A stretch of DNA of 62,430 nucleotides from Candidatus Thalassospirochaeta sargassi (GTDB lineage: Bacteria > Spirochaetota > Spirochaetia > UBA9216): positions 1-62,430 of the forward strand of contig JAQQAL010000015.1 of NCBI GenBank assembly GCA_028532855.1, in the 5' to 3' direction. The notes under the pieces were generated by a model that did no database searches, was not told the DNA's origin, and saw only the letters and a list, made by a program, of their open reading frames with translations. This document shows positions 1-62,430 of this stretch, piece by piece. Both the position numbers and the translations under genes were made by a program. Each line of letters opens with the position of its first letter. Positions within the stretch are counted from its first letter, which is position 1.

Positions 1-44
1 ACAGGGTCTTTACTGTTTTTGATAAGTTGGTAGTATGTATACAT
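1..44 (-). CDS. 5' end of an unidentified gene running off the left edge
   Basis: Only the first 14 codons lie in the window. The protein begins MYTYYQLIKNSKDP. The start is supported by a strong Shine-Dalgarno, AAGGAAGG, four bases before the ATG. The fragment is too short to assign a family. The ATG and Shine-Dalgarno are predicted to lie in a leader helix, described separately, so translation may be regulated. Confidence 0.5.
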   Translation of the reverse strand, partial: MYTYYQLIKNSKDP

Positions 45-125
45 GGTTCCTTCCTTGGGTTGGTTTTTTGTGTAACCCTATGCTGCCCGATTTCGTTGAT
101 CTTGGGCAACAGGGGGGAACCATGT
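41..125 (-). promoter_or_regulatory. Structured mRNA leader that can hide the start codon
   Basis: On the minus strand ACATGGTTCC (125-116) is a perfect 10-bp complement of GGAACCATGT (50-41), which contains the ATG of the left-edge gene. After a 2x2 mismatch, three further pairs reach into its Shine-Dalgarno. Inside this outer helix are GTTGCCC/GGGCAGC and GGGTT/AACCC, so the leader could fold as a three-way junction. I do not recognise it as a named riboswitch. The pairing is seen in the sequence; regulation is inferred. Confidence 0.45.
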
Positions 126-343
126 TTCTTCTCTGATCAATGAATATTTATTTGATGCTTTACAATGAAGTTAAAGGTGATATACTTATCATATTATAAT
201 GATGGTAGTAAAAGCCAACAATAAACAAATAGTGTCAATAAAAAGAATCTACTCTGTCCGGACTCCCGATGATGCTGGCTTCGGAAATTGATACATAGAT
301 CCTTTATGTTTAAAAAGAAAATATTGGATCTTAGGGGAATAAT
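126..343. other. Intergenic region between divergent genes
   Basis: A/T-rich spacer between the left-edge minus-strand gene and the chemoreceptor. It must hold the promoters of both. I could not assign convincing -35/-10 pairs. An AGGGGAAT Shine-Dalgarno sits just before the ATG at 344. I see no repeat or RNA gene here. Confidence 0.5.
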
Positions 344-2554
344 ATGAAATTTACAATTAGAACGAAGTTAGGATTGAGTAATGCTATTTTTGTTATAGGG
401 ATAATAATTTTTGTAATTTTTAATTTAAACAGAATCAGTATAAACTCTGAAACATTAATGAAACTTGAAGCTCTGGATTCACAGAGTTTCTTGCTTAAAG
501 ATTTAAATATCGAGCTGACAAATACTCTTCAGTATCTTACAATATCAAGTCTTACGCAGGACGCTCAGCAGCTCAGGGCTGCAGAACAATCAAAAGCGCT
601 GATTGATAAAGCTCTTGAAGAGCTTGGCAGCCTTTATCCGGCCGATAGTACTGCCGTAATATCATTAAAAACATCTCTTGATGCTTTCTTTGATGCAGGG
701 CTCGAGATGCAGGCGGTCTATGACGCATCAGCAGCTGAAGGGGTACAAATCAGTAATGAACTTACGGCCATGAAGATGGCCATTGGTGAAGAGCTGACCG
801 GAATAGCCGAGGCTGTTACTGACGACAGAAATCAAATCATCGATCAATACCATAATACTCTTGATTCTACGAGTTTGATAGTAATTCTTTATGGTTTTTT
901 TATCATTCTTCTTGTTACTGCATTAAGTGTTTTTATCTCACTTAAAATTTCAAAACCTATTAGAAAGGCTTCGGATTCCATGAAAGAACTCGCAACAAGC
1001 CGTGGAGACTTGTCTGTACGGCTGCCTATCTCGACTAATGATGAAATTAAAGAGATGATTGTCTGGTTTAACAGTTTTGTAGAGAAACTGATGAATATGC
1101 TTGTAAGTATTAAGACTTTGATAGAAAAGAATGATCTTGTTGGAAACAGTCTGTCAAATTCATCAAAAGACAGTGCTGAATCAGTCTCGCAGATTGTTAA
1201 AAGTATGGAGGATATGCTTGATGGCACTTATAAACTAGATGAGTCTATTGCAAGCGCATCCTCCTCAGTTGAAGAGATTATGCAGTCTATCAGCAGTCTC
1301 GTTAAGCAGGTGGAACACCAATTCGAAGCAATAGAAAAATCCAGCTCTTCAACTGAACAGATAATGGCATCAGTCAATAATGTAGCCAAAATAACAGAAA
1401 CAAGATTATCCACAATGGAGGAGCTGGTAGAACTTATCAGAGATGGTGGCGAAAAGGTTTCAGATACGAATAGTATTATTCAGGAAATTCAGAAAAATGC
1501 TGATAAAATGATGGATATGGCAGATATAATTAACAATATATCGAGTCAGACGAATCTATTGTCAATGAATGCATCAATTGAGGCTGCACATGCAGGAGAT
1601 GCCGGTAAGGGGTTTGCAGTAGTAGCCGATGAAATACGAAAGCTCTCTGAAGATACTGGTACAAATGCCAGTATGATAGCACAAACATTGAAATCGACTA
1701 CTGATAAAATACATGAAGCCACAACAATGGGAAGCAGCAGTGAAAAAGCTTTTGAGGTTATAAACGACGAAGTAAATCATTTCTCAGATGCGCTTCAGGA
1801 AGTTTCGCTCTCTATGAACGAACTTTCTATGGCAAGCAACGATATCTTAAGTTCGATTTCAACCTTGATGTCTACGAGTGAGGTTGTTAAAAACGCATCA
1901 AGTGAAATGAAACAAGGTTCTGATGAAACACTATCATCTATTCAGCACATGCAGGAGGTTTCTGCTGCATCAATGCAAAGCATCAAAGTAGTATCTGAGC
2001 TTACAACGCAGCTTAATAAACTTTCACTATTCATATCATCTTTTGGAAATCAGAACAAATACAACAGTACTCTTCTAATCAGTGAAATTCAAAACTTTAA
2101 AGTTGATGGCTACAATCGTGATGAATTCACTGTAAAAGATGCAGGTATCGACTGGTCTGATGTTCTTCTTGTGAAGATTGAGGCTATGGATAATGAACAC
2201 AAAGAATTATTCAATAGAATAAATACTCTTCTGGAAAATCTATTAAAAGGCGCAGATAGTATGGAGCTTGCTGCTCTTACTACCAGTATAATTGAATACA
2301 CCGATTACCATTTTCGTGAAGAAGAGGAAATGCTTGCCTCCTATAATTATGCAACGCTTGAGGATCATAAAAAACTTCATGCCATTTATGAAGATGAACT
2401 AAAAAATATTAAGCGGAACCTGGAAGATGGGCGTTTTGATGCGCTTTACCTGATCCATATTCAGGAAAAGATGGTTATCTGGCTCGTCGAACACATCGCA
2501 CGTGTTGATCGTAAGTACGGTGAATACATTAATTCATTAACACAACCTGAATAA
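344..2554 (+). CDS. Methyl-accepting chemotaxis protein with C-terminal bacteriohemerythrin domain
   Basis: Transmembrane chemoreceptor of 736 residues. TM1 is at about 10-28, a short helical periplasmic domain follows, TM2 is at about 178-200 and a HAMP domain at about 200-255. The cytoplasmic signalling hairpin includes the conserved tip around '[17 protein letters not shown]' near residue 400. The last 130 residues form a hemerythrin fold with the expected di-iron ligands in order: His in DNEHKELF, the HFREE pair, the two His of HKKLH, and H717/D722 in VEHIARVD. Such receptors are thought to sense oxygen or redox state through the C-terminal di-iron site and to signal through CheW/CheA. 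No chemotaxis gene lies next to it. It is preceded by an AGGGGAAT Shine-Dalgarno. Confidence 0.93.
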
Positions 2555-2570
2555 AAAGTGTTTTTTATTC
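2549..2570. terminator. A/T-only palindrome between convergent genes
   Basis: GAATAAAAA and TTTTTATTC form a perfect 9-bp inverted repeat around a 4-nt loop. It overlaps the stop codons of the chemoreceptor (plus) and the membrane protein (minus). It may act as a weak bidirectional terminator, but the stem has almost no G-C pairs. Confidence 0.4.
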
Positions 2571-2954
2571 GTATATTACCTTGAAGATGTCGGACATTAC
2601 CCAGACCGCTGAAACAAGTACCCATATACCGATCATTAATCCTGTAAGTTCACTGAAAAACTGATAATAAACCAGGTAATCAAGTAGAATAAAAACAAAA
2701 ACGCCGATTAAATTTATTATGGTTAATCCTATCATCTCGCTTACTGGAGTAACCAGATAATTAACAGCAACAATTTTGACTACAGATGTCAACGTAAATA
2801 AGGCTATAGAGGTGAATATTGTTATCAGTGCAAAGAAAATTACTTTAGCTGCTTCGGAACCTGATGCAAGATCGAGGTTAAATGCCAATACAATGCATAC
2901 AGCTGCAACTACAATAGAGATTACCATTAAAAACCGGTTTAAATAAACGTTCAT
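2565..2954 (-). CDS. Small four-helix membrane protein of unknown function
   Basis: 129 residues, almost entirely hydrophobic, with four predicted membrane helices: about residues 5-25, 35-57, 70-95 and 103-122. The start at 2954 (MNVYLNRFLM) is preferred because TTGGAG lies five bases before this ATG. An in-frame ATG 16 codons upstream has no such site and would add a hydrophilic stretch. No motif identifies a family. The gene is convergent with the chemoreceptor and divergent from the giant secreted protein, so it seems to be transcribed alone. Confidence 0.75.
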   Translation of the reverse strand: MNVYLNRFLMVISIVVAAVCIVLAFNLDLASGSEAAKVIFFALITIFTSIALFTLTSVVKIVAVNYLVTPVSEMIGLTIINLIGVFVFILLDYLVYYQFFSELTGLMIGIWVLVSAVWVMSDIFKVIYE

Positions 2955-3029
2955 ATCAACTCCAAATATATAGTTCTTATTAATTATGTTAGCATGGGGC
3001 ATAGAATATAGCCATTAAAAAAATGTGAT

Positions 3030-3076
3030 GAGGCTGCTTTGGTCTGAGAGGCGGCTTCTTTTACTTATTTTTTTTG
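3030..3076 (+). terminator. Terminator-like hairpin upstream of the giant gene
   Basis: GAGGCTGC (3030-3037) pairs with GCGGCTTC (3051-3058) over 8 bp, two of them G-T, and is followed by a T-rich tract including eight consecutive T. No complete plus-strand gene ends just upstream, so it may block read-through or act as an attenuator for the gene at 3167. An A-run on the left could make it bidirectional. Confidence 0.35.
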
Positions 3077-3166
3077 CATTATCTTATCAATCATGATATC
3101 GTTAATAATACGGAAACGTCAGCTAAAAAGATAATTTCAAAATGCTAAATTCAAAGGATTAAAAAA

Positions 3167-6100
3167 ATGAACAAGCCCCGTAATTTATGTGCGGTTCTGC
3201 TTGGTGTTTCCTTCATCTTTTTAAATACGAACTCATACACACAGAATACCGGATTGCAGGATTTTACTTATCTTTTCGACGAATCTCAGATGAATTATTA
3301 TTTCGACAGGGCCGATGAGCAGACTGATCGTCGGCAGTGGATGGATTATGTTGATTTCGGACTTGAATCGACAGCTGCAGCATGGGAGAAAGAGCTGCTG
3401 TTATTACCGGAACTTGATTATGATCCGGAAAACCTTCCGGTCGTAACGGAAAAATATTTCAAGGAGCTTATTGCCGACAGATTTGCTCAATGGCTGAGCC
3501 GATCATTTTTTAATTCAATTCATCCTGCTGAACTTGGCAGACTCAGCCTGGGAATAGAAGAACTCAACAACCTTTATCTCTATAATGATCCAGACTCAGA
3601 TTCAGGATATAAAACATCAATTGACTATTATGATCTCTATGAACCCGATAATGAAGGCATTTACGTCCTGGCTGAAAAGGGTGATAAAACCCTATGGGCA
3701 GAAGGCGCCCGAGAGAAGATGGGTATTCTGATGGACAGCTGGTCCGAAAATATGATTACGGCCTCGGCGGAATTGAGGTCGACAATCGATGAATCGCTGA
3801 TAGATTCATTTGACAGGATATGGCAGGAAGATTTTAAGGAACATCGAGATAAATATAATCAGCAGCTGTATCAGCTTTATTGTCTTGAACAGAGCAGATT
3901 CTCAAATCTAAGATTGAATGATCAGGCCTCCCTGCAGTTTCAAAGTGACTCAGGAGCGGCAGAGGCAGTCACCGGAGAATTACTTGTTCGAACAGTTGAA
4001 CGGCTTGATGCTGAGCTGGAAGCCCTGAAAAGCGGGCTTGACGACAGGATCAAAGATGCAGATTTACAGAGCAGCTTTTCTTCAGAAAACTGGGATCTTG
4101 CCTTTCGGAATCTGCTTGAGCAGGGATTGAATGCCTGGGACTCAGCTGAGAAGGAATTTTTGTTTGAGCGTATTGAATGGGAACAGACCGCTCTAATTGA
4201 AGCAGCTGATGCCGACAGGATCTGGGTGGAAGCATTCTCAGAACTCCGGAGTGAGCGTACCGCATGGTTTAACAGCTTCAAAACAATACTTGAGGATGGA
4301 CGAGAGCTTTGGACTGAAGAGGGCGGGGAACTTGATGCCGTAATTTCACAGGCGATATCTGAAATCGAGCAGAATGCTGTACATGAGAGCAGTTCTCTGC
4401 AGGAGCGTCTGGATAATAATATTGAGATGTTGCTTCATTCAATTGAAATGATGCATGCCGCCCGCAGCAGTTGGGAATACTGGATGGATTGTGTAGACGG
4501 AGGTTCAAAGGAGTCGTTTGACGGCGGTTCGATTAGCTGGGACGCAAATTCAATGACGTCAGCAACAGATGATTTAATTGCAGCAGTATCCGGAGATCAG
4601 GAAATGGCAGCTGACGAGGCACATTACTGGGTTGAAACATTCAGCTTGTATCAGTCTTATGCCCTTGATATGCAGCAGAAGCTTGCGGAAATATATGGAG
4701 TAGTTGTCTTTGATTCATCAACATTTGAAACAGCTTTCGACGGGAGTGACCTGAAGCCGGCGCTGCTTGATACTGCTGTGCTGAATGATGAAGAAGTCTG
4801 GGAAGCTGTTTTTCTCGACAGCCTGCAGGTAGAAACCCTCAAGGCCCGTGCCTGTATGCAGTACTGGGAAGAGCAGATTGAAACTGCCGAGGCGGTTTAT
4901 GCTTATTCAATTGATACGACATCATTGAAGGAAGGGGCTGACGATACCCTTCAAAAACTTGAACAGAGCAGGCTGCTGTATGAGGAAACTTTCAATGCAT
5001 ATGCAGACGGTGTCGAAGAACTGAATAGCCTTGGCCGGTCTCTGGATAATCTAGAGGAGCAACTATCTGCGGTAATGCTTGAGATTAATGACTGCCGAAA
5101 AAGGCTGAACGGCGCGCGGGAACAATATACAGGATTAATCAGCGATCTTTATTCCGATAACCCCCAGTATCTTGCTGACGAATACAAGGAAAATTACCTT
5201 CTGCTGATTGAGTATACTGAAAATAGTTCAGCATATGAGAATTATCTGCAGGCTGCGCTCAATTACGGAATCAGCGTAAACACTGCTTCCCTATCAGAGC
5301 ATCTGCTGAAGCTTCTGAACGGTGATCCTGCAAGTACGGCAGGGCTGCTTTATAACCCTGACAGTTTTTCACTCAGAAGCCTGGAAGAGCGGATGAATTC
5401 TGTTTCAACTGCAGGATTTACCATTAATGCTAATCAGCTGCAGGACGGTTTTTTCTGTTTGTCTACAGAAAACTCTATTACTTCATTTACCGACTATCTT
5501 GAGAACAGTCTTTTTCTTTCTTCACTTGATTATCGGTATTCAAAACTAGTTGAATATTTCGGCTTATATAATGATCCTGAGACTGATTCGGGTTCTGAGA
5601 TTCTTTGGGAAATGCAAAGAATTATTAAGAGTATTCAGCAAACTGAAAAAGCTGAATATGAGCTGAGGCTTGCAGAGATCAGGTTATATACAAGCGAAAG
5701 CTTCTCTCAATGGGCAATGCAGTATTTTGAAACCGATGTCTACAATGAAATACCGGCTGAAGCCTCTCCTTCTTTTATCAATAATATCCCGGGGGAAATT
5801 GATGAAGACATCAGGGTATATGACAGTCTGCTGCAGCTGTACGCTGAAAGCGATGCTGAAGATTTTGTAATCTATGACTGGGATGAATTTTCCCCTGATA
5901 GTCCTGATGATCTGAATATTGAGCAGGCCTACCAGAAAATCTGGGATCATATAAAGGAGACTGAGGGTACAGATGTCGATACGGCAATAAAAGTATCTGA
6001 AATTGCTGCCTCTCTGAAGGCACTGAAAGCCTGGCTGTTGGAGCATGGGCCTCTGGATGAAGCTTCTAATCTTATCGAAGCAGCATTACTTCAACCCGAT

Positions 6101-9100
6101 GATTTATCAGGGCATCAGTATCTGGCGCTCTACCTTGAGGGCGGGCATAATCTGGCTGCTGATTCCGGGGATTTATATCCCTATATTTATTCTGCCGAGT
6201 ACGCCGGGGCAAAGCAGCGACAGAAAATTGCATCACTGCTGGTCGAATCGGAAGAATGTGTTCCGGTTCTTGCGGAGCATAATTATAATATCCGAAAAAA
6301 GAATCTGTTTTGTGAGCTGGAACAACTGGGACTCCTGAATAGTGATACCGGAGAATTAATATCTCCTGAAGAAATCTGGAGTTTGAAAGTTTTTAATTCA
6401 CTCACTGATGTAAGTGAATGGTTTTATGAATTGGATGATGTCCTCCTGTCACGAGAGCTGCCGTTCTGGTTCAGTGAAATTCTGGCTGATTATATAGACA
6501 GTCTGAAGGATTATGCGGCTGTAAGGGCTGCTTCAATTTTTCCTGAGGCGCAGACATTCGAAACATCTGAAATTAACTTTGAGATAGAGGGCTGGATAGA
6601 TGAAATAACCAATGCAGGTAAGCTTCTGGAATATTTTGAAAGTGATCTGGATGACATTGAAAAACTAATCCTTATAGTAGAATCAGAGCTTATGGATGAA
6701 GCTGTAAAAAATGAGGCCCGTTTTAGATTAGTAGAAACTGCGGCATTTGACCTGGGGGCTGCAGCCGCAGCCATGGAATCCTTCGAGGGGGAATCTGCAC
6801 AATGGAACAGTCTTTTTTCAAAAATGGAATTAACGGAAATTTGGGAATATAAAGATGAAATTATAGCAAAGGCCTCGGACATATATGCTATGGCAGCTGC
6901 ACTTGAATCATCTGATGCGACGGATTGGTCTACGGTCCCGGCAGGCTGGATACCCTATTATGAGGCTGCTAAATGGAATGCCTCAGATTTCAATATTGAA
7001 AACGCTGAGGAACTTTCTGATTCGGAGTACCGCTCTGCAGAGATTCATCTGTTGAAAAAGGAGGTTTTGAGCGGTGATTACACTGCGGAAAGCCTTGAGG
7101 ATAGGCTGGCTTTAGTGCTTGATATAACTGAGTCCGAAATTGCTGAAGTAACGGCGCTTCAGCGTGTTATTGATACGGTAAAAAAGTATAAACCCCGTCT
7201 TCATGGTGAATTCGATGATTATCTGGTTTCTGAGAACTTTGAACCGGAGCTGAGCAGCAGGATAAGGGCTGTTTATCTCCGATTTCATGGCAGTCCTTAT
7301 TTTCAATTTGATGAAGCTGTGTTTATGCCGGCTGCAGACAGCACTGATTTAACTGCGGCTATGATAATTGAGCAGCTGGCTTTCAATAAAACCAGGGTCT
7401 TGAACCCTACGGCTGCCTGTCCGTCAGCTGCGTTAAGTATGAATGATGTTTTTTTCAGAAACATTTCAGATTATATTCTCTCATCAGTCTATGGCCCAGA
7501 TGTTTCAAGCTGTGTGTCTCTGGCAAAAGCCTATGCCGGACGGGATCTGGCATTGCGGTTGAGTGAATATAATGCTTCTTTAGATACTGTTGATGCCGAT
7601 AACTGGCGCAGTTTTATAAATACTGATTATATAGGCTCTGATGATATTTACCTTTATTCTGCAGATGAAAATGATTCAGTAAATTTTATTCTTGATGCCA
7701 GTGAAACCTGTATTGCACTTACTGCCTATTTGGCAGAAGGTTTAACAGCATGGAATCCCGAACAGTTTAATATTGAAGCAATATCGGAAGATTACACCTA
7801 TTCTGGTAATGATGATGCTTATATTGAGTATGCACAGGCTTGGGATACGTATTCAACTTTGAGGTCCAACATCAGTACAATAAAAAACGATCTTGGAATT
7901 CTTGGAAACCGCAGAGAAAAACTACTGAGACTGCAGGCGGCGGATGATGAATCGGTTAATTCTGAATTGAAGCCCCTTGCTGATCTCATTGATGAGTTTG
8001 AGTCTGAGTATGATAATGCACTTGAGAAGCGGATATTGTTAATTGAGGGGGCAGGGGGCTTCAGAGAGACTGAGGCAGCTTATTCTGCTGCCTATGATTC
8101 AGCTCGTGTGCTGCTTAATGAGTTTGAGTCGGTTGAGCATGATTACTCTATGGCTGCATCAATCTATAATTTTGCATCTTCAGGTTATTTATCCAGAATT
8201 GCTGATGAGGTTTCACCGGAATCCCGTTTGGCATATGTAGAAGATAAGCTTAACAGATCAACCGCTGCCTATGATGCTCTTTATAACCTCGGAAACAGTG
8301 ATACATTGTTGTCTTCGGCCTATTCGGAGAATATCCAGTATAAAGAATATTTCGATCGTTATATAGAATATTTCAGAGACAACATTCTGTTCAATAGAAT
8401 AAATCAGGTGATGAACGAAGCAGTTTCTTTACAGGTATCGGTTGTCTCGCAGGCTGAAAGCAGCTGGCAGCAGGCATTAAATGAAAGCTATTGCAATGTT
8501 GTTTACCGTGATGAAGAAGGTGCATTATGCGTTCCTGAAGGCCTTGAGCATTTAACACTCACTGAAAAACCAAACGGTAGTTGGGATATCGGCTGGTCTG
8601 ATAATGCTGATATTGAGAAAATAGAACGCTATTTCAATTCAGTTTTTGAGACAGATTTGGTGAAATGGCTTGAATCACTGAATGCAATAAATAATCTCCA
8701 GAATCTAACCGAGATAGTTACAATCTGGGGAATGGCTGGAAAGTGGGAGGAATACCAGGCCCTGTCTGCTGACGAAAAAGATGAGATCAGCGATTCATTC
8801 TGGAGCAACTATCTTAACCGAAACAATGAAACTGATCTGGATAGAGAGGGGGCAAAAGAGCTGCTTATTACAGAATGGAAAGAGGCATTCAATAAAATTG
8901 AAGGTTATTCTGATGAAGAGTTGTGGATGTACAACTTCTACAAGATCTTATCTAAGGGAAGTCTTATGCAGATAGATACCTCGATTGGAGGATTACGGAC
9001 CTCCGAGAATCTGGATGTCGTTTCTGAGGAAGAGAGTGTTTTGCTCGCAAATCAGTATCTTATCGAGGGGTGTAAAGAGGATGCCAGGATACTGATACTT

Positions 9101-12100
9101 TCTTCGATTCCAATGTTCACAATAGCTGCCGGATATTATGCGATGGCAATAGGTTTTCTGTCTCTTCCCCTAGGCTGGATTGCAGCCGCACTAGCTTTTT
9201 CTATTGCAGCGGGTTTTACCCTTGGTGCAGAATCAAAACTGGGAGAGAGCAATATGAGGCTTGAAGCAGCTAAGCAGATTCAGAATAACGTAATATCATC
9301 GTGTGAGAATAATATTGATAATTTTATGCTTGATTTTTACAGGGATTCTGAGTCTATTCTCAATAAAAAGAACGCCTGGGAGCGTGAAACTGCCAAACTT
9401 CAACTAATGCTCGGCGGGGCTGAAGGCAGCAGTGAATTTACCGCTGAAGAGCAAAAAACTGCTTTGGAAAATACAATAGTTGATGCCTTTATACAGAAAG
9501 GAGAAAATCTGCATGACCTGTTAGTTCAGCTGGATATAGTAGAACCCGATGCGGAAACCGGTGAAGATTCACTGGCCATTTCTTCATTTTTAGAAAAATA
9601 CTATTTCCCTGCTGAACTTACGAGCATTGAATACATAACTGAATTTGAATCGATTTCAAAATTAAGATGCAATGAAGCAGAGAGTGAATTGAATGATTTC
9701 ACGGCAGCTTTATCAGCAGTACAGAGGCAATCTGTTGAAACTGATTATTCTGATGCATATCAGGATTTTATTCAGGGCGATTCCGATTATTCTGAATTCC
9801 TTTCAAGTGTTGATGAGACCTGGGGGAAGAATATGTTCTCGGAGCGGGAACATGTCCTTCGGCTTTATGAAACTAGAAATCAATATTCGGAAACACTTAC
9901 AGACTATGCTCTTTTTAATTCGGATGCTACTGAGGGTTTTCTAAATCAGCAGAGAGAACTTCTGGCAGTTGGAGACAGCAGTATTAATAATCTAAGGATA
10001 CAGAATAACTGTAATGTGAGGCTTGCGGAGCTGCAAATGCTTAAATCAGATTTTGTAGAACGATATCAAATCTGGGAAAATCAAATGAAGGCAATTGCTG
10101 CACGAAGCGATCTCGAATGGCAGAATGCCGAAAGCAGGTTTAATCAGCGTCGGGAACAATGGGCTGTTTCTATCAGCAACAGCTTTGAAACACAGCAGCA
10201 GATGTGGGCGGAAAAGTATGCTGATTTTTTGAATGATAAAGAAAATTGGCTGAAGTCGGTTGCACTTCAAAGTACTGATTATGGAAATATCAGGGTTCTT
10301 GAAGATTTCGGTACTATGACTGAAGCAGCTGTATCAGCTGCAGGAAACAGTATATTGACCGGGCGGCTTATATCCGGAATAACCGGGACTGAAGATATCC
10401 TCTCTAATCTTTTTGACGGTGAATTGCTGGATGAAATGTTGAGGGGCGCAGCTTTGAATAATGCTGAAATATCAAGCCCCGCCTCATTGGTCTTTACTTC
10501 GGCTGGTTTATCCCGTTTTAATACTTCTGAAAGCATAAGCAGAATTGAGGAGTTCCAGATAGAACGAAATAACCAGTTTGAAGGACATATTGCTCTTTTA
10601 AAATACGAAAATCTGCTGGAACAGGTTCATTCGGCTGAGAAAAATTTTTCGGCAATCATTTCAGATGCCAACGAATCAATGGAAAACAGTATTAGTAAGA
10701 CTATGCGAGAAGACGGCTATGTTTTTAACGGAACGAAATATGAGAAGGAGATTGTAGCCGGAGCAACTTTTAACAGCTATATATATCAGACGGCATTTGT
10801 GAGCCGGTATAATTTTTACGAGCCTGATAATTTAAATTTTTCTAGAGAGCTTGAGGCCGCTTCAGGAGAGTTAGCCGGAATTGATATTGAGGGTTTAGAA
10901 GGACTGGCTGATAAGGCTATTGATAATATCCGGAATAAACTGGAAATGATTTTCGGTGTTGACAGCTCAGCTGATTCAAAGATTCTTTCTGCTTTAGGTT
11001 TAAACACTACCGAAATTGAAGGTGAATATCAGCAGACTGAAATTGCCGACGACATGGAAAAGACTGGTCCTATAGAACAGGTTGTAGAGTTTATCGAAAT
11101 GATAGCTGAAAATATCAGCGGGAAGCTGTCTGAACCGGAACTCCCTGAGACAAGAATAATTGAACTTGAACCGGGAGCCTTTGGGTTGCATATAGGGTTT
11201 GCCCCTGAGTTCTCGGAAAATGTTGATCCGGGTTTGGACTGGGATGCTCCGGGTCAAATGAAATATAGAGGAAGCGGAGAGCTCGGCCGTATAATGGGCG
11301 AATTCATTTTTAATAAAATTCGTGAAGGTGTCGGCTGGGGGGAAGTGAATATGCCTCATTATTATAAACGTCTATGGGATGACAGTGAGAGTTTTATTCA
11401 GGCTCCTACTGTCGCAGAGCTAACCGGATTGGGTATAAACATTATGACTCTGGGAGCAGGTGGCATAGCGAGTTTCTGGGGTGCGATGGTTGTAGGTCTT
11501 GCGGATAATGTTGCGATAACAGCATTTGATATTTCAAACGGCAACAGCAGTGCGGGAGAAGGTCTGTTTAATCTTGGCAAACAGATTGTAATAGAATCAT
11601 TTGCAACCCTGGGTTCCGATTATATTTCCTCAATTGATACAAGTGATTTTTCACTTGGGAAGCTGATAGGATTAAACCTTGGACAGCAGGCATATAACAA
11701 TAGTACATATGCTGCATTTAATGCTCTGAATTATGATGATGAATTCGGCTTTGATTACTCACTTAGTGTATTGGATTATGGATTATTCGGTGCCTCCGCT
11801 GTTTCAGGATATGCAGGTACCGCTGCTTCAATGGGCGTCAGCAGTCTGATTTCAGGCATTCTTCCTCCTCTTGAAGCTGCATATTATGGGAGCCTTGCAG
11901 ATCTTGGCGGCGTAGCAGCGGAACAGGCTGCAGAATATGCGGTCCATGCCGGATATCAATTGGGTCGGGACGGTTTTTCAGATATCTCCGGGAGCCTTAG
12001 TACAGCATTTGATAATATGGACATGAGTATTAATATGCTTGATATTGGTTCGGTTCTCGATGCCGCCAGGCTGATTTCGGTTGTGGGAACCGATAATTAT

Positions 12101-13795
12101 GACGACAGTTATCTTGCCGGCTTGAATACTGCTGCTGAGCAGCTTGGTGGAACAGGATTATTTGCAATTAATATCAGCAGCAGCGGATTGAGCGGTGAAA
12201 TAACCGATGAAGGAATAATGCTTGGAAAATACCTCTATGAACTTGGAAAGGCTGCAGCAGCTGATATTGCAATAAAGAATTACAGTGAAGTCGAAAACAG
12301 TGAAAAGCTCCTCGAACTTGGTTTTGTGATGGGCGATCAAGTCCTTGAGGATACAGTCTGGCGGATTTTATCCGGTGCCGATGAGCTCTCTTTTGATGCT
12401 GTCGAGGGAGTAGACGCCGAAACTCTCAACATAGATGGAGTCAGAGAGATACATCTGAACAGTGAATACGAAACAGAAGATGAGCTGTTAAAAGCGGCTC
12501 TTGTTTTACAGCATGAGGCTCATCGTGACGGTGATGACTATATGAACGACAGCGAAACCCTTCGGGCTGTTTCCGCCCATACCGAAATGGCTCTTGGTCT
12601 GGCCTCGGCATTTGGAATAGATTTTATTGCTGGGGATGAAAACCTAACCTCCGATATTGCATACTATATGGCTTCACTGAGGGGGGGGGACACGACAATT
12701 TTCAGGCAGTACGTTGACTCGGTTTACAGCTCGGGAGCGGATTACTGGAAGGTTTTACACGACGGTAATATTATGTTTGACGGAAGTAAAAATCTTTATG
12801 ATGAAAACGGTCGTATCCTTGCTGAATATACAGGATCCGGCGGTTTTACCGCTTCACTGGCTGATATGCTTGATATTAGTTTTGATGAAGCCGATTTGAT
12901 GATGAGACAGGCGGGATGGTCGTGGGACAACGGTACATTCAAGGTTGACGGAATGACGGTAGACGTTAAGAACAGTCTTGATCACCTCCTTGAAACCGAT
13001 AGTAATTTTAAAGCCCGATATGATATTCAGCTTAATCTAGTTGATAAGGTCTGGTCTGATTTCGGAGGAGATATGAAAGCTGCTCTTGCTTTTGCCGAGG
13101 AGGAAATAACCCTCGCCAGGGCAAGCGGGACAATGACCGATGAACTGCTTGAAAAGTACAACGTTCTCAGCAGTATGAATAATTTTGCCCAGACCTGGAA
13201 CGAAACTATGTATGAACAAGGTTTATGGGATCAGCAGCGCGCCCTGGATTATGAAGAGAATAATATTGAAGCTGAGTTTGAACAGATCTACAACGATTTC
13301 CAGGAAGGTAAAATCGCTGACAACTACATGTACACCGCCATCCCCGGTGTAATAAACCCTCTTGGAGGATTTTCATATATTACAACTAAAGATATTTATC
13401 CAGAAACTGAAAAGATGATAGAAATGAATCTGGCTAATAAACCCCATGGACAGTCTCGTGGCGGAAGTGCTGTTGATCTTGGTACAGACCAGAAATACTT
13501 AAAAATATTCACTACACAAATTGAAAATATTCTTTTCGGTAGTTTTATGAATTATAGTCAAGGAGGCGGTTACACTTTTTCATCCTATTCAGATAACTTC
13601 CATAAACTCTCCATGCATATGCTTGAAAATAATTATGCATCCATGATTCTTGAACAGCTGCAGCTCTCTGCGGAGGATACTGAGCTGTTTAGAACGACAT
13701 TACCTGCCGGTTTTACTTATGGATCTACAGGGAATTCCGGTGAGCTTACAACCGGTATTCATCTTCACTATGAGTTAATTCCTTTTGAATATTAG
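3167..13795 (+). CDS. Giant secreted protein of 3542 residues, TIGR04388-like, with degenerate M23-type C terminus
   Basis: An N-terminal signal peptide (cleavage around residue 25, near NSYTQ) marks it for export. Long acidic, Trp-punctuated helical stretches follow, for example about 130-420 and 2300-2365. A hydrophobic hairpin lies at about 1973-2020 and Gly/Ala-rich hydrophobic segments at about 2745-2945. A QHEAHRDG motif is at 3115-3122. The last 120 residues resemble a LytM/M23 peptidase: SAVDLG with D3437, a HKLSMHML segment, and G-IHLHYE with H3532 and H3534. The canonical first zinc His four residues before the Asp is absent, so activity is doubtful. Length, signal peptide and architecture recall the Leptospira 'longest protein' family. 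Role unknown; surface or periplasmic. AAGGA precedes the ATG. Confidence 0.8.
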   Translation: MNKPRNLCAVLLGVSFIFLNTNSYTQNTGLQDFTYLFDESQMNYYFDRADEQTDRRQWMDYVDFGLESTAAAWEKELLLLPELDYDPENLPVVTEKYFKELIADRFAQWLSRSFFNSIHPAELGRLSLGIEELNNLYLYNDPDSDSGYKTSIDYYDLYEPDNEGIYVLAEKGDKTLWAEGAREKMGILMDSWSENMITASAELRSTIDESLIDSFDRIWQEDFKEHRDKYNQQLYQLYCLEQSRFSNLRLNDQASLQFQSDSGAAEAVTGELLVRTVERLDAELEALKSGLDDRIKDADLQSSFSSENWDLAFRNLLEQGLNAWDSAEKEFLFERIEWEQTALIEAADADRIWVEAFSELRSERTAWFNSFKTILEDGRELWTEEGGELDAVISQAISEIEQNAVHESSSLQERLDNNIEMLLHSIEMMHAARSSWEYWMDCVDGGSKESFDGGSISWDANSMTSATDDLIAAVSGDQEMAADEAHYWVETFSLYQSYALDMQQKLAEIYGVVVFDSSTFETAFDGSDLKPALLDTAVLNDEEVWEAVFLDSLQVETLKARACMQYWEEQIETAEAVYAYSIDTTSLKEGADDTLQKLEQSRLLYEETFNAYADGVEELNSLGRSLDNLEEQLSAVMLEINDCRKRLNGAREQYTGLISDLYSDNPQYLADEYKENYLLLIEYTENSSAYENYLQAALNYGISVNTASLSEHLLKLLNGDPASTAGLLYNPDSFSLRSLEERMNSVSTAGFTINANQLQDGFFCLSTENSITSFTDYLENSLFLSSLDYRYSKLVEYFGLYNDPETDSGSEILWEMQRIIKSIQQTEKAEYELRLAEIRLYTSESFSQWAMQYFETDVYNEIPAEASPSFINNIPGEIDEDIRVYDSLLQLYAESDAEDFVIYDWDEFSPDSPDDLNIEQAYQKIWDHIKETEGTDVDTAIKVSEIAASLKALKAWLLEHGPLDEASNLIEAALLQPDDLSGHQYLALYLEGGHNLAADSGDLYPYIYSAEYAGAKQRQKIASLLVESEECVPVLAEHNYNIRKKNLFCELEQLGLLNSDTGELISPEEIWSLKVFNSLTDVSEWFYELDDVLLSRELPFWFSEILADYIDSLKDYAAVRAASIFPEAQTFETSEINFEIEGWIDEITNAGKLLEYFESDLDDIEKLILIVESELMDEAVKNEARFRLVETAAFDLGAAAAAMESFEGESAQWNSLFSKMELTEIWEYKDEIIAKASDIYAMAAALESSDATDWSTVPAGWIPYYEAAKWNASDFNIENAEELSDSEYRSAEIHLLKKEVLSGDYTAESLEDRLALVLDITESEIAEVTALQRVIDTVKKYKPRLHGEFDDYLVSENFEPELSSRIRAVYLRFHGSPYFQFDEAVFMPAADSTDLTAAMIIEQLAFNKTRVLNPTAACPSAALSMNDVFFRNISDYILSSVYGPDVSSCVSLAKAYAGRDLALRLSEYNASLDTVDADNWRSFINTDYIGSDDIYLYSADENDSVNFILDASETCIALTAYLAEGLTAWNPEQFNIEAISEDYTYSGNDDAYIEYAQAWDTYSTLRSNISTIKNDLGILGNRREKLLRLQAADDESVNSELKPLADLIDEFESEYDNALEKRILLIEGAGGFRETEAAYSAAYDSARVLLNEFESVEHDYSMAASIYNFASSGYLSRIADEVSPESRLAYVEDKLNRSTAAYDALYNLGNSDTLLSSAYSENIQYKEYFDRYIEYFRDNILFNRINQVMNEAVSLQVSVVSQAESSWQQALNESYCNVVYRDEEGALCVPEGLEHLTLTEKPNGSWDIGWSDNADIEKIERYFNSVFETDLVKWLESLNAINNLQNLTEIVTIWGMAGKWEEYQALSADEKDEISDSFWSNYLNRNNETDLDREGAKELLITEWKEAFNKIEGYSDEELWMYNFYKILSKGSLMQIDTSIGGLRTSENLDVVSEEESVLLANQYLIEGCKEDARILILSSIPMFTIAAGYYAMAIGFLSLPLGWIAAALAFSIAAGFTLGAESKLGESNMRLEAAKQIQNNVISSCENNIDNFMLDFYRDSESILNKKNAWERETAKLQLMLGGAEGSSEFTAEEQKTALENTIVDAFIQKGENLHDLLVQLDIVEPDAETGEDSLAISSFLEKYYFPAELTSIEYITEFESISKLRCNEAESELNDFTAALSAVQRQSVETDYSDAYQDFIQGDSDYSEFLSSVDETWGKNMFSEREHVLRLYETRNQYSETLTDYALFNSDATEGFLNQQRELLAVGDSSINNLRIQNNCNVRLAELQMLKSDFVERYQIWENQMKAIAARSDLEWQNAESRFNQRREQWAVSISNSFETQQQMWAEKYADFLNDKENWLKSVALQSTDYGNIRVLEDFGTMTEAAVSAAGNSILTGRLISGITGTEDILSNLFDGELLDEMLRGAALNNAEISSPASLVFTSAGLSRFNTSESISRIEEFQIERNNQFEGHIALLKYENLLEQVHSAEKNFSAIISDANESMENSISKTMREDGYVFNGTKYEKEIVAGATFNSYIYQTAFVSRYNFYEPDNLNFSRELEAASGELAGIDIEGLEGLADKAIDNIRNKLEMIFGVDSSADSKILSALGLNTTEIEGEYQQTEIADDMEKTGPIEQVVEFIEMIAENISGKLSEPELPETRIIELEPGAFGLHIGFAPEFSENVDPGLDWDAPGQMKYRGSGELGRIMGEFIFNKIREGVGWGEVNMPHYYKRLWDDSESFIQAPTVAELTGLGINIMTLGAGGIASFWGAMVVGLADNVAITAFDISNGNSSAGEGLFNLGKQIVIESFATLGSDYISSIDTSDFSLGKLIGLNLGQQAYNNSTYAAFNALNYDDEFGFDYSLSVLDYGLFGASAVSGYAGTAASMGVSSLISGILPPLEAAYYGSLADLGGVAAEQAAEYAVHAGYQLGRDGFSDISGSLSTAFDNMDMSINMLDIGSVLDAARLISVVGTDNYDDSYLAGLNTAAEQLGGTGLFAINISSSGLSGEITDEGIMLGKYLYELGKAAAADIAIKNYSEVENSEKLLELGFVMGDQVLEDTVWRILSGADELSFDAVEGVDAETLNIDGVREIHLNSEYETEDELLKAALVLQHEAHRDGDDYMNDSETLRAVSAHTEMALGLASAFGIDFIAGDENLTSDIAYYMASLRGGDTTIFRQYVDSVYSSGADYWKVLHDGNIMFDGSKNLYDENGRILAEYTGSGGFTASLADMLDISFDEADLMMRQAGWSWDNGTFKVDGMTVDVKNSLDHLLETDSNFKARYDIQLNLVDKVWSDFGGDMKAALAFAEEEITLARASGTMTDELLEKYNVLSSMNNFAQTWNETMYEQGLWDQQRALDYEENNIEAEFEQIYNDFQEGKIADNYMYTAIPGVINPLGGFSYITTKDIYPETEKMIEMNLANKPHGQSRGGSAVDLGTDQKYLKIFTTQIENILFGSFMNYSQGGGYTFSSYSDNFHKLSMHMLENNYASMILEQLQLSAEDTELFRTTLPAGFTYGSTGNSGELTTGIHLHYELIPFEY

Positions 13796-13805
13796 AGGAG
13801 TGAAT

Positions 13806-14279
13806 ATGAGAAAATATATAGTTTTTGTATTATTAATGATGTGTATTGCTTGTGTGGATAAGAATGATGAATCTACTGAAAGTGATATATTCATTGAACC
13901 TGCTTTTAATGAATTGTTGAGAAATTTTAGCGTGATTTTTATACATCAAGATGACCCAGATATTGGTACGGGATCATATAGATTTGATGAGAATCTTGCA
14001 GTTATATTTGGTTATGGGGTGGATTATCAAAAAATTGTAATTCTGAAGGATTCGATTAAGGACGACACTCTGACAATCTACTTTTCCTATGTTCTCCCAG
14101 ATGGTAGGCAGGTTGAGCCGGCTGATTATTACCGCGTCACCGTCACTAAGGATGAGGTTTTTGAAGTTTACAACAAATATCAGGCCGGCGAAATTGAATA
14201 CTATGTATTGAAGAAAGAACGCGAGTTTCTGGGGTATGAGCTGCCTGATGAACTTGAGGGGGTTGAACTGCCTTGGTAA
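13806..14279 (+). CDS. Putative lipoprotein downstream of the giant secreted protein
   Basis: 157 residues. The start at 13806 (MRKYIVFVLLMM) follows a GAGGAG Shine-Dalgarno and lies ten bases after the giant gene's stop. An in-frame ATG inside the giant gene is less likely. The signal sequence ends in a lipobox, MCIAC, so the mature protein should be lipidated at Cys20 and membrane-anchored. The rest is acidic and probably beta-rich, with no recognised domain. Co-transcription with the 3542-residue protein suggests that the two work together at the cell envelope, but no function can be assigned. Confidence 0.75.
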   Translation: MRKYIVFVLLMMCIACVDKNDESTESDIFIEPAFNELLRNFSVIFIHQDDPDIGTGSYRFDENLAVIFGYGVDYQKIVILKDSIKDDTLTIYFSYVLPDGRQVEPADYYRVTVTKDEVFEVYNKYQAGEIEYYVLKKEREFLGYELPDELEGVELPW

Positions 14280-14411
14280 TGGTAATATACCCGCGTTACG
14301 GACATGAAGGGCGGAAGGCCCGGCTGGAAGCAGGGCGGGAGCGAAGCGTACCCCGGAATGGCCGGACCCCGGCCGGAGGGTGACCGGAGGGCGGGGGGAC
14401 GCCCGTTTTCT
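14280..14411. other. GC-rich spacer with a terminator-like hairpin
   Basis: This spacer is far richer in G+C than its surroundings and strongly purine-biased on the plus strand, with repeated GGCCGG/CCGG blocks that can self-pair. At 14389-14404 GGGCG and CGCCC flank a G-rich loop and are followed by GTTTTCTTT, a plausible plus-strand terminator for the giant-gene operon. The block resembles, in composition and in GGAGCG-type words, the spacer after tRNA-Gly at 45213-45348. It may be a family of palindromic intergenic elements. Confidence 0.4.
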
Positions 14412-14975
14412 TTACCTGAGTATATGCCTTGTCATTTTTTCTATGGGGATGTCTTTGATGCCGAGGCTTGCCTGGATGAATACTCCGTCGAGGCAGGCGA
14501 GGATTAGTTCTGCGAGGATGTCTTTATCGGGGTTGCCGCTCGTGAGCTGGCCTATGCCTTCTTTTACTGTGTTTTTCCATTCCTGGTAGATGGTGCGTAC
14601 CCGGGTGGCTGAGGCCTCGTCGCCGGATATTCCGTCGTAGATGAGGTAGAGGTGAAGGCGGCCGCGTTTGCTTGCACGGGTAAGAAGGCTGTAAACTGCC
14701 TGCAGAATTTTTTCTGGTGGGAGGTCGGCGCTCATGTTGCTTACCCAGTGAAGGATGTCTTCTGAGAGTCGTTTCATGTGCCGGCTGGTTATTTCAAACA
14801 GAAGTTCGGACTTTGTTGGATAGTAGTAATACAGTGTTCCCTTGCTGATTCCGCTTTCGCGGGCGATGTCCGAGAGGCTTGTGTTTTCGGCGCCCTGCTT
14901 GGTTATCAGGAAGGCTGCCGTACTGATTATTTTTTCTCTTGTTTTAGCGGAGTCCGCATTCTTCATCTTACCCAT
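14412..14975 (-). CDS. TetR-family transcriptional regulator
   Basis: 187 residues. An N-terminal TetR helix-turn-helix lies at about residues 12-58, with the family signature 'GISKGTLYYYYPTKSELL'. The helical C-terminal ligand-binding part has no recognisable specificity. It is the last gene of a four-gene minus-strand cluster with COG2122, NIL-ferredoxin and COG1900, 18 bases after the COG2122 stop. It may therefore control this sulfur-assimilation operon, perhaps in response to a sulfur metabolite; that is inference. The start is ambiguous between two nearby ATG codons, and AAAGG lies 12 bases before the first. Confidence 0.9.
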   Translation of the reverse strand: MGKMKNADSAKTREKIISTAAFLITKQGAENTSLSDIARESGISKGTLYYYYPTKSELLFEITSRHMKRLSEDILHWVSNMSADLPPEKILQAVYSLLTRASKRGRLHLYLIYDGISGDEASATRVRTIYQEWKNTVKEGIGQLTSGNPDKDILAELILACLDGVFIQASLGIKDIPIEKMTRHILR

Positions 14976-14993
14976 TTTTCTATTATCGACCTT

Positions 14994-15749
14994 TTACAAA
15001 AAAAATGTTCCTGTTATTTTATTTAGTCCCTCCGAATCAGAGTGACGCACTATTTCTGGCATTTTGCCGGCTATTGCAAGCTGTTTGTTTTTGATTATCA
15101 GTACTCCGGTTACGCCCTTAATTGCGGAAATTTTCTCCGCTGCGGGGCCGAGATCCGCCTCGGCTTTTACCATATTGCAGCCCTGGGTGGCTGCTGCATC
15201 GGCAAGCGAGGCGTTTCCGGATACTACTGTGCATAGGTCGCAGTCGCCGAGGCTGAGAGAATGTCCCATGCGGCTTGATGATGAGCAGAGGGCGGTGCCG
15301 CGGGCTCCGGGGGGAACTTTCAGGGCCAGGTTGCTGAAGCTTGAGTCTATGCCACTGAAGATTCCGGCTGTTACGGGTTCGGGGTCTGCACCGGGGAGGA
15401 TGAATATGTCCCCGCCGTTTTCAATTATTATTTCCCGGCGGGGGGTGGTTAAGGTTTCTGCTGCGCGCAGGGCGGCAAGGCTTGCTGTGGTGCCCGCTAC
15501 CGCAGCCATGGGGCCTGTCCCTGTAAGCTCTGCTGCTTCGGCCATAAGGACGGCTGGTTCGGGAGCCTTTGGCAGGAGGTTTACCGGGGTGAGGCTTGTA
15601 AGAAACTCCGGCTGACGCTTTATATACGCCTCTAGTTCAATTCTAATCTCTGTTATGCGTGATGTTATTTCCTTGTAGAGGCTGGTATTGTCGGCCGGCG
15701 ATATCCGGTATGATGCATCTCTATAGCTGAAGGTTTCAAAGTGCCGCAT
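14994..15749 (-). CDS. UPF0280 / COG2122 ApbE-like protein
   Basis: 251 residues matching the UPF0280 family, a relative of the ApbE flavin transferases. Visible signs are the N-terminal RDASYRISP segment, the Gly/Ala-rich 'GTGPMAAVAGTTASL' motif, 'IIIENGGDIF', and the 'RMGHSLSLGDCDLCTVV' region. In Methanosarcina acetivorans a COG2122 protein (MA1715) is needed for efficient sulfide assimilation into homocysteine together with COG1900 and NIL-ferredoxin proteins. Those two partners sit directly upstream here, with a 12-base gap. The same role is inferred. The Shine-Dalgarno is weak. Confidence 0.85.
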   Translation of the reverse strand: MRHFETFSYRDASYRISPADNTSLYKEITSRITEIRIELEAYIKRQPEFLTSLTPVNLLPKAPEPAVLMAEAAELTGTGPMAAVAGTTASLAALRAAETLTTPRREIIIENGGDIFILPGADPEPVTAGIFSGIDSSFSNLALKVPPGARGTALCSSSSRMGHSLSLGDCDLCTVVSGNASLADAAATQGCNMVKAEADLGPAAEKISAIKGVTGVLIIKNKQLAIAGKMPEIVRHSDSEGLNKITGTFFL

Positions 15750-15761
15750 GGCCCGACAGCA

Positions 15762-16178
15762 TTAAAACAGTGAGCTGCACGCGCCGAATGGGCAGTTGCG
15801 TACGCAGCTCATACACGCGATACATTTTTCGCCGTTGAACCTGACCTCACGAGTGGTTTCATCATGAATGTAGAGGGCGTCTGTGGGGCAGTGGCTGAGA
15901 CAGTTGCCGCAGCTGACGCATTTGTTCTCGTCCCACACGAGACTGTTTTTCATCTTGTTGATGTTGACGTCGAAGGTTTCGATAAACTTCAGCCCTTCGG
16001 CTACCATCTTTTCTTCCCCGGTGACGTCTATTGCCATATGTCCTTCGGCGTTGGGGGTTATGCTTGCGCGGAATATGTTTATTTCAAGGTCATAATTGCG
16101 TATCAGCTCGGTGACGACTGGTTTCCCGGCTATAGAACCTGAAAATGTCAGCAATACTCTTTTTGTTATTTTGCTCAT
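15762..16178 (-). CDS. NIL-domain ferredoxin (two 4Fe-4S clusters)
   Basis: 138 residues. The N-terminal NIL domain, about 1-75, is of the kind found in methionine-uptake ATPases. It is followed by a bacterial-type ferredoxin with two CxxCxxCxxxC motifs: C87/C90/C93/C97 and C119/C122/C125/C129. This fusion is the partner of COG1900 in the methanogen homocysteine pathway (MA1822 with MA1821), where it is thought to supply electrons or handle the sulfur. The start overlaps the COG1900 stop by four bases (ATGA), which indicates translational coupling and supports a shared function. Confidence 0.92.
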   Translation of the reverse strand: MSKITKRVLLTFSGSIAGKPVVTELIRNYDLEINIFRASITPNAEGHMAIDVTGEEKMVAEGLKFIETFDVNINKMKNSLVWDENKCVSCGNCLSHCPTDALYIHDETTREVRFNGEKCIACMSCVRNCPFGACSSLF

Positions 16179-17371
16179 GCCCGGCCTCCACGATCCTTGA
16201 TGTTAAGCGGTTTCATTCCCTTGTCTACGGGAAATGGCTGATATGGTTTCGACAACATGAAATCGCCCTGCTTTATCTCAGCTTTCAGCATTTCGGCTAT
16301 TTTCAGGGCCTTTGAATATGATGAAAGCGATGCGGTCAGCACCTGTTTGCCGTTTATCTCTACCTTTCCGCTTCTAAGCTGTTCATATGAAAGCTTCGCA
16401 ACAACATCGGACCCGCGTGCTGGATATACTGATGAATAGTCGATTACAGGTGCAAAGATTTCTGAATCTCGTACGGTGCAGTCTTTAAGGATGTCGCTGT
16501 TGAGGATAGGTATCGGTATCCCAACACCCAGGGCGAGTGAAACTCCATAACCCTTGAAGCTGACGCCTCTCACAAACTCAGGAGTCATCTGTTTCATGTC
16601 GCCGGTGAGCGCCAGGGTTCCGGCACCCTCGGATGGCACTCCGTTTTCACCCCGTTCGCAGGCAGAAGCGAACTGGGTTCCTTCGGCATACACATGGCCG
16701 TGGGCTCCGGCAAGCCATACGCTTGAACCGACACCGATTGTCTTGTAATACGGATCGTTAAGAAGCGGCGATAGCTGACCCGCTGAACAGTAGGTGAGGT
16801 TTTTCATGTTCGGATTAAGCTTACCCAGGTAGGTATGAATGGCTTTGTCGGAACAGTTGATTGCAACATTATAATTCTGATAGCAATTACGCGGGTTTGT
16901 CATTATTGCCTGGTTAAGATCATCTATTGTTATATAGCTGCGTAATTCTTTCAGCGGATATTCGTCGGTTCCGTATGAGAGTGCGAACAGCTGAACCTCT
17001 TCGCCTGCAACGAGTTTTTCTATGACGTGTCCGCCGCCGAAGAGGAAATCGCCGGGGTAGTACATGTTGGCCGGGTCATTGTGACGCAGCTGGGTTGCAC
17101 CAAGATAAACATCGACGGCTGCAATACCGGCATAGGCTGATACATCGTCAAGCCAGACCTCGGTCATGCGCATTTTGGGTTTTGAGTGCCCGAAATTTAG
17201 AAAACATCCTGAAGAACACATTGGTCCGAATGTAGCGGTTGTAACTACATCAATTTCGGCAGCAGCCTCATCAAGCCCCTTTCTATCGACGTAATCAATA
17301 ACTTCATCGGCAGTAAGGACAACCGCTGTCCCGGATTCAATCTTCGAGTTTATTTCTTCGTATGTCTTCAT
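16175..17371 (-). CDS. COG1900 / DUF39 homocysteine biosynthesis protein
   Basis: 398 residues matching the DUF39/HcyS family, proposed to make homocysteine directly from aspartate semialdehyde and sulfide without O-acetylhomoserine. Conserved features include the two-cysteine segment 'FGPMCSSGCFLNFGHSKP' (C52 and C56), 'AINCSDKAIHTYLG', and 'VGSSVWLAGAHGHVYAEGTQ'. It leads the operon with NIL-ferredoxin, COG2122 and TetR. No Shine-Dalgarno precedes the ATG; instead TATAAT lies nine bases upstream (17381-17386), so the mRNA may be leaderless. Substrate supply could come from the aspartate-semialdehyde dehydrogenase at 32783-33898. Confidence 0.92.
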   Translation of the reverse strand: MKTYEEINSKIESGTAVVLTADEVIDYVDRKGLDEAAAEIDVVTTATFGPMCSSGCFLNFGHSKPKMRMTEVWLDDVSAYAGIAAVDVYLGATQLRHNDPANMYYPGDFLFGGGHVIEKLVAGEEVQLFALSYGTDEYPLKELRSYITIDDLNQAIMTNPRNCYQNYNVAINCSDKAIHTYLGKLNPNMKNLTYCSAGQLSPLLNDPYYKTIGVGSSVWLAGAHGHVYAEGTQFASACERGENGVPSEGAGTLALTGDMKQMTPEFVRGVSFKGYGVSLALGVGIPIPILNSDILKDCTVRDSEIFAPVIDYSSVYPARGSDVVAKLSYEQLRSGKVEINGKQVLTASLSSYSKALKIAEMLKAEIKQGDFMLSKPYQPFPVDKGMKPLNIKDRGGRA

Positions 17372-17477
17372 GTATTTGACATTATAATATTGTAATGTTT
17401 ATTTCAAGGCTACTTAAAAAATGTTTTTGATATAAAAGCCTTGCAATGAAAATCAAAAAAATGCAGAATTAAACCAT

Positions 17478-17879
17478 ATGATTGGATTGAAAAAAGACGG
17501 CTCACCATACAGTGTGATGATTGTAGACGACTCAATATTTGTACAGAAGAGCATGACTAAGATTCTTGAGTCGGAAGGCTTTAAGATAATTGATACGGCC
17601 GGACACGGGCGCGAAGCTGTAGATAAATACCAGTCTCTTCACCCGCAGATTGACATGGTCACAATGGATGTGACCATGCCCGGCATGCACGGTATTGAAG
17701 CTCTGAAAGAGATTAAAGAATTCGATTCTGAGGCCTGTGTGATCATGGTAAGTGCCTTAGGCAAGACTGATATTATGAAAGACGCCCTGATGTTAGGAGC
17801 CGCTCACTATATTGTTAAACCTATTGATAAAAATAAGCTTTTAAAAACGATGGAATATGCAATTCAGTCTAAGATATAG
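17478..17879 (+). CDS. Stand-alone CheY-like response regulator
   Basis: 133-residue single receiver domain with no output domain. Key residues are present: the acidic pair D17/D18, the phosphorylatable D64 in 'VTMDVTMPG', S92, and K114 in IVKP. Such proteins act by protein-protein contact, as CheY does at the flagellar motor or in phosphorelays. No kinase is adjacent, so its partner is unknown. There is no Shine-Dalgarno. TTGCAA-N17-CAGAAT lies so that the ATG is eight bases after the -10, which hints at a leaderless mRNA. The 3' end overlaps the convergent HflX gene by 16 bases. Confidence 0.9.
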   Translation: MIGLKKDGSPYSVMIVDDSIFVQKSMTKILESEGFKIIDTAGHGREAVDKYQSLHPQIDMVTMDVTMPGMHGIEALKEIKEFDSEACVIMVSALGKTDIMKDALMLGAAHYIVKPIDKNKLLKTMEYAIQSKI

Positions 17880-19105
17880 CCTGCATATCTGTTTCTGATT
17901 TCATCCGGGCATACTGCCCTTACTTCAATATATGAATCTTCATGATCTTCACTTATAATTTCGCATTTTGAGTGCAGTTCGGACAGTAATTTGTAGCCTC
18001 TTCCGTCTGCGGGAAATCTGAAAAGGCTTTCTATTCTGTTTTCTCTTATAAAGCGTTCCATTTCTGCAAGCAGCTGGTCTATGCCTTCACCGGTTTTAAC
18101 TGAACAGAATGTCGATTGCTCTGTCTCAAGCTGTATCCCCTTGATGTTAATCAGGTTTGACTCGTCTTCTGTAAAACAGTCGATTTTATTAAAAACTGTC
18201 ATTATGCGTTTTTCTCCGGCCCCGATTTCCTTCAGGGTTGCGAGGGTTGTACGGTAATGAGCCTCGGCATCGCTGTCTGATGAGTCTATTACATGGATAA
18301 GGAAATCAGCCAGAACCGCCTCTTCAAGGGTTGAGTGAAAGGCCTGCACCAGTTTATGCGGCAGATCGCGGATGAATCCAACGGTGTCGGTCAGCGTCAG
18401 GCTGCCGCCGCCGGAGAGTTTAAGGCTGCGGGTGGTGGGGTCGAGGGTGGCGAAGAGCTTGTCTTCGGCTTTTATTCCGGCATCGCAGAGCAGATTCAGC
18501 AGGGAAGATTTTCCCGCGTTGGTGTAGCCGACAATACAGGCCGACGGGACGGTCCCAGCCCTCTTCGCCCTCTGGATTGCACGCTGCTTCTTGACTTCTT
18601 CGAGCTCACGCTTCATGCGCGAGATTTTTTTAAGTACTATACGCCTGTCTATTTCAAGCTGGGTTTCTCCCTCGCCCCTTGTTCCCCTTGTTCCTCCGCG
18701 CTGGCGGGAAAGGTGCGTCCATGCTCTTGTGAGGCGCGGAAGAGAGTATTCCATTCGCGCAAGCCCTGTTTGAAGCGATGCTTCGCGGGTGGTCGCACGG
18801 CTGGAGAATATTTCCAGTATTATTTCATGGCGGTCTATTACACAGAGTCCCGACTCTTTCTCCCAGTTTCGCTGCTGCGATGGTGAGAGGGCGGGGTTGA
18901 AAACGATCATATCGGCCTCGTAATCAAGGGCGTAATCGATTATCTCGCGTGTTTTTCCGCTTCCGAGCAGCCATGCCGCTGACGGTTTATTCAGCGGTAC
19001 CGTGAAGATTTTGATTGTCTCGATATCTACCGATTCACAGAGGGTTATGAGTTCATCCGCGAGTTTGCCGCTGCCCTTAAGGGTTACAAGGACTGCCCTG
19101 TCCAT
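17864..19105 (-). CDS. hflX: GTPase HflX
   Basis: 413 residues. The N-terminal HflX domain carries the Gly-rich 'RGGTRGTRGEGETQLE' segment at about 136-151. A G domain follows, with P-loop GYTNAGKS (193-200), DTVG (240-243) and NKID (306-309). HflX binds the large ribosomal subunit and splits stalled 70S ribosomes, especially under stress. The start overlaps the end of the upstream radical SAM gene by 22 bases, so the two are probably co-transcribed. Length and motifs are normal for the family. Confidence 0.96.
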   Translation of the reverse strand: MDRAVLVTLKGSGKLADELITLCESVDIETIKIFTVPLNKPSAAWLLGSGKTREIIDYALDYEADMIVFNPALSPSQQRNWEKESGLCVIDRHEIILEIFSSRATTREASLQTGLARMEYSLPRLTRAWTHLSRQRGGTRGTRGEGETQLEIDRRIVLKKISRMKRELEEVKKQRAIQRAKRAGTVPSACIVGYTNAGKSSLLNLLCDAGIKAEDKLFATLDPTTRSLKLSGGGSLTLTDTVGFIRDLPHKLVQAFHSTLEEAVLADFLIHVIDSSDSDAEAHYRTTLATLKEIGAGEKRIMTVFNKIDCFTEDESNLINIKGIQLETEQSTFCSVKTGEGIDQLLAEMERFIRENRIESLFRFPADGRGYKLLSELHSKCEIISEDHEDSYIEVRAVCPDEIRNRYAGYILD

Positions 19106-20334
19106 CTTTTTTCCACCTTTTTGAAGTATGATTCAATCATATCCTGCTCAAAATCTTCGTTACAGTCATATTCTCTTCCGAAAACCGGTTTCCATAGCCT
19201 TATGTCTTCCATGCAGAGATAGAAGAAAACATCAGCATGCCATGGTCTTAACGAATTGTAGGCGAAGCTGAAGATCTCTTTCTTTGTTTCGAAGGGATAT
19301 GAGAGCTTTCCCGCTATTTCTTCCATCGGCATCTGAAGGATTTTGCTTTTCAGATTGCGTTTTCGAAGCTCCTTGATGACCGGTTTAATGAAGGTAAGGG
19401 TGCCGAATGAAATATGTGTAATGTCTTCTGAGTTAAACTCCTGAAGCAGACGGCTGAATATCTTTTCATATTCTTCCTGCCAACCCTTGTAGATGATGAT
19501 AGGATGAAAGTGAAAGCCTATGAGACCTCCGTGGGCAGCTGTTTTTGCGGCAGCTTCAATACGTTCATCTAATCTTGCTGTAAGGTGCTCTTCGTTTTCT
19601 ACAATTGTGTCGGGGTTGAGGGTCCAGGTTGTTAGTACATTGGCCGGAATGTCATTTTCAAGCAGGTGTGCAATATTTGCAGATTTTGATTTCAACTCAA
19701 GCAGTACATTTGGATTGCTTCGCGCGAAGTCAAAGAGATCATCCATCATACCCCTGCGGTTGCCCCACATCAGAGAATCGGATGACTGGCCTGTACCAAT
19801 GTGGTAGCGTTTGCCGGGGTCCAGTTCTGCTGCGATATCCGATAGCTTCTGTTTAAGATTATCGTGAAACAGGATTGAATCAGTATGGTAGAAGGTCTGG
19901 ATTGAGCAGTAGCTGCAGTCAAAGCCGCAGTTTATTACTGCGTCGAGGGTCTGAAGGTTGCAGCAGCGGGTTTTTTCCGAGGCAACAGGGCAGCGCCCCA
20001 TAATAGGGGTTTCAGCCGGCTGTTCAGACAGTCTGTCGCCAGCCGGGAGGGGGTTATAGTCCGGTTTGAAGGCTGTGTAGTCTTTGGGCTCGGTTTTAAG
20101 CTTTTCCCATTTGCTTTTCAGGGTGTTTACAGCCTTTTTTTTCAGGTCTTTTCCATGAAGCTTGGCCGTATCCGGATCTTCCCAGAGATCTTCAATTGTA
20201 CCCTCATCCCATCGTCTGAGATCAGATGCGATAACCTCGAGTGTTCGTCTGTCCTGGAAACTGAGCCTGTATTCGGTGCTTTTTTTCTCAATGAAATTGA
20301 TGTCGGACTGCGACAGAAAAGCATTTTCACTCAA
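19084..20334 (-). CDS. Radical SAM protein of the spore photoproduct lyase family
   Basis: 416 residues. An N-terminal extension of about 100 residues is followed by a radical SAM core with the CxxxCxxC cluster motif C136/C140/C143 (CGFDCSYC). 'HIGTGQSSDSL' and 'LELKSKSAN' follow, typical of SplB-like proteins. Spore photoproduct lyase repairs a thymine photoproduct in spores. Spirochaetes do not sporulate, so the substrate here is uncertain and another lesion or role is possible. The start is TTG (20334), chosen because a G-rich GGGGG site lies just upstream and the family sequence begins there. It is followed by HflX. Confidence 0.8.
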   Translation of the reverse strand: MSENAFLSQSDINFIEKKSTEYRLSFQDRRTLEVIASDLRRWDEGTIEDLWEDPDTAKLHGKDLKKKAVNTLKSKWEKLKTEPKDYTAFKPDYNPLPAGDRLSEQPAETPIMGRCPVASEKTRCCNLQTLDAVINCGFDCSYCSIQTFYHTDSILFHDNLKQKLSDIAAELDPGKRYHIGTGQSSDSLMWGNRRGMMDDLFDFARSNPNVLLELKSKSANIAHLLENDIPANVLTTWTLNPDTIVENEEHLTARLDERIEAAAKTAAHGGLIGFHFHPIIIYKGWQEEYEKIFSRLLQEFNSEDITHISFGTLTFIKPVIKELRKRNLKSKILQMPMEEIAGKLSYPFETKKEIFSFAYNSLRPWHADVFFYLCMEDIRLWKPVFGREYDCNEDFEQDMIESYFKKVEKRWTGQSL

Positions 20335-20397
20335 CAGTGTGCCCCCATGCCCTGATATGGCTGTAGACGCGGGCCGTAACTGTATTAGAATTTGCCG

Positions 20398-20673
20398 CTA
20401 TATTACGCATTTAACCCCTTCGATTTCGCCGAGATCAGCGTACAGATTCTGGAATGTCTGATTATCGTTTATCGTTACATCAACTCTGTAGCTGGCGTAT
20501 TTTCCGCCGCTGCTTGGTTTGCAGTCCCATCCCGAGTGGTTGATTTTATTCGAATCAAGAATTTTGTCGAATCTGTCAAATGCTGATTTTTCAGTATCGT
20601 AGATTATGCTTATAATTTTCAGTTTAAAAGAAACCGGGAATACGATTTTCTCGTTTTGCTGTTGTAAATCCAT
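20398..20673 (-). CDS. DUF493 (YbeD-like) small protein
   Basis: 91 residues that align by eye with E. coli YbeD over the whole domain. Shared features are a hydrophobic N-terminal strand, KPSS-GKY-S followed by a strand ending TIN, and the closing 'LYADLGEIEGVKCVI'. The fold resembles an allosteric ACT-like domain. Its function is not established; in enterobacteria it is linked to the lipoate operon, but no lipoate gene is nearby. It stands upstream of the radical SAM/HflX pair on the same strand, with a 63-base gap. Confidence 0.82.
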   Translation of the reverse strand: MDLQQQNEKIVFPVSFKLKIISIIYDTEKSAFDRFDKILDSNKINHSGWDCKPSSGGKYASYRVDVTINDNQTFQNLYADLGEIEGVKCVI

Positions 20674-20719
20674 ACATCACTGAGTATCATGAAACAGGGT
20701 AAAATTCAAGGAGGCGGAT

Positions 20720-21490
20720 GTGTTTATAGATGATCATGAGGAATGGTTTAAGAACCCTGAATTCTGGAAGATTTATAAGCCGCTGATGTTTGATCCGGAC
20801 AGAATGGAAGATACACCGCTTGAAACCGGCCGTATAGTTGAGCTTGCGGGAATTAATCCCTCATCGGATATCCTGGATCTCTGCTGCGGTGAGGGCAGGC
20901 ATATGATTGAGCTTGCCAAACTCGGTCACAGGGTTACGGGGGTTGATATAACTGACCCGTATCTTGAGCGGGGGCGGAAGAATGCTGCTGACGCAGGGGT
21001 GGATGTACGCTTTATCAAACAGGATGTAAGGAGTTTTACCGAAGAAAACCGTTATGATTTTGCGATGAACTACTTCACCTCTTTCGGATACTTTGATGAT
21101 GTCGAAGATGATTTAATTTTCTGCAGCAATGCCTGTAGGTCGCTGAAGTCCGGCGGAAGTTTTCTAATTGATACAATTGGCAAGGAGACTGCTGCTCTCC
21201 ATTTCAAAGAGACCGAGTGGTTTCAGCGTGACGGTTATCTGATAATGCTTGAATATAAGATAACCGACGGCTGGACGCATATTGAGAACCGCTGGATGTT
21301 TGTCAGCGATGATCATTCCGAGCCTGCGGTTCTGTATGAAACGGTTTTTCGGCACAGGCTTTATTCGGCAATCGAGATGGCTGATCTTCTGAACCGCGCC
21401 GGTTTTTCCGAAGTCAGATTTTTCGGAGCTCTTGACGGCAGACCCTATGATCACAGGGCTGAGAGAATGCTGACTCTTGCGGTCAAATAG
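20720..21490 (+). CDS. Class I SAM-dependent methyltransferase
   Basis: 256 residues. Motif I is 'ILDLCCGEGRHMIELA' at about 53-68, followed by 'VTGVDITDPYL', where the Asp binds the ribose of SAM, and a post-motif around 'FAMNYFTSFGYFDD'. This is a small-molecule methyltransferase of the Methyltransf_11/25 type; the substrate cannot be read from the sequence. The start is GTG at 20720 with an AAGGAGG Shine-Dalgarno five bases away. It is divergent from the DUF493 gene and precedes the cobalamin riboswitch by about 50 bases. Confidence 0.88.
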   Translation: MFIDDHEEWFKNPEFWKIYKPLMFDPDRMEDTPLETGRIVELAGINPSSDILDLCCGEGRHMIELAKLGHRVTGVDITDPYLERGRKNAADAGVDVRFIKQDVRSFTEENRYDFAMNYFTSFGYFDDVEDDLIFCSNACRSLKSGGSFLIDTIGKETAALHFKETEWFQRDGYLIMLEYKITDGWTHIENRWMFVSDDHSEPAVLYETVFRHRLYSAIEMADLLNRAGFSEVRFFGALDGRPYDHRAERMLTLAVK

Positions 21491-21529
21491 CTGGACTATG
21501 GTGTAACTGCTTGAAAAAAGACTTTTTTC

Positions 21530-21737
21530 ATGTAACAATATTTCTAACATTTTTTGGGAAGCAAGGTTAAAATCCTTCACGGGCCCGCCACTGTGATCCA
21601 ATAGGCTGCAAGGCTGTTTGGTAAGTCAGAATACATTAAATGTTGCCATTTTGCATGGACTTCGAGGATAGAGTCAAAGCGCCTGAATTAAACCTATATA
21701 CAGGCTAACGTCTCCTTTCCCGGTCATAAGGAAGGAA
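21530..21737 (+). ncRNA. Cobalamin riboswitch
   Basis: The conserved core is visible: GGGAAGCAAGGTTAAAATCC (21556-21575), then 'GGGCCCGCCACTGTGA' and the B12-box-like AAGTCAGAATAC (21623-21634). It lies directly upstream of a B12 transporter operon, which fits its identity. For the expression platform, TCCTTTCC (21713-21720) can pair with GGAAGGA (21731-21737), the Shine-Dalgarno of the next gene, so repression is probably translational. That pairing is my inference. Confidence 0.9.
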
Positions 21738-21741
21738 AAAT

Positions 21742-22614
21742 TTGAAAACATTGAAAATCATTGCAGCATTCTTACTGTTTCTCCTGCCGCTGAATATTTT
21801 TGCTGGCGGTCAGCAGGAAGTTCCGGAATCTGTCGACGCCGCAGGAGGTACTGAGGCGGTTGAAGAACTCAGGGTGGTATCGCTTGCTCCTAACATAACC
21901 GAGGTTATTTTTGCCCTTGGTAAGGGTGATGCTCTTGTCGGCCGCACCGACTGGTGTAATTATCCGCCTGAGGCTTCAGATGTTGCAACTGTAGGTTCTA
22001 TTCAGCAGCCTAGTATAGAAGCCATTATTGAGCTTGAGCCTGATATTATTATTGCTTCAACTCACGCACCTAAGGATATCGCCGATCAGCTTACTGCATC
22101 CGGTCTTGATGTAAGATATTACTATGGCCCGGAAGAGTTTGAGGGGGTTTATGAGGTTATCAGGCTGGTAGGTGCCGATTTAGGGGCCGAAGCCGAGGCT
22201 GAGGCGCTTGTAGCCGATATGAGCAGCCGCTATGAGGCCATAAGAAAACTCTCTGAAAATTATACCGACAAACCTAGTGTTTATTATGCTATCGGTTTCG
22301 GAGAGGGTGGAGACTGGACAGCAGGCGGAGATACATTTATCGGTCAGATGCTCGAGGTTGCCGGCGGAGAGAACATTGCCGCGGATATAAGCGGATGGTC
22401 ATACTCTCTTGAGAAGCTTGTTGAAAAGCAGCCCGATATTATTATTGTCGGTCAGGCTCTTAAAGACTTATTTATCGGTTCTCCCTTTTATTCCGAACTT
22501 GAGGCTGTTAAAAACGGCAGGGTTTACGGAATCAATGAGGATACAATATCCAGACAGGGACCACGCCTTATAGAAGGAATTGAGCAGCTGAATGCTATCT
22601 TTCAGGAAAAGTAA
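21742..22614 (+). CDS. btuF: Periplasmic cobalamin-binding protein, BtuF-like
   Basis: 290 residues. An N-terminal signal peptide ends ...NIFA|GGQQE, without a lipobox Cys, so the protein may be free in the periplasm. The Peripla_BP_2 fold starts at about residue 45 with 'LRVVSLAPNITEVIFALG', then 'VGRTDWCNYPPEA', 'EPDIIIAS' and 'GGENIA'. This family binds B12 or iron-siderophores. The riboswitch upstream and CbiZ downstream decide for cobamide. The start is TTG at 21742, preceded by AAGGAAGG, which the riboswitch can sequester. First gene of the uptake operon. Confidence 0.88.
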   Translation: MKTLKIIAAFLLFLLPLNIFAGGQQEVPESVDAAGGTEAVEELRVVSLAPNITEVIFALGKGDALVGRTDWCNYPPEASDVATVGSIQQPSIEAIIELEPDIIIASTHAPKDIADQLTASGLDVRYYYGPEEFEGVYEVIRLVGADLGAEAEAEALVADMSSRYEAIRKLSENYTDKPSVYYAIGFGEGGDWTAGGDTFIGQMLEVAGGENIAADISGWSYSLEKLVEKQPDIIIVGQALKDLFIGSPFYSELEAVKNGRVYGINEDTISRQGPRLIEGIEQLNAIFQEK

Positions 22615-23629
22615 TCCAGCTGCTGTATTACTCACATTATTAATACCTGTAATAATCTTTGTTTCGGCGGCCTTCGGTGCTGCCGACATCAGTTTTATAA
22701 CCGCTGTAAAGGCCGTCATTGAGCATATTGGACTTGCAGATTATGATATTTCTGAGCCTGTGAAGCTGATAATTATGAATATAAGACTGCCGCGGATCCT
22801 TCTATCGGCAATTGCCGGAGCCGGTCTTGCAACTGCAGGAGCTGTTTTTCAGGCTGTTTTTCAGAATCAGCTGGCTGAACCCTATCTGCTGGGGATATCG
22901 TCCGGTGCATCCCTAGGCGCAACCATTGCCATTATTATAGGCAGCGGCTTTTTACTCGGCAGTGTGGGAAGCGTAACCTTCTTTGCCTTTGCCGGCTCTC
23001 TTTTAACAGTTTTCCTCGTGCTTGCCATAAGCGGAGGTTTCAGTAAGGGGACAGGAAACCTCGGTAATTTGCTCTTGGGCGGAATAGCCGTGGGATATAT
23101 TTTTCAAGCAATAATTTCTTTTTTGATGATGCTTAATCAGGATAAGATGGAGACCATAGTATTCTGGATGATGGGAAGTTTCACCTTTACAACCTGGGAG
23201 AAGGTGATAACTGCCGCTATGGTTGTCACTGTCTGTACAGTAATAATAAACATCAATGCATCAAAACTGAATATCCTATCGCTCGGCAGTGAGGAAGCTC
23301 ATTCTCTGGGAGTGAATCCTCAGCGTGCCGGAATATTCTTTCTGATTGTCAGCTGTATGCTGACCGCTGCTGTTGTTTCGGCATCAGGGATAATTGGGTT
23401 TGTGGGTTTGATTGTGCCCCATCTTTTGAGGGTTTTCACTGGTCCTGATCACCGGAAACTGCTGCCGGCCTCTGCCGCAGGAGGTGCCTGCCTTCTGATG
23501 CTTGCCGATATTGCCGCACGAAGTATGATGGCGCCGAAGGAAATCCCTGTTGGGGTAATTACCGCGTTTATAGGCGGGCCGTTCTTTCTTATAATGCTTC
23601 GACGCAGAAGAAAGGGGGCTATGAGATGA
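22592..23629 (+). CDS. btuC: B12 ABC transporter permease, BtuC/FecCD family
   Basis: 345 residues with about ten membrane helices. Family landmarks are 'NIRLPRILLSAIAGAGLATAG', 'NQLAEPYLLGISSGASLGA', 'GFVGLIVPHLLRVFTGPDHR' and 'IPVGVITAFIGGPFF'. It forms the homodimeric channel that receives substrate from the BtuF-like protein. The ATG lies inside the end of the binding-protein gene (23-base overlap) and the stop overlaps the ATPase start, which indicates tight translational coupling. Confidence 0.93.
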   Translation: MLSFRKSNPAAVLLTLLIPVIIFVSAAFGAADISFITAVKAVIEHIGLADYDISEPVKLIIMNIRLPRILLSAIAGAGLATAGAVFQAVFQNQLAEPYLLGISSGASLGATIAIIIGSGFLLGSVGSVTFFAFAGSLLTVFLVLAISGGFSKGTGNLGNLLLGGIAVGYIFQAIISFLMMLNQDKMETIVFWMMGSFTFTTWEKVITAAMVVTVCTVIININASKLNILSLGSEEAHSLGVNPQRAGIFFLIVSCMLTAAVVSASGIIGFVGLIVPHLLRVFTGPDHRKLLPASAAGGACLLMLADIAARSMMAPKEIPVGVITAFIGGPFFLIMLRRRRKGAMR

Positions 23630-24393
23630 TACATCTTAAAAATGCCGAATTCCGCTATGGTCAGGGCTTTCATCTTAAGCCTGTGAGTATCAGGATTAAA
23701 AAGGCGACATTCACTGTTTTGACCGGGCCCAATGGTTCGGGTAAGTCTACGCTGTTTTCCCTTATAAACGGAATTGTGAAGCCAACCTCCGGCAGTGTTA
23801 CCCTGGACGGTGTTGAGGTCTCAACGCTGAACGACAGGGAGCGGGCCAGGTTTATGGGGATGGTTCCACAGCGTAATGCTATTAACTTTGATTATACTGT
23901 AGATGAGCTTGTCGCGATGGGCCGTTACCCATATCAGAAGCTGTTTTCCGGGGAATCTGAAAATGACCGTAAGATTATTGATGAGGTTATTGAGCGGCTT
24001 GATCTGGAATATTACCGTAACAGACGAATAGGCTCCCTGAGCGGCGGTGAGTATCAGCGTGTTCTGCTGGCCAGGGTGCTTGTTCAGCAGACTGATGTGC
24101 TGCTGCTCGATGAACCCGGAAACCATCTTGATTTGAAACACCAGACCATGCTGCTGAATCTTCTAAGCGAAGAGGTTAAGGGCGGTAAAACGGTTGTAGC
24201 TGTACTTCATGACCTTAATCAGGCCATTCATTTTGCTGATTACGGGCTGCTGCTTGATGACGGGAACTGTATTGCCTCGGGGCTGCCCCGCGAGTTCTTA
24301 ACGAAAGAAATGATAAAGAATGTCTTCGATGTTGATATGAAGGAATATAGATCAGCAGCAGGCGGACTGATGTTCGGGCTGGCTGAATTATGA
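23626..24393 (+). CDS. btuD: B12 ABC transporter ATPase, BtuD/FecE family
   Basis: 255 residues. The Walker A is GPNGSGKST (about 36-44), the Q-loop is within MVPQRNAINFDYTVDELVAMG, the signature is LSGGEYQR, the Walker B is VLLLDEPGNHLD, and the switch His is in AVLHDLNQA. The sequence is closest to the iron/B12 uptake ATPases. The operon and riboswitch point to cobamide import. It overlaps the permease by four bases upstream and CbiZ by four bases downstream. Confidence 0.94.
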   Translation: MIHLKNAEFRYGQGFHLKPVSIRIKKATFTVLTGPNGSGKSTLFSLINGIVKPTSGSVTLDGVEVSTLNDRERARFMGMVPQRNAINFDYTVDELVAMGRYPYQKLFSGESENDRKIIDEVIERLDLEYYRNRRIGSLSGGEYQRVLLARVLVQQTDVLLLDEPGNHLDLKHQTMLLNLLSEEVKGGKTVVAVLHDLNQAIHFADYGLLLDDGNCIASGLPREFLTKEMIKNVFDVDMKEYRSAAGGLMFGLAEL

Positions 24394-25100
24394 ATATAAA
24401 ATGGCAGGTCGCCCGTGACTACTTCAGTCTGAGTTTTGACCGTTCTGTACGATGTCTCTCTTCAGCCATCCTTGGAGGAGGCTTTAATGAGATTAACAGC
24501 TTTCTGAATATGAGAGTGGATGAAAACTTCGGAGGCCGGAAAACGGATTTTCCTCCGCCTGAGCAGACCATTGCGGAAGCAGCAGCGGACTGCGGTCTGC
24601 GGCTGCCGGTAGCCGGGATGATGACCGCCGCTAATATGAACAGCTTTATGTATTCAAGCAGAACCGTCTGCGGTATTGATGTTTACTGCTTTCTAACATC
24701 CGGCTTGTCTAATGCGCTTGCAGCCGGAGACCCTGCTGATTTCAGACCGCAGCAGATGTATTCTGGGCCTGAGAGCAGTCCTTCAGGGACCATTAATATT
24801 GCTGTTGGAATAGACTGTCCGCTTACTGATGCAGCTCTTGCTGAGGCCCTGCTTGTAAGCTGTGAGGCTAAATCGTCTGTTTTGTTTGAGCTGGGCGTTA
24901 AAAGTACTGCCTCCCAAAGGCCTGCAACCGGCACCGGAACAGACTCGGCTATTGTCTTATGTTCCAAACCGCAGGGCCCGGATGACGCCTTTGATATGGA
25001 AGCATTCTGCGGCAAGCACACAATGATAGGTGAATCAATAGCCGCTGTTGTCCGTGAGGCCTTATTCGAGTCGCTTAAAGGCGACAAATTGTTTAATTGA
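24390..25100 (+). CDS. cbiZ: Adenosylcobinamide amidohydrolase CbiZ
   Basis: 236 residues. CbiZ removes the aminopropanol or nucleotide-loop side chain from adenosylcobinamide-type corrinoids, giving adenosylcobyric acid so that a cell can rebuild the lower ligand. Family hallmarks are 'SAILGGGFN', 'AGMMTAANM', 'ASQRPATGTGTDSAIVLCS' and 'GKHTMIGESIAAVVREAL'. It is the last gene of the riboswitch-controlled operon. Its coupling to uptake suggests that imported cobamides are remodelled. No downstream assembly genes (cobalamin synthase, CobT) are in the window. Confidence 0.92.
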   Translation: MNIKWQVARDYFSLSFDRSVRCLSSAILGGGFNEINSFLNMRVDENFGGRKTDFPPPEQTIAEAAADCGLRLPVAGMMTAANMNSFMYSSRTVCGIDVYCFLTSGLSNALAAGDPADFRPQQMYSGPESSPSGTINIAVGIDCPLTDAALAEALLVSCEAKSSVLFELGVKSTASQRPATGTGTDSAIVLCSKPQGPDDAFDMEAFCGKHTMIGESIAAVVREALFESLKGDKLFN

Positions 25101-25130
25101 TACAAAAGAATTAGTTCTTATTAAACAATT
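25087..25130. terminator. Bidirectional A/T-rich hairpin between cbiZ and GSCFA genes
   Basis: AATTGTTTAAT (25087-25097) and ATTAAACAATT (25120-25130) form a perfect 11-bp inverted repeat with a 22-nt loop. It covers the 3' ends of the two convergent genes, so it probably terminates both, although the stem is weak in G-C. Confidence 0.5.
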
Positions 25131-26148
25131 CGGGGCGTGCTCTTTTAAGTTCCGCTTTTTTTTCTTCAGCCCGGGCTCTGAAGCGTTTAAATTCTTCCGA
25201 GCCGGGCCTGTAAGGTTTGTGCTTAAGATCTTTGATTATCCTGCTGTAATTTTTTAGAAACTCTTTGAAGTCTTTTTCATAGGCTGATTCGATGAATCTT
25301 GATATTATATAGGACACGGCAGTATCTGAAGGATGACAAAGGTCATTTGCATACCATCTGTAATCACGCAGCTCATCAAGCATAATCTCGTATGATGGAA
25401 AATACCAGCAGCTGTCGGGTTCGATATCGCACAGCCTGTCAATTGCACAGCGTAAAACCGCCTTACTGAGTGAGTTTTCCGCAGCATTATCACGCAGATG
25501 TCTCACCGGCGACAGGGTGATTATAAAGCGAAGCTCCGGATTGAGCTGCCTGAGGTTTTTGAAGATCCGCTTGAGTGCAGCGGCAGATTCATCAACACTG
25601 AGCTGTACCCTGTCGAAGTTTGCAGCGGGCAGTTTATGGCAGTTGTTAACGGTTTGTCCATTTTTAAGCCGGTAAACAAGGGATGTTCCCAGAGTGATTA
25701 CAGCGGACTCGGCCGAGCGCAGATAGCTGCGCGACTGCTCAATCTGTGCGTTAAGCAGGTTTGCAAGGCCATTGGCGTCAGAGGCATGTATTCGGCTGTG
25801 AAACATGAAATGTCTGTATTCACCGCTTTCCCCCTTGTCGCCGCCTGTCGTACTGAAACAATCCTCAGCTTTAATCTTTTCTGCTGATCCGCAGAACAGC
25901 CCGGTGGCTTCTGCTAAAGATTCGGGATTGTAAATATTCCCGAACGGCGATGCTGCTGCGTTGAGCTCAGCACTTTCATACTCATTGTAAAGGTAGTCGG
26001 CAAAGCAGGAGCCGATAAAAAACATCCCCTCCCCGCGAAGCCTCCACGCAGGAGGGGGGACGCTGACAGGGGTTATTGAGTCGGCGTAGAAAGATCTGCC
26101 GCCGTCAGATGAGAGCGAAATCATAATTAAAGCCGGTTTCCTTTTCAT
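25111..26148 (-). CDS. GSCFA-domain protein
   Basis: 345 residues. The family-naming motif GSCFADYL occurs at about residue 46, followed by 'PFGNIYNP', 'VITLGTSLVYRL', 'IITLSPVRHLRDN', and 'RWYANDLCHPSD'. The fold is SGNH-hydrolase-like, with Ser in GSCF and a D-x-x-H-type C-terminal pair (NDLCHPS). This suggests an esterase or acyltransferase-type activity, possibly on a polysaccharide; the substrate is unknown. The start is uncertain: ATG at 26148 or at 26124. Either overlaps the end of the U32 peptidase gene, indicating co-transcription. The last 30 residues are basic. Confidence 0.82.
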   Translation of the reverse strand: MKRKPALIMISLSSDGGRSFYADSITPVSVPPPAWRLRGEGMFFIGSCFADYLYNEYESAELNAAASPFGNIYNPESLAEATGLFCGSAEKIKAEDCFSTTGGDKGESGEYRHFMFHSRIHASDANGLANLLNAQIEQSRSYLRSAESAVITLGTSLVYRLKNGQTVNNCHKLPAANFDRVQLSVDESAAALKRIFKNLRQLNPELRFIITLSPVRHLRDNAAENSLSKAVLRCAIDRLCDIEPDSCWYFPSYEIMLDELRDYRWYANDLCHPSDTAVSYIISRFIESAYEKDFKEFLKNYSRIIKDLKHKPYRPGSEEFKRFRARAEEKKAELKRARPELFNKN

Positions 26149-28510
26149 CGCCGGTTATCCGGTTGAGTTCAAAGTATTCGCTGCAGCCTGGCTGCTCAGG
26201 CAGACTGATTACCTCAGCAGGGAAAACGAAGCCAAGGGCTCCGCTGCTGCCTTCTTCCGAAAAATCAAGATCTGATACGGGAGGTTTTTCAACCATGAAT
26301 TCTTTTCCGCGTGAATCAGTAATTTTGCCTTCAATTGATAAATCTGCACGTGTGGCTAACAAAAATGGTTTGCCGCGCCGGTATATCTCGGCGATAACCG
26401 GCCAGTTTGATGCGGCCTTTTCAATTGCGTCCTTGTCAAGCTCGAGCCATATCTGGACACGCCCTGCACCAAGGCTCTGAAGTTCCCTCGCTGCCATGCT
26501 GTTAGCTGCCGGAAGCGGGAAGGATACAGAGAGGCTGATGTCTTCCGGCAGTTTTATGCTGCCTGCAGGCTCGCTGCCCAGGGCACGCTGCAGAAGCCTG
26601 AATTGATACAGGGACGTTATTCGAAAGCGCCTTATCCCCTTTTCCCAGGCTTTTTTGACGATTTCTTCAAGCCTGTTAAGTCTGTTTTCGGGGCAGAAAA
26701 AGGGAAGAAGCAGTTCATGAATACCCTCCGGTCCTGTAACCGAGCGTGACGGTCCATCTATGAAACTTGCGGCATCAAGAACGTTTATACGCTCGATGGG
26801 CAGTTTAACCCCGGTTCGGCTATCATAGGGGTGATACGCGGCGGGTAGTTTGCTCGCTGCCTTTGAGCCGGCTGCAGCAGCCGTTGACAGAGATCCGGCG
26901 TATTTCTTGCGGTCGGCAATGAAATTTTCCCGCCAGACAGGGGCTGCGCCAGCGCTGTTTTCCATTGCTTCTGTCAGTTCAGGCTGTTCTTCAAGCCATT
27001 CCCAGAATGCCCGCCTGGTCTTTTTCAGCCTGCCCGCAGGTATAAAAAGTCCGGTACCTGCATCATTCGTGCTTATTGAAACATTAACCCTGGAAACCGA
27101 GAGTTCAGAGTTTCGTGTAACACGAAATGCCTCTTCGAGGGTTGAAGCCTCAAGAGGTCTGTTTTGGGCGGCATCTACCGGTTCTGAGTCTCTCCAGAGA
27201 AGTTCACGACCGTCAGGCAGCTCGGCCCTGACCTCTAATCCGGCTGCTGAGGCTGCTATTTTCAGGGATAGTTCCAGAGGCGGATCAAAGAGGGGCATCT
27301 CAGCCGGGCGTTTAACAGATTCAGAGCTGCTTTCGCCTATCTTGTATATTAGACTTCTAGGGCTCACTTCCTTATCACAATGAATGAACACCTTGCTGCC
27401 TTTGACGGCGGATTTAACCGCTGCCCGGTCGCGGCTCATCTTTGTAATTGTTATCGAAGGCCCTTCATCGCCTGACCGCGGCTGTATTCTTATCCGGTCT
27501 CCAATGTGGAGCCGCTGGATGACCGATGCCTCAAAGCCGTTTCGTGCGGTTTTTTCAACCGATCCTGCGAGGCGGCCCGAAACCCCGGCTGAATCAAACT
27601 GTATCAGGCTTTCCATGTCTTCGGCGGTCGCAAAACCGTGGGACCATTTTCTTCCGTATGATCCGGCGAGGACCGCGCGGGCTTCCTTGAGTGTGCTGAA
27701 CTTCTGATCCGCATCCGTATCAAGCATCATTCGGTAGGCTGTTACGACACTGCGCACATAATCGGGTTTTTTAAGGCGTCCCTCTATCTTCAGGGAGCAC
27801 ACGCCCGCATCGGCAAGCTCGTCAAGCATGTCTAGACTGTAGAAATCGCGGGTAGAGAAGAAGAAGCCGCTTTTTTTGTTACCGTCTTCCTCGCCGTGGA
27901 AGCGTCTTCTGCAGGGCTGTTTACATCGACCCCTGTTACCGCTCCAGCCGCCAAGCCATGATGAGAATAGGCAGTGCCCGGAGATTGAGCAGCAGAGAGC
28001 CCCATGGATAAAAACTTCAATTTCCACAGGTTTTTTACAGATTGTTTTCAGCTCTTCCATAGTTACCTGGCGCTCGAGGATAACACGTTCGAGGCCCATA
28101 TCCGAGGCTGCCATGACTCCGTCGCTGTTGTGAATTCCCATCTGCGTTGAGCCGTGAATGCTGAGTGACGGGAAATATTCCCTCAGAAATCTAATTACAC
28201 CGATATCCTGTACAATTACAGCATCAGGTTTCAGCATAGAGATTTTTTCAACCGAGGCTCCGAACTCCTCCAGCTCATGTTCCTTTACAAGGGTGTTCAA
28301 TGTAAGATAAAATCTCTTATTATTCTTCTTTGTATAGGCGGACAGCCGTGACATGTCTTCCCAGCTGAAATTTTCGCCCATCTCCCGGGCATTAAACCGG
28401 CTTATTCCGGCATAAACTGCATCGGCTCCGCTTTGAAGTGCGGCAAGAGCGCAATTCAGGTTCCCAGCAGGAGCAAGCAGTTCGGGTTTATTTGTGTTTT
28501 GTTTGTTCAT
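26105..28510 (-). CDS. Peptidase U32 family protein (RlhA/YhbU-type)
   Basis: 801 residues. The N-terminal U32 TIM-barrel domain starts 'PELLAPAGNLNCALAALQSGAD', and the signature region is 'VEIEVFIHGALCCSISGHC'. The cysteines C173/C174, C180, C196 and C200 are the kind that bind a 4Fe-4S cluster in this family. 'CSLKIEGRLKKPDYV' follows. The large C-terminal part is DUF3656-like. Members act in RNA hydroxylation (RlhA modifies 23S rRNA C2501) or ubiquinone and tRNA hydroxylation rather than true proteolysis, so an rRNA hydroxylation role is plausible but unproven. It is followed by the overlapping GSCFA gene. Confidence 0.9.
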   Translation of the reverse strand: MNKQNTNKPELLAPAGNLNCALAALQSGADAVYAGISRFNAREMGENFSWEDMSRLSAYTKKNNKRFYLTLNTLVKEHELEEFGASVEKISMLKPDAVIVQDIGVIRFLREYFPSLSIHGSTQMGIHNSDGVMAASDMGLERVILERQVTMEELKTICKKPVEIEVFIHGALCCSISGHCLFSSWLGGWSGNRGRCKQPCRRRFHGEEDGNKKSGFFFSTRDFYSLDMLDELADAGVCSLKIEGRLKKPDYVRSVVTAYRMMLDTDADQKFSTLKEARAVLAGSYGRKWSHGFATAEDMESLIQFDSAGVSGRLAGSVEKTARNGFEASVIQRLHIGDRIRIQPRSGDEGPSITITKMSRDRAAVKSAVKGSKVFIHCDKEVSPRSLIYKIGESSSESVKRPAEMPLFDPPLELSLKIAASAAGLEVRAELPDGRELLWRDSEPVDAAQNRPLEASTLEEAFRVTRNSELSVSRVNVSISTNDAGTGLFIPAGRLKKTRRAFWEWLEEQPELTEAMENSAGAAPVWRENFIADRKKYAGSLSTAAAAGSKAASKLPAAYHPYDSRTGVKLPIERINVLDAASFIDGPSRSVTGPEGIHELLLPFFCPENRLNRLEEIVKKAWEKGIRRFRITSLYQFRLLQRALGSEPAGSIKLPEDISLSVSFPLPAANSMAARELQSLGAGRVQIWLELDKDAIEKAASNWPVIAEIYRRGKPFLLATRADLSIEGKITDSRGKEFMVEKPPVSDLDFSEEGSSGALGFVFPAEVISLPEQPGCSEYFELNRITGDEKETGFNYDFALI

Positions 28511-28519
28511 CCATCCTCA

Positions 28520-29521
28520 TCATACCCGTCCTTTCGGCAGTATGACAAGGGTGTTCCTGACCAGAGTGATAATACAGCGAACAAGCAGAATAAGCAGAAT
28601 ACCGACATAGAGTTTCTCTGCGACAGGTACAAATCCTGGAAAACCGGCGTTTGAAAATCCTTCGGACAGGAAGAATGAATTGAAACCTCTTGAAAATAGA
28701 AGGATAATTATTCCTATATCGAAAACGTTCAGTCCTATCTGTGATATCCGCCAATAATAATTTTTGCTTCCCCCTGTGACAGCCCCGTTTCCGGCTATGA
28801 AGGGCAGTCCTACCACCGCGCCTATTGCTATTCTAAGGCTGAATAAAGGAAGGATGCGGTAAATATCAGCGGCCAGTATAGGTGTGAAATTATAACCGCC
28901 GTCATGGAATTCGTAAATTCCCACCCGGTCTGTAAAGAGGTTCAATGCAAGGATTATAATCACCGAAAATATCAATACGGCTATCACCTCGCTGCGTCCA
29001 GGAGTCTTATCCTTAATTTCAGGAAGATCTTTTATTTTCCATGTTTCGTCATCAAAATCTATTTCACTCTTATTCCTGATTGCACGCTCAAGGATATAGA
29101 ATACGATAAATACCGTGCCTACTATTCCCGTAACTGAGCCGAATAGATCCAGAAAATAGAGCCCGGTTTCCGGACCAGTCATTGAAGAAGCTGCGAAAGC
29201 GAAGTTTATAAGTGATACAAATCCTGTAATCAGAACGATGACAGAGACTACCAGTTTGAAGATTGGTGTTAATTCAGGTCCTATCAAGGGTCTTGTTTCT
29301 TTGTATTTTGCTGCCAGCTTTGAAGGTTTACCAAGTTCAACTAATACACTCTCCATTTTCTGTTTGTCGACCTCTATCTCCGTGTACCGTTCCTCACAGA
29401 TATCATAAATCATAGATTCAATTTCCCTTGAGATATCCGCACGTTTGCTTATGGGCAGATATCTTTCGACTGCTTTCAAATAACGTTTCATCAACTCTAA
29501 TGCCGATTCTTCGATCTTCAT
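28520..29521 (-). CDS. HAAS-domain membrane protein
   Basis: 333 residues. The soluble N-terminal 75 residues form a helical HAAS-like domain ('LMKRYLKAVERYLP...ISREIESMIYDICEE...VLVELGKPSKLAAKY'). About six membrane helices follow between residues 85 and 330. Proteins with this domain are usually encoded directly after a PadR regulator, as here (four-base overlap, ATGA). They are thought to sense or transmit an envelope signal to it. No enzymatic motif is visible. Confidence 0.82.
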   Translation of the reverse strand: MKIEESALELMKRYLKAVERYLPISKRADISREIESMIYDICEERYTEIEVDKQKMESVLVELGKPSKLAAKYKETRPLIGPELTPIFKLVVSVIVLITGFVSLINFAFAASSMTGPETGLYFLDLFGSVTGIVGTVFIVFYILERAIRNKSEIDFDDETWKIKDLPEIKDKTPGRSEVIAVLIFSVIIILALNLFTDRVGIYEFHDGGYNFTPILAADIYRILPLFSLRIAIGAVVGLPFIAGNGAVTGGSKNYYWRISQIGLNVFDIGIIILLFSRGFNSFFLSEGFSNAGFPGFVPVAEKLYVGILLILLVRCIITLVRNTLVILPKGRV

Positions 29522-29856
29522 TTTATCACCCTCTCAAGTCTTTCCATCTGGTTTTTCCATTCACTTTTTAGATTTTCAAGCAGTACTTCTCCGTTTCTGT
29601 TTATACAGTAGTATTTTCGCGGGCGTGTAGTTTCTACCACCCATTCGCTGTCGATGAGCTTCTGCTCATCCAGCCTTCGGAGCATTGGGTATAGCGTATC
29701 CTGTGTAAGCCCGAAACCCAGGGTGTTCATTTCCTTAAGCAGTTCATATCCATATTTTCTTTCATGCAGTAATGCAAGAACGGCCAGCACCAGGTTCCCG
29801 CGCCTCATCTCCTGTATAGTACGTTTAAATAACCTCTGTTGTTCTTCAGTATCCAT
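29518..29856 (-). CDS. PadR-family transcriptional regulator
   Basis: 112 residues. The winged helix carries 'LAVLALLHERKYGYELLKEM', 'LTQDTLYPMLRRLDEQKLI' and 'TTRPRKYYCINRNGE', which are classic PadR-N features. The C-terminal helix is short. The start is placed at the ATG at 29856. The alternative TTG 12 codons upstream is actually the -35 hexamer TTGACA. No Shine-Dalgarno precedes the ATG and the -10 lies six bases before it, so the mRNA is probably leaderless. It is translationally coupled to the HAAS protein. Confidence 0.9.
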   Translation of the reverse strand: MDTEEQQRLFKRTIQEMRRGNLVLAVLALLHERKYGYELLKEMNTLGFGLTQDTLYPMLRRLDEQKLIDSEWVVETTRPRKYYCINRNGEVLLENLKSEWKNQMERLERVIK

Positions 29857-29892
29857 AATACAACAGTACTGTGTGATATACACTATTGTCAA
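29857..29892 (-). promoter_or_regulatory. PadR promoter with overlapping palindrome
   Basis: On the minus strand TTGACA (29892-29887), an 18-bp spacer and TACTGT (29868-29863) stand six bases before the ATG. The perfect palindrome ACAGTACTGT overlaps the -10, which suggests autorepression by the PadR protein. The promoter reading is inference. Confidence 0.55.
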
Positions 29893-29918
29893 GTAAAATG
29901 AGGTGAATTAATGCCGGA

Positions 29919-30986
29919 TTATGCAGGTTTTACCTGTACCGGCCGGTTTTTTCTATATTTAAAACCGCCGATTTGTTTCGTTGTATATGCCGGATCATTC
30001 TGGATTACGAAATTTCTTATACAGTTGGCTGCCGCCTGAGTGAAATCTGTGAAAAGAAAATGATCGTGAGTAGCCGGACTCATCGGAAAGGAATCTATTG
30101 CTTCTATAAATTCCTGTAATGATCTTTCAATATGATTTATATCACCGTGTAATCCCCGACCGGAGCGTTCCAGCATTATGGCATTAAGCCGCTGCTCAAA
30201 CTGCATCTTCTGGGGGAAGGCCAGGATGGGTTTTCTGAGATAGAGGGCTTCCGAAAGCATCTGATGTCCGCTAGAACTGATAACGCCCTTACAGCCGATG
30301 AGTGCTTCGGTAAAATCTTCCTGCTGATTTGGAAATACCCTGAAATTAACATCTGGAAAGCATTCCAAAGCCTTTAAAACGGCAGTCCTCGATTCCTCTT
30401 TTGTATAAATCACATAGTAGTTGCCTCTAAAAGGCTCTTTTGATTTTATTTCCTTTCTGATAATCGGTCCTATGTCGCCGCCGTAGAAAGAGCAGATAAG
30501 CTCCTGGGTTCCGGAGGGCATCATTATCCTTGCTGCAAGCCTGGCTGCAAGGGCATCAGGTTTCAATGAAAAATATCGTAATACAACTCCTGGATGATTC
30601 AGGTTTAAAACCGGCAGATTAAGGAAGCTTGCCGCTATTGCAGTATACGGTTCAAAGTCTGATACCACAGCATCTACACCGATATTTCTCATCAACTCAG
30701 TGATTTTCTTAACCTCAGGATGGACTCTTCCTATATTGGTGAGGTTTTTCATCAGGGTCTTATGATATTTGATAACGTGGTTTTCTTTATGAAAATTTAT
30801 CCCGGGAATCTCGATTATTTCTATATTATAAAGTTTGGATGAAAGAAAATCAGATATAGAAGAAGGCGCGAAGATGAAGATATCAAAATAATCCTGAAGA
30901 ATTTCTGATAATGCAATTGCACGGGCTGCATGACCCCTTCCTTCACCGGCTACGCCGAAAGCTATAATCTTCTTTTTTTCGTTCAT
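29919..30986 (-). CDS. Glycosyltransferase, MurG/GT-B-like
   Basis: 355 residues. It has a GT-B type layout, with an N-terminal 'FGVAGEGRGHAARAIALSE' glycine loop and a C-terminal donor-binding part 'GVISSSGHQMLSEALYLRKPILAFPQ', which is the UDP-sugar-site pattern of MurG-like enzymes of the PF13528 type. It probably transfers a sugar to a lipid or a surface glycan. The substrate is unknown. It is divergent from UDP-glucose dehydrogenase (172 bp apart), which may supply UDP-glucuronate. A TGGAGG lies 14 bases before the ATG, a little far for a Shine-Dalgarno. Confidence 0.8.
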   Translation of the reverse strand: MNEKKKIIAFGVAGEGRGHAARAIALSEILQDYFDIFIFAPSSISDFLSSKLYNIEIIEIPGINFHKENHVIKYHKTLMKNLTNIGRVHPEVKKITELMRNIGVDAVVSDFEPYTAIAASFLNLPVLNLNHPGVVLRYFSLKPDALAARLAARIMMPSGTQELICSFYGGDIGPIIRKEIKSKEPFRGNYYVIYTKEESRTAVLKALECFPDVNFRVFPNQQEDFTEALIGCKGVISSSGHQMLSEALYLRKPILAFPQKMQFEQRLNAIMLERSGRGLHGDINHIERSLQEFIEAIDSFPMSPATHDHFLFTDFTQAAANCIRNFVIQNDPAYTTKQIGGFKYRKNRPVQVKPA

Positions 30987-31157
30987 GATGAGCTGAAAGT
31001 ACCTCCACAGTATGTCGAAGACGTTAGCAGAATATTAATATTTCATTAGAATAATCAATTAACAACGGTTTTCTAAATATATTCTAATATACCTGTAACA
31101 GGAGACTCATCTTAATCTGGTTAACTTCGACTGATTTAAATTGATTGGGAGGAAGTT

Positions 31158-32537
31158 ATGAAAAAGAAGATTGCTGTATTCGGTACCGGATACGTCGGAC
31201 TTGTTACCGCGGTAGGTCTTGCGGATATTGGTCATGATGTGTTTGCTGTTGATATTGATCGGACAAGGGTAAAAGACCTGAAAAAGGGATATCTTCCGTT
31301 CTACGAACCCGGACTCAAGAAGATTATGAAGACAGTTATCACAGCCGGCAAGATTCATTTTTCCTCTGAGAGCGACAAGGCAGTAAACAGAAGCGATGTA
31401 ATATTTATCGCCGTAGGAACCCCTCCGCTTGAGGACGGCAGGGCTGATCTTTCTCAGCTCCGGAATGCTGTGGACTGTGTTATTGAGGATCTGGATTCTT
31501 CAAAAGTTATAATTATAAAATCTACAGTGCCTCCGGGGACAATAGATGCTCTGAAGGAGCTTCATTCTGCCGAGCTTGAGTCTACAAAGTCGGAGATTGT
31601 CTTCTGCCCGGAATTTCTGCGCGAAGGAACAGCGGTTCATGATTTTTACCACCCGGACAGGCTTGTGATTGGTAGTGATTCGGATACTGCGGCAAGAATT
31701 GTAGACGATATATTCTTTCCGGTTGTCGGTAAGAGGGATGTGCCTGTTTTAAAATGCAGTCCGGTCTCAGCCGAGATGATTAAATACAGCAGTAATGTAA
31801 TGCTCGCGGCGCGCATTGCCGTCATGAATGAGCTTGCTGAAATGTCCGAAACAGTCGGAAGTGATATAATAGAGATTGCAGCCGGTGTAGGTCTGGACAG
31901 TCGAATCGGTAACAGCTTTTTGAATGCAGGCCCCGGTTTCGGGGGAAGCTGTTTCGGAAAGGACGTCAGCGGATTGGTAACAGCTGCGGCTGCCCGTGGT
32001 GTTGAGCTTGGACTTATAAGAGAGATCCTCACATCAAATGATAAACAGCGTCTGCGCCCCGCTCTCAGACTGGAAAAAGCGGTAGGTTCGCTCCGGGGGA
32101 AAAAAATCGCCGTTCTGGGTCTTGCGTTTAAGGCTGAAACTGATGATGTGCGCGGCTCGGCTGCATTTGATGTTATCGAATACCTTACAGAGAAGGGCGC
32201 TCAGGTGAAAGCTCATGACCCCCTGGCTGAATATAATTTTATAAGGGATTTCAAGAAGAAGGGATATTCCTGTACCGAGCTTGTCGAAGATGCTCTGAAA
32301 AAAGCTGATGCTGCAATAATTCTTACTGAGTGGAAAGAATATAGGAATCTTAGCCCTGAATGTTTAGCTGGCTGTATGAAGGGTAGAGTGATAATAGATT
32401 CCCGAAATATTATAGATGTTAATGCCTTCCGCAGCGAGGGATTTACGGTCTTCGGAACTGGTATGGTTGAGGTAAAACCAAAATTAAAATCCAGAAACCG
32501 GAGCGATTTTATGAATGCGGCTATTGTATCGATGTAG
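31158..32537 (+). CDS. ugd: UDP-glucose 6-dehydrogenase
   Basis: 459 residues. It oxidises UDP-glucose twice to UDP-glucuronate using NAD. The N-terminal Rossmann motif is FGTGYVGLVTA, with the YEPGL segment. The catalytic Cys is C265 in 'GPGFGGSCFGKDV', with the active-site 'SSNVMLAARIAVMNE' helix and the C-terminal NAD-domain motif 'AVLGLAFKAETDDVRGSA'. The length is standard. GGGAGG precedes the ATG. The product would feed glycan synthesis, possibly with the divergent glycosyltransferase. Confidence 0.96.
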   Translation: MKKKIAVFGTGYVGLVTAVGLADIGHDVFAVDIDRTRVKDLKKGYLPFYEPGLKKIMKTVITAGKIHFSSESDKAVNRSDVIFIAVGTPPLEDGRADLSQLRNAVDCVIEDLDSSKVIIIKSTVPPGTIDALKELHSAELESTKSEIVFCPEFLREGTAVHDFYHPDRLVIGSDSDTAARIVDDIFFPVVGKRDVPVLKCSPVSAEMIKYSSNVMLAARIAVMNELAEMSETVGSDIIEIAAGVGLDSRIGNSFLNAGPGFGGSCFGKDVSGLVTAAAARGVELGLIREILTSNDKQRLRPALRLEKAVGSLRGKKIAVLGLAFKAETDDVRGSAAFDVIEYLTEKGAQVKAHDPLAEYNFIRDFKKKGYSCTELVEDALKKADAAIILTEWKEYRNLSPECLAGCMKGRVIIDSRNIIDVNAFRSEGFTVFGTGMVEVKPKLKSRNRSDFMNAAIVSM

Positions 32538-32561
32538 ATATCAGTTTTGATCTGAAAAGAA

Positions 32562-32648
32562 AAACCCCGCCGGAATGTTGCTGTGGCGGGGTGGGGAGAA
32601 AATGAAAAAACTTCTGCAATCTCAGCACTTGTCCTTACTGTATTGCTG
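32562..32648 (-). ncRNA. Candidate small RNA between ugd and asd
   Basis: The minus strand shows a promoter-like block (triple TTTACA repeat, -10 TATCTT at 32659-32654). About 85 nt follow: a hairpin with a perfect TCAGCA/TGCTGA stem, a U-rich single-stranded stretch ending UUCUCCCC, which could pair with Shine-Dalgarno sequences, and a strong intrinsic terminator (ACCCCGCC/GGCGGGGT stem followed by a T-tract). This is the usual layout of a trans-acting bacterial sRNA. No sensible ORF occupies it. The prediction is inference. Confidence 0.5.
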
Positions 32649-32653
32649 ATTAG

Positions 32654-32717
32654 AAGATAATGAATTTAGTTTTTTGTTTGGTTATCAAACTGTAAACAGA
32701 TTGTAAACTGTGTAAAA
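32654..32717 (-). promoter_or_regulatory. Triple TTTACA repeat and -10 of the small-RNA candidate
   Basis: Read on the minus strand: TTTACA-N3-TTTACA-N5-TTTACA, then exactly 31 bp, then TATCTT. No good -35 is present, as expected for an activator-dependent promoter. The same repeat, spacing and distance occur at the efflux operon (42503-42527), so the OmpR-type regulator encoded at 44314 is the natural candidate activator. Confidence 0.5.
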
Positions 32718-32725
32718 TGGCAGGG

Positions 32726-32756
32726 AAAAAGCCGCCCAAACAGAGGTTCAAGCGGC
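32726..32756 (-). terminator. Intrinsic terminator of asd
   Basis: On the minus strand GCCGC (32756-32752) pairs with GCGGC (32735-32731), followed directly by five T. It lies 27 bases after the asd stop codon. The 16-nt loop and 5-bp stem make it moderate in strength. Confidence 0.55.
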
Positions 32757-32782
32757 ATGAAAAATCATTGTAATCCGGGTGA

Positions 32783-33898
32783 TTAACTTAGATGCTCAAG
32801 AGCGATCTTCAGCATGCGTCTTACCGGTTCTGCAGCGCCCCAGAGAAGCTGGTCGCCTACACTGAAGGCAGTAAGATATTCTTCACCGAGGTTCATTTTG
32901 CGAACACGTCCGACAGGAATTGTAAGGGTTCCGGTTGTTGCTGCCGGTGTAAGATGTTCGAGGGTTGCGGGCTTTTCGTTCGGAACGAATTTTACCCACT
33001 CGTTGTGTGAAGAAATAATATCTTCAATTTCATCAAGCGGAGCGTTCTTTGCAAGTTTAATTGTAAATGCCTGGCTGTGACATCTCATTGATCCGATTCT
33101 AACGCACTGACCATCAATAGGAATCTGATTGTCTTCCCGTCCGAGAATCTTGTTTGTTTCAGAAATACCCTTCCATTCTTCTTTTGTCTGGCCGTTTTCA
33201 AGCGGGACGTCAATCCACGGAATAAGACTTGCGGCAAGGGGTACCCCCCAGTTGTCTACCGGAAGGCTTCCGTCTCGAAGGGTTGCAGTTATTGTCCTGT
33301 CCAGATCAAGGATTGCAGAAGACATATTATCCAGTTCAGGTGAGACATTACCAATTACCTGCATCTGTTTAACAAGTTCGCGCATGTTTTTTGCGCCGGC
33401 GCCGGATGCAGCCTGATATGTCATTGATGTAAGCCACTCAACAAGGCCCTCTTCAAAGAGTCCGCCTAGGCCCATAAGCATGAGTGATACTGTACAGTTT
33501 CCGCCTATGTAGTCTTTGATTCCTGAAGCCAGACCGTTGTCTATAACATTCCTGTTTACCGGATCAAGAACGATAATGCTGTCCTTATTCATTCGCAGAG
33601 TAGATGCCGCGTCAATCCAGTAACCCTTCCAGCCTGCAGCACGAAGTTTAGGATGAACCTCTTTAGTGTAGGAACCGCCCTGACATGTAACAATGATATC
33701 CATTGCCGACAGACTGTTTATGTCGTAAGCGTCTGCCAGAGCTGGTACTTCAATACCGATATCCGGCCCTTTCTGCCCGGCTTGTGAAGTTGAGAAGAAA
33801 AGCGGTTCATAGCCGTTAAAATCTTTTTCAGAAAGCATTCTTTCCATCAGAACCGAGCCTACCATGCCTCTCCATCCGATGAATCCTACCTTAACCAT
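32783..33898 (-). CDS. asd: Aspartate-semialdehyde dehydrogenase
   Basis: 371 residues. It makes aspartate semialdehyde from aspartyl phosphate with NADPH, at the branch to lysine, threonine and methionine. The N-terminal '[18 protein letters not shown]' NADP loop and the catalytic C135 in [10 protein letters not shown] match E. coli Asd by number, as does H274 in RCHSQA. It is of the gamma-proteobacterial length class. AAGGAG precedes the ATG. The gene stands alone between its own terminator and the upstream MATE gene. Its product is also the proposed substrate of COG1900 at 16175. Confidence 0.97.
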
Positions 33899-33983
33899 TT
33901 TGGTCTCCTTAATATTTATTTAAGCTTCTTTAATGAGCCTTAATAATAGTATATTTATCAGGCTTTAGTCTATATTCAAAGGT

Positions 33984-35300
33984 TTATATTCTGTCTCTCC
34001 GGAAAAACCTGAGAGCAAGAATCAAAGTGACGCCTTCTGCAAATACAAAACTAAGCCATATCCCGGTATTTCCCAGGAACAGCGGAAGCAGAAAAAGCCC
34101 TATTAGCAGCATCACAAGACTTCGCGAGAGTGCTATGATGGCAGACTGTGTCGGTTGATCGATTGCTGTGAAAAACATTGCAGCCGTCATGTTGATTCCC
34201 ATCAGAATAAGCGCGAAGCTGTAAAAGAATGAGATTTCAGATGCCAGTGCAATTACTTCAGCATCATTTACAAACACTGCAGCAGCTTTATCGCGGAAAA
34301 ACTGCAGAAGGATGAAGGCGATAAGACCGAAGCCGATGTTGGTGAATATCGCAAGATTTCTGAAACCTCTGACTCGCCTTGCATCTCCCGCTCCCTTATT
34401 AAAGCTTACACCTGCATGGATGGCCTGTGCAGTTCCATAGAAGATAATCCCGAATATCTCCCCAACATATGCCGCTATGCTGTATGCTGCAACTCCGCTG
34501 GCTCCGATTCTGTTCATTAAAACGAGGTTGAAGATGTATACTGATATTCCTATTGATGTCTCGTCAACAAATTCCGAGACCCCGTTATAACACATACGGG
34601 CAAATTCACGGATTTTGAAAACAGGTTTGATGAGTTTCCATCTGGTTTTCAGGGATAGGAATATCTGCATGGTTACAAAAGGAATAACCTGAGAAAATCC
34701 GGTTGCCAGCGCTGCTCCCTCAATGTCGAAACCCAGTCGTCCGACAAGCAGCCAGTCGCAGATTATATTCGTAACTGAACCTGCAAGCATCATTGCCACC
34801 GGGAATACCGGCGAGCCGTCACCCCTGATAAATAGATCCTGAGTGAAAGTGAGCATAAAAAGCGGAGCAAAGAGCAGGATAATCCGCAGATAGTTCTGTA
34901 CAAGCAGCTCAATACTGTCGTCGGCACCGAGTATAACGGGAATGAAACGAAGCAGGCTGAGTCCGAGCAATAGTACTAATACACTGAAGATTGCCAGAGC
35001 CAGCATTGTGACGGTGTAAAGATTATCGGCTTTGCGGTGTTTTTCAGCTCCCCGTGCAATATTTGCAAGGGTTGAACCGCCAATGCCTATCATAAGACTT
35101 ATACCCGAAAACACCATTACAAGCGGCCATGCAAGATTTACAGCTGCCAGACCTTCGGCTCCGACAAATCGACCTATGAATATTCCGTCAATAATCTGAG
35201 CTGTTGACATTGAAAGCATTCCAAGAACCGACGGAACTGCATAATGAATAAATATTTTCAGAATAGGATCTTTGCCCAGATCCAGCTTTGTATTTTTCAT
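33984..35300 (-). CDS. MATE-family efflux transporter
   Basis: 438 residues with twelve predicted membrane helices in two repeats. It begins 'DPILKIFIHYAVPSVLGMLSMSTAQIIDGIFIGRFVG', which is typical of MATE proteins of the DinF/MepA side. These export cationic drugs or metabolites with Na+ or H+. The substrate is unknown. AGGAGGG lies before the ATG. It is followed by asd after 85 bp. The C_GCAxxG gene upstream ends 59 bp before it on the same strand, so the two may be co-transcribed. Confidence 0.92.
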   Translation of the reverse strand: MKNTKLDLGKDPILKIFIHYAVPSVLGMLSMSTAQIIDGIFIGRFVGAEGLAAVNLAWPLVMVFSGISLMIGIGGSTLANIARGAEKHRKADNLYTVTMLALAIFSVLVLLLGLSLLRFIPVILGADDSIELLVQNYLRIILLFAPLFMLTFTQDLFIRGDGSPVFPVAMMLAGSVTNIICDWLLVGRLGFDIEGAALATGFSQVIPFVTMQIFLSLKTRWKLIKPVFKIREFARMCYNGVSEFVDETSIGISVYIFNLVLMNRIGASGVAAYSIAAYVGEIFGIIFYGTAQAIHAGVSFNKGAGDARRVRGFRNLAIFTNIGFGLIAFILLQFFRDKAAAVFVNDAEVIALASEISFFYSFALILMGINMTAAMFFTAIDQPTQSAIIALSRSLVMLLIGLFLLPLFLGNTGIWLSFVFAEGVTLILALRFFRRDRI

Positions 35301-35359
35301 ACAATGCCCTCCTGCGGCAAACTCTCTACCGCCGCGTATTCAGGAAAGGGGGTGAGCAG

Positions 35360-35911
35360 TCAGTCCATTGATTTTTTACGGATATCATCTAGTGACATCC
35401 CGCGTTTATCGGCTTCCTCAAGAATAATTTTTACGGCCGCAGCCGCAGCATTCCCTACAACCCCGGTGCATTTCTCAGTGTGTGCACCGTCGGCATTGAA
35501 CTGGTCCATCTCTACCGTGCTCCACATATTGTAATTACGGCCGAATTCTACTTTATGAATATCTCCGCAGATAACGCTTCCATATCTCTGGATGAAGTCT
35601 TCCCTCAGCTTTACGGTCATCTCGTAACCGGCTGTTTTATCCTCAAGGTCAGCATCCATTGCCGATCGTCTCCGCCCGAAAATTGATGCCATTGCCAGGC
35701 TGCCGCCGATATATCCGCCGCAGGCGCTGTCGCACATTCTACCGCCTCCGCCTGCAAGTCCTGTAGTTGATTTTATAAGCTGCGGATTCTCTATGCCGAG
35801 TGTTTCTAGTATACCGATTAATGTGCATTGTCCGCATCCGCCGTAAGCTTTTTCAGCCTCGAAACCAAGTTCGTATGCCTTTTTTATAAGTTCTTCTTTG
35901 TTTTCGATCAT
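35360..35911 (-). CDS. C_GCAxxG_C_C family putative redox protein
   Basis: 183 residues. It shows the family cysteine pattern: GGCGQCT (C26/C29), then 'GGGRMCDSACGGYIGG' (C60/C64) and further cysteines around 115 and 150. Proteins of this family are small and widespread in anaerobes. They are believed to carry a metal or redox centre but have no assigned reaction. The GCAxxG core is slightly altered here (GQCT). AGGAG precedes the ATG. It is probably co-transcribed with the downstream MATE gene. Confidence 0.82.
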   Translation of the reverse strand: MIENKEELIKKAYELGFEAEKAYGGCGQCTLIGILETLGIENPQLIKSTTGLAGGGGRMCDSACGGYIGGSLAMASIFGRRRSAMDADLEDKTAGYEMTVKLREDFIQRYGSVICGDIHKVEFGRNYNMWSTVEMDQFNADGAHTEKCTGVVGNAAAAAVKIILEEADKRGMSLDDIRKKSMD

Positions 35912-36032
35912 TTTGCACTCCTAATCTCTGTTGTTCAAATTATACCGGAAAATAGCTGTTGTGACATTATTTTAGAAAAACTTTTGGCGTATTCAGGTTC
36001 TTGAGTTTATATTTAGTATAGGAGGATCGCTT

Positions 36033-36356
36033 ATGAAAGTCAGATTATTAGCAGAATCTCCTCTGGTCTTTGAAGACCACAATGTTCAGGCCAGGGAGAT
36101 GTATGAAAAAAGCGGGACAACCGTGGTTCATCTGATCCTGGAGAAGGACGGAGTATTTCCGCCGGTCGCCCAGCCGGATGATGTTTTTATGTACATTCTT
36201 ACCGGCAGGGGACGGGTGACGGTCGGGGAACATTCTTTTGATGTCGAGGCCGACACCCTCATCAAATGTCCTATTGATATTCCTCACGGAGCTGAGAACA
36301 CCGGAAAGGATATACTAGCAATTCTAATGGTCAAGACGCCGACAAGTACTCCTTAG
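36033..36356 (+). CDS. Small cupin-domain protein
   Basis: 107 residues forming one cupin barrel. Motif 1 is in 'VFMYILTGRGRVTVGEHSFDVE' and motif 2 in 'CPIDIPHGAENTG', with a single clear metal-ligand His (PHG) and few others, so metal binding is uncertain. The function is unknown; single cupins often bind a small ligand or detoxify. AGGAGG lies seven bases before the ATG. It is divergent from the C_GCAxxG gene. Confidence 0.82.
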   Translation: MKVRLLAESPLVFEDHNVQAREMYEKSGTTVVHLILEKDGVFPPVAQPDDVFMYILTGRGRVTVGEHSFDVEADTLIKCPIDIPHGAENTGKDILAILMVKTPTSTP

Positions 36357-36452
36357 ATACTGGATTTAACCCCGTTTGAGGCTCTTGAACCCGCATGGCA
36401 CCCTTGTCTGACAGAGCGCGCAGCCGGATTCAGGGCTTGTCCCGTACACTGC

Positions 36453-37748
36453 TTAGTTACTATATTCTGCAAGAGCCCGCAGCGCGTTGTAACGTTCAGC
36501 TGCTGCAGAAAACAGTCCGTTTCTGGATGTTTCATACTGCAGCGCTGTTTCCTCAAGTTCCGCTTCGGAATATTCACCGAGTTCGAACAGGAACTCAGCT
36601 TCATCCAGAAGTTCTTCAGCCTGTTCAAGTTCAACTTCAGCAAGCTCATAATTTATAGCTGCGGATTCAGCTGTTGTAAGCGCCTGGTTCAGGTTAAGCT
36701 GTTCGGAATAGACCGTCTGCACAGCCTGACTCAGGCTTATTTCAAGTTCAGTCGAAAGCAATTCGCGTTCCTCGTAATTCCAATCGTCTAAAGCAAGGGT
36801 CAGTGATACGCCAGCTGAAAAATCAGGCTGGAGGTCGTCAGCTGAAATGTCCATGCTTCCACTGAACTCTAAATCAGGCTGAAACGCCCAGGTATTGTCC
36901 AGTTGAAGTTGAAGCATCTCTGCTGCCGCCTCGGCACTCAGGATATTGTAGCTTCCGGAAATTGAAAGCTTCGTATCATCAATCTCTGCATCAATTTTCT
37001 CAATTAAATTAAACAGATCAGCCTCGACAGGTGCTTCTATATTGAAGTCTGCGGGATCAATATTCAGTGTTGTATACAAACCTGTCTCGGCTGTCTGTAG
37101 TCTATTCAATGCGTTATTTGCAGCAGTTCTTGCCTCAGACCAATCGCTGAAGGCTTCACGAACATCGTCGAGTACGGATTCTCCTGCCTCAAAGCGGATT
37201 TTTTCATCCTCATAGAGTATCTGGTTGACCTCAGCCGTTTTTTGTAGGATATCATAATCAGCGGCCGCGTATACCCAGTCCAGGTAGCTTTCAACTGCGT
37301 TATCGGAAACCTCACGGGCTGTATTTTCAGCCGCAGCAAGCTTTAATGTGTAATTCAGCCTGCTCTCAGCCGCTGTAATGGTATGGTTGAACGGCGATAT
37401 ATTTACAGTGAAGGATCCTTCGATACCTTCATCATCGTCCTCATCAACTGAAGCATCAAAGCTGAGCTGATCAAAAACCGGCAGTGTGGCCGATGCGCCC
37501 CAGCCGTACTCTGCGCTGGATCCGTCGTATGACCCGGAAAGTGTGAGTGATGAATCGTCAAGTTTAATCCAGCCTTCTAATGCGTTTCCGGCTTCCATCA
37601 CCTCAAGTACAGCGGTTTTATAATCAAGGTTGTTCAGCAATGCTGTTTCCTCAACCTGTTCAATCGTATTTATTGTATCGGCCGAGGCTTCTGAGGCGAA
37701 GATTGCCGCAGAAAACATGACCGCTGATATTACTTTATATTTTTTCAT
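36453..37748 (-). CDS. TolC-like outer-membrane efflux protein
   Basis: 431 residues. A signal peptide ends near ASEASA|DTIN. Two long helical coiled-coil regions, about 110-200 and 300-420, alternate with beta-rich segments such as 'SSLTLSGSYDGSS' and 'FSAGVSLTLAL'. This is the OEP/TolC duplication plan. It should provide the outer-membrane exit duct for the MacAB-like pump in the same operon. The start at 37748 (MKKYKV) has an AAGGA site; an upstream in-frame ATG inside the permease gene is less likely. It is strongly acidic and is the last gene of the operon. Confidence 0.82.
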   Translation of the reverse strand: MKKYKVISAVMFSAAIFASEASADTINTIEQVEETALLNNLDYKTAVLEVMEAGNALEGWIKLDDSSLTLSGSYDGSSAEYGWGASATLPVFDQLSFDASVDEDDDEGIEGSFTVNISPFNHTITAAESRLNYTLKLAAAENTAREVSDNAVESYLDWVYAAADYDILQKTAEVNQILYEDEKIRFEAGESVLDDVREAFSDWSEARTAANNALNRLQTAETGLYTTLNIDPADFNIEAPVEADLFNLIEKIDAEIDDTKLSISGSYNILSAEAAAEMLQLQLDNTWAFQPDLEFSGSMDISADDLQPDFSAGVSLTLALDDWNYEERELLSTELEISLSQAVQTVYSEQLNLNQALTTAESAAINYELAEVELEQAEELLDEAEFLFELGEYSEAELEETALQYETSRNGLFSAAAERYNALRALAEYSN

Positions 37749-37758
37749 ATCACTGTCC

Positions 37759-39066
37759 TTATACTTCCCTGATGGTTTCGGCAATATTTCCTTTGACAGC
37801 TGAAAGAGCAGGCAGAAGCCCCAGAACGCCGCCGAAACCGAGAGCCATGAAGACAGCCGTGAACAGAGCCGACAGCTTTATACCCGAATCGGCCTGAAAC
37901 TGTCCCGATACCTCGCCAAGCAGCGGCGAAATGCTTCCCATAACAGGGGTTGCCAGAATTAGCGCAAGGATCACACCTATAACAGCGCCAACAAGGCTGA
38001 GTGTGAGTGACCAGCTCCAGAACTCCCGTACAACAAGCTGCTGTGATGCACCGAGTGCCCTTTCAAGAGCAATCTCCCGTCTTCTGCTCAGCGACTCAAC
38101 AACCATTATGCTGAATATGCCCAGCGAGCTTGTAAGCAGCAGTACAATGCCCAGAATATTTACCGACACGGTAAACATGTCGACTGTGCTGCGCAGTTCC
38201 TGCATGTAGCTTGATTCTCCGTTCACAGAACCTTCCCAAACGAGAATGTCGATATCGTCCCCGTAGTTTGCGGTGAGCACCTGGTTTACAGATGATCTAG
38301 TCTTGGCGGCAGATGCGCCTTCACTTCGTACAACGAAAAGACCTGACATAAAGTCCAGCATCCTCTGAACGTTTGAACCCCCTGTTACCATCGAGGTGTA
38401 GGGGAAAATAAGATCTCCGATGCCGTATGCACGTCGGGTGACCTCAGCAGGTGTTTCAAACACGCCTGCAACGTTATAGCTGATGATTACGTTCTGCTCC
38501 CTTTGTCCCGGGCCCCTCTGCATCATCTCACCCGGAGGCTGAATATAGTTGCCTATCGCCTCTTCGGCAGAACCGTAGAGGGCTACAGCCATTTCTTCAG
38601 TTATCCAGACCTTCTTCTGCCCCATATCAATGTCTTCAGCAGACATCGGTGCGCCGGCAATAATATCCAGTCCAAAAACATCGAAATACTGTGAATCACT
38701 TCCGACTGCTGAGCGCAGGTCATAGCTTGTACCATTTGTTGTAAACTGGTTGAACGGTATTCTGAAGATGACGGCTGCGTTTTTAATTGTATCTACATCG
38801 CTTAATACGAAATCGAGGGCATTGCTGTCCCATTCGGACGGACGATTTTGTTCAACAGTGCCGTCAGAATCCCATTCGCCGTTGGCGACATACATGATCA
38901 CTCCATTTTCATCAAGTTGTCCGGATACCTCTTCTTCGAGAATGCTGCTTGCAGAAAATGATAGAATCAGGATTCCGGTACCTAGGGCTACGGCCGAAAG
39001 CGTAAGAATTATTTTCAGGGGCGATTTAGCCCAGTGCCTTAAAAGCATAGTTATAAATTTTTTCAC
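37759..39066 (-). CDS. MacB-type ABC permease, second subunit
   Basis: 435 residues. One N-terminal membrane helix (about 18-40) is followed by a large extracytoplasmic MacB_PCD domain and three C-terminal FtsX-type helices, the first near 'VNILGIVLLLTSSLGIFSIMVV'. It also has the 'SRRREIALERALGAS' cytoplasmic loop. It lacks an ATPase domain, which is a separate gene here. It is paired with the similar 453-residue permease just upstream (four-base overlap), so the transporter is probably a heterodimer. Confidence 0.9.
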   Translation of the reverse strand: MKKFITMLLRHWAKSPLKIILTLSAVALGTGILILSFSASSILEEEVSGQLDENGVIMYVANGEWDSDGTVEQNRPSEWDSNALDFVLSDVDTIKNAAVIFRIPFNQFTTNGTSYDLRSAVGSDSQYFDVFGLDIIAGAPMSAEDIDMGQKKVWITEEMAVALYGSAEEAIGNYIQPPGEMMQRGPGQREQNVIISYNVAGVFETPAEVTRRAYGIGDLIFPYTSMVTGGSNVQRMLDFMSGLFVVRSEGASAAKTRSSVNQVLTANYGDDIDILVWEGSVNGESSYMQELRSTVDMFTVSVNILGIVLLLTSSLGIFSIMVVESLSRRREIALERALGASQQLVVREFWSWSLTLSLVGAVIGVILALILATPVMGSISPLLGEVSGQFQADSGIKLSALFTAVFMALGFGGVLGLLPALSAVKGNIAETIREV

Positions 39067-40427
39067 GATGCACTCCTCATTGCCTGTGCAGGGTCAATTT
39101 TCATGAACTGGCGGGACGGAATCAGCCCGAACAGCGTGGTCAATCCGCCTGCAAGAACCGCTCCAATTGTGATGTAGAGCCAGGATCCCGCTTCAATCCC
39201 TGCAGCGGTTTCCATGTAGCCGCTTAAAGGTATAGCAAGCAACGCCCCTGCAATACCGCCTGATACTGCAAGTACCAGAGCCTCGGTCAGAAACAGTTTT
39301 CTGATGCTGTTCTTTGATGCCCCGAGGGCCATTAGTATACCTACATTTTTTTTCATTCTAAGAACACGGCTCATCATAATATTTGAAACATTTACAAGCG
39401 CAATGAAGAAACCTGCGGCTGAAAGAAACAGGATAAGCAGGCTGATGCCCGTATTTCTTGAAACAAGCTGTTCAGCTTCCGCTCTGGGGTTTGATATGAC
39501 AACCTGATCCTCCCCCAACTGTGATTCGAACCAATCGCTCAAAAGTACTGCTGTAGAATCGAGATCTTCCGGATCCTCGACTGCAAAGCGCAGCTGTGTA
39601 TCCATGAACCTCCTTCTGAATCCGCTGAAGCCTCCGGTCTCATCCTTATAAGGAGAGAAATATTCCTGGTCAAAGCCCTCCGACACCGGATTCATGATTC
39701 CAATTATTGTTTGGTAGCCTTCCCGGGAGAGAAGTTTTTTGCCCAGAAGTTCGTCGGCTTCCATCGATTCACCGGCAAGAAGGGCAGCAAGTTCAGAACC
39801 TAGCACAATAACATTTTCAGTGCCGGTAATATCCGCCTCTGAAATCAGGCTTCCGGATGATGCTGTTATGTCCCATGAGTTAAAAAACTGAGAGGTAACC
39901 TCATAGCCGCTTATCTCGTCGAATTCGGCGATTATGATGCTTGAATCTGCTTCCATCTCCGCTAATTCTTCTTCCGAAATTTGTATACCCTGTCTGTCGT
40001 CCGCCCGCGGCTCTCCGCCTCCTGCATTATCACCCCCGGGTGGGGACATATCTTCCGGCGGCCGCATGTTACCGGTATCTGCGGTAATCAGGTGCAGTCT
40101 GGAGTTATTCTGTACATATGCCCATTCGACGCCGGGTGCAAGATTAGCAGCTTCAAGGTCGGCTGCTGTCAATACAGCGTTTTCCTGGACAAGTTTTTCT
40201 TCAACAGGGTTTTCCATCTCGCTAGCTTCGCTTCGGGTGCTTATAACGAGTTCCCTGTATTCGGGAGAGCTCATAATCTGGTTTGAAAACTCCATGGTAT
40301 TCATTATCAGCGATAATCCTGCTGCAAATGCTCCGATTCCCAGGGCAACTGCAATTATCAGCAGTCCTGATTCGAGGGTACGATCGCGGAACCGGCGCAA
40401 AATGATTTTTACCGGTTCTTTAAACAT
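39063..40427 (-). CDS. MacB-type ABC permease, first subunit
   Basis: 453 residues with the MacB/FtsX plan: TM1 at about 20-42, a large periplasmic domain, and three C-terminal helices with the 'RMKKNVGILMALGASKNSIRKLFL' loop. The start at 40427 (MFKEPVKIIL) follows TGGAGG and overlaps the ATPase stop by eight bases. The periplasmic domain holds a Pro/Gly-rich low-complexity insertion near residues 115-140. No substrate can be inferred. Confidence 0.88.
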   Translation of the reverse strand: MFKEPVKIILRRFRDRTLESGLLIIAVALGIGAFAAGLSLIMNTMEFSNQIMSSPEYRELVISTRSEASEMENPVEEKLVQENAVLTAADLEAANLAPGVEWAYVQNNSRLHLITADTGNMRPPEDMSPPGGDNAGGGEPRADDRQGIQISEEELAEMEADSSIIIAEFDEISGYEVTSQFFNSWDITASSGSLISEADITGTENVIVLGSELAALLAGESMEADELLGKKLLSREGYQTIIGIMNPVSEGFDQEYFSPYKDETGGFSGFRRRFMDTQLRFAVEDPEDLDSTAVLLSDWFESQLGEDQVVISNPRAEAEQLVSRNTGISLLILFLSAAGFFIALVNVSNIMMSRVLRMKKNVGILMALGASKNSIRKLFLTEALVLAVSGGIAGALLAIPLSGYMETAAGIEAGSWLYITIGAVLAGGLTTLFGLIPSRQFMKIDPAQAMRSAS

Positions 40428-41112
40428 TCTGAGCCTCCAGATTCGGCGAGCCGGGGATAAGCATTCCGTCGCGCAGTTCAATCACATAGCCCGCTCGCCT
40501 GCCCTGTGCAGGGTTGTGTGTAACCATAACAACGGTAACTCCCCGCTTGTTTAATGATTCAAGGATCTCCATTATTTCCTCGCCCTTGTCGGACGGAAGG
40601 TTTCCAGTGGGCTCATCAGCAAGGATCAGATCAGGATCATTGGAAAGCGAACGGGCTATTGCAACCCTCTGCTGTTCACCGCCGGAAAGCATGGTGGGAA
40701 GGTGTGTCATTCTGTGGCCGAGGCCAACTTCCTGAAGCAGATCCACTGCCTTGTCCTTTCTTGTTTTATAGGGAATGCCCGCGTAGCTCATTGGAAGCAT
40801 CACATTCTCGATTGCTGACAGCTCAGGAAAGAGGTTGAAGCTCTGAAATATAAACCCGAAATGCTTGTTTCTGATTCTTGCCTGTTCCTTATCCGGAAGG
40901 GCGGTGATATCATAGTCCTCAAGAAAGTATTTACCCCCGGTCGCTGAATCAAGGATGCCCAGAATATGCATCATTGTAGATTTTCCTGAACCCGAAGGCC
41001 CCATTATTGCGGCATAGTCACCACGGTTTATTTCCAGACTTACATCTTTAAGGGCGTCAACTGTTGTTCCCCCAAGATCGTACTGTTTGCTTATATTTTC
41101 CAGTCTTATCAT
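40420..41112 (-). CDS. MacB/LolD-type ABC ATPase
   Basis: 230 residues. The Walker A is GPSGSGKST (about 39-47), the Q-loop is IFQSFNLFPELSA, the signature is LSGGEQQRVAIARSL, the Walker B is LILADEPTGNL, and the switch His is in MVTHNP. This subgroup powers mechanotransmission transporters of the MacB/LolCDE type. It is preceded by the membrane-fusion gene and followed by the two permeases with overlaps, so all are one operon. Confidence 0.95.
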   Translation of the reverse strand: MIRLENISKQYDLGGTTVDALKDVSLEINRGDYAAIMGPSGSGKSTMMHILGILDSATGGKYFLEDYDITALPDKEQARIRNKHFGFIFQSFNLFPELSAIENVMLPMSYAGIPYKTRKDKAVDLLQEVGLGHRMTHLPTMLSGGEQQRVAIARSLSNDPDLILADEPTGNLPSDKGEEIMEILESLNKRGVTVVMVTHNPAQGRRAGYVIELRDGMLIPGSPNLEAQNV

Positions 41113-41131
41113 CTTATTTCTCCTTAATTCA

Positions 41132-42427
41132 TTATTTGAGTACTACGAGCTCTTCATCTATGAAGCTCTGGTAGCTGCTTGTAATTATTTTATCGCCGGC
41201 CTTAAGCCCGCTGAGGATTTCAACTGTAGTCCCTTCTATGGAACCGTAGGTTACCTGTGTTTTATATGCCTTACCGTCTTCCACCTTATAGACCCATTTC
41301 TGACTGCCTGTTGTAAGGTAAGCACCGCGCGGAATCATAAGCACGTTTTCTTCTACCCCGAGGGTGATGCTGGCAACTGCTGAGGCCCCCGGGGTTAGTG
41401 TTTCTTCAGTTATTGGTTTTGCGCGGACTGTAATCATTGCCGACAGTCCATCCGAATCCATGCTTGCTATTTTCCCGATTTTTACAATCTCTGCCTTCAT
41501 TGTGTCCGAACCGATAGTTACTGTCATTTCACCGCCGATTTCAAGCAGATCAGCATACTGCTCGTATACATCAAAGTCGATGTATGATTGAGCCCGGTCA
41601 GCTACAATGAATAGCTCGTCGGCTTCTTCTATTACGCTTCCCTCAATAGCGAGATCCTCATTAATGCTCAGCACCTCTCCGGCGATGGGGCTCTTGATTC
41701 GTGAATCTTCAATATCTTCTTTTGTTATTTCAAGATTTGTTTCAATCTGGCTTATTGAAGCCTCTTGCTTCCGAATATCGATATTCATCATTACCTTTGC
41801 TTCTTCCAGGCTGATTTCATAATCTTCCTTCTCTTCCAGAAGCTCTTCGAGAACATCGACGGCGTCTTCATAATCCGTTTCGCGTGAACTTTTAAGTTCC
41901 GCAAGTTCTTTATATGCTGCTACATCTTCTTCTGCGTCTTTTATATCCTCCGCAAGTCTCTCTATGCTCAGATTAAGTGTCTTTATCTGATATTCGTAAC
42001 CGGTAATGATAGATTCAAGCTCAATTTCCGCCTGTTTCAGGCTGACTGTCAGGGTGTCAAGTTCATCTTCAAGATCCGGAACCTCCAGAGTTGCAAGAAT
42101 ATCTTCAGTTGTTATTATTGCGCCTTCTTCCGTCAGCAGTTCATCGGTGTAACCGTCTTCAGGGCTGACGATTGTCACCTGAGCAGGGAGTACAACTGTT
42201 CCACTGGCTTCAGTTGTTGATATAAGCTCGCCGGCATATACCTTTGCCGTTTCATATGATTTAATGCTTACTGTTTCAGCAGATTCCTGAAATTTGAAAA
42301 ATAAAAACACTCCGGCTCCAATTGCTGCAATTACAGCTAAAGTTATTATTCTGCCGAATCGCTTTTTTTTTGATGAGGAAGGTCCGACATTTTCAATATT
42401 AACTATCCTTTCCTGTTCCATGCTCAT
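41132..42427 (-). CDS. MacA-like periplasmic adaptor (membrane fusion protein)
   Basis: 431 residues. One N-terminal membrane anchor lies at about 27-46. A lipoyl/barrel-sandwich half follows, then a long acidic coiled-coil hairpin (about 115-235), the second lipoyl half with 'IKSPIAGEVLSINEDLAIEGS', a beta-barrel, and a C-terminal membrane-proximal domain. It would link the inner-membrane ABC pump to the TolC-like duct. It is the first gene of the five-gene efflux operon. GGAGAGG lies just before the ATG. The promoter carries triple repeats for a probable OmpR-type regulator. Confidence 0.92.
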   Translation of the reverse strand: MSMEQERIVNIENVGPSSSKKKRFGRIITLAVIAAIGAGVFLFFKFQESAETVSIKSYETAKVYAGELISTTEASGTVVLPAQVTIVSPEDGYTDELLTEEGAIITTEDILATLEVPDLEDELDTLTVSLKQAEIELESIITGYEYQIKTLNLSIERLAEDIKDAEEDVAAYKELAELKSSRETDYEDAVDVLEELLEEKEDYEISLEEAKVMMNIDIRKQEASISQIETNLEITKEDIEDSRIKSPIAGEVLSINEDLAIEGSVIEEADELFIVADRAQSYIDFDVYEQYADLLEIGGEMTVTIGSDTMKAEIVKIGKIASMDSDGLSAMITVRAKPITEETLTPGASAVASITLGVEENVLMIPRGAYLTTGSQKWVYKVEDGKAYKTQVTYGSIEGTTVEILSGLKAGDKIITSSYQSFIDEELVVLK

Positions 42428-42502
42428 TTTACCTCTCCGGAAATTTATTGCGTTTTATAGTAATGAATATACTCCTCAGCGAAGCGGTCATGGTTAAGGG
42501 AA

Positions 42503-42527
42503 TGTAAGCGCTGTGTAAACTATGTAA
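42503..42527. promoter_or_regulatory. Triple direct repeat between efflux operon and its two-component genes
   Basis: TGTAA starts at 42503, 42514 and 42523. Read on the minus strand this is TTTACA-N3-TTTACA-N5-CTTACA, followed after exactly 31 bp by a -10-like TATATT upstream of the MacA gene. Tandem repeats at roughly one helical turn are typical of OmpR-family binding. The identical layout at 32691-32716 supports a functional site. Confidence 0.6.
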
Positions 42528-42590
42528 AAAGAAATACTTGAAGCAGCTAAAATTATAGCGGAAAATGATTCAAACGGTTAATATATCTGC

Positions 42591-44321
42591 ATGGAAAGAG
42601 ATAAAATGCTGAACGGAGCATTTAAAGGTATAGTCGTAATTGTAACCTCGCTGGTTGTTTGCATTGCCATTATGATCGTGTACCAAACATTCGAAAAAAC
42701 TACTGAAGCTAATATCTTCAGGTTAACGGATGAAATAGAGGCCTCTGTAAGCAGGACGGTAACGACTGAGTATAGAAGATATTTAATTCTGCGGGATATA
42801 TGCAGTTCAGCTGCAGCTGATGATTCGGGAAGATCTATTGAACAAATTATTCAGGATAATTCAGTAATTTTCGGGTCTGACGGAGATATGTCGAACATGG
42901 TAAACGCAATCGGTTATTATCATGAAGAAAGGCCTGAAGCTGCACGAGAATATGATATAATAAGAGGTGAATGGCGAGAGCTGCCGGGAGTATTTGAGAA
43001 AAAGAAGGATGCAAGGTACCCTGATTTTGAATATACCGGATCAGATACTGAAAAAGGTAATTTTTATATGGTCCTTGGAATAAAGGACACCGGTATGGCA
43101 ATGTTTTTTGAACTCGACAGGGATGGTTTTATAGATAATTACGTAAAAGAACTTGTTGAATCCGTGAATACTGATTTTAAAATTGAGTGGTTTAGAGGAA
43201 TAGATGATGAAACGGCAGAGGTTCTCAAACAGCAATACAGGAGTGAGCCTTCAAGATACCGTTTCAGACCGCTTTCCATCCTTTTTAGATATGAACAGAA
43301 TAGGAAACCCCTTATTATTGAGATACCGAGTCTGTTTGAACTCAGGCGAACAATTTTAAGAGAAGATGACATGAGGGTCCCTCCGCAAAAACCGTTTCTG
43401 GTTCGCGCAGAGACCTATATAAAGATGATACATGAAGACGGTTCCTATTATCACGAAATAGAGCACAGAGCAGCCATCAATTTTCTGGAAACAGTTCTCA
43501 TATTTATTATAATCGGGATAACATTTGTACTGCTTCTTTTCCAGTTGCGTAGAACAAGTATTATGAGAGACAAGGAAAAGGAATTTGTTGCCTCAGTCAC
43601 ACACGAACTTCGAACCCCACTGACTGTAATCAGATCAGCAGCGGATAATCTTTCAACCGGAATTGTGCCTCCTGAAAAGCTTAAGGTTTACGGTGGCCTT
43701 ATCTCCGAACAATCCGACAGACTAGCAAATATGATTGAAGAGATTCTTCTGTATTCAAAATTTGAAGATAAACGTCGAAGTAATGAAAAAACTGTGGAAG
43801 TCGATCTGCCCACGCTCCTCTTGGGTATAAAACCGGGGCTGACTGCCTTATCGGAAGCATCAGGATGTAAATTGAACTGGGGAGAAGCCGGCTTACCGGA
43901 GAGAGTTGATACCCATCCGGAAATTATTACGCTGGCAATTAATAATCTTGTCACAAATGCTGTTAATCACGCCTATTCGGGGCATGATGGAGCCGCAAAA
44001 CGTGAAATCAGGGTCAAAATTAAATTGCTGATACCTGATAAGCTTGAAATCACAATAGAAGACGACGGCAGAGGTATTGACAGTCATGAACAGAAAAAGA
44101 TATTTGATCCGTTTTATCGGGATAATATAAGTCGAAGCAGGCAGGAGAAGGGCAGCGGTCTCGGACTGTTTATTACCCAGAGAAAAGCGGTTATTGCCGG
44201 CGGCAGGCTTTCTATAGAAAGTCCCTATCGAAGAATAGATGGTAGCAAGCCATCCGGTTGCCGCTTTAAATTAACCCTGCCTTGTAAAGTTATAAACAAT
44301 ATGGAGAAGGCCGATGGCTGA
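42591..44321 (+). CDS. Sensor histidine kinase
   Basis: 576 residues. TM1 is at about 12-32, a periplasmic sensor domain of about 265 residues is not recognised, and TM2 is at about 298-318. A dimerisation domain follows with the phospho-accepting H338 in 'VASVTHELRTPLTV'. The ATP-binding domain has 'NNLVTNAVNHA', 'EDDGRGID' and 'GSGLGLFITQ'. It overlaps the response regulator by eight bases and is divergent from the efflux operon, so it probably senses a compound the pump exports or an envelope stress. No clear Shine-Dalgarno precedes the first ATG; TAATAT lies six bases upstream. Confidence 0.94.
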   Translation: MERDKMLNGAFKGIVVIVTSLVVCIAIMIVYQTFEKTTEANIFRLTDEIEASVSRTVTTEYRRYLILRDICSSAAADDSGRSIEQIIQDNSVIFGSDGDMSNMVNAIGYYHEERPEAAREYDIIRGEWRELPGVFEKKKDARYPDFEYTGSDTEKGNFYMVLGIKDTGMAMFFELDRDGFIDNYVKELVESVNTDFKIEWFRGIDDETAEVLKQQYRSEPSRYRFRPLSILFRYEQNRKPLIIEIPSLFELRRTILREDDMRVPPQKPFLVRAETYIKMIHEDGSYYHEIEHRAAINFLETVLIFIIIGITFVLLLFQLRRTSIMRDKEKEFVASVTHELRTPLTVIRSAADNLSTGIVPPEKLKVYGGLISEQSDRLANMIEEILLYSKFEDKRRSNEKTVEVDLPTLLLGIKPGLTALSEASGCKLNWGEAGLPERVDTHPEIITLAINNLVTNAVNHAYSGHDGAAKREIRVKIKLLIPDKLEITIEDDGRGIDSHEQKKIFDPFYRDNISRSRQEKGSGLGLFITQRKAVIAGGRLSIESPYRRIDGSKPSGCRFKLTLPCKVINNMEKADG

Positions 44322-45057
44322 AGAGAAAAAGAAAATACTTATAGTTGAAGATGAGCCTGGTGTTCAGATTACCCTTGAAGACAGACTTAACTCTGAGGGA
44401 TACAATGTAACCGTACGCGGAGACGGAATAGAGGGTGAGAAGGAAATACTGACCGGCAATCATGATCTGGTTCTGCTTGATGTCATGATGCCCGGAAAGG
44501 ATGGTTTTTCAGTTTGCAGAGATGTGCGCAAGGCCGGAGTTGAAACTCCGATTCTGATGCTAACTGCACGAGATACAAATATAGATACTGTTACAGGGCT
44601 GCGCTTCGGTGCGGATGACTATCTTCCTAAGCCCTTCGACATGCAGGTACTGCTTGCACGCATTGAAGCACTTCTGCGCAGGGCCGCCTCCAAACAGCAG
44701 ACTGCCGGCGGGGCCGCAGCTGATTCACCTGCGGGGCAGCAGCCGGAGAAGGTCGTTTTCGGACGTTTCATCCTTGACCGCTCCCGCGGCCTGCTTGAAC
44801 AGAAGCTCGATGACGGCAGCGTGGAGGCTGTTGAACTCAATGCCCAGGAATATAAGCTTCTTGAATACCTTGCCCAGCACAGCGGCCGGATAATAAGCCG
44901 TAATGCAATCCTGGATGATGTCTGGGGCTATGAAAGCGAGATAACTACCCGTACTGTTGATGTGCATATTGCCAAACTCAGGCAGCGGCTCGGCGAATCC
45001 GAGATGCCGCGGCACATCCTTACATACCGCGGGCGGGGTTATAAGTTCGAGCTTTAA
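44314..45057 (+). CDS. OmpR-family response regulator
   Basis: 247 residues. The receiver domain has acidic E12/D13, phospho-acceptor D56 in 'LVLLDVMMPG', T in LTARD and K in PKPFD. An unusually long Ala/Gln-rich linker spans about 128-150. A winged-helix DNA-binding domain closes with 'TRTVDVHIAKLRQRLG' and 'TYRGRGYKFEL'. It pairs with the overlapping kinase. The triple TGTAA repeats upstream of the kinase and pump genes are its likely binding site. Confidence 0.95.
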   Translation: MAEEKKKILIVEDEPGVQITLEDRLNSEGYNVTVRGDGIEGEKEILTGNHDLVLLDVMMPGKDGFSVCRDVRKAGVETPILMLTARDTNIDTVTGLRFGADDYLPKPFDMQVLLARIEALLRRAASKQQTAGGAAADSPAGQQPEKVVFGRFILDRSRGLLEQKLDDGSVEAVELNAQEYKLLEYLAQHSGRIISRNAILDDVWGYESEITTRTVDVHIAKLRQRLGESEMPRHILTYRGRGYKFEL

Positions 45058-45113
45058 CTGATTGAAAAATATGCTTGAATGAAACCGCCTGTGGATGTAT
45101 CATTTACTCATTC

Positions 45114-45184
45114 GCGGCTGTCGTATAATGGTAATACCCGAGCTTCCCAAGCTCGTGCCGGGGGTTCGATTCCCCTCAGCCGCT
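45114..45184 (+). tRNA. tRNA-Gly (anticodon CCC)
   Basis: 71 nt plus no encoded CCA. The acceptor stem GCGGCTG/CAGCCGC is perfect. The D arm is GTAT/ATAC. The anticodon stem CGAGC/GCTCG holds the loop TTCCCAA with CCC at 45146-45148. The T arm is GGGGG/CCCCT with loop TTCGATT, and the discriminator is T. A terminator follows after two bases. Its 3' end is duplicated at 45349-45370. Confidence 0.95.
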
Positions 45185-45370
45185 ATGACCCCAGAAGGGG
45201 TCTTTTTTTTAAAACTGTTAAAATGAATTATGCAACTCGTTCGGGGAATCGAACTGAACGAGCGCGCGGAGCGTAAGGTACGCAGGGACGCGTACCGCGA
45301 GCGAGGGAGGCGGCCTGGAGGAGCAAACACGGAGTTTGCGACGGATGGCGATTCCCCTCAGCCGCTATGA
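45167..45370. repeat. 22-bp direct repeat of the tRNA 3' end bounding a 160-bp structured element
   Basis: The 22 bases covering the end of tRNA-Gly (45167-45188) recur exactly at 45349-45370. The 160 bp between them contain the tRNA terminator, a hairpin CTCGTTC/GAACGAG whose loop carries GGGGAATCG (an inverted copy of the T-arm CGATTCCCC), a G+C-rich stretch and a small hairpin GCAAAC/GTTTGC. The layout resembles a tiny integrated element or an att-site scar, or a member of a palindromic repeat family. No gene lies inside. Confidence 0.6.
45187..45210 (+). terminator. Intrinsic terminator of tRNA-Gly
   Basis: GACCCC (45187-45192) pairs with GGGGTC (45197-45202) around an AGAA loop, followed by eight T. 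This is a textbook rho-independent terminator. Confidence 0.9.
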
Positions 45371-45377
45371 TCAAGTA

Positions 45378-47459
45378 TTAGTCGGTTTTGAACCGTTTCA
45401 TCTCATTGACCAGAATTGATATTCTCTGTCCGTTATCATCAGTTAATGCAGAGACCTGGTTTACAGTTTGATTTATCTGAATAGCTCCGGCGGTCATTTC
45501 ATTGATACTGTTCTTAATCTCTTCAGTAACATTGCTGAGGTTGTTGACCTCGCTCAGTACTTCTGTACTGGCTGTTTTCATGCTTTTTGATGAGTTTTCT
45601 ACTTCCTGGGATACATCCTTAACATCATTGAGAGAATTTAAAACGTCACGGCTGGCATGAACCTGTTCTTCAATAGCGCTTTGAATAATGTTTTCCTGAT
45701 CCATTGTGGTCTTGTTTAACTCATAGACTCGCTCAAAGCGGTTACCGGTCTCAATTACAGCCTGTTCAATATGTTCAATTGAATCTTTTAATTTCTTCAA
45801 GGATGCAGAAATATTCCCTCCCTGGGAGCCGGCGTCCTGAGCAAGCTTTCTTATTTCATCAGCTACTACAGCAAAGCCCTTTCCATAATTACCGGCATGG
45901 GCTGCTTCAATTGCCGCATTCATAGCGAGTAGATTTGTCTGTGCGGCTATGTTCTGAATCATTTTACTTGCAGATTCGAGTCCTTCGGATTCTTCACTGA
46001 CCTGTCTTGACAGGTTTACGACATCGGATATACTTTTTCGTCCTGTTTCCGATGCCTCGTTCAGTTCCTGCATTGAAACCGCATTTCTTGACAGACCTTC
46101 ACTGACGGAATTGATACTGGCTACCATCTCTTCAATGGAAGCTGAAGATTCATTGATACCGTTGACCTGTCTCTCAATACTGCCGTCAAGCAATTGAATT
46201 CCGTTATCCACTTCATTCAGAGCTGCACTCATTTCAACAACGCCTGCAGCCTGATCTACGATTCGTGAATTCACGCTTTCTATAGTAGCAGTTACTTCAT
46301 TAATGGCTGTTGCTGTTTCAGTGATGTTTACCGCAAGATCATTACCGGACTCCTCGAGCTTATTTGATTCATTCTGTACTGAACGGACCATATTAGCAAT
46401 GACCTCCATTGTAGAATTGACATAGGTACCAACCTGATCAATTTCATCAGTGCCTGCAATTTTTAGGCGCCGGGTTAAATCACCCTCACCGTCGGAAAGA
46501 TCTTTCAAATTATTAACCGTCAATTTAATTCTTTCAGTTATTGAGCGGATAACTATAAAGAGGAAAATAACCAGGACTCCTATTATTATTACTGCTGTGA
46601 TAATCTCAATCAGTTGAAGCGTTTTTATTGGTTCCCGAATTTGTTCATATGGGATTCTTGAGACAAAAACCCATGCGGTTGTGGGGACCTTCTGGAAACC
46701 TGCCATAACTTCGATGCCATCCCACTCATATGGGAAAACCCTTGGTTCTTCATTCATAAGGATTTTTCCGAAATCCTCCTCGGAATAATCCGCCTGCATA
46801 ATATTCTCTTTAACCGGATGGGCAATGACAAGGCCTTTGCTGTCTATCATGTACGCATAGCCGCCCTCACCAAGATCTATATTATCTACTACTTCGTTTG
46901 TAAATTGGGAAAGGTTTACCGAAGCGTGAATGACTCCGATAACTTTATCTCCATCTTTAACGGGCTCGGCTATAACAAAAATCGGTGAACCGTCAATTTT
47001 ACTTGTGATCACATCTGAAATAGCTGATTGTCCATTAACTGCAGCCTGAAAGTGGGATCTGCTGCTTAAATCCAGTGTTCCCACCTGTTTAGGATTATTA
47101 TTAGCCGCAGCAATGCCCTCTGTGTCCAGAATTCCGATTGTAGAATAAATACTGTGAGCCTCTTTCAAATCATTGAGTCGTGAGTTGGCTTCAGCCACTA
47201 CTTCCGGACTTCCGTCTGAAAGAAGGGCTTCTTTCCAGATAGGGGAGAGGGCCATAGCTTTTATGTCAAGTAATCGCTCATTGATCCATCTATCTATACT
47301 TTTAGCTGTAATATCGGTAACCTGCTGGATTTTATCCTTATATTCTTTTTCCATTTGCATAGAAATTTCTGCTATCGAGATAGCTGCCATTGCTGTCATT
47401 CCAAGTACAATAGAGATAATGACAGGTAAAAGAATTTTTCCACGTAAGTGCAAGTTCAT
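45378..47459 (-). CDS. Methyl-accepting chemotaxis protein with dCache sensor
   Basis: 693 residues. TM1 is at about 10-30. A periplasmic dCache domain spans about 35-285, with 'DITAKSIDRWINERLLDIKAM', 'GTLDLSSRSHF' and 'EGGYAYMIDSKGLVIAHP'. TM2 is at about 290-312, HAMP follows, and the signalling domain has 'AAQTNLLAMNAAIEAAHAGNYG'. dCache receptors bind small molecules such as amino acids or carboxylates; the ligand is not predictable here. The start at 47459 (MNLHLRGK) has AAGGAG seven bases away. An ATG 14 codons upstream lacks a site. Confidence 0.94.
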   Translation of the reverse strand: MNLHLRGKILLPVIISIVLGMTAMAAISIAEISMQMEKEYKDKIQQVTDITAKSIDRWINERLLDIKAMALSPIWKEALLSDGSPEVVAEANSRLNDLKEAHSIYSTIGILDTEGIAAANNNPKQVGTLDLSSRSHFQAAVNGQSAISDVITSKIDGSPIFVIAEPVKDGDKVIGVIHASVNLSQFTNEVVDNIDLGEGGYAYMIDSKGLVIAHPVKENIMQADYSEEDFGKILMNEEPRVFPYEWDGIEVMAGFQKVPTTAWVFVSRIPYEQIREPIKTLQLIEIITAVIIIGVLVIFLFIVIRSITERIKLTVNNLKDLSDGEGDLTRRLKIAGTDEIDQVGTYVNSTMEVIANMVRSVQNESNKLEESGNDLAVNITETATAINEVTATIESVNSRIVDQAAGVVEMSAALNEVDNGIQLLDGSIERQVNGINESSASIEEMVASINSVSEGLSRNAVSMQELNEASETGRKSISDVVNLSRQVSEESEGLESASKMIQNIAAQTNLLAMNAAIEAAHAGNYGKGFAVVADEIRKLAQDAGSQGGNISASLKKLKDSIEHIEQAVIETGNRFERVYELNKTTMDQENIIQSAIEEQVHASRDVLNSLNDVKDVSQEVENSSKSMKTASTEVLSEVNNLSNVTEEIKNSINEMTAGAIQINQTVNQVSALTDDNGQRISILVNEMKRFKTD

Positions 47460-47632
47460 TGAGAAGCTCCTTTGTTTTTTTAATTTTCTGATATCAGACA
47501 TGCAAAGTCAAGCATAGGTAGGAATTTTTAATAAACTATTTCATATGATGATACACTCAATGGTCCAAATCGTTTGAGGGATCTCAGCAGCTTTAGATAG
47601 TCAATTTTATTTTTATCGAGCTGTATACGCTG
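47460..47632. other. Intergenic region
   Basis: A/T-rich spacer between the dCache receptor and the HD-domain gene, both on the minus strand. It should hold the receptor promoter and the end of the FecR operon transcript. I see no convincing hairpin, repeat or ORF. Confidence 0.5.
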
Positions 47633-48199
47633 CTACTCGCCGGCGAGCCCCAGCTCTGCTGCAGCGGTTTTCATTCCGTCTATTGTGAGCTGAATAAGTT
47701 CGCTAACTTCAATACCAAGCATGCCGGCGCCCTTTTCGATGATTGAGCGGTCGACACCGGCTGCGAAGCGCTTGTCTTTCCACTTCTTTTTTACCGATTT
47801 GGGCGCCATGTCGAGCACGCTCTTTGAGGGGCGTACAAGCGCGGTTGTTGTTACAAGGCCAGTGAGTTCATCGGTTGCAAAGAGATACTTCTCCATGAGT
47901 TCAACCGGCTCCACATGGACACAGATTCCCCAGCCGTGCGATACAACAGCATGGATGTAGTCTTCGGGCCAGCCTTCTTCGCGCATGATCTTCTCGCTCA
48001 TTTTGCAGTGCTCTTCCGGGTATTTCTCATAATCAAGGTCATGCAGAAGCCCGATTATTCCCCATTTTTCGACGTCTTCACCGTTGAGCCCTGCAATATG
48101 GCGCATTACAGACTCTACAGCAAGCGCATGTTTAAAAAGGCTGTCTGACTCGTTGTATCTTTTAAACAGTTCAACTGCTGCTTCACGTGTAGGTGTCAT
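47633..48199 (-). CDS. HD-domain phosphohydrolase-like protein
   Basis: 188 residues. The HD metal-binding pattern is present: His in FKHALAVESVM, the HD pair in 'LLHDLDYEKYPEEH', a later His in VVSHGWG, and Asp in 'FATDELTGLV'. Such proteins hydrolyse phosphate esters of nucleotides or related small molecules; the substrate is unknown. The start is two bases after the upstream lipoprotein stop, so it is the last gene of a four-gene operon with two lipoproteins and a FecR-domain protein. Confidence 0.88.
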   Translation of the reverse strand: MTPTREAAVELFKRYNESDSLFKHALAVESVMRHIAGLNGEDVEKWGIIGLLHDLDYEKYPEEHCKMSEKIMREEGWPEDYIHAVVSHGWGICVHVEPVELMEKYLFATDELTGLVTTTALVRPSKSVLDMAPKSVKKKWKDKRFAAGVDRSIIEKGAGMLGIEVSELIQLTIDGMKTAAAELGLAGE

Positions 48200-48201
48200 A
48201 A

Positions 48202-48678
48202 TTACAGATCAATCCTTCTGTATACGCAGTAATTGCCTTCATCGTTATCATAAATATTTTTTATCAGCCAGTTACCGCTTGAGTCACCGCTTGACTCCTG
48301 ATACATCCCGAAGGTGAAAACAGGTTCATCAACAATATCGCCGTCTGATGTAGTCTTTGTAACCTGAACAACTACTGCGTCGGTATCGGAATCATCAGTG
48401 ACTGTAAACTCCCAGGTATAAGTGGCGCTGAGATAGTCCCAGTATGCTGGATCATTTGCATTGTCATCATTTTCCATTTCTTCATCCGAACCGATGTTTT
48501 CAAGGATATCGGCCGCGGAGCGTGTATCTGCATTCAGATCATCGGCAAAGGCGTCAAGTCGCTGCTGGATTGTGAGGATCTCTGGAGTGGTGTTTCCCAG
48601 GAGATCAAGACAACCGGTCAAAGAGACCGTAATTATCAGGCTTATCAATATTAACGTTATTATTCTTCTGTTTTTCAT
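48202..48678 (-). CDS. Putative lipoprotein
   Basis: 158 residues. The signal sequence MKNRRIITLILISL... ends with the lipobox LTGC (Cys at about 23). The mature part has an acidic Asn/Asp-rich region near 65-80 and then a predicted beta-sheet domain, with 'TYTWEFTVTDD' and 'AVVVQVTKTTSDG'. No family is recognised. It sits between a FecR-domain protein and an HD protein in one operon. AAGGAA precedes the ATG. Confidence 0.7.
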   Translation of the reverse strand: MKNRRIITLILISLIITVSLTGCLDLLGNTTPEILTIQQRLDAFADDLNADTRSAADILENIGSDEEMENDDNANDPAYWDYLSATYTWEFTVTDDSDTDAVVVQVTKTTSDGDIVDEPVFTFGMYQESSGDSSGNWLIKNIYDNDEGNYCVYRRIDL

Positions 48679-48694
48679 AACAAATTCCTTCTTT

Positions 48695-49711
48695 TTAATA
48701 GTCAGCTTCTACAAGCATCGGCGAGATGCGTACGTCGTAGTTTTCGATTATTTCGTTATATTCTTCGATGAAATCCGCGTAGGCCGGATTATTCCTGTCT
48801 GTAATATAGGTGGTTTTCATTCTGACGTAGAAGCCGCCGAGGATATGCTTTCTAAGTGATAATGCCGAGAGTGAGTAATAGCGGTAATTCATCACGTAGC
48901 CCAGACCGGCTTTTTCAAGGGGTTTGATTTCTTCCTGATAGAAGGCCCTGGCCTCATCGTCCTTATCTTGACTGAAGAGGTTTTCCATCTTTTTGCGAAG
49001 CTCATCGAGTTTTTCGGCGTTTTCTGAGTACATCCTCTTCCATTCTTCAGCCTGAATAATCATCTTCTCAAGCTGGGCAGCTATGTTGCTCAGACCTGCA
49101 GTAGGGGCGGATAGCATCGCTTCAATGTTCCCGTTATCCCATTCTGAAAAATCGATTGCCTTGCCTTTTATCTCGAACTTTTCTCCCGGTGAACGGCCGG
49201 TTTCAACTTCAACCCCTTCGTTTTCCGAAAGAAGTACTGATTCTCCTCCCGCAAGAACCTCAACAGCACCCGAATCTACGGTTACAAGTGAAGAGCCGTC
49301 GGAGCCTGCATACACTGTAAACTCCGTACCGCGAACACCCATAACAGTTGACGGGGTTGATATAAGCGGTTCAGTTGTCATTCTGTTGAATTTGAATGAA
49401 ACCTGACCGAGGGTTGTTGATACCATCGAGCGTTTGGTTCCCTTTTCATCGGTTTCTTTGATTGAAAATACGGTATCGGGGTTTACTATTATTCGGCTTC
49501 CTTTCTCCGGTTCCAGCTCGGCAATGCCGTCTTCACCGGTTATGACCGTATCGCCGTGATAGACTCTGTCGCCTATGAATAGTTCATAGATTTCTCCGGC
49601 GCCGTCCTTTATATCCACCCAGCCTTCGATGTAAATAACATCAGATTCCTGCGCGCTTATGCCTGCGGTCAGGCAGATCAGCAGTCCTAGTAAAATTATT
49701 ATCTTTTTCAT
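48695..49711 (-). CDS. FecR-domain periplasmic protein
   Basis: 338 residues. The signal peptide ends ISA|QESD. The FecR domain at about 25-180 shows 'GDRVYHGDTVITGEDGIAELE', 'GSRIIVNPDT' and 'TPSTVMGVRGTEFTVYAG'. The C-terminal half is a helical, Lys/Glu-rich coiled coil (about 210-270) followed by a Tyr-rich segment. Here FecR is not next to a sigma factor, so it is more likely an envelope-structural or ligand-binding use of the domain than iron signalling. Its ATG overlaps the stop of the upstream lipoprotein. Confidence 0.85.
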   Translation of the reverse strand: MKKIIILLGLLICLTAGISAQESDVIYIEGWVDIKDGAGEIYELFIGDRVYHGDTVITGEDGIAELEPEKGSRIIVNPDTVFSIKETDEKGTKRSMVSTTLGQVSFKFNRMTTEPLISTPSTVMGVRGTEFTVYAGSDGSSLVTVDSGAVEVLAGGESVLLSENEGVEVETGRSPGEKFEIKGKAIDFSEWDNGNIEAMLSAPTAGLSNIAAQLEKMIIQAEEWKRMYSENAEKLDELRKKMENLFSQDKDDEARAFYQEEIKPLEKAGLGYVMNYRYYSLSALSLRKHILGGFYVRMKTTYITDRNNPAYADFIEEYNEIIENYDVRISPMLVEADY

Positions 49712-50184
49712 CAGAACGGACCTCCGAAAGCGGTAATCTTTAGTTCGCCGGTATCATCAGGGCCGATAATCAGGGCAATTTCGCCTGAATCGGATGCAAT
49801 TCTGAAATACATTGAATCCGTTGTTACATATTTCGTAAAAAAGGTGTCTACTTCGATGCTGTTTCCTAAAACAGCTTTTTCGGCGGCCGACGGCTGATTT
49901 TTATCAATTATAACAGGATTATTCAGTTTGAAACCTGCTTCCGCAAGTCCCGACCAGAAGAGTTTTGCAGTTCCTGCTCCCTGAAGTATCTCTGCATCAA
50001 GAAGAAAGGTTTCAGCCGTCATCGAGGTCAGCTGTTCAACTTTACCTTCATTGATAAGATAAATCACCTCTAGAGCATCGTCTTCGGCAGCTCTCGAAAG
50101 GCTGGCGCAGGCGGAAAACAGCAACATGACTGATAGTGCAATAAGTACTGTTCTGATTAATGTTCTTGAATTTAAAATTTTCAT
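49711..50184 (-). CDS. Putative lipoprotein, first gene of the FecR operon
   Basis: 157 residues. The signal sequence 'MKILNSRTLIRTVLIALS' leads to a lipobox FSAC. The remainder resembles DUF4878/NTF2-like lipoproteins loosely, with a 'VIYLINEGKVEQLTSMTAE' start and a C-terminal beta region. That assignment is weak. The start at 50184 is preferred. There is no Shine-Dalgarno, but TATAAT (50196-50191) lies six bases before the ATG and TGGAAA 17 bp further up, so the mRNA is probably leaderless. The stop overlaps the FecR-domain start. Confidence 0.7.
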   Translation of the reverse strand: MKILNSRTLIRTVLIALSVMLLFSACASLSRAAEDDALEVIYLINEGKVEQLTSMTAETFLLDAEILQGAGTAKLFWSGLAEAGFKLNNPVIIDKNQPSAAEKAVLGNSIEVDTFFTKYVTTDSMYFRIASDSGEIALIIGPDDTGELKITAFGGPF

Positions 50185-50219
50185 GATAGGATTATACTGC
50201 CAAATACGGATTCTTTCCA
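50185..50219 (-). promoter_or_regulatory. Promoter of the FecR/lipoprotein operon
   Basis: TGGAAA (50219-50214), 17 bp, TATAAT (50196-50191), then CCTATC and the ATG. Transcription would start at or next to the A of the start codon. The -10 is perfect and the -35 is 4/6. Leaderless translation is inferred. Confidence 0.5.
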
Positions 50220-50308
50220 TATTTTATGTTTGTCAATCTATTTTCTGTTTCTTCAATCGCCGCGTGTTTTTCTACCGACGCCATAAAAAATAATTATTTG
50301 CAAATTTT

Positions 50309-51157
50309 CTACATTTTTATTCTGTCAAAATTTTTTCCGTAAACCGCAGAAACCTTACCCATAGTAATGAAGGCTCCGGGATCAATGTCATTAATCACTT
50401 TCAGAATCTGTCGTTTTTCATAGCGGTGGCAGACACAGAGCAGAATATCCTTGTCATTTTTTGAGTACCATCCTGCTCCGTTGATCAGGGTTATTCCCCT
50501 GCCTATACCGTTGCCCAGTTTGTCGGCAATATCATCAGACATTTCGGAAACAATCGTAAACTGATAAGATTGCCTTGTTCCTTCTATAATAAGATCCATT
50601 GCATAGGTGCGAACCGACATGACTACATATCCGTAAATGATGGTTTCAATCTGATGGTTGATGAAGTATGACGATGCAATGATGAAGATATCTATGTAGA
50701 GGGTGATTCGGCCGGGGCTGATGTTTCGATATTTGGTTACTAATAACGCGATGATATCAGAGCCGCCCGAGTTGCCCCCGTTGGACATTGCAATACCTAT
50801 TCCTGAACCGGCGAGTACGGCGCCGATGAGTGCGGACATGAACCTGTCTTCAACAAGGGGGGCAGTTATTACCTTTGGCAGAATAATCAACAGTACTGAG
50901 ATTGTTGCAATTCCGAAAATGGATTTCAATGCAAAATTGATTCCCAGTATTCTTATTCCCAGGCAGACAAGAACCGCGTTGATAATAAGTACTGTAAAGC
51001 CGAGTGGAAAATCCAGAATGTAATAGATTACGGCGCCTATTCCTGTAACCCCGCCCCCGACAACCTGTGCAGGAATTAGAAAAGCAACCCATCCGAGTGC
51101 GTTCAGCAGTAGACCGAATGTTATAAGTAAATACGATTTGATTTTTTCCCATGCCAT
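50309..51157 (-). CDS. YitT-family membrane protein (DUF161 plus DUF2179)
   Basis: 282 residues. Five to six membrane helices occur within the first 200 residues, with 'GGGVTGIGAVIYYI' and 'SNGGNSGGSDIIALL'. A cytoplasmic DUF2179 domain follows ('YQFTIVSEMSDDIADKL...GRGITLINGAGWYSKND'), which resembles a small-ligand or nucleotide-binding fold. The role is unknown; a transporter is commonly proposed. The ATG at 51157 is chosen over the TTG at 51193 because the latter falls in a -35-like TTGAAT placed 17 bp before TATTAC, itself seven bases before the ATG. No Shine-Dalgarno is present, so it is probably leaderless. Confidence 0.88.
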   Translation of the reverse strand: MAWEKIKSYLLITFGLLLNALGWVAFLIPAQVVGGGVTGIGAVIYYILDFPLGFTVLIINAVLVCLGIRILGINFALKSIFGIATISVLLIILPKVITAPLVEDRFMSALIGAVLAGSGIGIAMSNGGNSGGSDIIALLVTKYRNISPGRITLYIDIFIIASSYFINHQIETIIYGYVVMSVRTYAMDLIIEGTRQSYQFTIVSEMSDDIADKLGNGIGRGITLINGAGWYSKNDKDILLCVCHRYEKRQILKVINDIDPGAFITMGKVSAVYGKNFDRIKM

Positions 51158-51291
51158 AAACTGAGTAATATCATCAATGTTGAGGATATTCAACAGCTGA
51201 AAATTACTCTAACAGTTATTTCGCAGGGGTTTGTCATTTAGAGTTTTATTGGACTCTGGATTTTTGTTCTCCCGCGTATTAGAATTAACAA

Positions 51292-52737
51292 ATGACTCAA
51301 TCGGGAAATCATAAATCAACACTTAACCGACTGCTTGTAATTGCTGTGCCTATGGTTATATCACAGGCTTCAGATACTGTTATGCTGTTTTTCGACAGGC
51401 TGTTTCTTTCAAGGCTTGGAGGGGAGTTTCTTGCAGCTTCAATGAGCGGGGGCTTGTCTCAGTTTATGGTAAGCTCATTCTTTTTCGGCACAATCGGATA
51501 TGTAACAGCTGTTGTCGCCCAGTATTATGGGGCTGAGAAATATGAAAGATGTGCTGTTGCAACCTTTCAGGCTGTTGTTTTGTCGATCTTAAGCTATCCG
51601 ATCATTCTTGCAGCATCTCCATTGATTAAAACGCTGTTTACTGCGCTTGGTCAGACACCTCTGCAGGTTGAGCTTGCCTACACCTATTATCATACGCTGA
51701 TTTTCGGTGTTGTCGTCCTGCTGCTGCGATATGCCATGGCCGGTTTTTTTATCGGTATTGGACGTACCAGGGTTGTGATGATTGCGAACGCAGCCGGAAT
51801 GATTATTAACCTGCCGGCAAATTATGTACTGATATACGGCAAGTTCGGATTCCCGGAGCTCGGTCTCAGGGGGGCGGCGGTCGGAACAATACTTGGCAAT
51901 CTTGTTATACTTATTATTCTTGCAGTGTTTTATTTCAGACTGACAAACCGCGTTGAGTACAAAACCCATAAAGCTTTTAATTTTGACGGCGAAATCTTCC
52001 GCACTCTGGTAAAGTTTGGTGTTCCCGCCGGAATAGAGATGTTTTTGAATGTTGCCGCCTTTAATCTTTTTGTACAGATGATGCATACCTATGGTACAAA
52101 CGTTGCCGCAGCCGTAACAATTTCCTTCAATTGGGATATTGTCGCTTTCCTGCCGATGCTCGGTATGGGGCATGCGGTCACCTCCCTTGCGGGGCAGTGT
52201 GTCGGAGCCGGTGATTTGACTGAAGCTCGAAAGGTTACAGTTACAGGGTTAAAAACTGCCTGGGTATATTCAGGTACAATGGTGCTTGTCTTCCTGCTTT
52301 TTGCACGTCCTCTTACTTCCCTCTTCCTGCCGGCAGGTCCTGAAGCCGCGGAGATCGGACGACTTGCTGAAATTCTGCTGCGGCTTGCCTCAATCTATAT
52401 CCTTGCCGATTCAGCTCAGATAGTTTTTGTGGGTGCGCTTCGCGGTGCCGGAGATACCCACTGGGTAATGGCCGCGTCGGTTGTGATGCACTGGTGTATG
52501 GCTGGAATTGCCTTTTACCTGATTCGTATTCTGAAGGCTGATCCGGTAGGTGCATGGATAGGTTTCATCGGTTTTATTGTTCTCCTGGGTGTTGTGATGT
52601 ATTTCAGATTTCGCGGCGGTAAATGGGAGAAAATCGATATGATAGGCGGAAAAGCCGACCATATAGATTGCCGGCACAGCTCAGGAATAAATCCTGAGAT
52701 AGGGTGTGAAGAATTAATCGACGAATCTCAATTGTAA
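51292..52737 (+). CDS. MATE-family efflux transporter (NorM-like)
   Basis: 481 residues with twelve membrane helices. It opens 'LNRLLVIAVPMVISQASDTVMLFFDRLFLSRLGG' and contains 'NYVLIYGKFGFPELGLRGAAVGTI', both characteristic of NorM-type MATE pumps. It would exchange Na+ or H+ for cationic or aromatic compounds. A hydrophilic 40-residue tail follows the last helix. No Shine-Dalgarno is present. TAGAAT (51280-51285) lies six bases before the ATG, so it is another leaderless candidate. It is divergent from YitT. Confidence 0.92.
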   Translation: MTQSGNHKSTLNRLLVIAVPMVISQASDTVMLFFDRLFLSRLGGEFLAASMSGGLSQFMVSSFFFGTIGYVTAVVAQYYGAEKYERCAVATFQAVVLSILSYPIILAASPLIKTLFTALGQTPLQVELAYTYYHTLIFGVVVLLLRYAMAGFFIGIGRTRVVMIANAAGMIINLPANYVLIYGKFGFPELGLRGAAVGTILGNLVILIILAVFYFRLTNRVEYKTHKAFNFDGEIFRTLVKFGVPAGIEMFLNVAAFNLFVQMMHTYGTNVAAAVTISFNWDIVAFLPMLGMGHAVTSLAGQCVGAGDLTEARKVTVTGLKTAWVYSGTMVLVFLLFARPLTSLFLPAGPEAAEIGRLAEILLRLASIYILADSAQIVFVGALRGAGDTHWVMAASVVMHWCMAGIAFYLIRILKADPVGAWIGFIGFIVLLGVVMYFRFRGGKWEKIDMIGGKADHIDCRHSSGINPEIGCEELIDESQL

Positions 52738-52750
52738 GACCTTCTGCCTT

Positions 52751-52926
52751 TTTACATTCTGGTAATAATCTTCGCTGTTTCATACATAAATGTAGCTTTA
52801 CCGTAATTGTTCGGGGTGAAAATCTTCGGGACACTGTCTGAATCAGGTAATAAGTCAATAATTAAAGCTGATTTTTCAAAATTTCTCAATTTTGCTGCTG
52901 ATTCAGGTTTTGGCACGGAACTTGTA
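52751..52926 (+). promoter_or_regulatory. Sigma-54 promoter with upstream activator element (desulfidase gene)
   Basis: TGGCACGGAACTTGTA (52911-52926) fits the -24/-12 consensus, with GG and GT ten bases apart (GT instead of GC). A 50-bp element at 52751-52800, including the palindrome TACATAAATGTA (52783-52794) and TTAC-N6-GTAA, is 40/50 identical to one upstream of the ABC importer. It is the likely site of a sigma-54 activator, 110 bp from the promoter. Confidence 0.8.
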
Positions 52927-52953
52927 TTTAATAATACTTAAGAGAGGAAAATA

Positions 52954-53505
52954 ATGAACAGAGGAAAAAAAATTGTAGTTATTTCACATTGCTATTTGAA
53001 TCAGAACGCCAGAGTTAGACCCTATGCAAACAAGAAGGGGTCTTTCCGGGAGTTGCTGGAACCTTTGATTGAAAATGATTTTGGAATTATTCAACTTCCA
53101 TGCCCGGAAACTACCGGATGCGGACTTAATAGATGGGAGGCTGTTACCGAACAGTATGATAATCCGGGGTTTAGACGCCACAGTAGAAATCTCCTGCAGC
53201 CATATGTCGACCAGTTGATGGAACATCAAAAGGTTGGTGATAAAATATATGCAGTACTTGGAGTCCCTTTTAGTCCTTGTTGCGGGACTCAACACAATCC
53301 ATCAAACCCTGATTGGGGCGGTCCTGTTCTGGATGTAAAAGTTCCGCCTATAGATATCGTTGAAGGTCCTGCTGTTTTTATGCAGGAATTTATGAAGATG
53401 GCCGAAGAGGATGGTGTTAAGCTTGATTTTATGGATGTTTCCGATACCGAAGATATGTTTCCGGAACTTCAACCTGACAAAATATTAGCAAAAATATTAG
53501 ACTAA
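52954..53505 (+). CDS. TudS-related putative desulfidase
   Basis: 183 residues resembling the DUF523/TudS group, in particular the CD3072-like subgroup. TudS uses a 4Fe-4S cluster held by three cysteines to remove sulfur from thiouracil-type compounds. Candidate ligands here are C13 (SHCYLNQNAR), C50 (LPCPETTGCG) and C109 or C110 (SPCCGTQ). The true substrate is unknown. AGAGG precedes the ATG. It has its own sigma-54 promoter and terminator. It shares its upstream control element with the importer downstream, so the two are probably induced together. Confidence 0.82.
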   Translation: MNRGKKIVVISHCYLNQNARVRPYANKKGSFRELLEPLIENDFGIIQLPCPETTGCGLNRWEAVTEQYDNPGFRRHSRNLLQPYVDQLMEHQKVGDKIYAVLGVPFSPCCGTQHNPSNPDWGGPVLDVKVPPIDIVEGPAVFMQEFMKMAEEDGVKLDFMDVSDTEDMFPELQPDKILAKILD

Positions 53506-53517
53506 AATCTAAAGAGG

Positions 53518-53550
53518 GGCTGCAGTAATAATCTGCAGCCTTTTTTATTT
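53518..53550 (+). terminator. Intrinsic terminator of the desulfidase gene
   Basis: GGCTGCAG (53518-53525) and CTGCAGCC (53533-53540) form a perfect 8-bp stem with a 7-nt loop, followed by TTTTTTATTT. Confidence 0.92.
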
Positions 53551-53627
53551 ATCCCCTGCAATAAAATATGATTAGTACAAAACAGTTAAAATAACTTCGG
53601 GCTCATCATAATCCATCCTGTGTGAAA

Positions 53628-53805
53628 TTTACATTTAGGTAACATTCTTCATTGTTCCATACATTAATGTAGTTTAAGTATCAATATCCTCAATTTGGAG
53701 TGTTAGCTGTTTGGGTTTTATATCATTAAATCTTGGATTATCGCCATTATTTAACTGAAATATTACATTTTTGTCATTACTTTGATTTTTGGTACGGAAA
53801 TTGCA
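53628..53805 (+). promoter_or_regulatory. Sigma-54 promoter with upstream activator element (ABC importer operon)
   Basis: TGGTACGGAAATTGCA (53790-53805) is a clean -24/-12 promoter (GG-N10-GC). The 50-bp element at 53628-53677 with the palindrome TACATTAATGTA (53660-53671) repeats the element upstream of the desulfidase, 112 bp from the promoter compared with 110 bp there. The rest of the 363-bp gap before the ATPase gene holds only A/T-rich sequence. Confidence 0.88.
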
Positions 53806-53868
53806 ATTGATATTGTATAAAGTGGCCCGGACTAACCGGATGCTGCAGTTTAAAAACAGGAATAGGTG

Positions 53869-54651
53869 ATGCAACATAATAGTGAGACTGAAATAAAAAT
53901 ACTGGGCCTGTGTGTAGATTTTCCCGATAAAAACAGCGGTGATATCATACATGCATTGACGAATATTGATCTTGAAATCAAAGAGGGGGAATTTGTTTCC
54001 CTGGTCGGGCCCTCCGGATGCGGGAAGACTACACTTTTACGGGCGATTGCTGATCTGCAGGAACCAACATCAGGAATCATATCGGTGAAGGGTATGAGGC
54101 CGCATGAGGTCAGGATTAGGCAGAAGTATGGATTCGTGTTCCAGTCACCGGTGCTGTATGACTGGAGAACCGTGAGACGGAATATCTGCATGCCGATGGA
54201 GGTAATGGGGATTCCGAAAAAGGAGCGCTCAAAACGCATAGATGAAACCCTTGAGATGGTAGGTTTAACTGACTTCGGGAAAAAGTATCCTCATCAGTTA
54301 AGCGGCGGTATGCAGCAGAGGGTAGGGATAGCGAGAGCGCTGGCCTATGAGCCTGAGATTCTGCTTATGGACGAACCCTTCTCAGCTCTTGATGAGTTTA
54401 CAAAAGAAAAACTCCATCTGGATCTGCTGAATATCTGGAAGAAGACTAACAAGACTATATTATTTGTAACGCACAACATCCAGGAGGCGGTGTTCCTTTC
54501 CGACAGGATTGTTGTGCTATCACCTCACCCCGGCAGGGTTTCGGCTGTTGTAGATGTCGATATACCCCGACCGCGCGGCCTTGAGTCAAGAGACGGTGAT
54601 GATTTTAACCACATGGTGTCTAAAGTCCGCCACAGCTTCGAAGGGGTGTAA
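53869..54651 (+). CDS. ABC importer ATPase (SsuB/TauB/ThiZ type)
   Basis: 260 residues. The Walker A is GPSGCGKTT (about 44-52), the Q-loop is VFQSPVLYDWRTV, the signature is LSGGMQQRVGIARAL, the Walker B is ILLMDEPFSALDE, and the switch His is in FVTHNIQEA. This subfamily serves NMT1/THI5- and sulfonate/nitrate-type importers. The start is ATG at 53869 with CAGGA upstream; a GTG immediately before it is possible. It is the first gene of the sigma-54 operon, followed by two permeases and the binding protein. Confidence 0.94.
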   Translation: MQHNSETEIKILGLCVDFPDKNSGDIIHALTNIDLEIKEGEFVSLVGPSGCGKTTLLRAIADLQEPTSGIISVKGMRPHEVRIRQKYGFVFQSPVLYDWRTVRRNICMPMEVMGIPKKERSKRIDETLEMVGLTDFGKKYPHQLSGGMQQRVGIARALAYEPEILLMDEPFSALDEFTKEKLHLDLLNIWKKTNKTILFVTHNIQEAVFLSDRIVVLSPHPGRVSAVVDVDIPRPRGLESRDGDDFNHMVSKVRHSFEGV

Positions 54652-54653
54652 GG

Positions 54654-55463
54654 ATGACTATAAACAGAAAAAAAGCATCTGAGCGACTGGTTACCCTGGT
54701 CTGGGGCCTCGGTCTTATTGGGCTCTGGGAAATCGGGGCGACAGTGGTAGAAAATACCAAGAGATCTCCGCAGAATGTACTGCCGCATCTTTATCAGATT
54801 ATCCAGTCGGTTTTCAGTACTGCTATGGTCAGTAATAAACAGACCGCTTTGCAGATAGTTCTTTCCAATGCCGGGTTAACGCTGTACCGGGCAGGTATCG
54901 GTTTTTTGATTGGTATCGCAGTAGGTTTCCTTCTGGCTCTGCTTATGCAGCGCTTTGTACCGATTGAAAAGATAGCTTTTCCATATTTAATGATGATTCA
55001 GATGATACCTATTCTCGGAATGGCTCCAATAGTTCTTGCGATAACAAAGGATATTGATAAAAGCAGGATTGTCATTGCCGCCATACTTACTTTTTATCCG
55101 GTGGCTACAAACACCCTGGCCGGTTTTAAATCGGTTGAAAAAGAAAAATATGAATTAATGCATTCAATAGCGGCTACAGACAGACAGCTGTATACCAAAC
55201 TCCTCATTCCTGCATGTATACCGTACTTTTTTACAGGGCTTAAGATTTCAGCACCGATGGCCATAACGGCATCGATCCTGGTTGATACACTGCAGGGGGG
55301 CGGCGGCCTGGGATGTATGCTTTCTCAGTCGCTTAAGCACGCTATGTCGATCTATGTTTTCTGGCAGATTGTATTCTTAAGTGCAATAGTCGGAATTTTA
55401 AGTTACCAGCTGATGGCACTGATTGAAAAGATAGTTTCACCTTACGAAAGGGCGGGAGCATAA
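54654..55463 (+). CDS. ABC importer permease 1 (SsuC-like)
   Basis: 269 residues with six membrane helices. The EAA-type coupling loop is in 'YELMHSIAATDRQLYTKLLIPACIPYFFTGLKI', and 'PVATNTLAGF' precedes it. It starts two bases after the ATPase stop. Together with the homologous permease that follows, it probably forms a heterodimeric channel, less usual than the homodimer found in sulfonate importers. Confidence 0.92.
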   Translation: MTINRKKASERLVTLVWGLGLIGLWEIGATVVENTKRSPQNVLPHLYQIIQSVFSTAMVSNKQTALQIVLSNAGLTLYRAGIGFLIGIAVGFLLALLMQRFVPIEKIAFPYLMMIQMIPILGMAPIVLAITKDIDKSRIVIAAILTFYPVATNTLAGFKSVEKEKYELMHSIAATDRQLYTKLLIPACIPYFFTGLKISAPMAITASILVDTLQGGGGLGCMLSQSLKHAMSIYVFWQIVFLSAIVGILSYQLMALIEKIVSPYERAGA

Positions 55464-55464
55464 G

Positions 55465-56274
55465 ATGTCGGATAGAAAAGAATTCAGTTTAAACAAGAAT
55501 ATGATTTCTACAGCTGTTTATCCGATATTTTTCGGCCTGTTTATTCTTCTGTTGTGGGAAACCGAGGCTCTTCATAAGATTATAGATGCAGATACATTCA
55601 CTTTGCCGGTGCCAAGCAGGATAATAGGCATAATTGCAGAGAATCTGCCATCTATTTTAAAGAATACTAAAGCAACCGTGCAGGTGGCGGTTGGAGGGCT
55701 TGTGCTTGGCTCACTTCTGGGATATCTGCTTGCGATGATAGCGACAGCCTTTCCGAAGTGGGGAAAAGGCGGCCTTACTATAGTCTCTGCTTTCAACGCA
55801 GTCCCGGTGATTGCGATAGCGCCGATTATGACTAATCTTACCAAGGATTTCAGCCGGGATCCCAATCTGCGAAGCATGCTGGCTAAAACGCTTGTTGTGA
55901 TGCTGCTTTGTACAGTATCGATGAGTATAAACGCTTTCAGAGGTTTTAACGAATTAAAACCCTTCTCAGAGGACTTGATGAAATCAATTGCCGCAAAACC
56001 TGCGAGCGTTTTCTTCAAGCTCCGTGTTCCGAACAGTGTCCCGTATATTTTTACTGCTCTAAGGGTATCGGTTCCGGGGAGTGTCATTTTTGCGATGGTA
56101 AGCGAGTACTTTGCAGAGTACATCATCGGAGTCGGGCGTCAGATTCGTGAAAATATCGTATTGGCGCAATATGCTACGGCTTGGGCGTATATTGCTGCAG
56201 CCTTTGTGATAGGCGTAACAATGTACATAATTTTGTTAATCTTTGAAAATATTTTGTTGAGAGGAAGGCGATAG
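55465..56274 (+). CDS. ABC importer permease 2 (SsuC-like)
   Basis: 269 residues with six membrane helices. It has the same length as permease 1 but a clearly diverged sequence. The coupling loop is 'SEDLMKSIAAKPASVFFKLRVPNSVPYIFTALRV'-like, and 'NAVPVIAIAPIMTN' marks the family. The start is one base after the permease 1 stop. It is likely the second half of the heterodimeric channel. The binding-protein gene follows after 54 bp with its own strong Shine-Dalgarno. Confidence 0.92.
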   Translation: MSDRKEFSLNKNMISTAVYPIFFGLFILLLWETEALHKIIDADTFTLPVPSRIIGIIAENLPSILKNTKATVQVAVGGLVLGSLLGYLLAMIATAFPKWGKGGLTIVSAFNAVPVIAIAPIMTNLTKDFSRDPNLRSMLAKTLVVMLLCTVSMSINAFRGFNELKPFSEDLMKSIAAKPASVFFKLRVPNSVPYIFTALRVSVPGSVIFAMVSEYFAEYIIGVGRQIRENIVLAQYATAWAYIAAAFVIGVTMYIILLIFENILLRGRR

Positions 56275-56328
56275 CCTGACGATTTCAGCATGATAATAAA
56301 ACCAAAATTATTTAATTCGGAGGATTTT

Positions 56329-57426
56329 ATGAACAAGAAAATTTGGTTTAAAACAGCATTCATCTTGATAGTTTTTGCTTTGGCGGTTAGTCCGCTCTTT
56401 GCTTCAGGCTCGCAGGAGGATATGGTAACTACCTACTACGATGCAGATGCTTCAGTGGAGAGTATTGTAGTAGATGCAGCTACAAAGGGTCAGGTCGGAA
56501 ACTGGGGAATCGGAAACGAGTATGAGATCCAGGCTCTGCTGACTAAGTACGGACAGCCTACAACCTACCTTAGCCAGGCATTTGATATGGACGGATTTGA
56601 CGACGATTCAATCCTTCTCGCTTCAGCAATGACGTATAATGAACTAGGTCTTGTTAAGAACAGTTATGACGGTGGTTACGGATATGGTGATACCGTTTCC
56701 TACATCGACATGAATGATGAAGGCGTTGCAATGCTGGAGGATAACATTTTCTGTAACGCTGAGTTTGCGGCTGAGAATCCTGAAACTGTTAAGGCTTTTG
56801 TTTATGCTTCTATGAAGGGCTGGGAATATGCCTGCGCTAATGTGGAAGAGGCTGCCGAGATAGTCTATAACTACGGATCTTCCGTATCAGCAGAGCACCA
56901 GCTGTACATGGCTGGTGAGATTAAAAAGCTGGTAGAAACAGACACTAAGGGTAACACTGTAACAGAGTACGGAAAGATAGACAAAGAAGCAGTTCTTCAG
57001 TCCATGGAACTTGCCAAAACTTATGTCAAACTTGAAGATTCTGTTGCTGCGGAGAATCTGAGTAATCTGACCATTGGTGATCTTGTTGATTCATCGTACT
57101 GGGAAGCAGCAGCGGCTTCAAACGGAGATTTTGATGTTGAGAAATCAGAAATCACTGTTCAGTTGAAATGGCTGCCCCAGGCACAGTTTATGGGATACTA
57201 CGTAGCCCTTGATAAGGGTTATTACGATGAGGTTGGTCTTGATGTAACTGTGGTTCCAGGTGGTGGAGATATCGGTGAAACAACAGCCGTATACACCGGC
57301 CAGGTTGATTTCGGTGTTACCTGGATAGCAAACCTAATGGCAGCAAATGCCGGTGGAATGGATCTAATTGAAGTTGCTCAGGTCTTCCAGAGATCAGGAA
57401 TCGTACTTGTATACAAATTGAATTAG
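56329..57426 (+). CDS. NMT1/THI5-like substrate-binding protein, apparently circularly permuted
   Basis: 365 residues with a clear signal peptide (LFA|SGSQE, about residue 25). Residues 54-258 carry the part that normally follows: 'GNWGIGNEYEIQALL', 'AMTYNELG', 'NDEGVAMLEDNIF', 'ENPETVKAFVYASMKGWEYA' and 'EHQLYMAGEIKKLV'. Residues 275-362 carry what is normally the N terminus: 'ITVQLKWLPQAQFMGYYVAL', 'DKGYYDEVGLDVTVVPGG', 'GQVDFGVTWIANLMAANAG' and 'QVFQRSGIVLVYK'. The order is thus inverted relative to ThiY/RibY-type proteins. The family binds pyrimidine-, flavin- or thiamine-precursor-like compounds. GGAGG precedes the ATG at 56329; an upstream ATG would disrupt the signal peptide. Confidence 0.88.
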   Translation: MNKKIWFKTAFILIVFALAVSPLFASGSQEDMVTTYYDADASVESIVVDAATKGQVGNWGIGNEYEIQALLTKYGQPTTYLSQAFDMDGFDDDSILLASAMTYNELGLVKNSYDGGYGYGDTVSYIDMNDEGVAMLEDNIFCNAEFAAENPETVKAFVYASMKGWEYACANVEEAAEIVYNYGSSVSAEHQLYMAGEIKKLVETDTKGNTVTEYGKIDKEAVLQSMELAKTYVKLEDSVAAENLSNLTIGDLVDSSYWEAAAASNGDFDVEKSEITVQLKWLPQAQFMGYYVALDKGYYDEVGLDVTVVPGGGDIGETTAVYTGQVDFGVTWIANLMAANAGGMDLIEVAQVFQRSGIVLVYKLN

Positions 57427-57434
57427 TTTTAAGA

Positions 57435-57495
57435 GTCACTGAAGTGACACTATGCTTCGTCACAGGCACAGTATTCTTGAATACTGTGCCTGTTT
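57435..57495 (+). terminator. Tandem hairpins after the importer operon
   Basis: GTCAC/GTGAC (57435-57448) is followed by a perfect 14-bp inverted repeat, CAGGCACAGTATTC (57463-57476) with GAATACTGTGCCTG (57479-57492), then TTTA. The long stem should stop transcription or protect the 3' end, although the T-run is short. Confidence 0.65.
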
Positions 57496-57542
57496 AGTCT
57501 GGATTGCTTCAAACCCTGAAAAATCATTCCGCTCAGGACTGA

Positions 57543-58226
57543 TTATATCAATTTTGTTTCATAGCCTGCGTTAAGCTCTTTGCGCCTGTGTTTCCAGTCG
57601 GGACAGACTCTGCTCATTAATTTGTAGAAGCGCGGGCTATGGTTGTGTTCCTTCAGATGACAGAGCTCATGCAGAATAACGTAGTCGATTAACTCAACCG
57701 GCGCTGATACCAGTTCAAGATTCAGGTTCAGTTTACCCGTAGATGAGCAACTGCCCCAGCTGCGTTTCAGCACTCGGCTCTTCCATTCAGGAGCTTTTTT
57801 TATGCCTATGACTGATGCTTCCTGAACACAAACCTCAATTCTTTCAGCAAAAATCTCTCTGGAGCGGTCGCGGTACCATTCCCGCAGCAGTTTTCCCCGT
57901 CTCTCAGGCGTCCATGAAACTGGGGCACTCATAAGCAGGTTCTCAGAATCCAGTTTCACAGCCGGTTTGCCTTGTTCAATTAGAAGCTTGTATCGGGCGC
58001 CCAGATAAAGAAACACCTCTCCACTTTCAAAACGGTGTTCAACTTTTTCGGGAAGGGTAGCAAACTGAGCCTGCTTTTTTCTAATCCAATCGGCCCGTCC
58101 GGCAACCTGACGTTCAATCTGTTTCTGAGTTGAAAACTTAGGCGCAAGAACTCTGACGCTTCCGTCGCGGTGTACCTGAATTGTGGTAGTTCGCCGGTTG
58201 CGCCGCTCAATGGTATATTTAATCAT
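57543..58226 (-). CDS. YgjP/SprT-like zinc metallopeptidase (DUF45)
   Basis: 227 residues. The zinc site is HELCH (186-190) with a third ligand in HNHSPRF (about H196), preceded by 'RSWGSCSSTGKLNLNLELV', which is diagnostic for the DUF45/YgjP family. These proteins are cytoplasmic metallopeptidases of uncertain substrate. It stands 25 bases downstream of the steroid-reductase-like gene on the same strand and may be co-transcribed with it. The length is normal. Confidence 0.92.
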   Translation of the reverse strand: MIKYTIERRNRRTTTIQVHRDGSVRVLAPKFSTQKQIERQVAGRADWIRKKQAQFATLPEKVEHRFESGEVFLYLGARYKLLIEQGKPAVKLDSENLLMSAPVSWTPERRGKLLREWYRDRSREIFAERIEVCVQEASVIGIKKAPEWKSRVLKRSWGSCSSTGKLNLNLELVSAPVELIDYVILHELCHLKEHNHSPRFYKLMSRVCPDWKHRRKELNAGYETKLI

Positions 58227-58251
58227 TATCTATTTTTGAACTCCAGTTATA

Positions 58252-59004
58252 TTAATAAATTCCGGGGATAAGCGCCTTTCTTTCGGGTGGATAATCAGGA
58301 AAGGTTGCCCTGTACCATTTCAGGTTCGACCAGGCCCGCGGCGCCAGATTGGCTATCGTAAACACCAGAAAAGCTGCACCCGCAGGAGACCATGTCAGTA
58401 TTGCCCATCCGACCCACTCAAGTATCTCACCCAGGTAGTTTGGGCTGCAGATATATTTATACATTCCTTTTTCGGGTATTTTGTAGCCGCTTTCTCCGGG
58501 GGCTCTCAGGTTTCGCAGAATCTTGTCGGAAGTCAGGTTCAGGATGAAGCCTGCGCAGAATATCAGCAAGCCTGCAATCAGTTTAATAGAAAGCAGCGAT
58601 TCGGTTCCGGAATTTTCCAGAACGAAAATACCGTAGCTGTTGATAATTCCGTTTACCGTATTAAAAATCCCTGAGAATAAGAGGATTAGAAGCGGCATTT
58701 TATGCGACGCCCTGTTCATTAGCGCAGGATATACGAAGGTCCGTTGAATGTAGTGGGCTTCCCAGATGATTATAAACAGCAGGAATAACGGGTTTGAAGC
58801 AGCCCCGGCTGTGATAAAAAAATAAAGGGGGAGGATGACTGACGGCATTTCCATGATGAACCATGAAAATCTTGCGTTAATAACCGGTCCCCATCCTCTT
58901 TTGGTGTATCGACCATACGGAGCTTTTATAAAAAACAAAATTATGAATATCGGAACAGCAATAGCGAATTCGAGTAGAATCAGAATCTGATAGATGTTGT
59001 CCAT
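58252..59004 (-). CDS. Steroid 5-alpha-reductase-like membrane enzyme (SRD5A family)
   Basis: 250 residues with six to seven membrane helices. It shows the family landmarks in order: 'APYGRYTKRGWGPVINAR', 'YIQRTFVYPALMNR', 'NLTSDKILRNLRAPGESGYK', 'GMYKYICSPNYLGEILEW' and a C-terminal 'WYRATFPDYPPERKALIP'. These match the NADPH-binding and active-site regions of eukaryotic SRD5A1/2. Bacterial members are thought to reduce enone lipids; the substrate here is unknown. The ATG at 59004 is favoured over 59022. TATAAC lies six bases before it, so the mRNA may be leaderless. Confidence 0.85.
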   Translation of the reverse strand: MDNIYQILILLEFAIAVPIFIILFFIKAPYGRYTKRGWGPVINARFSWFIMEMPSVILPLYFFITAGAASNPLFLLFIIIWEAHYIQRTFVYPALMNRASHKMPLLILLFSGIFNTVNGIINSYGIFVLENSGTESLLSIKLIAGLLIFCAGFILNLTSDKILRNLRAPGESGYKIPEKGMYKYICSPNYLGEILEWVGWAILTWSPAGAAFLVFTIANLAPRAWSNLKWYRATFPDYPPERKALIPGIY

Positions 59005-59010
59005 AGTTCT

Positions 59011-59018
59011 GTTATAAT
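59011..59018. promoter_or_regulatory. Shared divergent -10 region
   Basis: GTTATAAT reads TATAAT on the plus strand (59013-59018), upstream of the cupin gene, and TATAAC on the minus strand (59016-59011), six bases before the reductase ATG. Only 32 bp separate the two start codons, so the promoters must overlap. No good -35 was found on either side. Confidence 0.4.
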
Positions 59019-59036
59019 ACATAAAGGAGTAGGAAA

Positions 59037-59543
59037 ATGGAACTCTTTAAATTTCAATTTGATGATGACGGGCAGTTCCCGAACAGCAGCTTACCGGTGG
59101 TTATATACAAGGGCTTTTTCAGCGGCGGCGAGGCGGTAAGACCTGATGCCTATGAACGACTGCTTGATACAAACGGATGGGGCGGAGGATGGCGAAACGG
59201 ACTTTTTAGTTATCATCATTTTCACAGCACGGCTCATGAGGCTCTCTGTGTATACAAAGGATGGGCGGATGTAAGACTTGGCGGCGAGGGTGGAAAAACC
59301 CTGAGGGTAGAAGCGGGTGATGTGATCATTCTTCCAGCAGGTGTTGCACATAAAAATATGGGGCAGGGCGCCGGTTTTTCAGTTGTAGGTTCATACCCTA
59401 CAGGACAGCACCCTGATATGAACTACGGCAGACCGGGTGAGCGGCCCGGCGTCGATGAAAACATTGCAGCGGTCCGGCTGCCTGTGGCGGATCCGGTTTC
59501 AGGCAGCGGGGGAATTATCGAATACTGGGCGGACAAAGCTTGA
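59037..59543 (+). CDS. YjlB-like cupin protein
   Basis: 168 residues with one cupin barrel. Metal-binding residues are 'YHHFHSTAHEAL' in motif 1 and 'GDVIILPAGVAHKN' in motif 2. The closing 'SVVGSYPTGQHPDMNYG' is typical of the YjlB family. The function is unknown. AAGGAG lies eight bases before the ATG. It is divergent from the SRD5A-like gene with a shared promoter region, and its 3' end overlaps the convergent flavoprotein gene by 29 bases. Confidence 0.85.
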   Translation: MELFKFQFDDDGQFPNSSLPVVIYKGFFSGGEAVRPDAYERLLDTNGWGGGWRNGLFSYHHFHSTAHEALCVYKGWADVRLGGEGGKTLRVEAGDVIILPAGVAHKNMGQGAGFSVVGSYPTGQHPDMNYGRPGERPGVDENIAAVRLPVADPVSGSGGIIEYWADKA

Positions 59544-60966
59544 ATACATATACACATTTGTTAATCTTGACCGCTAATTCTTCCTGATAGCAGGATAGAC
59601 TGGCAGCCGCCGATTTCAGCCTGATGATCAGATCCCGTGCTGAGCTGACAGCCACTTCATTCACTGAAACCGCGGGTACAATCTCTCCGCATATCTCGAC
59701 GGTTGTATGAATACGCTGGCTGTAAGCTCCTGCCGGTGAGACTGTTCTCTTATAATAATCTTCACCCCGACGGCAGCCGTATTCACCCTCCCGCAACAGG
59801 CATCCCTTTGGACAGACAATACAAACCAGGTAGTTTTCATCCTTAAGCTGATTAAAATAATCTTCGTTCAATTCAGTTTCAGGGAGAGGATCCTTATACG
59901 GTCGCAGGCTGCCCGACTCGGCTATTGCCGCTCTGAACTCATCAGGCGCCTCCAGGTATTTGAGCACCGAATCAGCGGCATTGGCGCCCTCCACCGCTGC
60001 TGAATCCGCAAGGTCATTAATATGCAGGCAGTTTCCGGCTGCGAAGAGCCCGGGTCTTACTGTTTCATATCCCGTGTTAACTTCCGGCCGCAGGCGGTCG
60101 AATAATTCTACTCCAGCCGTTTTTACAGACTCAAGTTCCGGAATTAATCCGGCGGCAATTAGGATGGTATCGCAGTCAAACCTGAGCTCACTGCCCTCTA
60201 AAGGGTTGAAATCCTTATCAAGGGCTTTTGTTAACACTGAGCTTAGCCTGCCGCGGCCTTTGATGTCGGTAATCTGTCGACCAAGGTGAAGTGGAATGCC
60301 GAAGTGGTCGAGGCATTGAACCTTGTTCCGGATAAGCCCGCTCAGATATGGAAGGCGTTCAAGAACTGCAATAACATCAAAGCCTTCAAGGGTAAGCCTG
60401 CGAGCCATTATCAGTCCTATGTCGCCTGACCCCTGTATGATAATTTTGCGTCCTATTGCATAGTGGTGCCTGTTTATCAGGTTTTGAGCCTGACCGGCTG
60501 TGAATATCCCCGCAGGCCGGGTGCCGGGTATTTCAAGATTGCCCCTGGTTCGTTCGCGGCAGCCGGTAGTTGTTATAACTGTTTCAGCTTCAATCGTAAG
60601 TATGCCTTTCGTGCGGGAGCTAATCTGAACTTCGTATCCTCTCCCGTTTTCGAGGGTAGCGGTAACCATGGAAGAGCAGAGGATAGCAGGCTTCTCGGTG
60701 GTTTCCGGCAGAACAGACAATTCTTCCAGAAGTTCTTTTTCCATCCGGCGAGCGAACTGCGGTCCGGTTAAATCTTCATGATAGAATTCCAGGCCGAAGC
60801 CGTTGTGAATGCACTGGTTAAGGATTCCGCCGAGCTCGTGCTCACGTTCTATTATGATGAAGTCCGTCATTCCGCCGTGTATCAGTCTGCCGGCGGCAGC
60901 AAGTCCCGCTGGCCCCGCACCTATAACAGCTGTTTTGTATTTGAGTCTCAGTTTATCTGTATTCAA
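59515..60966 (-). CDS. NAD(P)/FAD oxidoreductase fused to a DUF1667 domain
   Basis: 483 residues. Residues 1-350 form a pyridine-nucleotide-disulfide-type oxidoreductase, with the FAD motif 'AVIGAGPAGLAAAGRLI', 'VITTTGCRERTRGNLEIPGTRPAG', a second dinucleotide fold 'IIIQGSGDIGLIMARRL', and 'PGLFAAGNCLHINDLAD'. The last 100 residues are DUF1667, with cysteines in 'CIVCPKGCLLREGEYGCRRG'. In Thermotoga and clostridia these are two separate genes next to a GlpA-like dehydrogenase. Here they are one. It overlaps the upstream GlpA-like gene by four bases. It probably passes electrons from that enzyme to NAD or another acceptor. Confidence 0.9.
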   Translation of the reverse strand: MNTDKLRLKYKTAVIGAGPAGLAAAGRLIHGGMTDFIIIEREHELGGILNQCIHNGFGLEFYHEDLTGPQFARRMEKELLEELSVLPETTEKPAILCSSMVTATLENGRGYEVQISSRTKGILTIEAETVITTTGCRERTRGNLEIPGTRPAGIFTAGQAQNLINRHHYAIGRKIIIQGSGDIGLIMARRLTLEGFDVIAVLERLPYLSGLIRNKVQCLDHFGIPLHLGRQITDIKGRGRLSSVLTKALDKDFNPLEGSELRFDCDTILIAAGLIPELESVKTAGVELFDRLRPEVNTGYETVRPGLFAAGNCLHINDLADSAAVEGANAADSVLKYLEAPDEFRAAIAESGSLRPYKDPLPETELNEDYFNQLKDENYLVCIVCPKGCLLREGEYGCRRGEDYYKRTVSPAGAYSQRIHTTVEICGEIVPAVSVNEVAVSSARDLIIRLKSAAASLSCYQEELAVKINKCVYVFKLCPPSIR

Positions 60967-62430
60967 TCCAGGCTCCCTGTAAGCACCCCTGAGCCCTTAC
61001 CGGTTTGCAGGATGGACGCTGGGGAACATCCTGTTTCTTCGCATATTATTTCTATTATACGGGGCAGGCAGAAACCGCTCTGGCAGCGGCCCATCATAGA
61101 ATATGTTCGCTTTTTTATTGCTCCGAGACTCAGGGCCCCGAGAGGGTTGTGTATTGCCTGCAGAATTTCTGCCCGGCTTACCTGTTCACAGCGGCAGATG
61201 ATTTCTGCGTAATCAGGGTCCTTTGCAGCGAGGGCCCGGCGCTCGGCTTCCGTCAAATGTGAGCTTCGTTTAATTCCCTTGCGGCGCGGGTTATACGAAA
61301 GCTTCGGGATTAGTTCAGTTTTGGGGCAGAGTAATTCTTCAACAACGTATTTTGCTATAGCCGGCGCACTTGTGAGTCCCGGCGATTCTATCCCCATAAG
61401 GTTGATCATTCCCGGGAAATTGTCGGATTCTTCTATAATAAAGTCGGCGAAACCGGTTCCGCTCTCTTTTGTGAACAGTTTTGGCCGCATGCCGGAGTAA
61501 CTCCGGATGAAAGCGTGCCCTTCAAGTTCCGGCATAAGTTCGAACGCTTCTTTTTTCAATTGAGCCATAACCCCGGCGGTATTTGCAAGGTCTTCTTCGT
61601 CCTCCAGATAGTCAGCTGAGGGCCCTATCAGTATGTTGCCGTTACAGGTCGGTGTCAGATGCACGCCAAGTCCGCTGCCGTCGGCAGGTGGTACCGGGTA
61701 GACGGGCATGCCAAGGAGTTTTCCGTCCTCTTTGTCTGTAATATAGTATTCACCGCGGCATGGATACACCCGTGTGTCATGAGGCTCAACCATCGATTTG
61801 ACTGAAGCAGCATTCATTCCGGCGGAGTTCACAAGGAAGCGGCAATCGAGGGTCGATGTGCCTCCATCCGATCCGGCTGTTGTCAGGCGGAAACTGCTGC
61901 CTGTCAGCGTGTTTATGCCTGTCACTGCGGTATTCAGCATGAACTCTACCCCGTTTTCAGCGGCGTTTTCTGCCAATGCAATAGTGAACTGAAACGGGCT
62001 AATAATCCCGGTAGTTTCAGACAGCAGGGCCCATTTCCCCCGTGCCTGGGGTTCAAGTCTGCGGATTTGCTGCTCGCCGATAATAGACAGTCCGCTGCAT
62101 CCGTTTGATTTTCCCCGGGTCAGGAGGTTTTCAAGGTAGGGCAGATCGGAATCTGATTTGCCGACTACGAGTTTTTTTGTTATCCGGTATTCTACATCAA
62201 GTTCTTCAGCAAGAGTTGGACAGATATTAAGCCCCTCAACATTAAACCGGGCCTTAAGTGAGTCTGGAAGGACATTAAAGCCTGCATGCAGAACGCCGCT
62301 GTTAGCCTTGCTTATTCCTTCGGCAACATCAGGTTCTTTTTCAATAAGCAGTATTTTGAGTCTATACTTTGAGGCTTCGCGGGCTATTGCACATCCGACA
62401 ACCCCGCCGCCGATGATGATAAGATCAAAC
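60963..62430 (-). CDS. FAD-dependent glycerol-3-phosphate dehydrogenase-like protein, 5' end outside the window
   Basis: 489 codons are visible; the start lies beyond the right edge. An open frame from base 62429 gives FDLIIIGGGVVGCAIAREAS, the DAO-type FAD motif, followed by 'SGVLHAGFN' and 'LVNSAGMNA'. The C-terminal 90 residues form a BFD-like [2Fe-2S] domain with cysteines in 'IICRCEQVSRAEI' and 'GRCQSGFCLPRI'. This is the GlpA/LhgO-type layout used for glycerol-3-phosphate or 2-hydroxyglutarate oxidation. It is coupled by a four-base overlap to the NAD/FAD-DUF1667 protein, which supports a multi-subunit dehydrogenase. Confidence 0.88.
   Translation of the reverse strand, partial: FDLIIIGGGVVGCAIAREASKYRLKILLIEKEPDVAEGISKANSGVLHAGFNVLPDSLKARFNVEGLNICPTLAEELDVEYRITKKLVVGKSDSDLPYLENLLTRGKSNGCSGLSIIGEQQIRRLEPQARGKWALLSETTGIISPFQFTIALAENAAENGVEFMLNTAVTGINTLTGSSFRLTTAGSDGGTSTLDCRFLVNSAGMNAASVKSMVEPHDTRVYPCRGEYYITDKEDGKLLGMPVYPVPPADGSGLGVHLTPTCNGNILIGPSADYLEDEEDLANTAGVMAQLKKEAFELMPELEGHAFIRSYSGMRPKLFTKESGTGFADFIIEESDNFPGMINLMGIESPGLTSAPAIAKYVVEELLCPKTELIPKLSYNPRRKGIKRSSHLTEAERRALAAKDPDYAEIICRCEQVSRAEILQAIHNPLGALSLGAIKKRTYSMMGRCQSGFCLPRIIEIICEETGCSPASILQTGKGSGVLTGSLD

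Follow-up and report, generated by a model that had tools for sequence, protein, structure and literature searches.

Two paralogous putative small RNAs under an efflux-pump operator in a spirochaete, with a porin-like gene as their predicted target

MicF, the antisense RNA of ompF in E. coli, ties drug efflux and stress to porin loss. OmrA and OmrB, a paralogous RNA pair under one OmpR-family regulator, repress outer-membrane proteins. MicF is under OmpR-family two-component control and base-pairs with its porin mRNA at the ribosome-binding site and the early codons, and its link to porins is documented (PMC1489923, PMC5745476). The Cpx envelope response is read from a direct-repeat consensus, GTAAA-N4-8-GTAAA, bound by CpxR (PMC9603713), and it too has an RNA arm (PMC4817254).

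The locus analysed here lies in a window of 62,430 nt, by which we mean the whole stretch under study of DNA from Candidatus Thalassospirochaeta sargassi, a free-living spirochaete; its plus strand also contains a very long open frame of 3542 aa (3167-13795). A predicted small RNA in this window, s1, resembles MicF in its proposed OmpR-family two-component control, and both s1 and its paralogue, s2, resemble MicF in their predicted pairing. They differ from it in regulator and operator geometry, in being two paralogues on separate contigs, and in a longer pairing that lies largely in signal-peptide codons. No RNA unit described here matched Rfam, and neither s1 nor s2 met the MicF covariance model. 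Hfq was found in none of 21 genomes by a search that gave matches in 5 of 14 control genomes; Borrelia also lacks Hfq (PMC11607428). Like OmrA and OmrB, s1 and s2 would be sister RNAs under a single OmpR-family regulator, but OmrA/B are adjacent, Hfq-bound and use a short 5' seed, whereas s1 and s2 are unlinked with predicted pairing of more than 40 nt. The s1 operator, read on the opposite strand, is similar to the CpxR repeat and shares its envelope theme; it differs in having three to four repeats at a fixed 9/11/11 spacing, and while CpxQ is cut from the 3' end of cpxP, s1 has its own promoter. A limited search of the open-access literature found no earlier description of the operator or of the RNAs reported here.

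The first-pass annotation had described a minus-strand triple repeat between ugd and asd, a hexamer 31 bp beyond it, and a like arrangement at an efflux operon, and all three are present. The repeat at s1 reads TTTACA-CAG-TTTACA-ATCTG-TTTACA (32716-32691), and its -10 box, TATCTT, stands 31 bp past the third repeat (32659-32654, minus strand). At the efflux operon the repeat is TTTACA-TAG-TTTACA-CAGCG-CTTACA (42528-42503), followed after 31 bp by TATATT. To these we add TTAACC, a conserved element 11 bp after the third repeat and the fourth of the operator. By pattern search, the s1 operator then extends over 32680-32716 (TTTACA-N3-TTTACA-N5-TTTACA with TAACC 11 bp on) and that of the efflux operon over 42492-42528 (TTTACA-N3-TTTACA-N5-CTTACA-N5-TTAACC), both on the minus strand. 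The resemblance had been judged unlikely to be chance; the operator pattern with 3 mismatches or fewer has an expected count of 0.11 in the window, against 2 exact sites, and 0 of 100 shuffles contained two. The original observation was thus correct as described. A promoter scan did not recognise the -10/-35 pair of s1, which is what one would expect if the promoter depends on an activator and lacks a good -35.

A genome scan for the triple repeat, the check suggested with that observation, revealed, with at most 1 mismatch allowed, 7 sites in the genome to which the window belongs (3.84 Mb, 53 contigs) and 0 with the reversed pattern as a control. At 7 of 7 sites a TANNNT box lies exactly 31 bp after the third repeat (TAATAT, TATCTT, TATATT, TAAATT, TAGATT, TAATAT and TATAAT). 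The targets are an outer-membrane factor (OEP domain), s1, the efflux operon, a gene without a Pfam match that is outer-membrane-factor-like in appearance, s2, a ferredoxin/flavoprotein operon, and a second OmpR-family regulator. An annotated lipoprotein (L006) was rejected as a target; the site faces the ferredoxin/flavoprotein operon. Across the class, the extended pattern (TTTACA-N3-TTTACA-N5-TTTACA-N6-TAACC) occurs 63 times in 32 of 198 genomes, with 0 occurrences of the control, and every named record with an exact match is a spirochaete (Spirochaetales, Spirochaetaceae, Spirochaetia, Pleomorphochaeta). In a set of 68 distinct sites drawn from this and related genomes, TANNNT was found at offset 31 in 58, and each remaining offset between 18 and 45 had it in 7 or fewer. 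The operator with its phase and conservation is a computed result, and these features bear out the proposal that pump and RNA have an operator in common, one that is phase-locked, class-conserved and placed beside homologues of the same kinase. As a side observation, at three loci (L066 and L075 in G006, L068 in G001) an operator at locus position 1501 on the minus strand precedes a 95-145 nt leader; the three leaders are alike, each with a GC-rich hairpin, and the next gene in G006 is the pump adaptor. This leader is possibly an attenuator or the source of a leader-derived RNA.

Downstream of the s1 operator, the RNA body claimed in the first-pass annotation is present as a minus-strand unit of about 88 nt (32560-32647, ends predicted), recognised from sequence, folding and its paralogue. 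It consists of a 5' hairpin with the conserved loop GGACAAG (32616-32647), a linker UUUUUUCAU-UUU-CUCCCC (32592-32611), and a Rho-independent terminator, CCCCGCC..GGCGGGG-TTTTT (32560-32591). Because s1 lies between convergent genes, it cannot be a leader. The second copy, s2, was found by computation on another contig of the genome (C12), just downstream of an operator at 9359-9384 on the minus strand, and its layout is hairpin, GGACAAGUGCUGAGAU, UUUUUUCAU, CUCCUCCCC and terminator. Though diverged, this copy agrees with s1 in hairpin shape, loop and terminator and in a linker that is U-rich and C-rich. The 5' fold of both is (((((..(((((........)))))..))))), with stem letters changed from GCAAU/AUUGC and CAGUA/UGCUG in s1 to AGCAU/AUGCU and CGGCA/UGCUG in s2, and GGACAAGUGCUGAGAU is invariant between them. 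This operator-driven paralogue with conserved structure supports the claimed RNA. The gene after the s2 terminator has its own promoter-like sequence, TTGCAC-17-TAGAAT (by eye). By sequence alone, the unit fulfils the small-RNA criterion of an own promoter, a non-coding body and a Rho-independent terminator. No third copy was found in 41 genomes searched with s2 as query; since s1 and s2 turned up in no other genome of this set, the case for conservation rests on two paralogues. The plus strands of s1 (window 32593-32652) and s2 (C12, 9254-9322) contain a Shine-Dalgarno site and ATG AAA AAA; on the s2 opposite strand this opens a signal-peptide-like 20-aa frame, a hint of origin by inverted duplication of a gene start.

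In a blastn search of the whole genome, the only reverse-complement match to s1 with E below 0.01, besides the two RNA loci, was at 148511-148534 of contig C11 (E 0.005), inside the start of a single-copy gene of 426 aa. Its product begins MKKLALVLAVLLVVGGAAFA... and ends in ISF, and it has a signal peptide and a C-terminal Phe, both barrel-like traits. It has no Pfam match, and its best NCBIfam indication, msp_porin, falls short of the cut-off (E 3.4e-8, 32.9 bits vs 200), so that its predicted identity as a spirochaetal Msp-like outer-membrane porin has only weak support. Both RNAs pair best with this porin-like gene among 1186 start regions (s1 -58.3, s2 -56.4 kcal/mol), with runners-up at -46.7 and -48.7 kcal/mol, respectively. 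The best energy over all genes among 24 dinucleotide shuffles per RNA was -45.3 (s1) and -50.5 (s2), and no shuffle chose the porin. When intramolecular folding was allowed, co-folding ranked the gene 1 for s1 and 2 for s2. This complementarity and rank are computed, on a sample of 1.32 Mb (34% of the genome) whose C11 part was known beforehand to hold the best match, supplemented by blastn and pattern searches of the whole genome, and duplex energies ignore kinetics and the cell's RNA-binding proteins.

The predicted pairing is laid out in two parts: AGCA-AUACAGUAAGGACAAGUGCUGA of the s1 hairpin faces codons 3-13, and UCUCCC faces the GGAGG site, with the same arrangement in s2. The hairpin is the reverse complement of signal-peptide codons, and the linker that of a Shine-Dalgarno site plus AUG-AAA-AAA; the C-rich stretch that had been called anti-Shine-Dalgarno-like does face such a site, at the start of the porin-like gene, to which the entire 5' part of each RNA is nearly complementary. 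Pairing would cover the Shine-Dalgarno site and codons 3-13, and the letters unchanged between s1 and s2 are the pairing letters. A further small-RNA criterion is also satisfied: the match to the translation start of an mRNA encoded elsewhere is imperfect yet better than chance. A point against the proposed circuit is that in the close relatives G001-G004 the operator is kept at the pump, and the porin and s1/s2 are both absent. An Msp-like gene of G006 (34% identity) gives pairing of only -36 and -33 kcal/mol with s1 and s2, as expected if the RNA-porin pair is specific to this species.

The porin-like gene is not the only signal-peptide gene among the predicted partners: such genes make up 54 (s1) and 50 (s2) of the top 100, where shuffles gave on average 18 and 16. 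This strong enrichment for both RNAs, together with the recurrence of UUUUUUCAU followed by a C-rich stretch in a unit of genome G035, gives some weight to a real, operator-driven RNA with a general role, in which the UUUUUUCAU and CUCC stretch sequesters Shine-Dalgarno/AUG-AAA-AAA starts of many secreted proteins, or the RNA has other targets, and the porin match is merely the strongest of many. We regard such a role as unlikely, though worth keeping in mind, since the porin is an outlier for both RNAs and since it is the hairpin pairing with porin codons, and not the linker, that stays unchanged from s1 to s2.

The efflux operon on the minus strand (36453-42427) encodes a membrane-fusion protein, an ABC ATPase, two MacB/FtsX-type permeases and an outer-membrane factor. 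Divergent from it, in an arrangement conserved across the class, is a histidine kinase gene (P0003, 42591-44321, plus strand), followed by an OmpR/PhoB-family response regulator (44314-45057, plus strand), which is the likely operator reader. In loci searched by tblastn with the window's kinase, adaptor and regulator as queries, most operators lie between a membrane-fusion gene of the P0005 family (27-74% identity) and a divergent P0003-family kinase, and homologues of kinase P0003 and/or adaptor P0005 stand beside most operators. In genome G067, an RNA-like unit lies near a 58%-identical homologue of the 44314 regulator (L183). The test for an OmpR/PhoB-family regulon, a winged-helix regulator encoded beside direct-repeat sites, is met. 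The regulator is neither CpxR nor OmpR by curated cut-offs, and it fails the CpxR orthologue test at 150 bits against the NCBIfam CpxR cut-off of 341. On the conserved neighbourhood of the operator, the 42591-45057 pair is its probable reader; this assignment is likely, with no binding data behind it.

A second OmpR-family regulator, on contig C49 (L007), could instead be the reader or share the role. It belongs to the same OmpR/PhoB family and has an operator upstream of its own gene, but class-wide the operator is found beside P0003 kinase homologues, usually at the pump, and L007-type regulators rarely adjoin it. That the C49 regulator is the main reader, with the 44314 regulator just a neighbour, seems to us quite improbable; being itself operator-bearing, it may add a second layer to control by the 44314 regulator. 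The stretch of C49 concerned (L199:3859-5800) holds a second two-component system, its regulator gene with the operator and then a signal-peptide gene, MKKSLIVLAVLLLVGGFVFAEAGVSG..., whose start resembles the porin start.

Whether there is an RNA gene at all was also considered. The unit lies behind asd on the same strand, and asd has a terminator of its own just upstream of the operator (32722-32756, minus strand), which would suit a second hairpin serving as a back-up terminator, with repeats that are chance or serve another purpose. Against this, the phase-locked promoter is common to six other sites in the genome, the paralogous unit on C12 is away from asd, and whole-RNA folding is more stable than expected (z-scores of -3.3 for s1 and -3.5 for s2), so we give this reading very little credence. 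Least tenable is a tiny protein gene, read as AGGA-CAA-GUG on the minus strand or as a signal-peptide-like GGGGAG-AAA-ATG-AAA-AAA on the plus strand, where s2 offers MKKVLSISALVPAVMLNIIY behind GGAGG: no reading frame is common to the two RNAs, the plus-strand frame is thrown off by a length difference of 1 nt, the minus-strand frame of s2 meets a stop after 4 codons, and the hairpin shape is kept while neither reading survives.

Among about 70 operator sites we found ten operator-driven RNA-like units: s1, s2, one each in G035, G091, G067, G081 and BB7, and a trio in G101, G120 and G129. The trio is mutually homologous with a CCCCUCC-type loop; it includes one clear two-sided stem change by eye, from GATAACC/GGTTATC to GATAATC/GATTATC, in a helix unused by the automatic consensus. 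These three loci (L180, L176 and L175, respectively) carry the anti-Shine-Dalgarno loop CUACCCCCUCCUAUUUGGUGUAG. The unit in G035 (L059/L204; contig C20, operator 371528-371553, minus strand) is non-coding, about 135 nt long, with CUUUUUUCAUACUCC and a terminator. Neither the G035 RNA, searched by blastn, nor the G101 RNA had a convincing antisense partner. The G081 RNA has CCGGTAAA(A)CTTTATTTAGA in common with its BB7 relative and is unrelated in sequence to s1 and s2. In G081 the shared stretch is an exact complement, over 18 nt, of the leader of a porin-like gene; the product of that gene, MKKALMLAAAIAVVAAPVFAQ..., matches a spirochaetal barrel family only very weakly. Judged from these letters, G081 offers one further predicted case, and only one, in which the logic recurs independently. 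A second match in G081 (17/18, L313) was set aside, its unit being unclear and without an operator.

We consider it fairly probable that s1 is an RNA of the MicF kind, repressing a porin independently of Hfq under the control of a spirochaetal envelope/efflux regulator, with its transcription, binding and repressive effect inferred. The kinase (42591) would phosphorylate the OmpR-family regulator (44314), which would then bind the TTTACA repeats and activate the promoter whose -10 box lies 31 bp downstream; which regulator binds, and whether it activates or represses, are inferences. Activation would raise the MacAB-TolC-type pump and s1 together, along with s2, two outer-membrane-factor-like genes, the ferredoxin operon and the second regulator gene. 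Pairing with the porin-like mRNA would be seeded by the GGACAAG loop at codons 3-13 (signal-peptide residues ALVLAVLL), and the C-rich linker would pair with the Shine-Dalgarno site. Ribosome entry would be blocked, and the porin repressed without Hfq. The same antisense design may, more weakly, disfavour other signal-peptide genes with similar starts. Harmful compounds would be pumped out while the porin entry route is closed.

Beyond this species we offer only a tentative and rather doubtful generalisation: that free-living spirochaetes repeatedly put unrelated small RNAs under a single phase-locked efflux/envelope operator, and that each such RNA acts without Hfq on an outer-membrane porin start. 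Some, such as s1 and s2, perhaps arose by inverted duplication of the target gene's start, which is possible because their reverse strand still reads a Shine-Dalgarno site and then a signal peptide. Small-RNA action without Hfq is poorly understood in bacteria, and regulation in free-living spirochaetes has been little explored. The operator described here connects an efflux pump with RNAs for which a specific porin target is predicted, making a directly testable circuit, and its motif is rigid enough to serve as a probe for the regulon, and for further RNAs, in whichever genome of the class is examined.

Follow-up and report, generated by a model that had tools for sequence, protein, structure and literature searches.

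A circularly permuted NMT1/THI5-type substrate-binding protein in a spirochaete, with close relatives in the original order at the same operon position

The gene at 56329..57426 (+ strand) of Candidatus Thalassospirochaeta sargassi contig JAQQAL010000015.1 encodes an NMT1/THI5-type substrate-binding protein (SBP) of 365 amino acids, in which the two conserved blocks of the family stand in reverse order. An earlier note on this DNA read the arrangement as a functional circular permutation; the question is whether it is one, or instead the product of misassembly, decay or the joining of two genes. The 62,430 nucleotides analysed are referred to hereafter as the window. A Shine-Dalgarno sequence (GGAGG) precedes the start ATG at 56329, and residues 1–25 (56329..56403, +) read as a Sec-type signal peptide (...LFASGSQE) that has no lipobox Cys and is probably cleaved after FA. 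There follows block B (residues 47–262; 56467..57114, +), equivalent to the C-terminal two thirds of canonical relatives and beginning directly past the first inter-lobe crossover. A new linker, ASNGDFDV (residues 263–270; 57115..57138, +), connects, by junction alignment, the old C-terminus to the old mature N-terminus, and leads into block A (residues 271–363; 57139..57417, +), the N-terminal third of canonical relatives. The coordinates, the open frame and the retention of each motif once are as the earlier note described them, as is the swapped layout, except that block B starts at about residue 47 and not at 54.

The SBP forms one transporter with the products of three genes ahead of it on the + strand, an ABC ATPase (53866..54651) and two BPD_transp_1 permeases (54654..55463 and 55465..56274). 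Immediately upstream of the transporter lies a gene for a CD3072-family, TudS-related putative desulfidase (52954..53505, +); given a gap of 360 bp, its membership of the SBP transcript is uncertain. A perfect 14-bp hairpin without a strong U tract (57427..57510, +; z -3.6) lies 3' of the SBP stop codon and may mark the end of the transcript or a processing site. It was detected by folding and was not flagged by the consensus terminator scan, for which it contains too few T.

The Pfam NMT1 profile (PF09084) matched the window SBP with 93.1 bits against a curated cut-off of 20.5, but positions 2–79 of the profile aligned to residues 285–362, so the match is not collinear from N to C. The start of the profile thus falls at the C-terminus of the SBP, placing the family's N-terminal third (block A) last and block B after the signal peptide. 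A phmmer comparison with PDB 4nmy gave the same reversal, query residues 273–341 matching chain residues 6–73 and query residues 130–189 matching 186–245. Against the closest canonical protein, from the treponeme-family genome G411 (the family label of G411-type genomes is one that we infer), block A was 74% identical over 88 amino acids (E 6e-45) and block B 52% identical over 212 (E 3e-66). Both blocks are therefore homologous to one protein, swapped, in one copy each and in a single frame and, as judged by these E-values, the opposite-order matches lie far above chance.

AlphaFold2 (61 rows) modelled the whole chain with a pLDDT of 93.1 and a pTM of 0.91, predicting one complete fold with confidence rather than the incomplete fold that the earlier note had named as evidence against a permutation. 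When the model was aligned to known structures by VIA-align, which preserves chain order, residues 10–237 superposed on residues 96–301 of 4nmy (Z 11.3, rmsd 3.6, 198 residues) and residues 9–239 on residues 95–306 of Thi5 (Z 9.9), which identifies block B with the second part of the canonical fold. Block A is missing from these alignments, just as a displaced block should be. Among NMT1 structures the VIA-align list contained 4nmy, Thi5, PqqT and a few others, and the absence of the rest is no counter-evidence. Towards the top of the list, OpuAC supplied the matches that ran over nearly the full length (Z about 10, model residues 20–340, rmsd about 5 Å). Modelled alone, block A gave a poor prediction (pLDDT 55), as expected for half a lobe, and it is consequently the full-length model, together with sequence, that places it.

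The window genome consists of 53 contigs, which leaves room for an assembly artefact; a gene in decay was considered as well. Relatives were sought in one genome per species over 84,980 species; 134 were found and the best 80 kept. At all 80 of these best loci block B precedes block A, once each, in one ORF. The proteins are 60–81% identical and come from Spirochaetota and Bacillota, isolates included; carriers include Anaerocolumna sp. AGMB13025, whose genome is complete, and Ruminococcus bromii isolates. Among 391 sampled genomes of Clostridia, six had the full permuted form and a seventh a partial one interrupted by contig ends. The earlier note had proposed looking for the same order in related spirochaetes: besides other Spirochaetota, one same-genus genome shows it along the entire protein, which is 74% identical to the window SBP, while a second such genome contains the first 252 residues of the SBP and then reaches a contig end. 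Recurrence of the order in the same genus and at all of the best 80 loci excludes the misassembly that the earlier note had named as a refuter, dozens of independent assemblies, complete and isolate genomes among them, being in agreement. Decay is ruled out by the open frame, the Shine-Dalgarno sequence, substitution rates and the high conservation of both halves: mean column identity over 61 mature sequences was 77%, each block contains invariant residues, and dN was 0.16 against a dS of 1.46 in comparison with L026 (dS being saturated or almost so against the others), values by which the gene is judged to be under purifying selection. We consider an artefact or a decaying gene to be next to inconceivable.

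The original order survives close by. In six treponeme-family genomes (G411 and, of 200 genomes of that family, five more: G623, G641, G657, G761 and G764) an unpermuted A-then-B SBP is encoded in the operon of reductive pyrimidine degradation (Pyd) in which, as described below, most permuted relatives are found. In G411 the permuted-family profile matched block A (164 bits) ahead of block B (267 bits), within a complete Pyd operon of ATPase, permease, permease, SBP, PydB, PydA, PydC, PydD and PydE genes. These treponeme canonical SBPs are 63–74% identical to the permuted form in block A and 52–55% in block B. In Alphaproteobacteria, in Deinococcus and on Klebsiella plasmids, annotated preA/hydA operons likewise contain an SBP of canonical order at this position, with the shared gene order ATPase–permease–permease–SBP. 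All of these canonical Pyd SBPs resemble the permuted family in operon position, in their two-permease transporter and in the motifs QLKW..QAQF, G.W..GNE, S(A/T)M.YNE and LED; they differ in having the order A–B, whereas the window SBP has B–A, a new linker and new ends. The earlier note's kinship with ThiY and RibY holds at the Pfam level, but the precise relatives are the binding proteins of Pyd operons.

Several further relatives were observed. On a Klebsiella quasipneumoniae plasmid (L113), an ABC transporter with a canonical SBP lies beside preA, hydA and a Zn hydrolase gene, with IS elements nearby. More distant canonical relatives were present in 4 of the 391 sampled Clostridia genomes, and one clostridial genome (G851; L224, L225) has a permuted Pyd operon together with a separate canonical relative that has its own ATPase and permeases. 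NMT1 domains also occur within far longer ORFs of the spirochaete phylum (588 amino acids in L011 and L014, 530–990 in L158–L169), which are apparently fusions.

In a combined tree, for which the permuted proteins were first rearranged into canonical register, these formed one clade (support 100/100), whose sister group was the treponeme canonical proteins (support for the two together 100/99). Next outward came canonical Clostridia (98/90), then proteobacterial and Deinococcus forms, and a 100/100 branch separated permuted and canonical Pyd SBPs from other NMT1 proteins. Trees of block A only and of block B only agreed with the combined tree. A chimera that took block B from one NMT1 parent and block A from another was weighed, as fused halves of neighbouring paralogues would look alike. 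Such a two-parent origin is disfavoured by the block trees, each of which gives one permuted clade with the same treponeme canonical proteins nearest, and in our estimation it is highly improbable. The simplest account of one permuted clade and agreeing block trees is a single permutation of one gene. Spirochaete sequences fall at at least two places among those of Bacillota, a dispersal that suggests gene transfer between the two phyla.

The junctions indicate how the permutation may have come about. At the fusion junction, the canonical C-terminus ...SYWEEAVK and mature N-terminus DEITIQLKW correspond to SYWEAAAASNGDFDVEKSEITVQLKW. At the opening junction, canonical QRSGLVLVAKKESG...TKVGNW is divided into QRSGIVLVYKLN-stop and SVESIVVDAATKGQVGNW. 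The earlier note had located the new termini at the hinge linker between the QRSG and GNWG strands; the ends do lie in this first crossover, with the linker split rather than lost, YKLN remaining at the C-terminus and SVESIVVDAATKGQ ahead of VGNWG. Junctions of this kind would be expected after a tandem duplication whose copies fused and then lost their outer parts, in line with the route that the earlier note put forward, but no tandem or A–B–A intermediate was found among the listed matches (80 loci, and 391 Clostridia, 247 same-phylum and 200 treponeme-family genomes).

We conclude, with a probability of roughly 0.87, that the family arose by one ancient permutation of a treponeme-type SBP and has remained the two-lobed, pyrimidine-binding component of an importer. 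The order kept in two phyla, purifying selection, a confidently predicted complete fold and the unpermuted sister in the same operon uphold the earlier note's view of a functional permutation. The event would have taken place in one ancestor, after its split from the treponeme-type canonical protein, probably by tandem duplication and subsequent trimming of the outer parts, with loss of the second signal peptide. A short linker would have fused the old C-terminus to the old mature N-terminus, and new ends would have opened within the first inter-lobe crossover, so that the mature protein would begin with lobe 2 and finish with the N-terminal part of lobe 1. Type II binding proteins have two crossovers between their lobes. 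With the new ends within the first of these, lobe 1 should be formed by one uninterrupted segment, and the lobes should keep a single covalent crossover. The permuted SBP would nevertheless adopt the usual two-lobed flytrap, close on its ligand and hand it to the transporter of two permeases and one ATPase, as its unpermuted sisters would. Thirty-seven residues, K280, W281, Q286, F287, W59, N63, E64, N104 and E105 among them, do not vary among the permuted proteins and the canonical ones of treponemes, Proteobacteria and Deinococcus, in keeping with an unchanged binding site. In the permuted form an N-terminal tether joins the hinge side of lobe 2, not lobe 1. Most Bacillota permuted SBPs combine a lipobox with a long Ser/Thr/Glu-rich tether; a lipobox is also present in those of rumen Treponema and missing from the window SBP.

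What the protein binds is suggested by its neighbours, whose enzyme names were assigned from sequence and annotated counterparts. The fetched loci contained, near the permuted SBP gene, a dihydropyrimidinase-like gene (74 loci), a PydA-like gene (68), a class III aminotransferase gene (51), a hydantoinase/carbamoylase-type amidase gene (41) and an iron alcohol dehydrogenase gene (40), as well as genes for PucR-type regulators. By these assignments the gene lies, in most relatives, inside a Pyd operon, with PydA/PydB beside the ATPase–permease–permease set. Uracil or thymine is thus the likely ligand, and probably what the transporter takes up. PucR-type regulators were seen in Bacillota and Deinococcus Pyd operons (L098, L039, L046, L111 and L153), and RutR/TetR-type regulators in proteobacterial ones. 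The same cluster, PydA to PydE, has been discussed for Clostridium chromiireducens, where a transporter is nowhere mentioned (PMC7332683), and searches of the open-licence literature turned up no account of a named Pyd ABC transporter.

In the window genome the transporter genes alone are adjacent. Its homologues of PydA, PydB and PydD (57–58% identity) are scattered over about 55 kb of another contig, C22 (L143, L145). A transporter unlinked to Pyd enzymes and lying beside a TudS-related desulfidase gene might handle a modified pyrimidine, and it is possible, though rather unlikely, that the permutation is real and the SBP functional but its ligand a thiopyrimidine, a dihydropyrimidine, a hydantoin or a thiamine-precursor pyrimidine. 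The solved NMT1 relatives 4nmy, 3ix1 and Thi5 bind thiamine or its pyrimidine precursors. A gene that reads as DUF523-like adjoins the SBP gene of canonical relative L194 (4486–5016), and a TudS homologue lies close to canonical relative L154 (about 1852–2205); together with the window's desulfidase gene, these provide a hint, from gene proximity, of thiopyrimidine uptake. Against these alternatives, the link to Pyd operons is kept across two phyla by permuted and canonical forms alike, and the TudS-like protein of the window had homologues in only one other of the fetched loci. A thiamine salvage context, as for ThiY, was not found: the conserved neighbours are Pyd genes, and no thiamine gene was recognisable among the conserved neighbour clusters of the fetched loci.

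Permuted binding proteins are already known, for type I in TpMglB-2 and by report in OpuAC; for a permuted NMT1/THI5 protein, the open-licence literature searched yielded no description. TpMglB-2 (Tp0684) of Treponema pallidum is a naturally circularly permuted, 'Type Ic' binding protein of an ABC transporter, and its authors proposed tethering as one reason for its permutation (PMC4990184). Like the present family, it spans treponemes and Gram-positive bacteria and has membrane-tethered relatives, but it has a type I, glucose/galactose-binding fold, belongs to another family with another ligand and represents an independent event. For OpuAC of Bacillus subtilis (PDB 2B4L), CPSARST reported a circular permutation relative to other glycine betaine-binding proteins (PMC2395249). 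It is an earlier reported permutant among two-lobed SBPs as well as the best near-full-length order-preserving structural match to the window SBP, from which it differs in its compatible-solute family, its 13–15% identity and an rmsd of about 5 Å. ThiY, Thi5 and 4nmy share the PF09084 family, the fold of block B and the sequence of both blocks with the window SBP, and differ in block order, in binding thiamine or its precursors and in their remote identity. What is added to the earlier note is the setting in Pyd operons, the unpermuted sister, the origin in one event and these precedents.

Natural permutations are usually seen between remote homologues, without close relatives in the ancestral order. 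In the present case the original order is still present in the same operon, which makes it an unusually clean example. We think it fairly probable that the family represents a single-event permutation of a type II SBP that left one covalent crossover, has close relatives in the original order at the same operon position and so provides a before-and-after pair, and serves in a pyrimidine importer of gut bacteria. As the two forms resemble each other closely (identity per block reaching 74% and 55%), share an operon and derive from one event, folding, flytrap dynamics and permease docking would be directly comparable between them. Collinear profile searches detect the permuted SBP merely in halves. 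The permuted form has been retained in many gut bacteria and spirochaetes, and in gut bacteria with the Pyd pathway, such as Ruminococcus bromii, it looks like an entry point for pyrimidines, possibly including fluorouracil.
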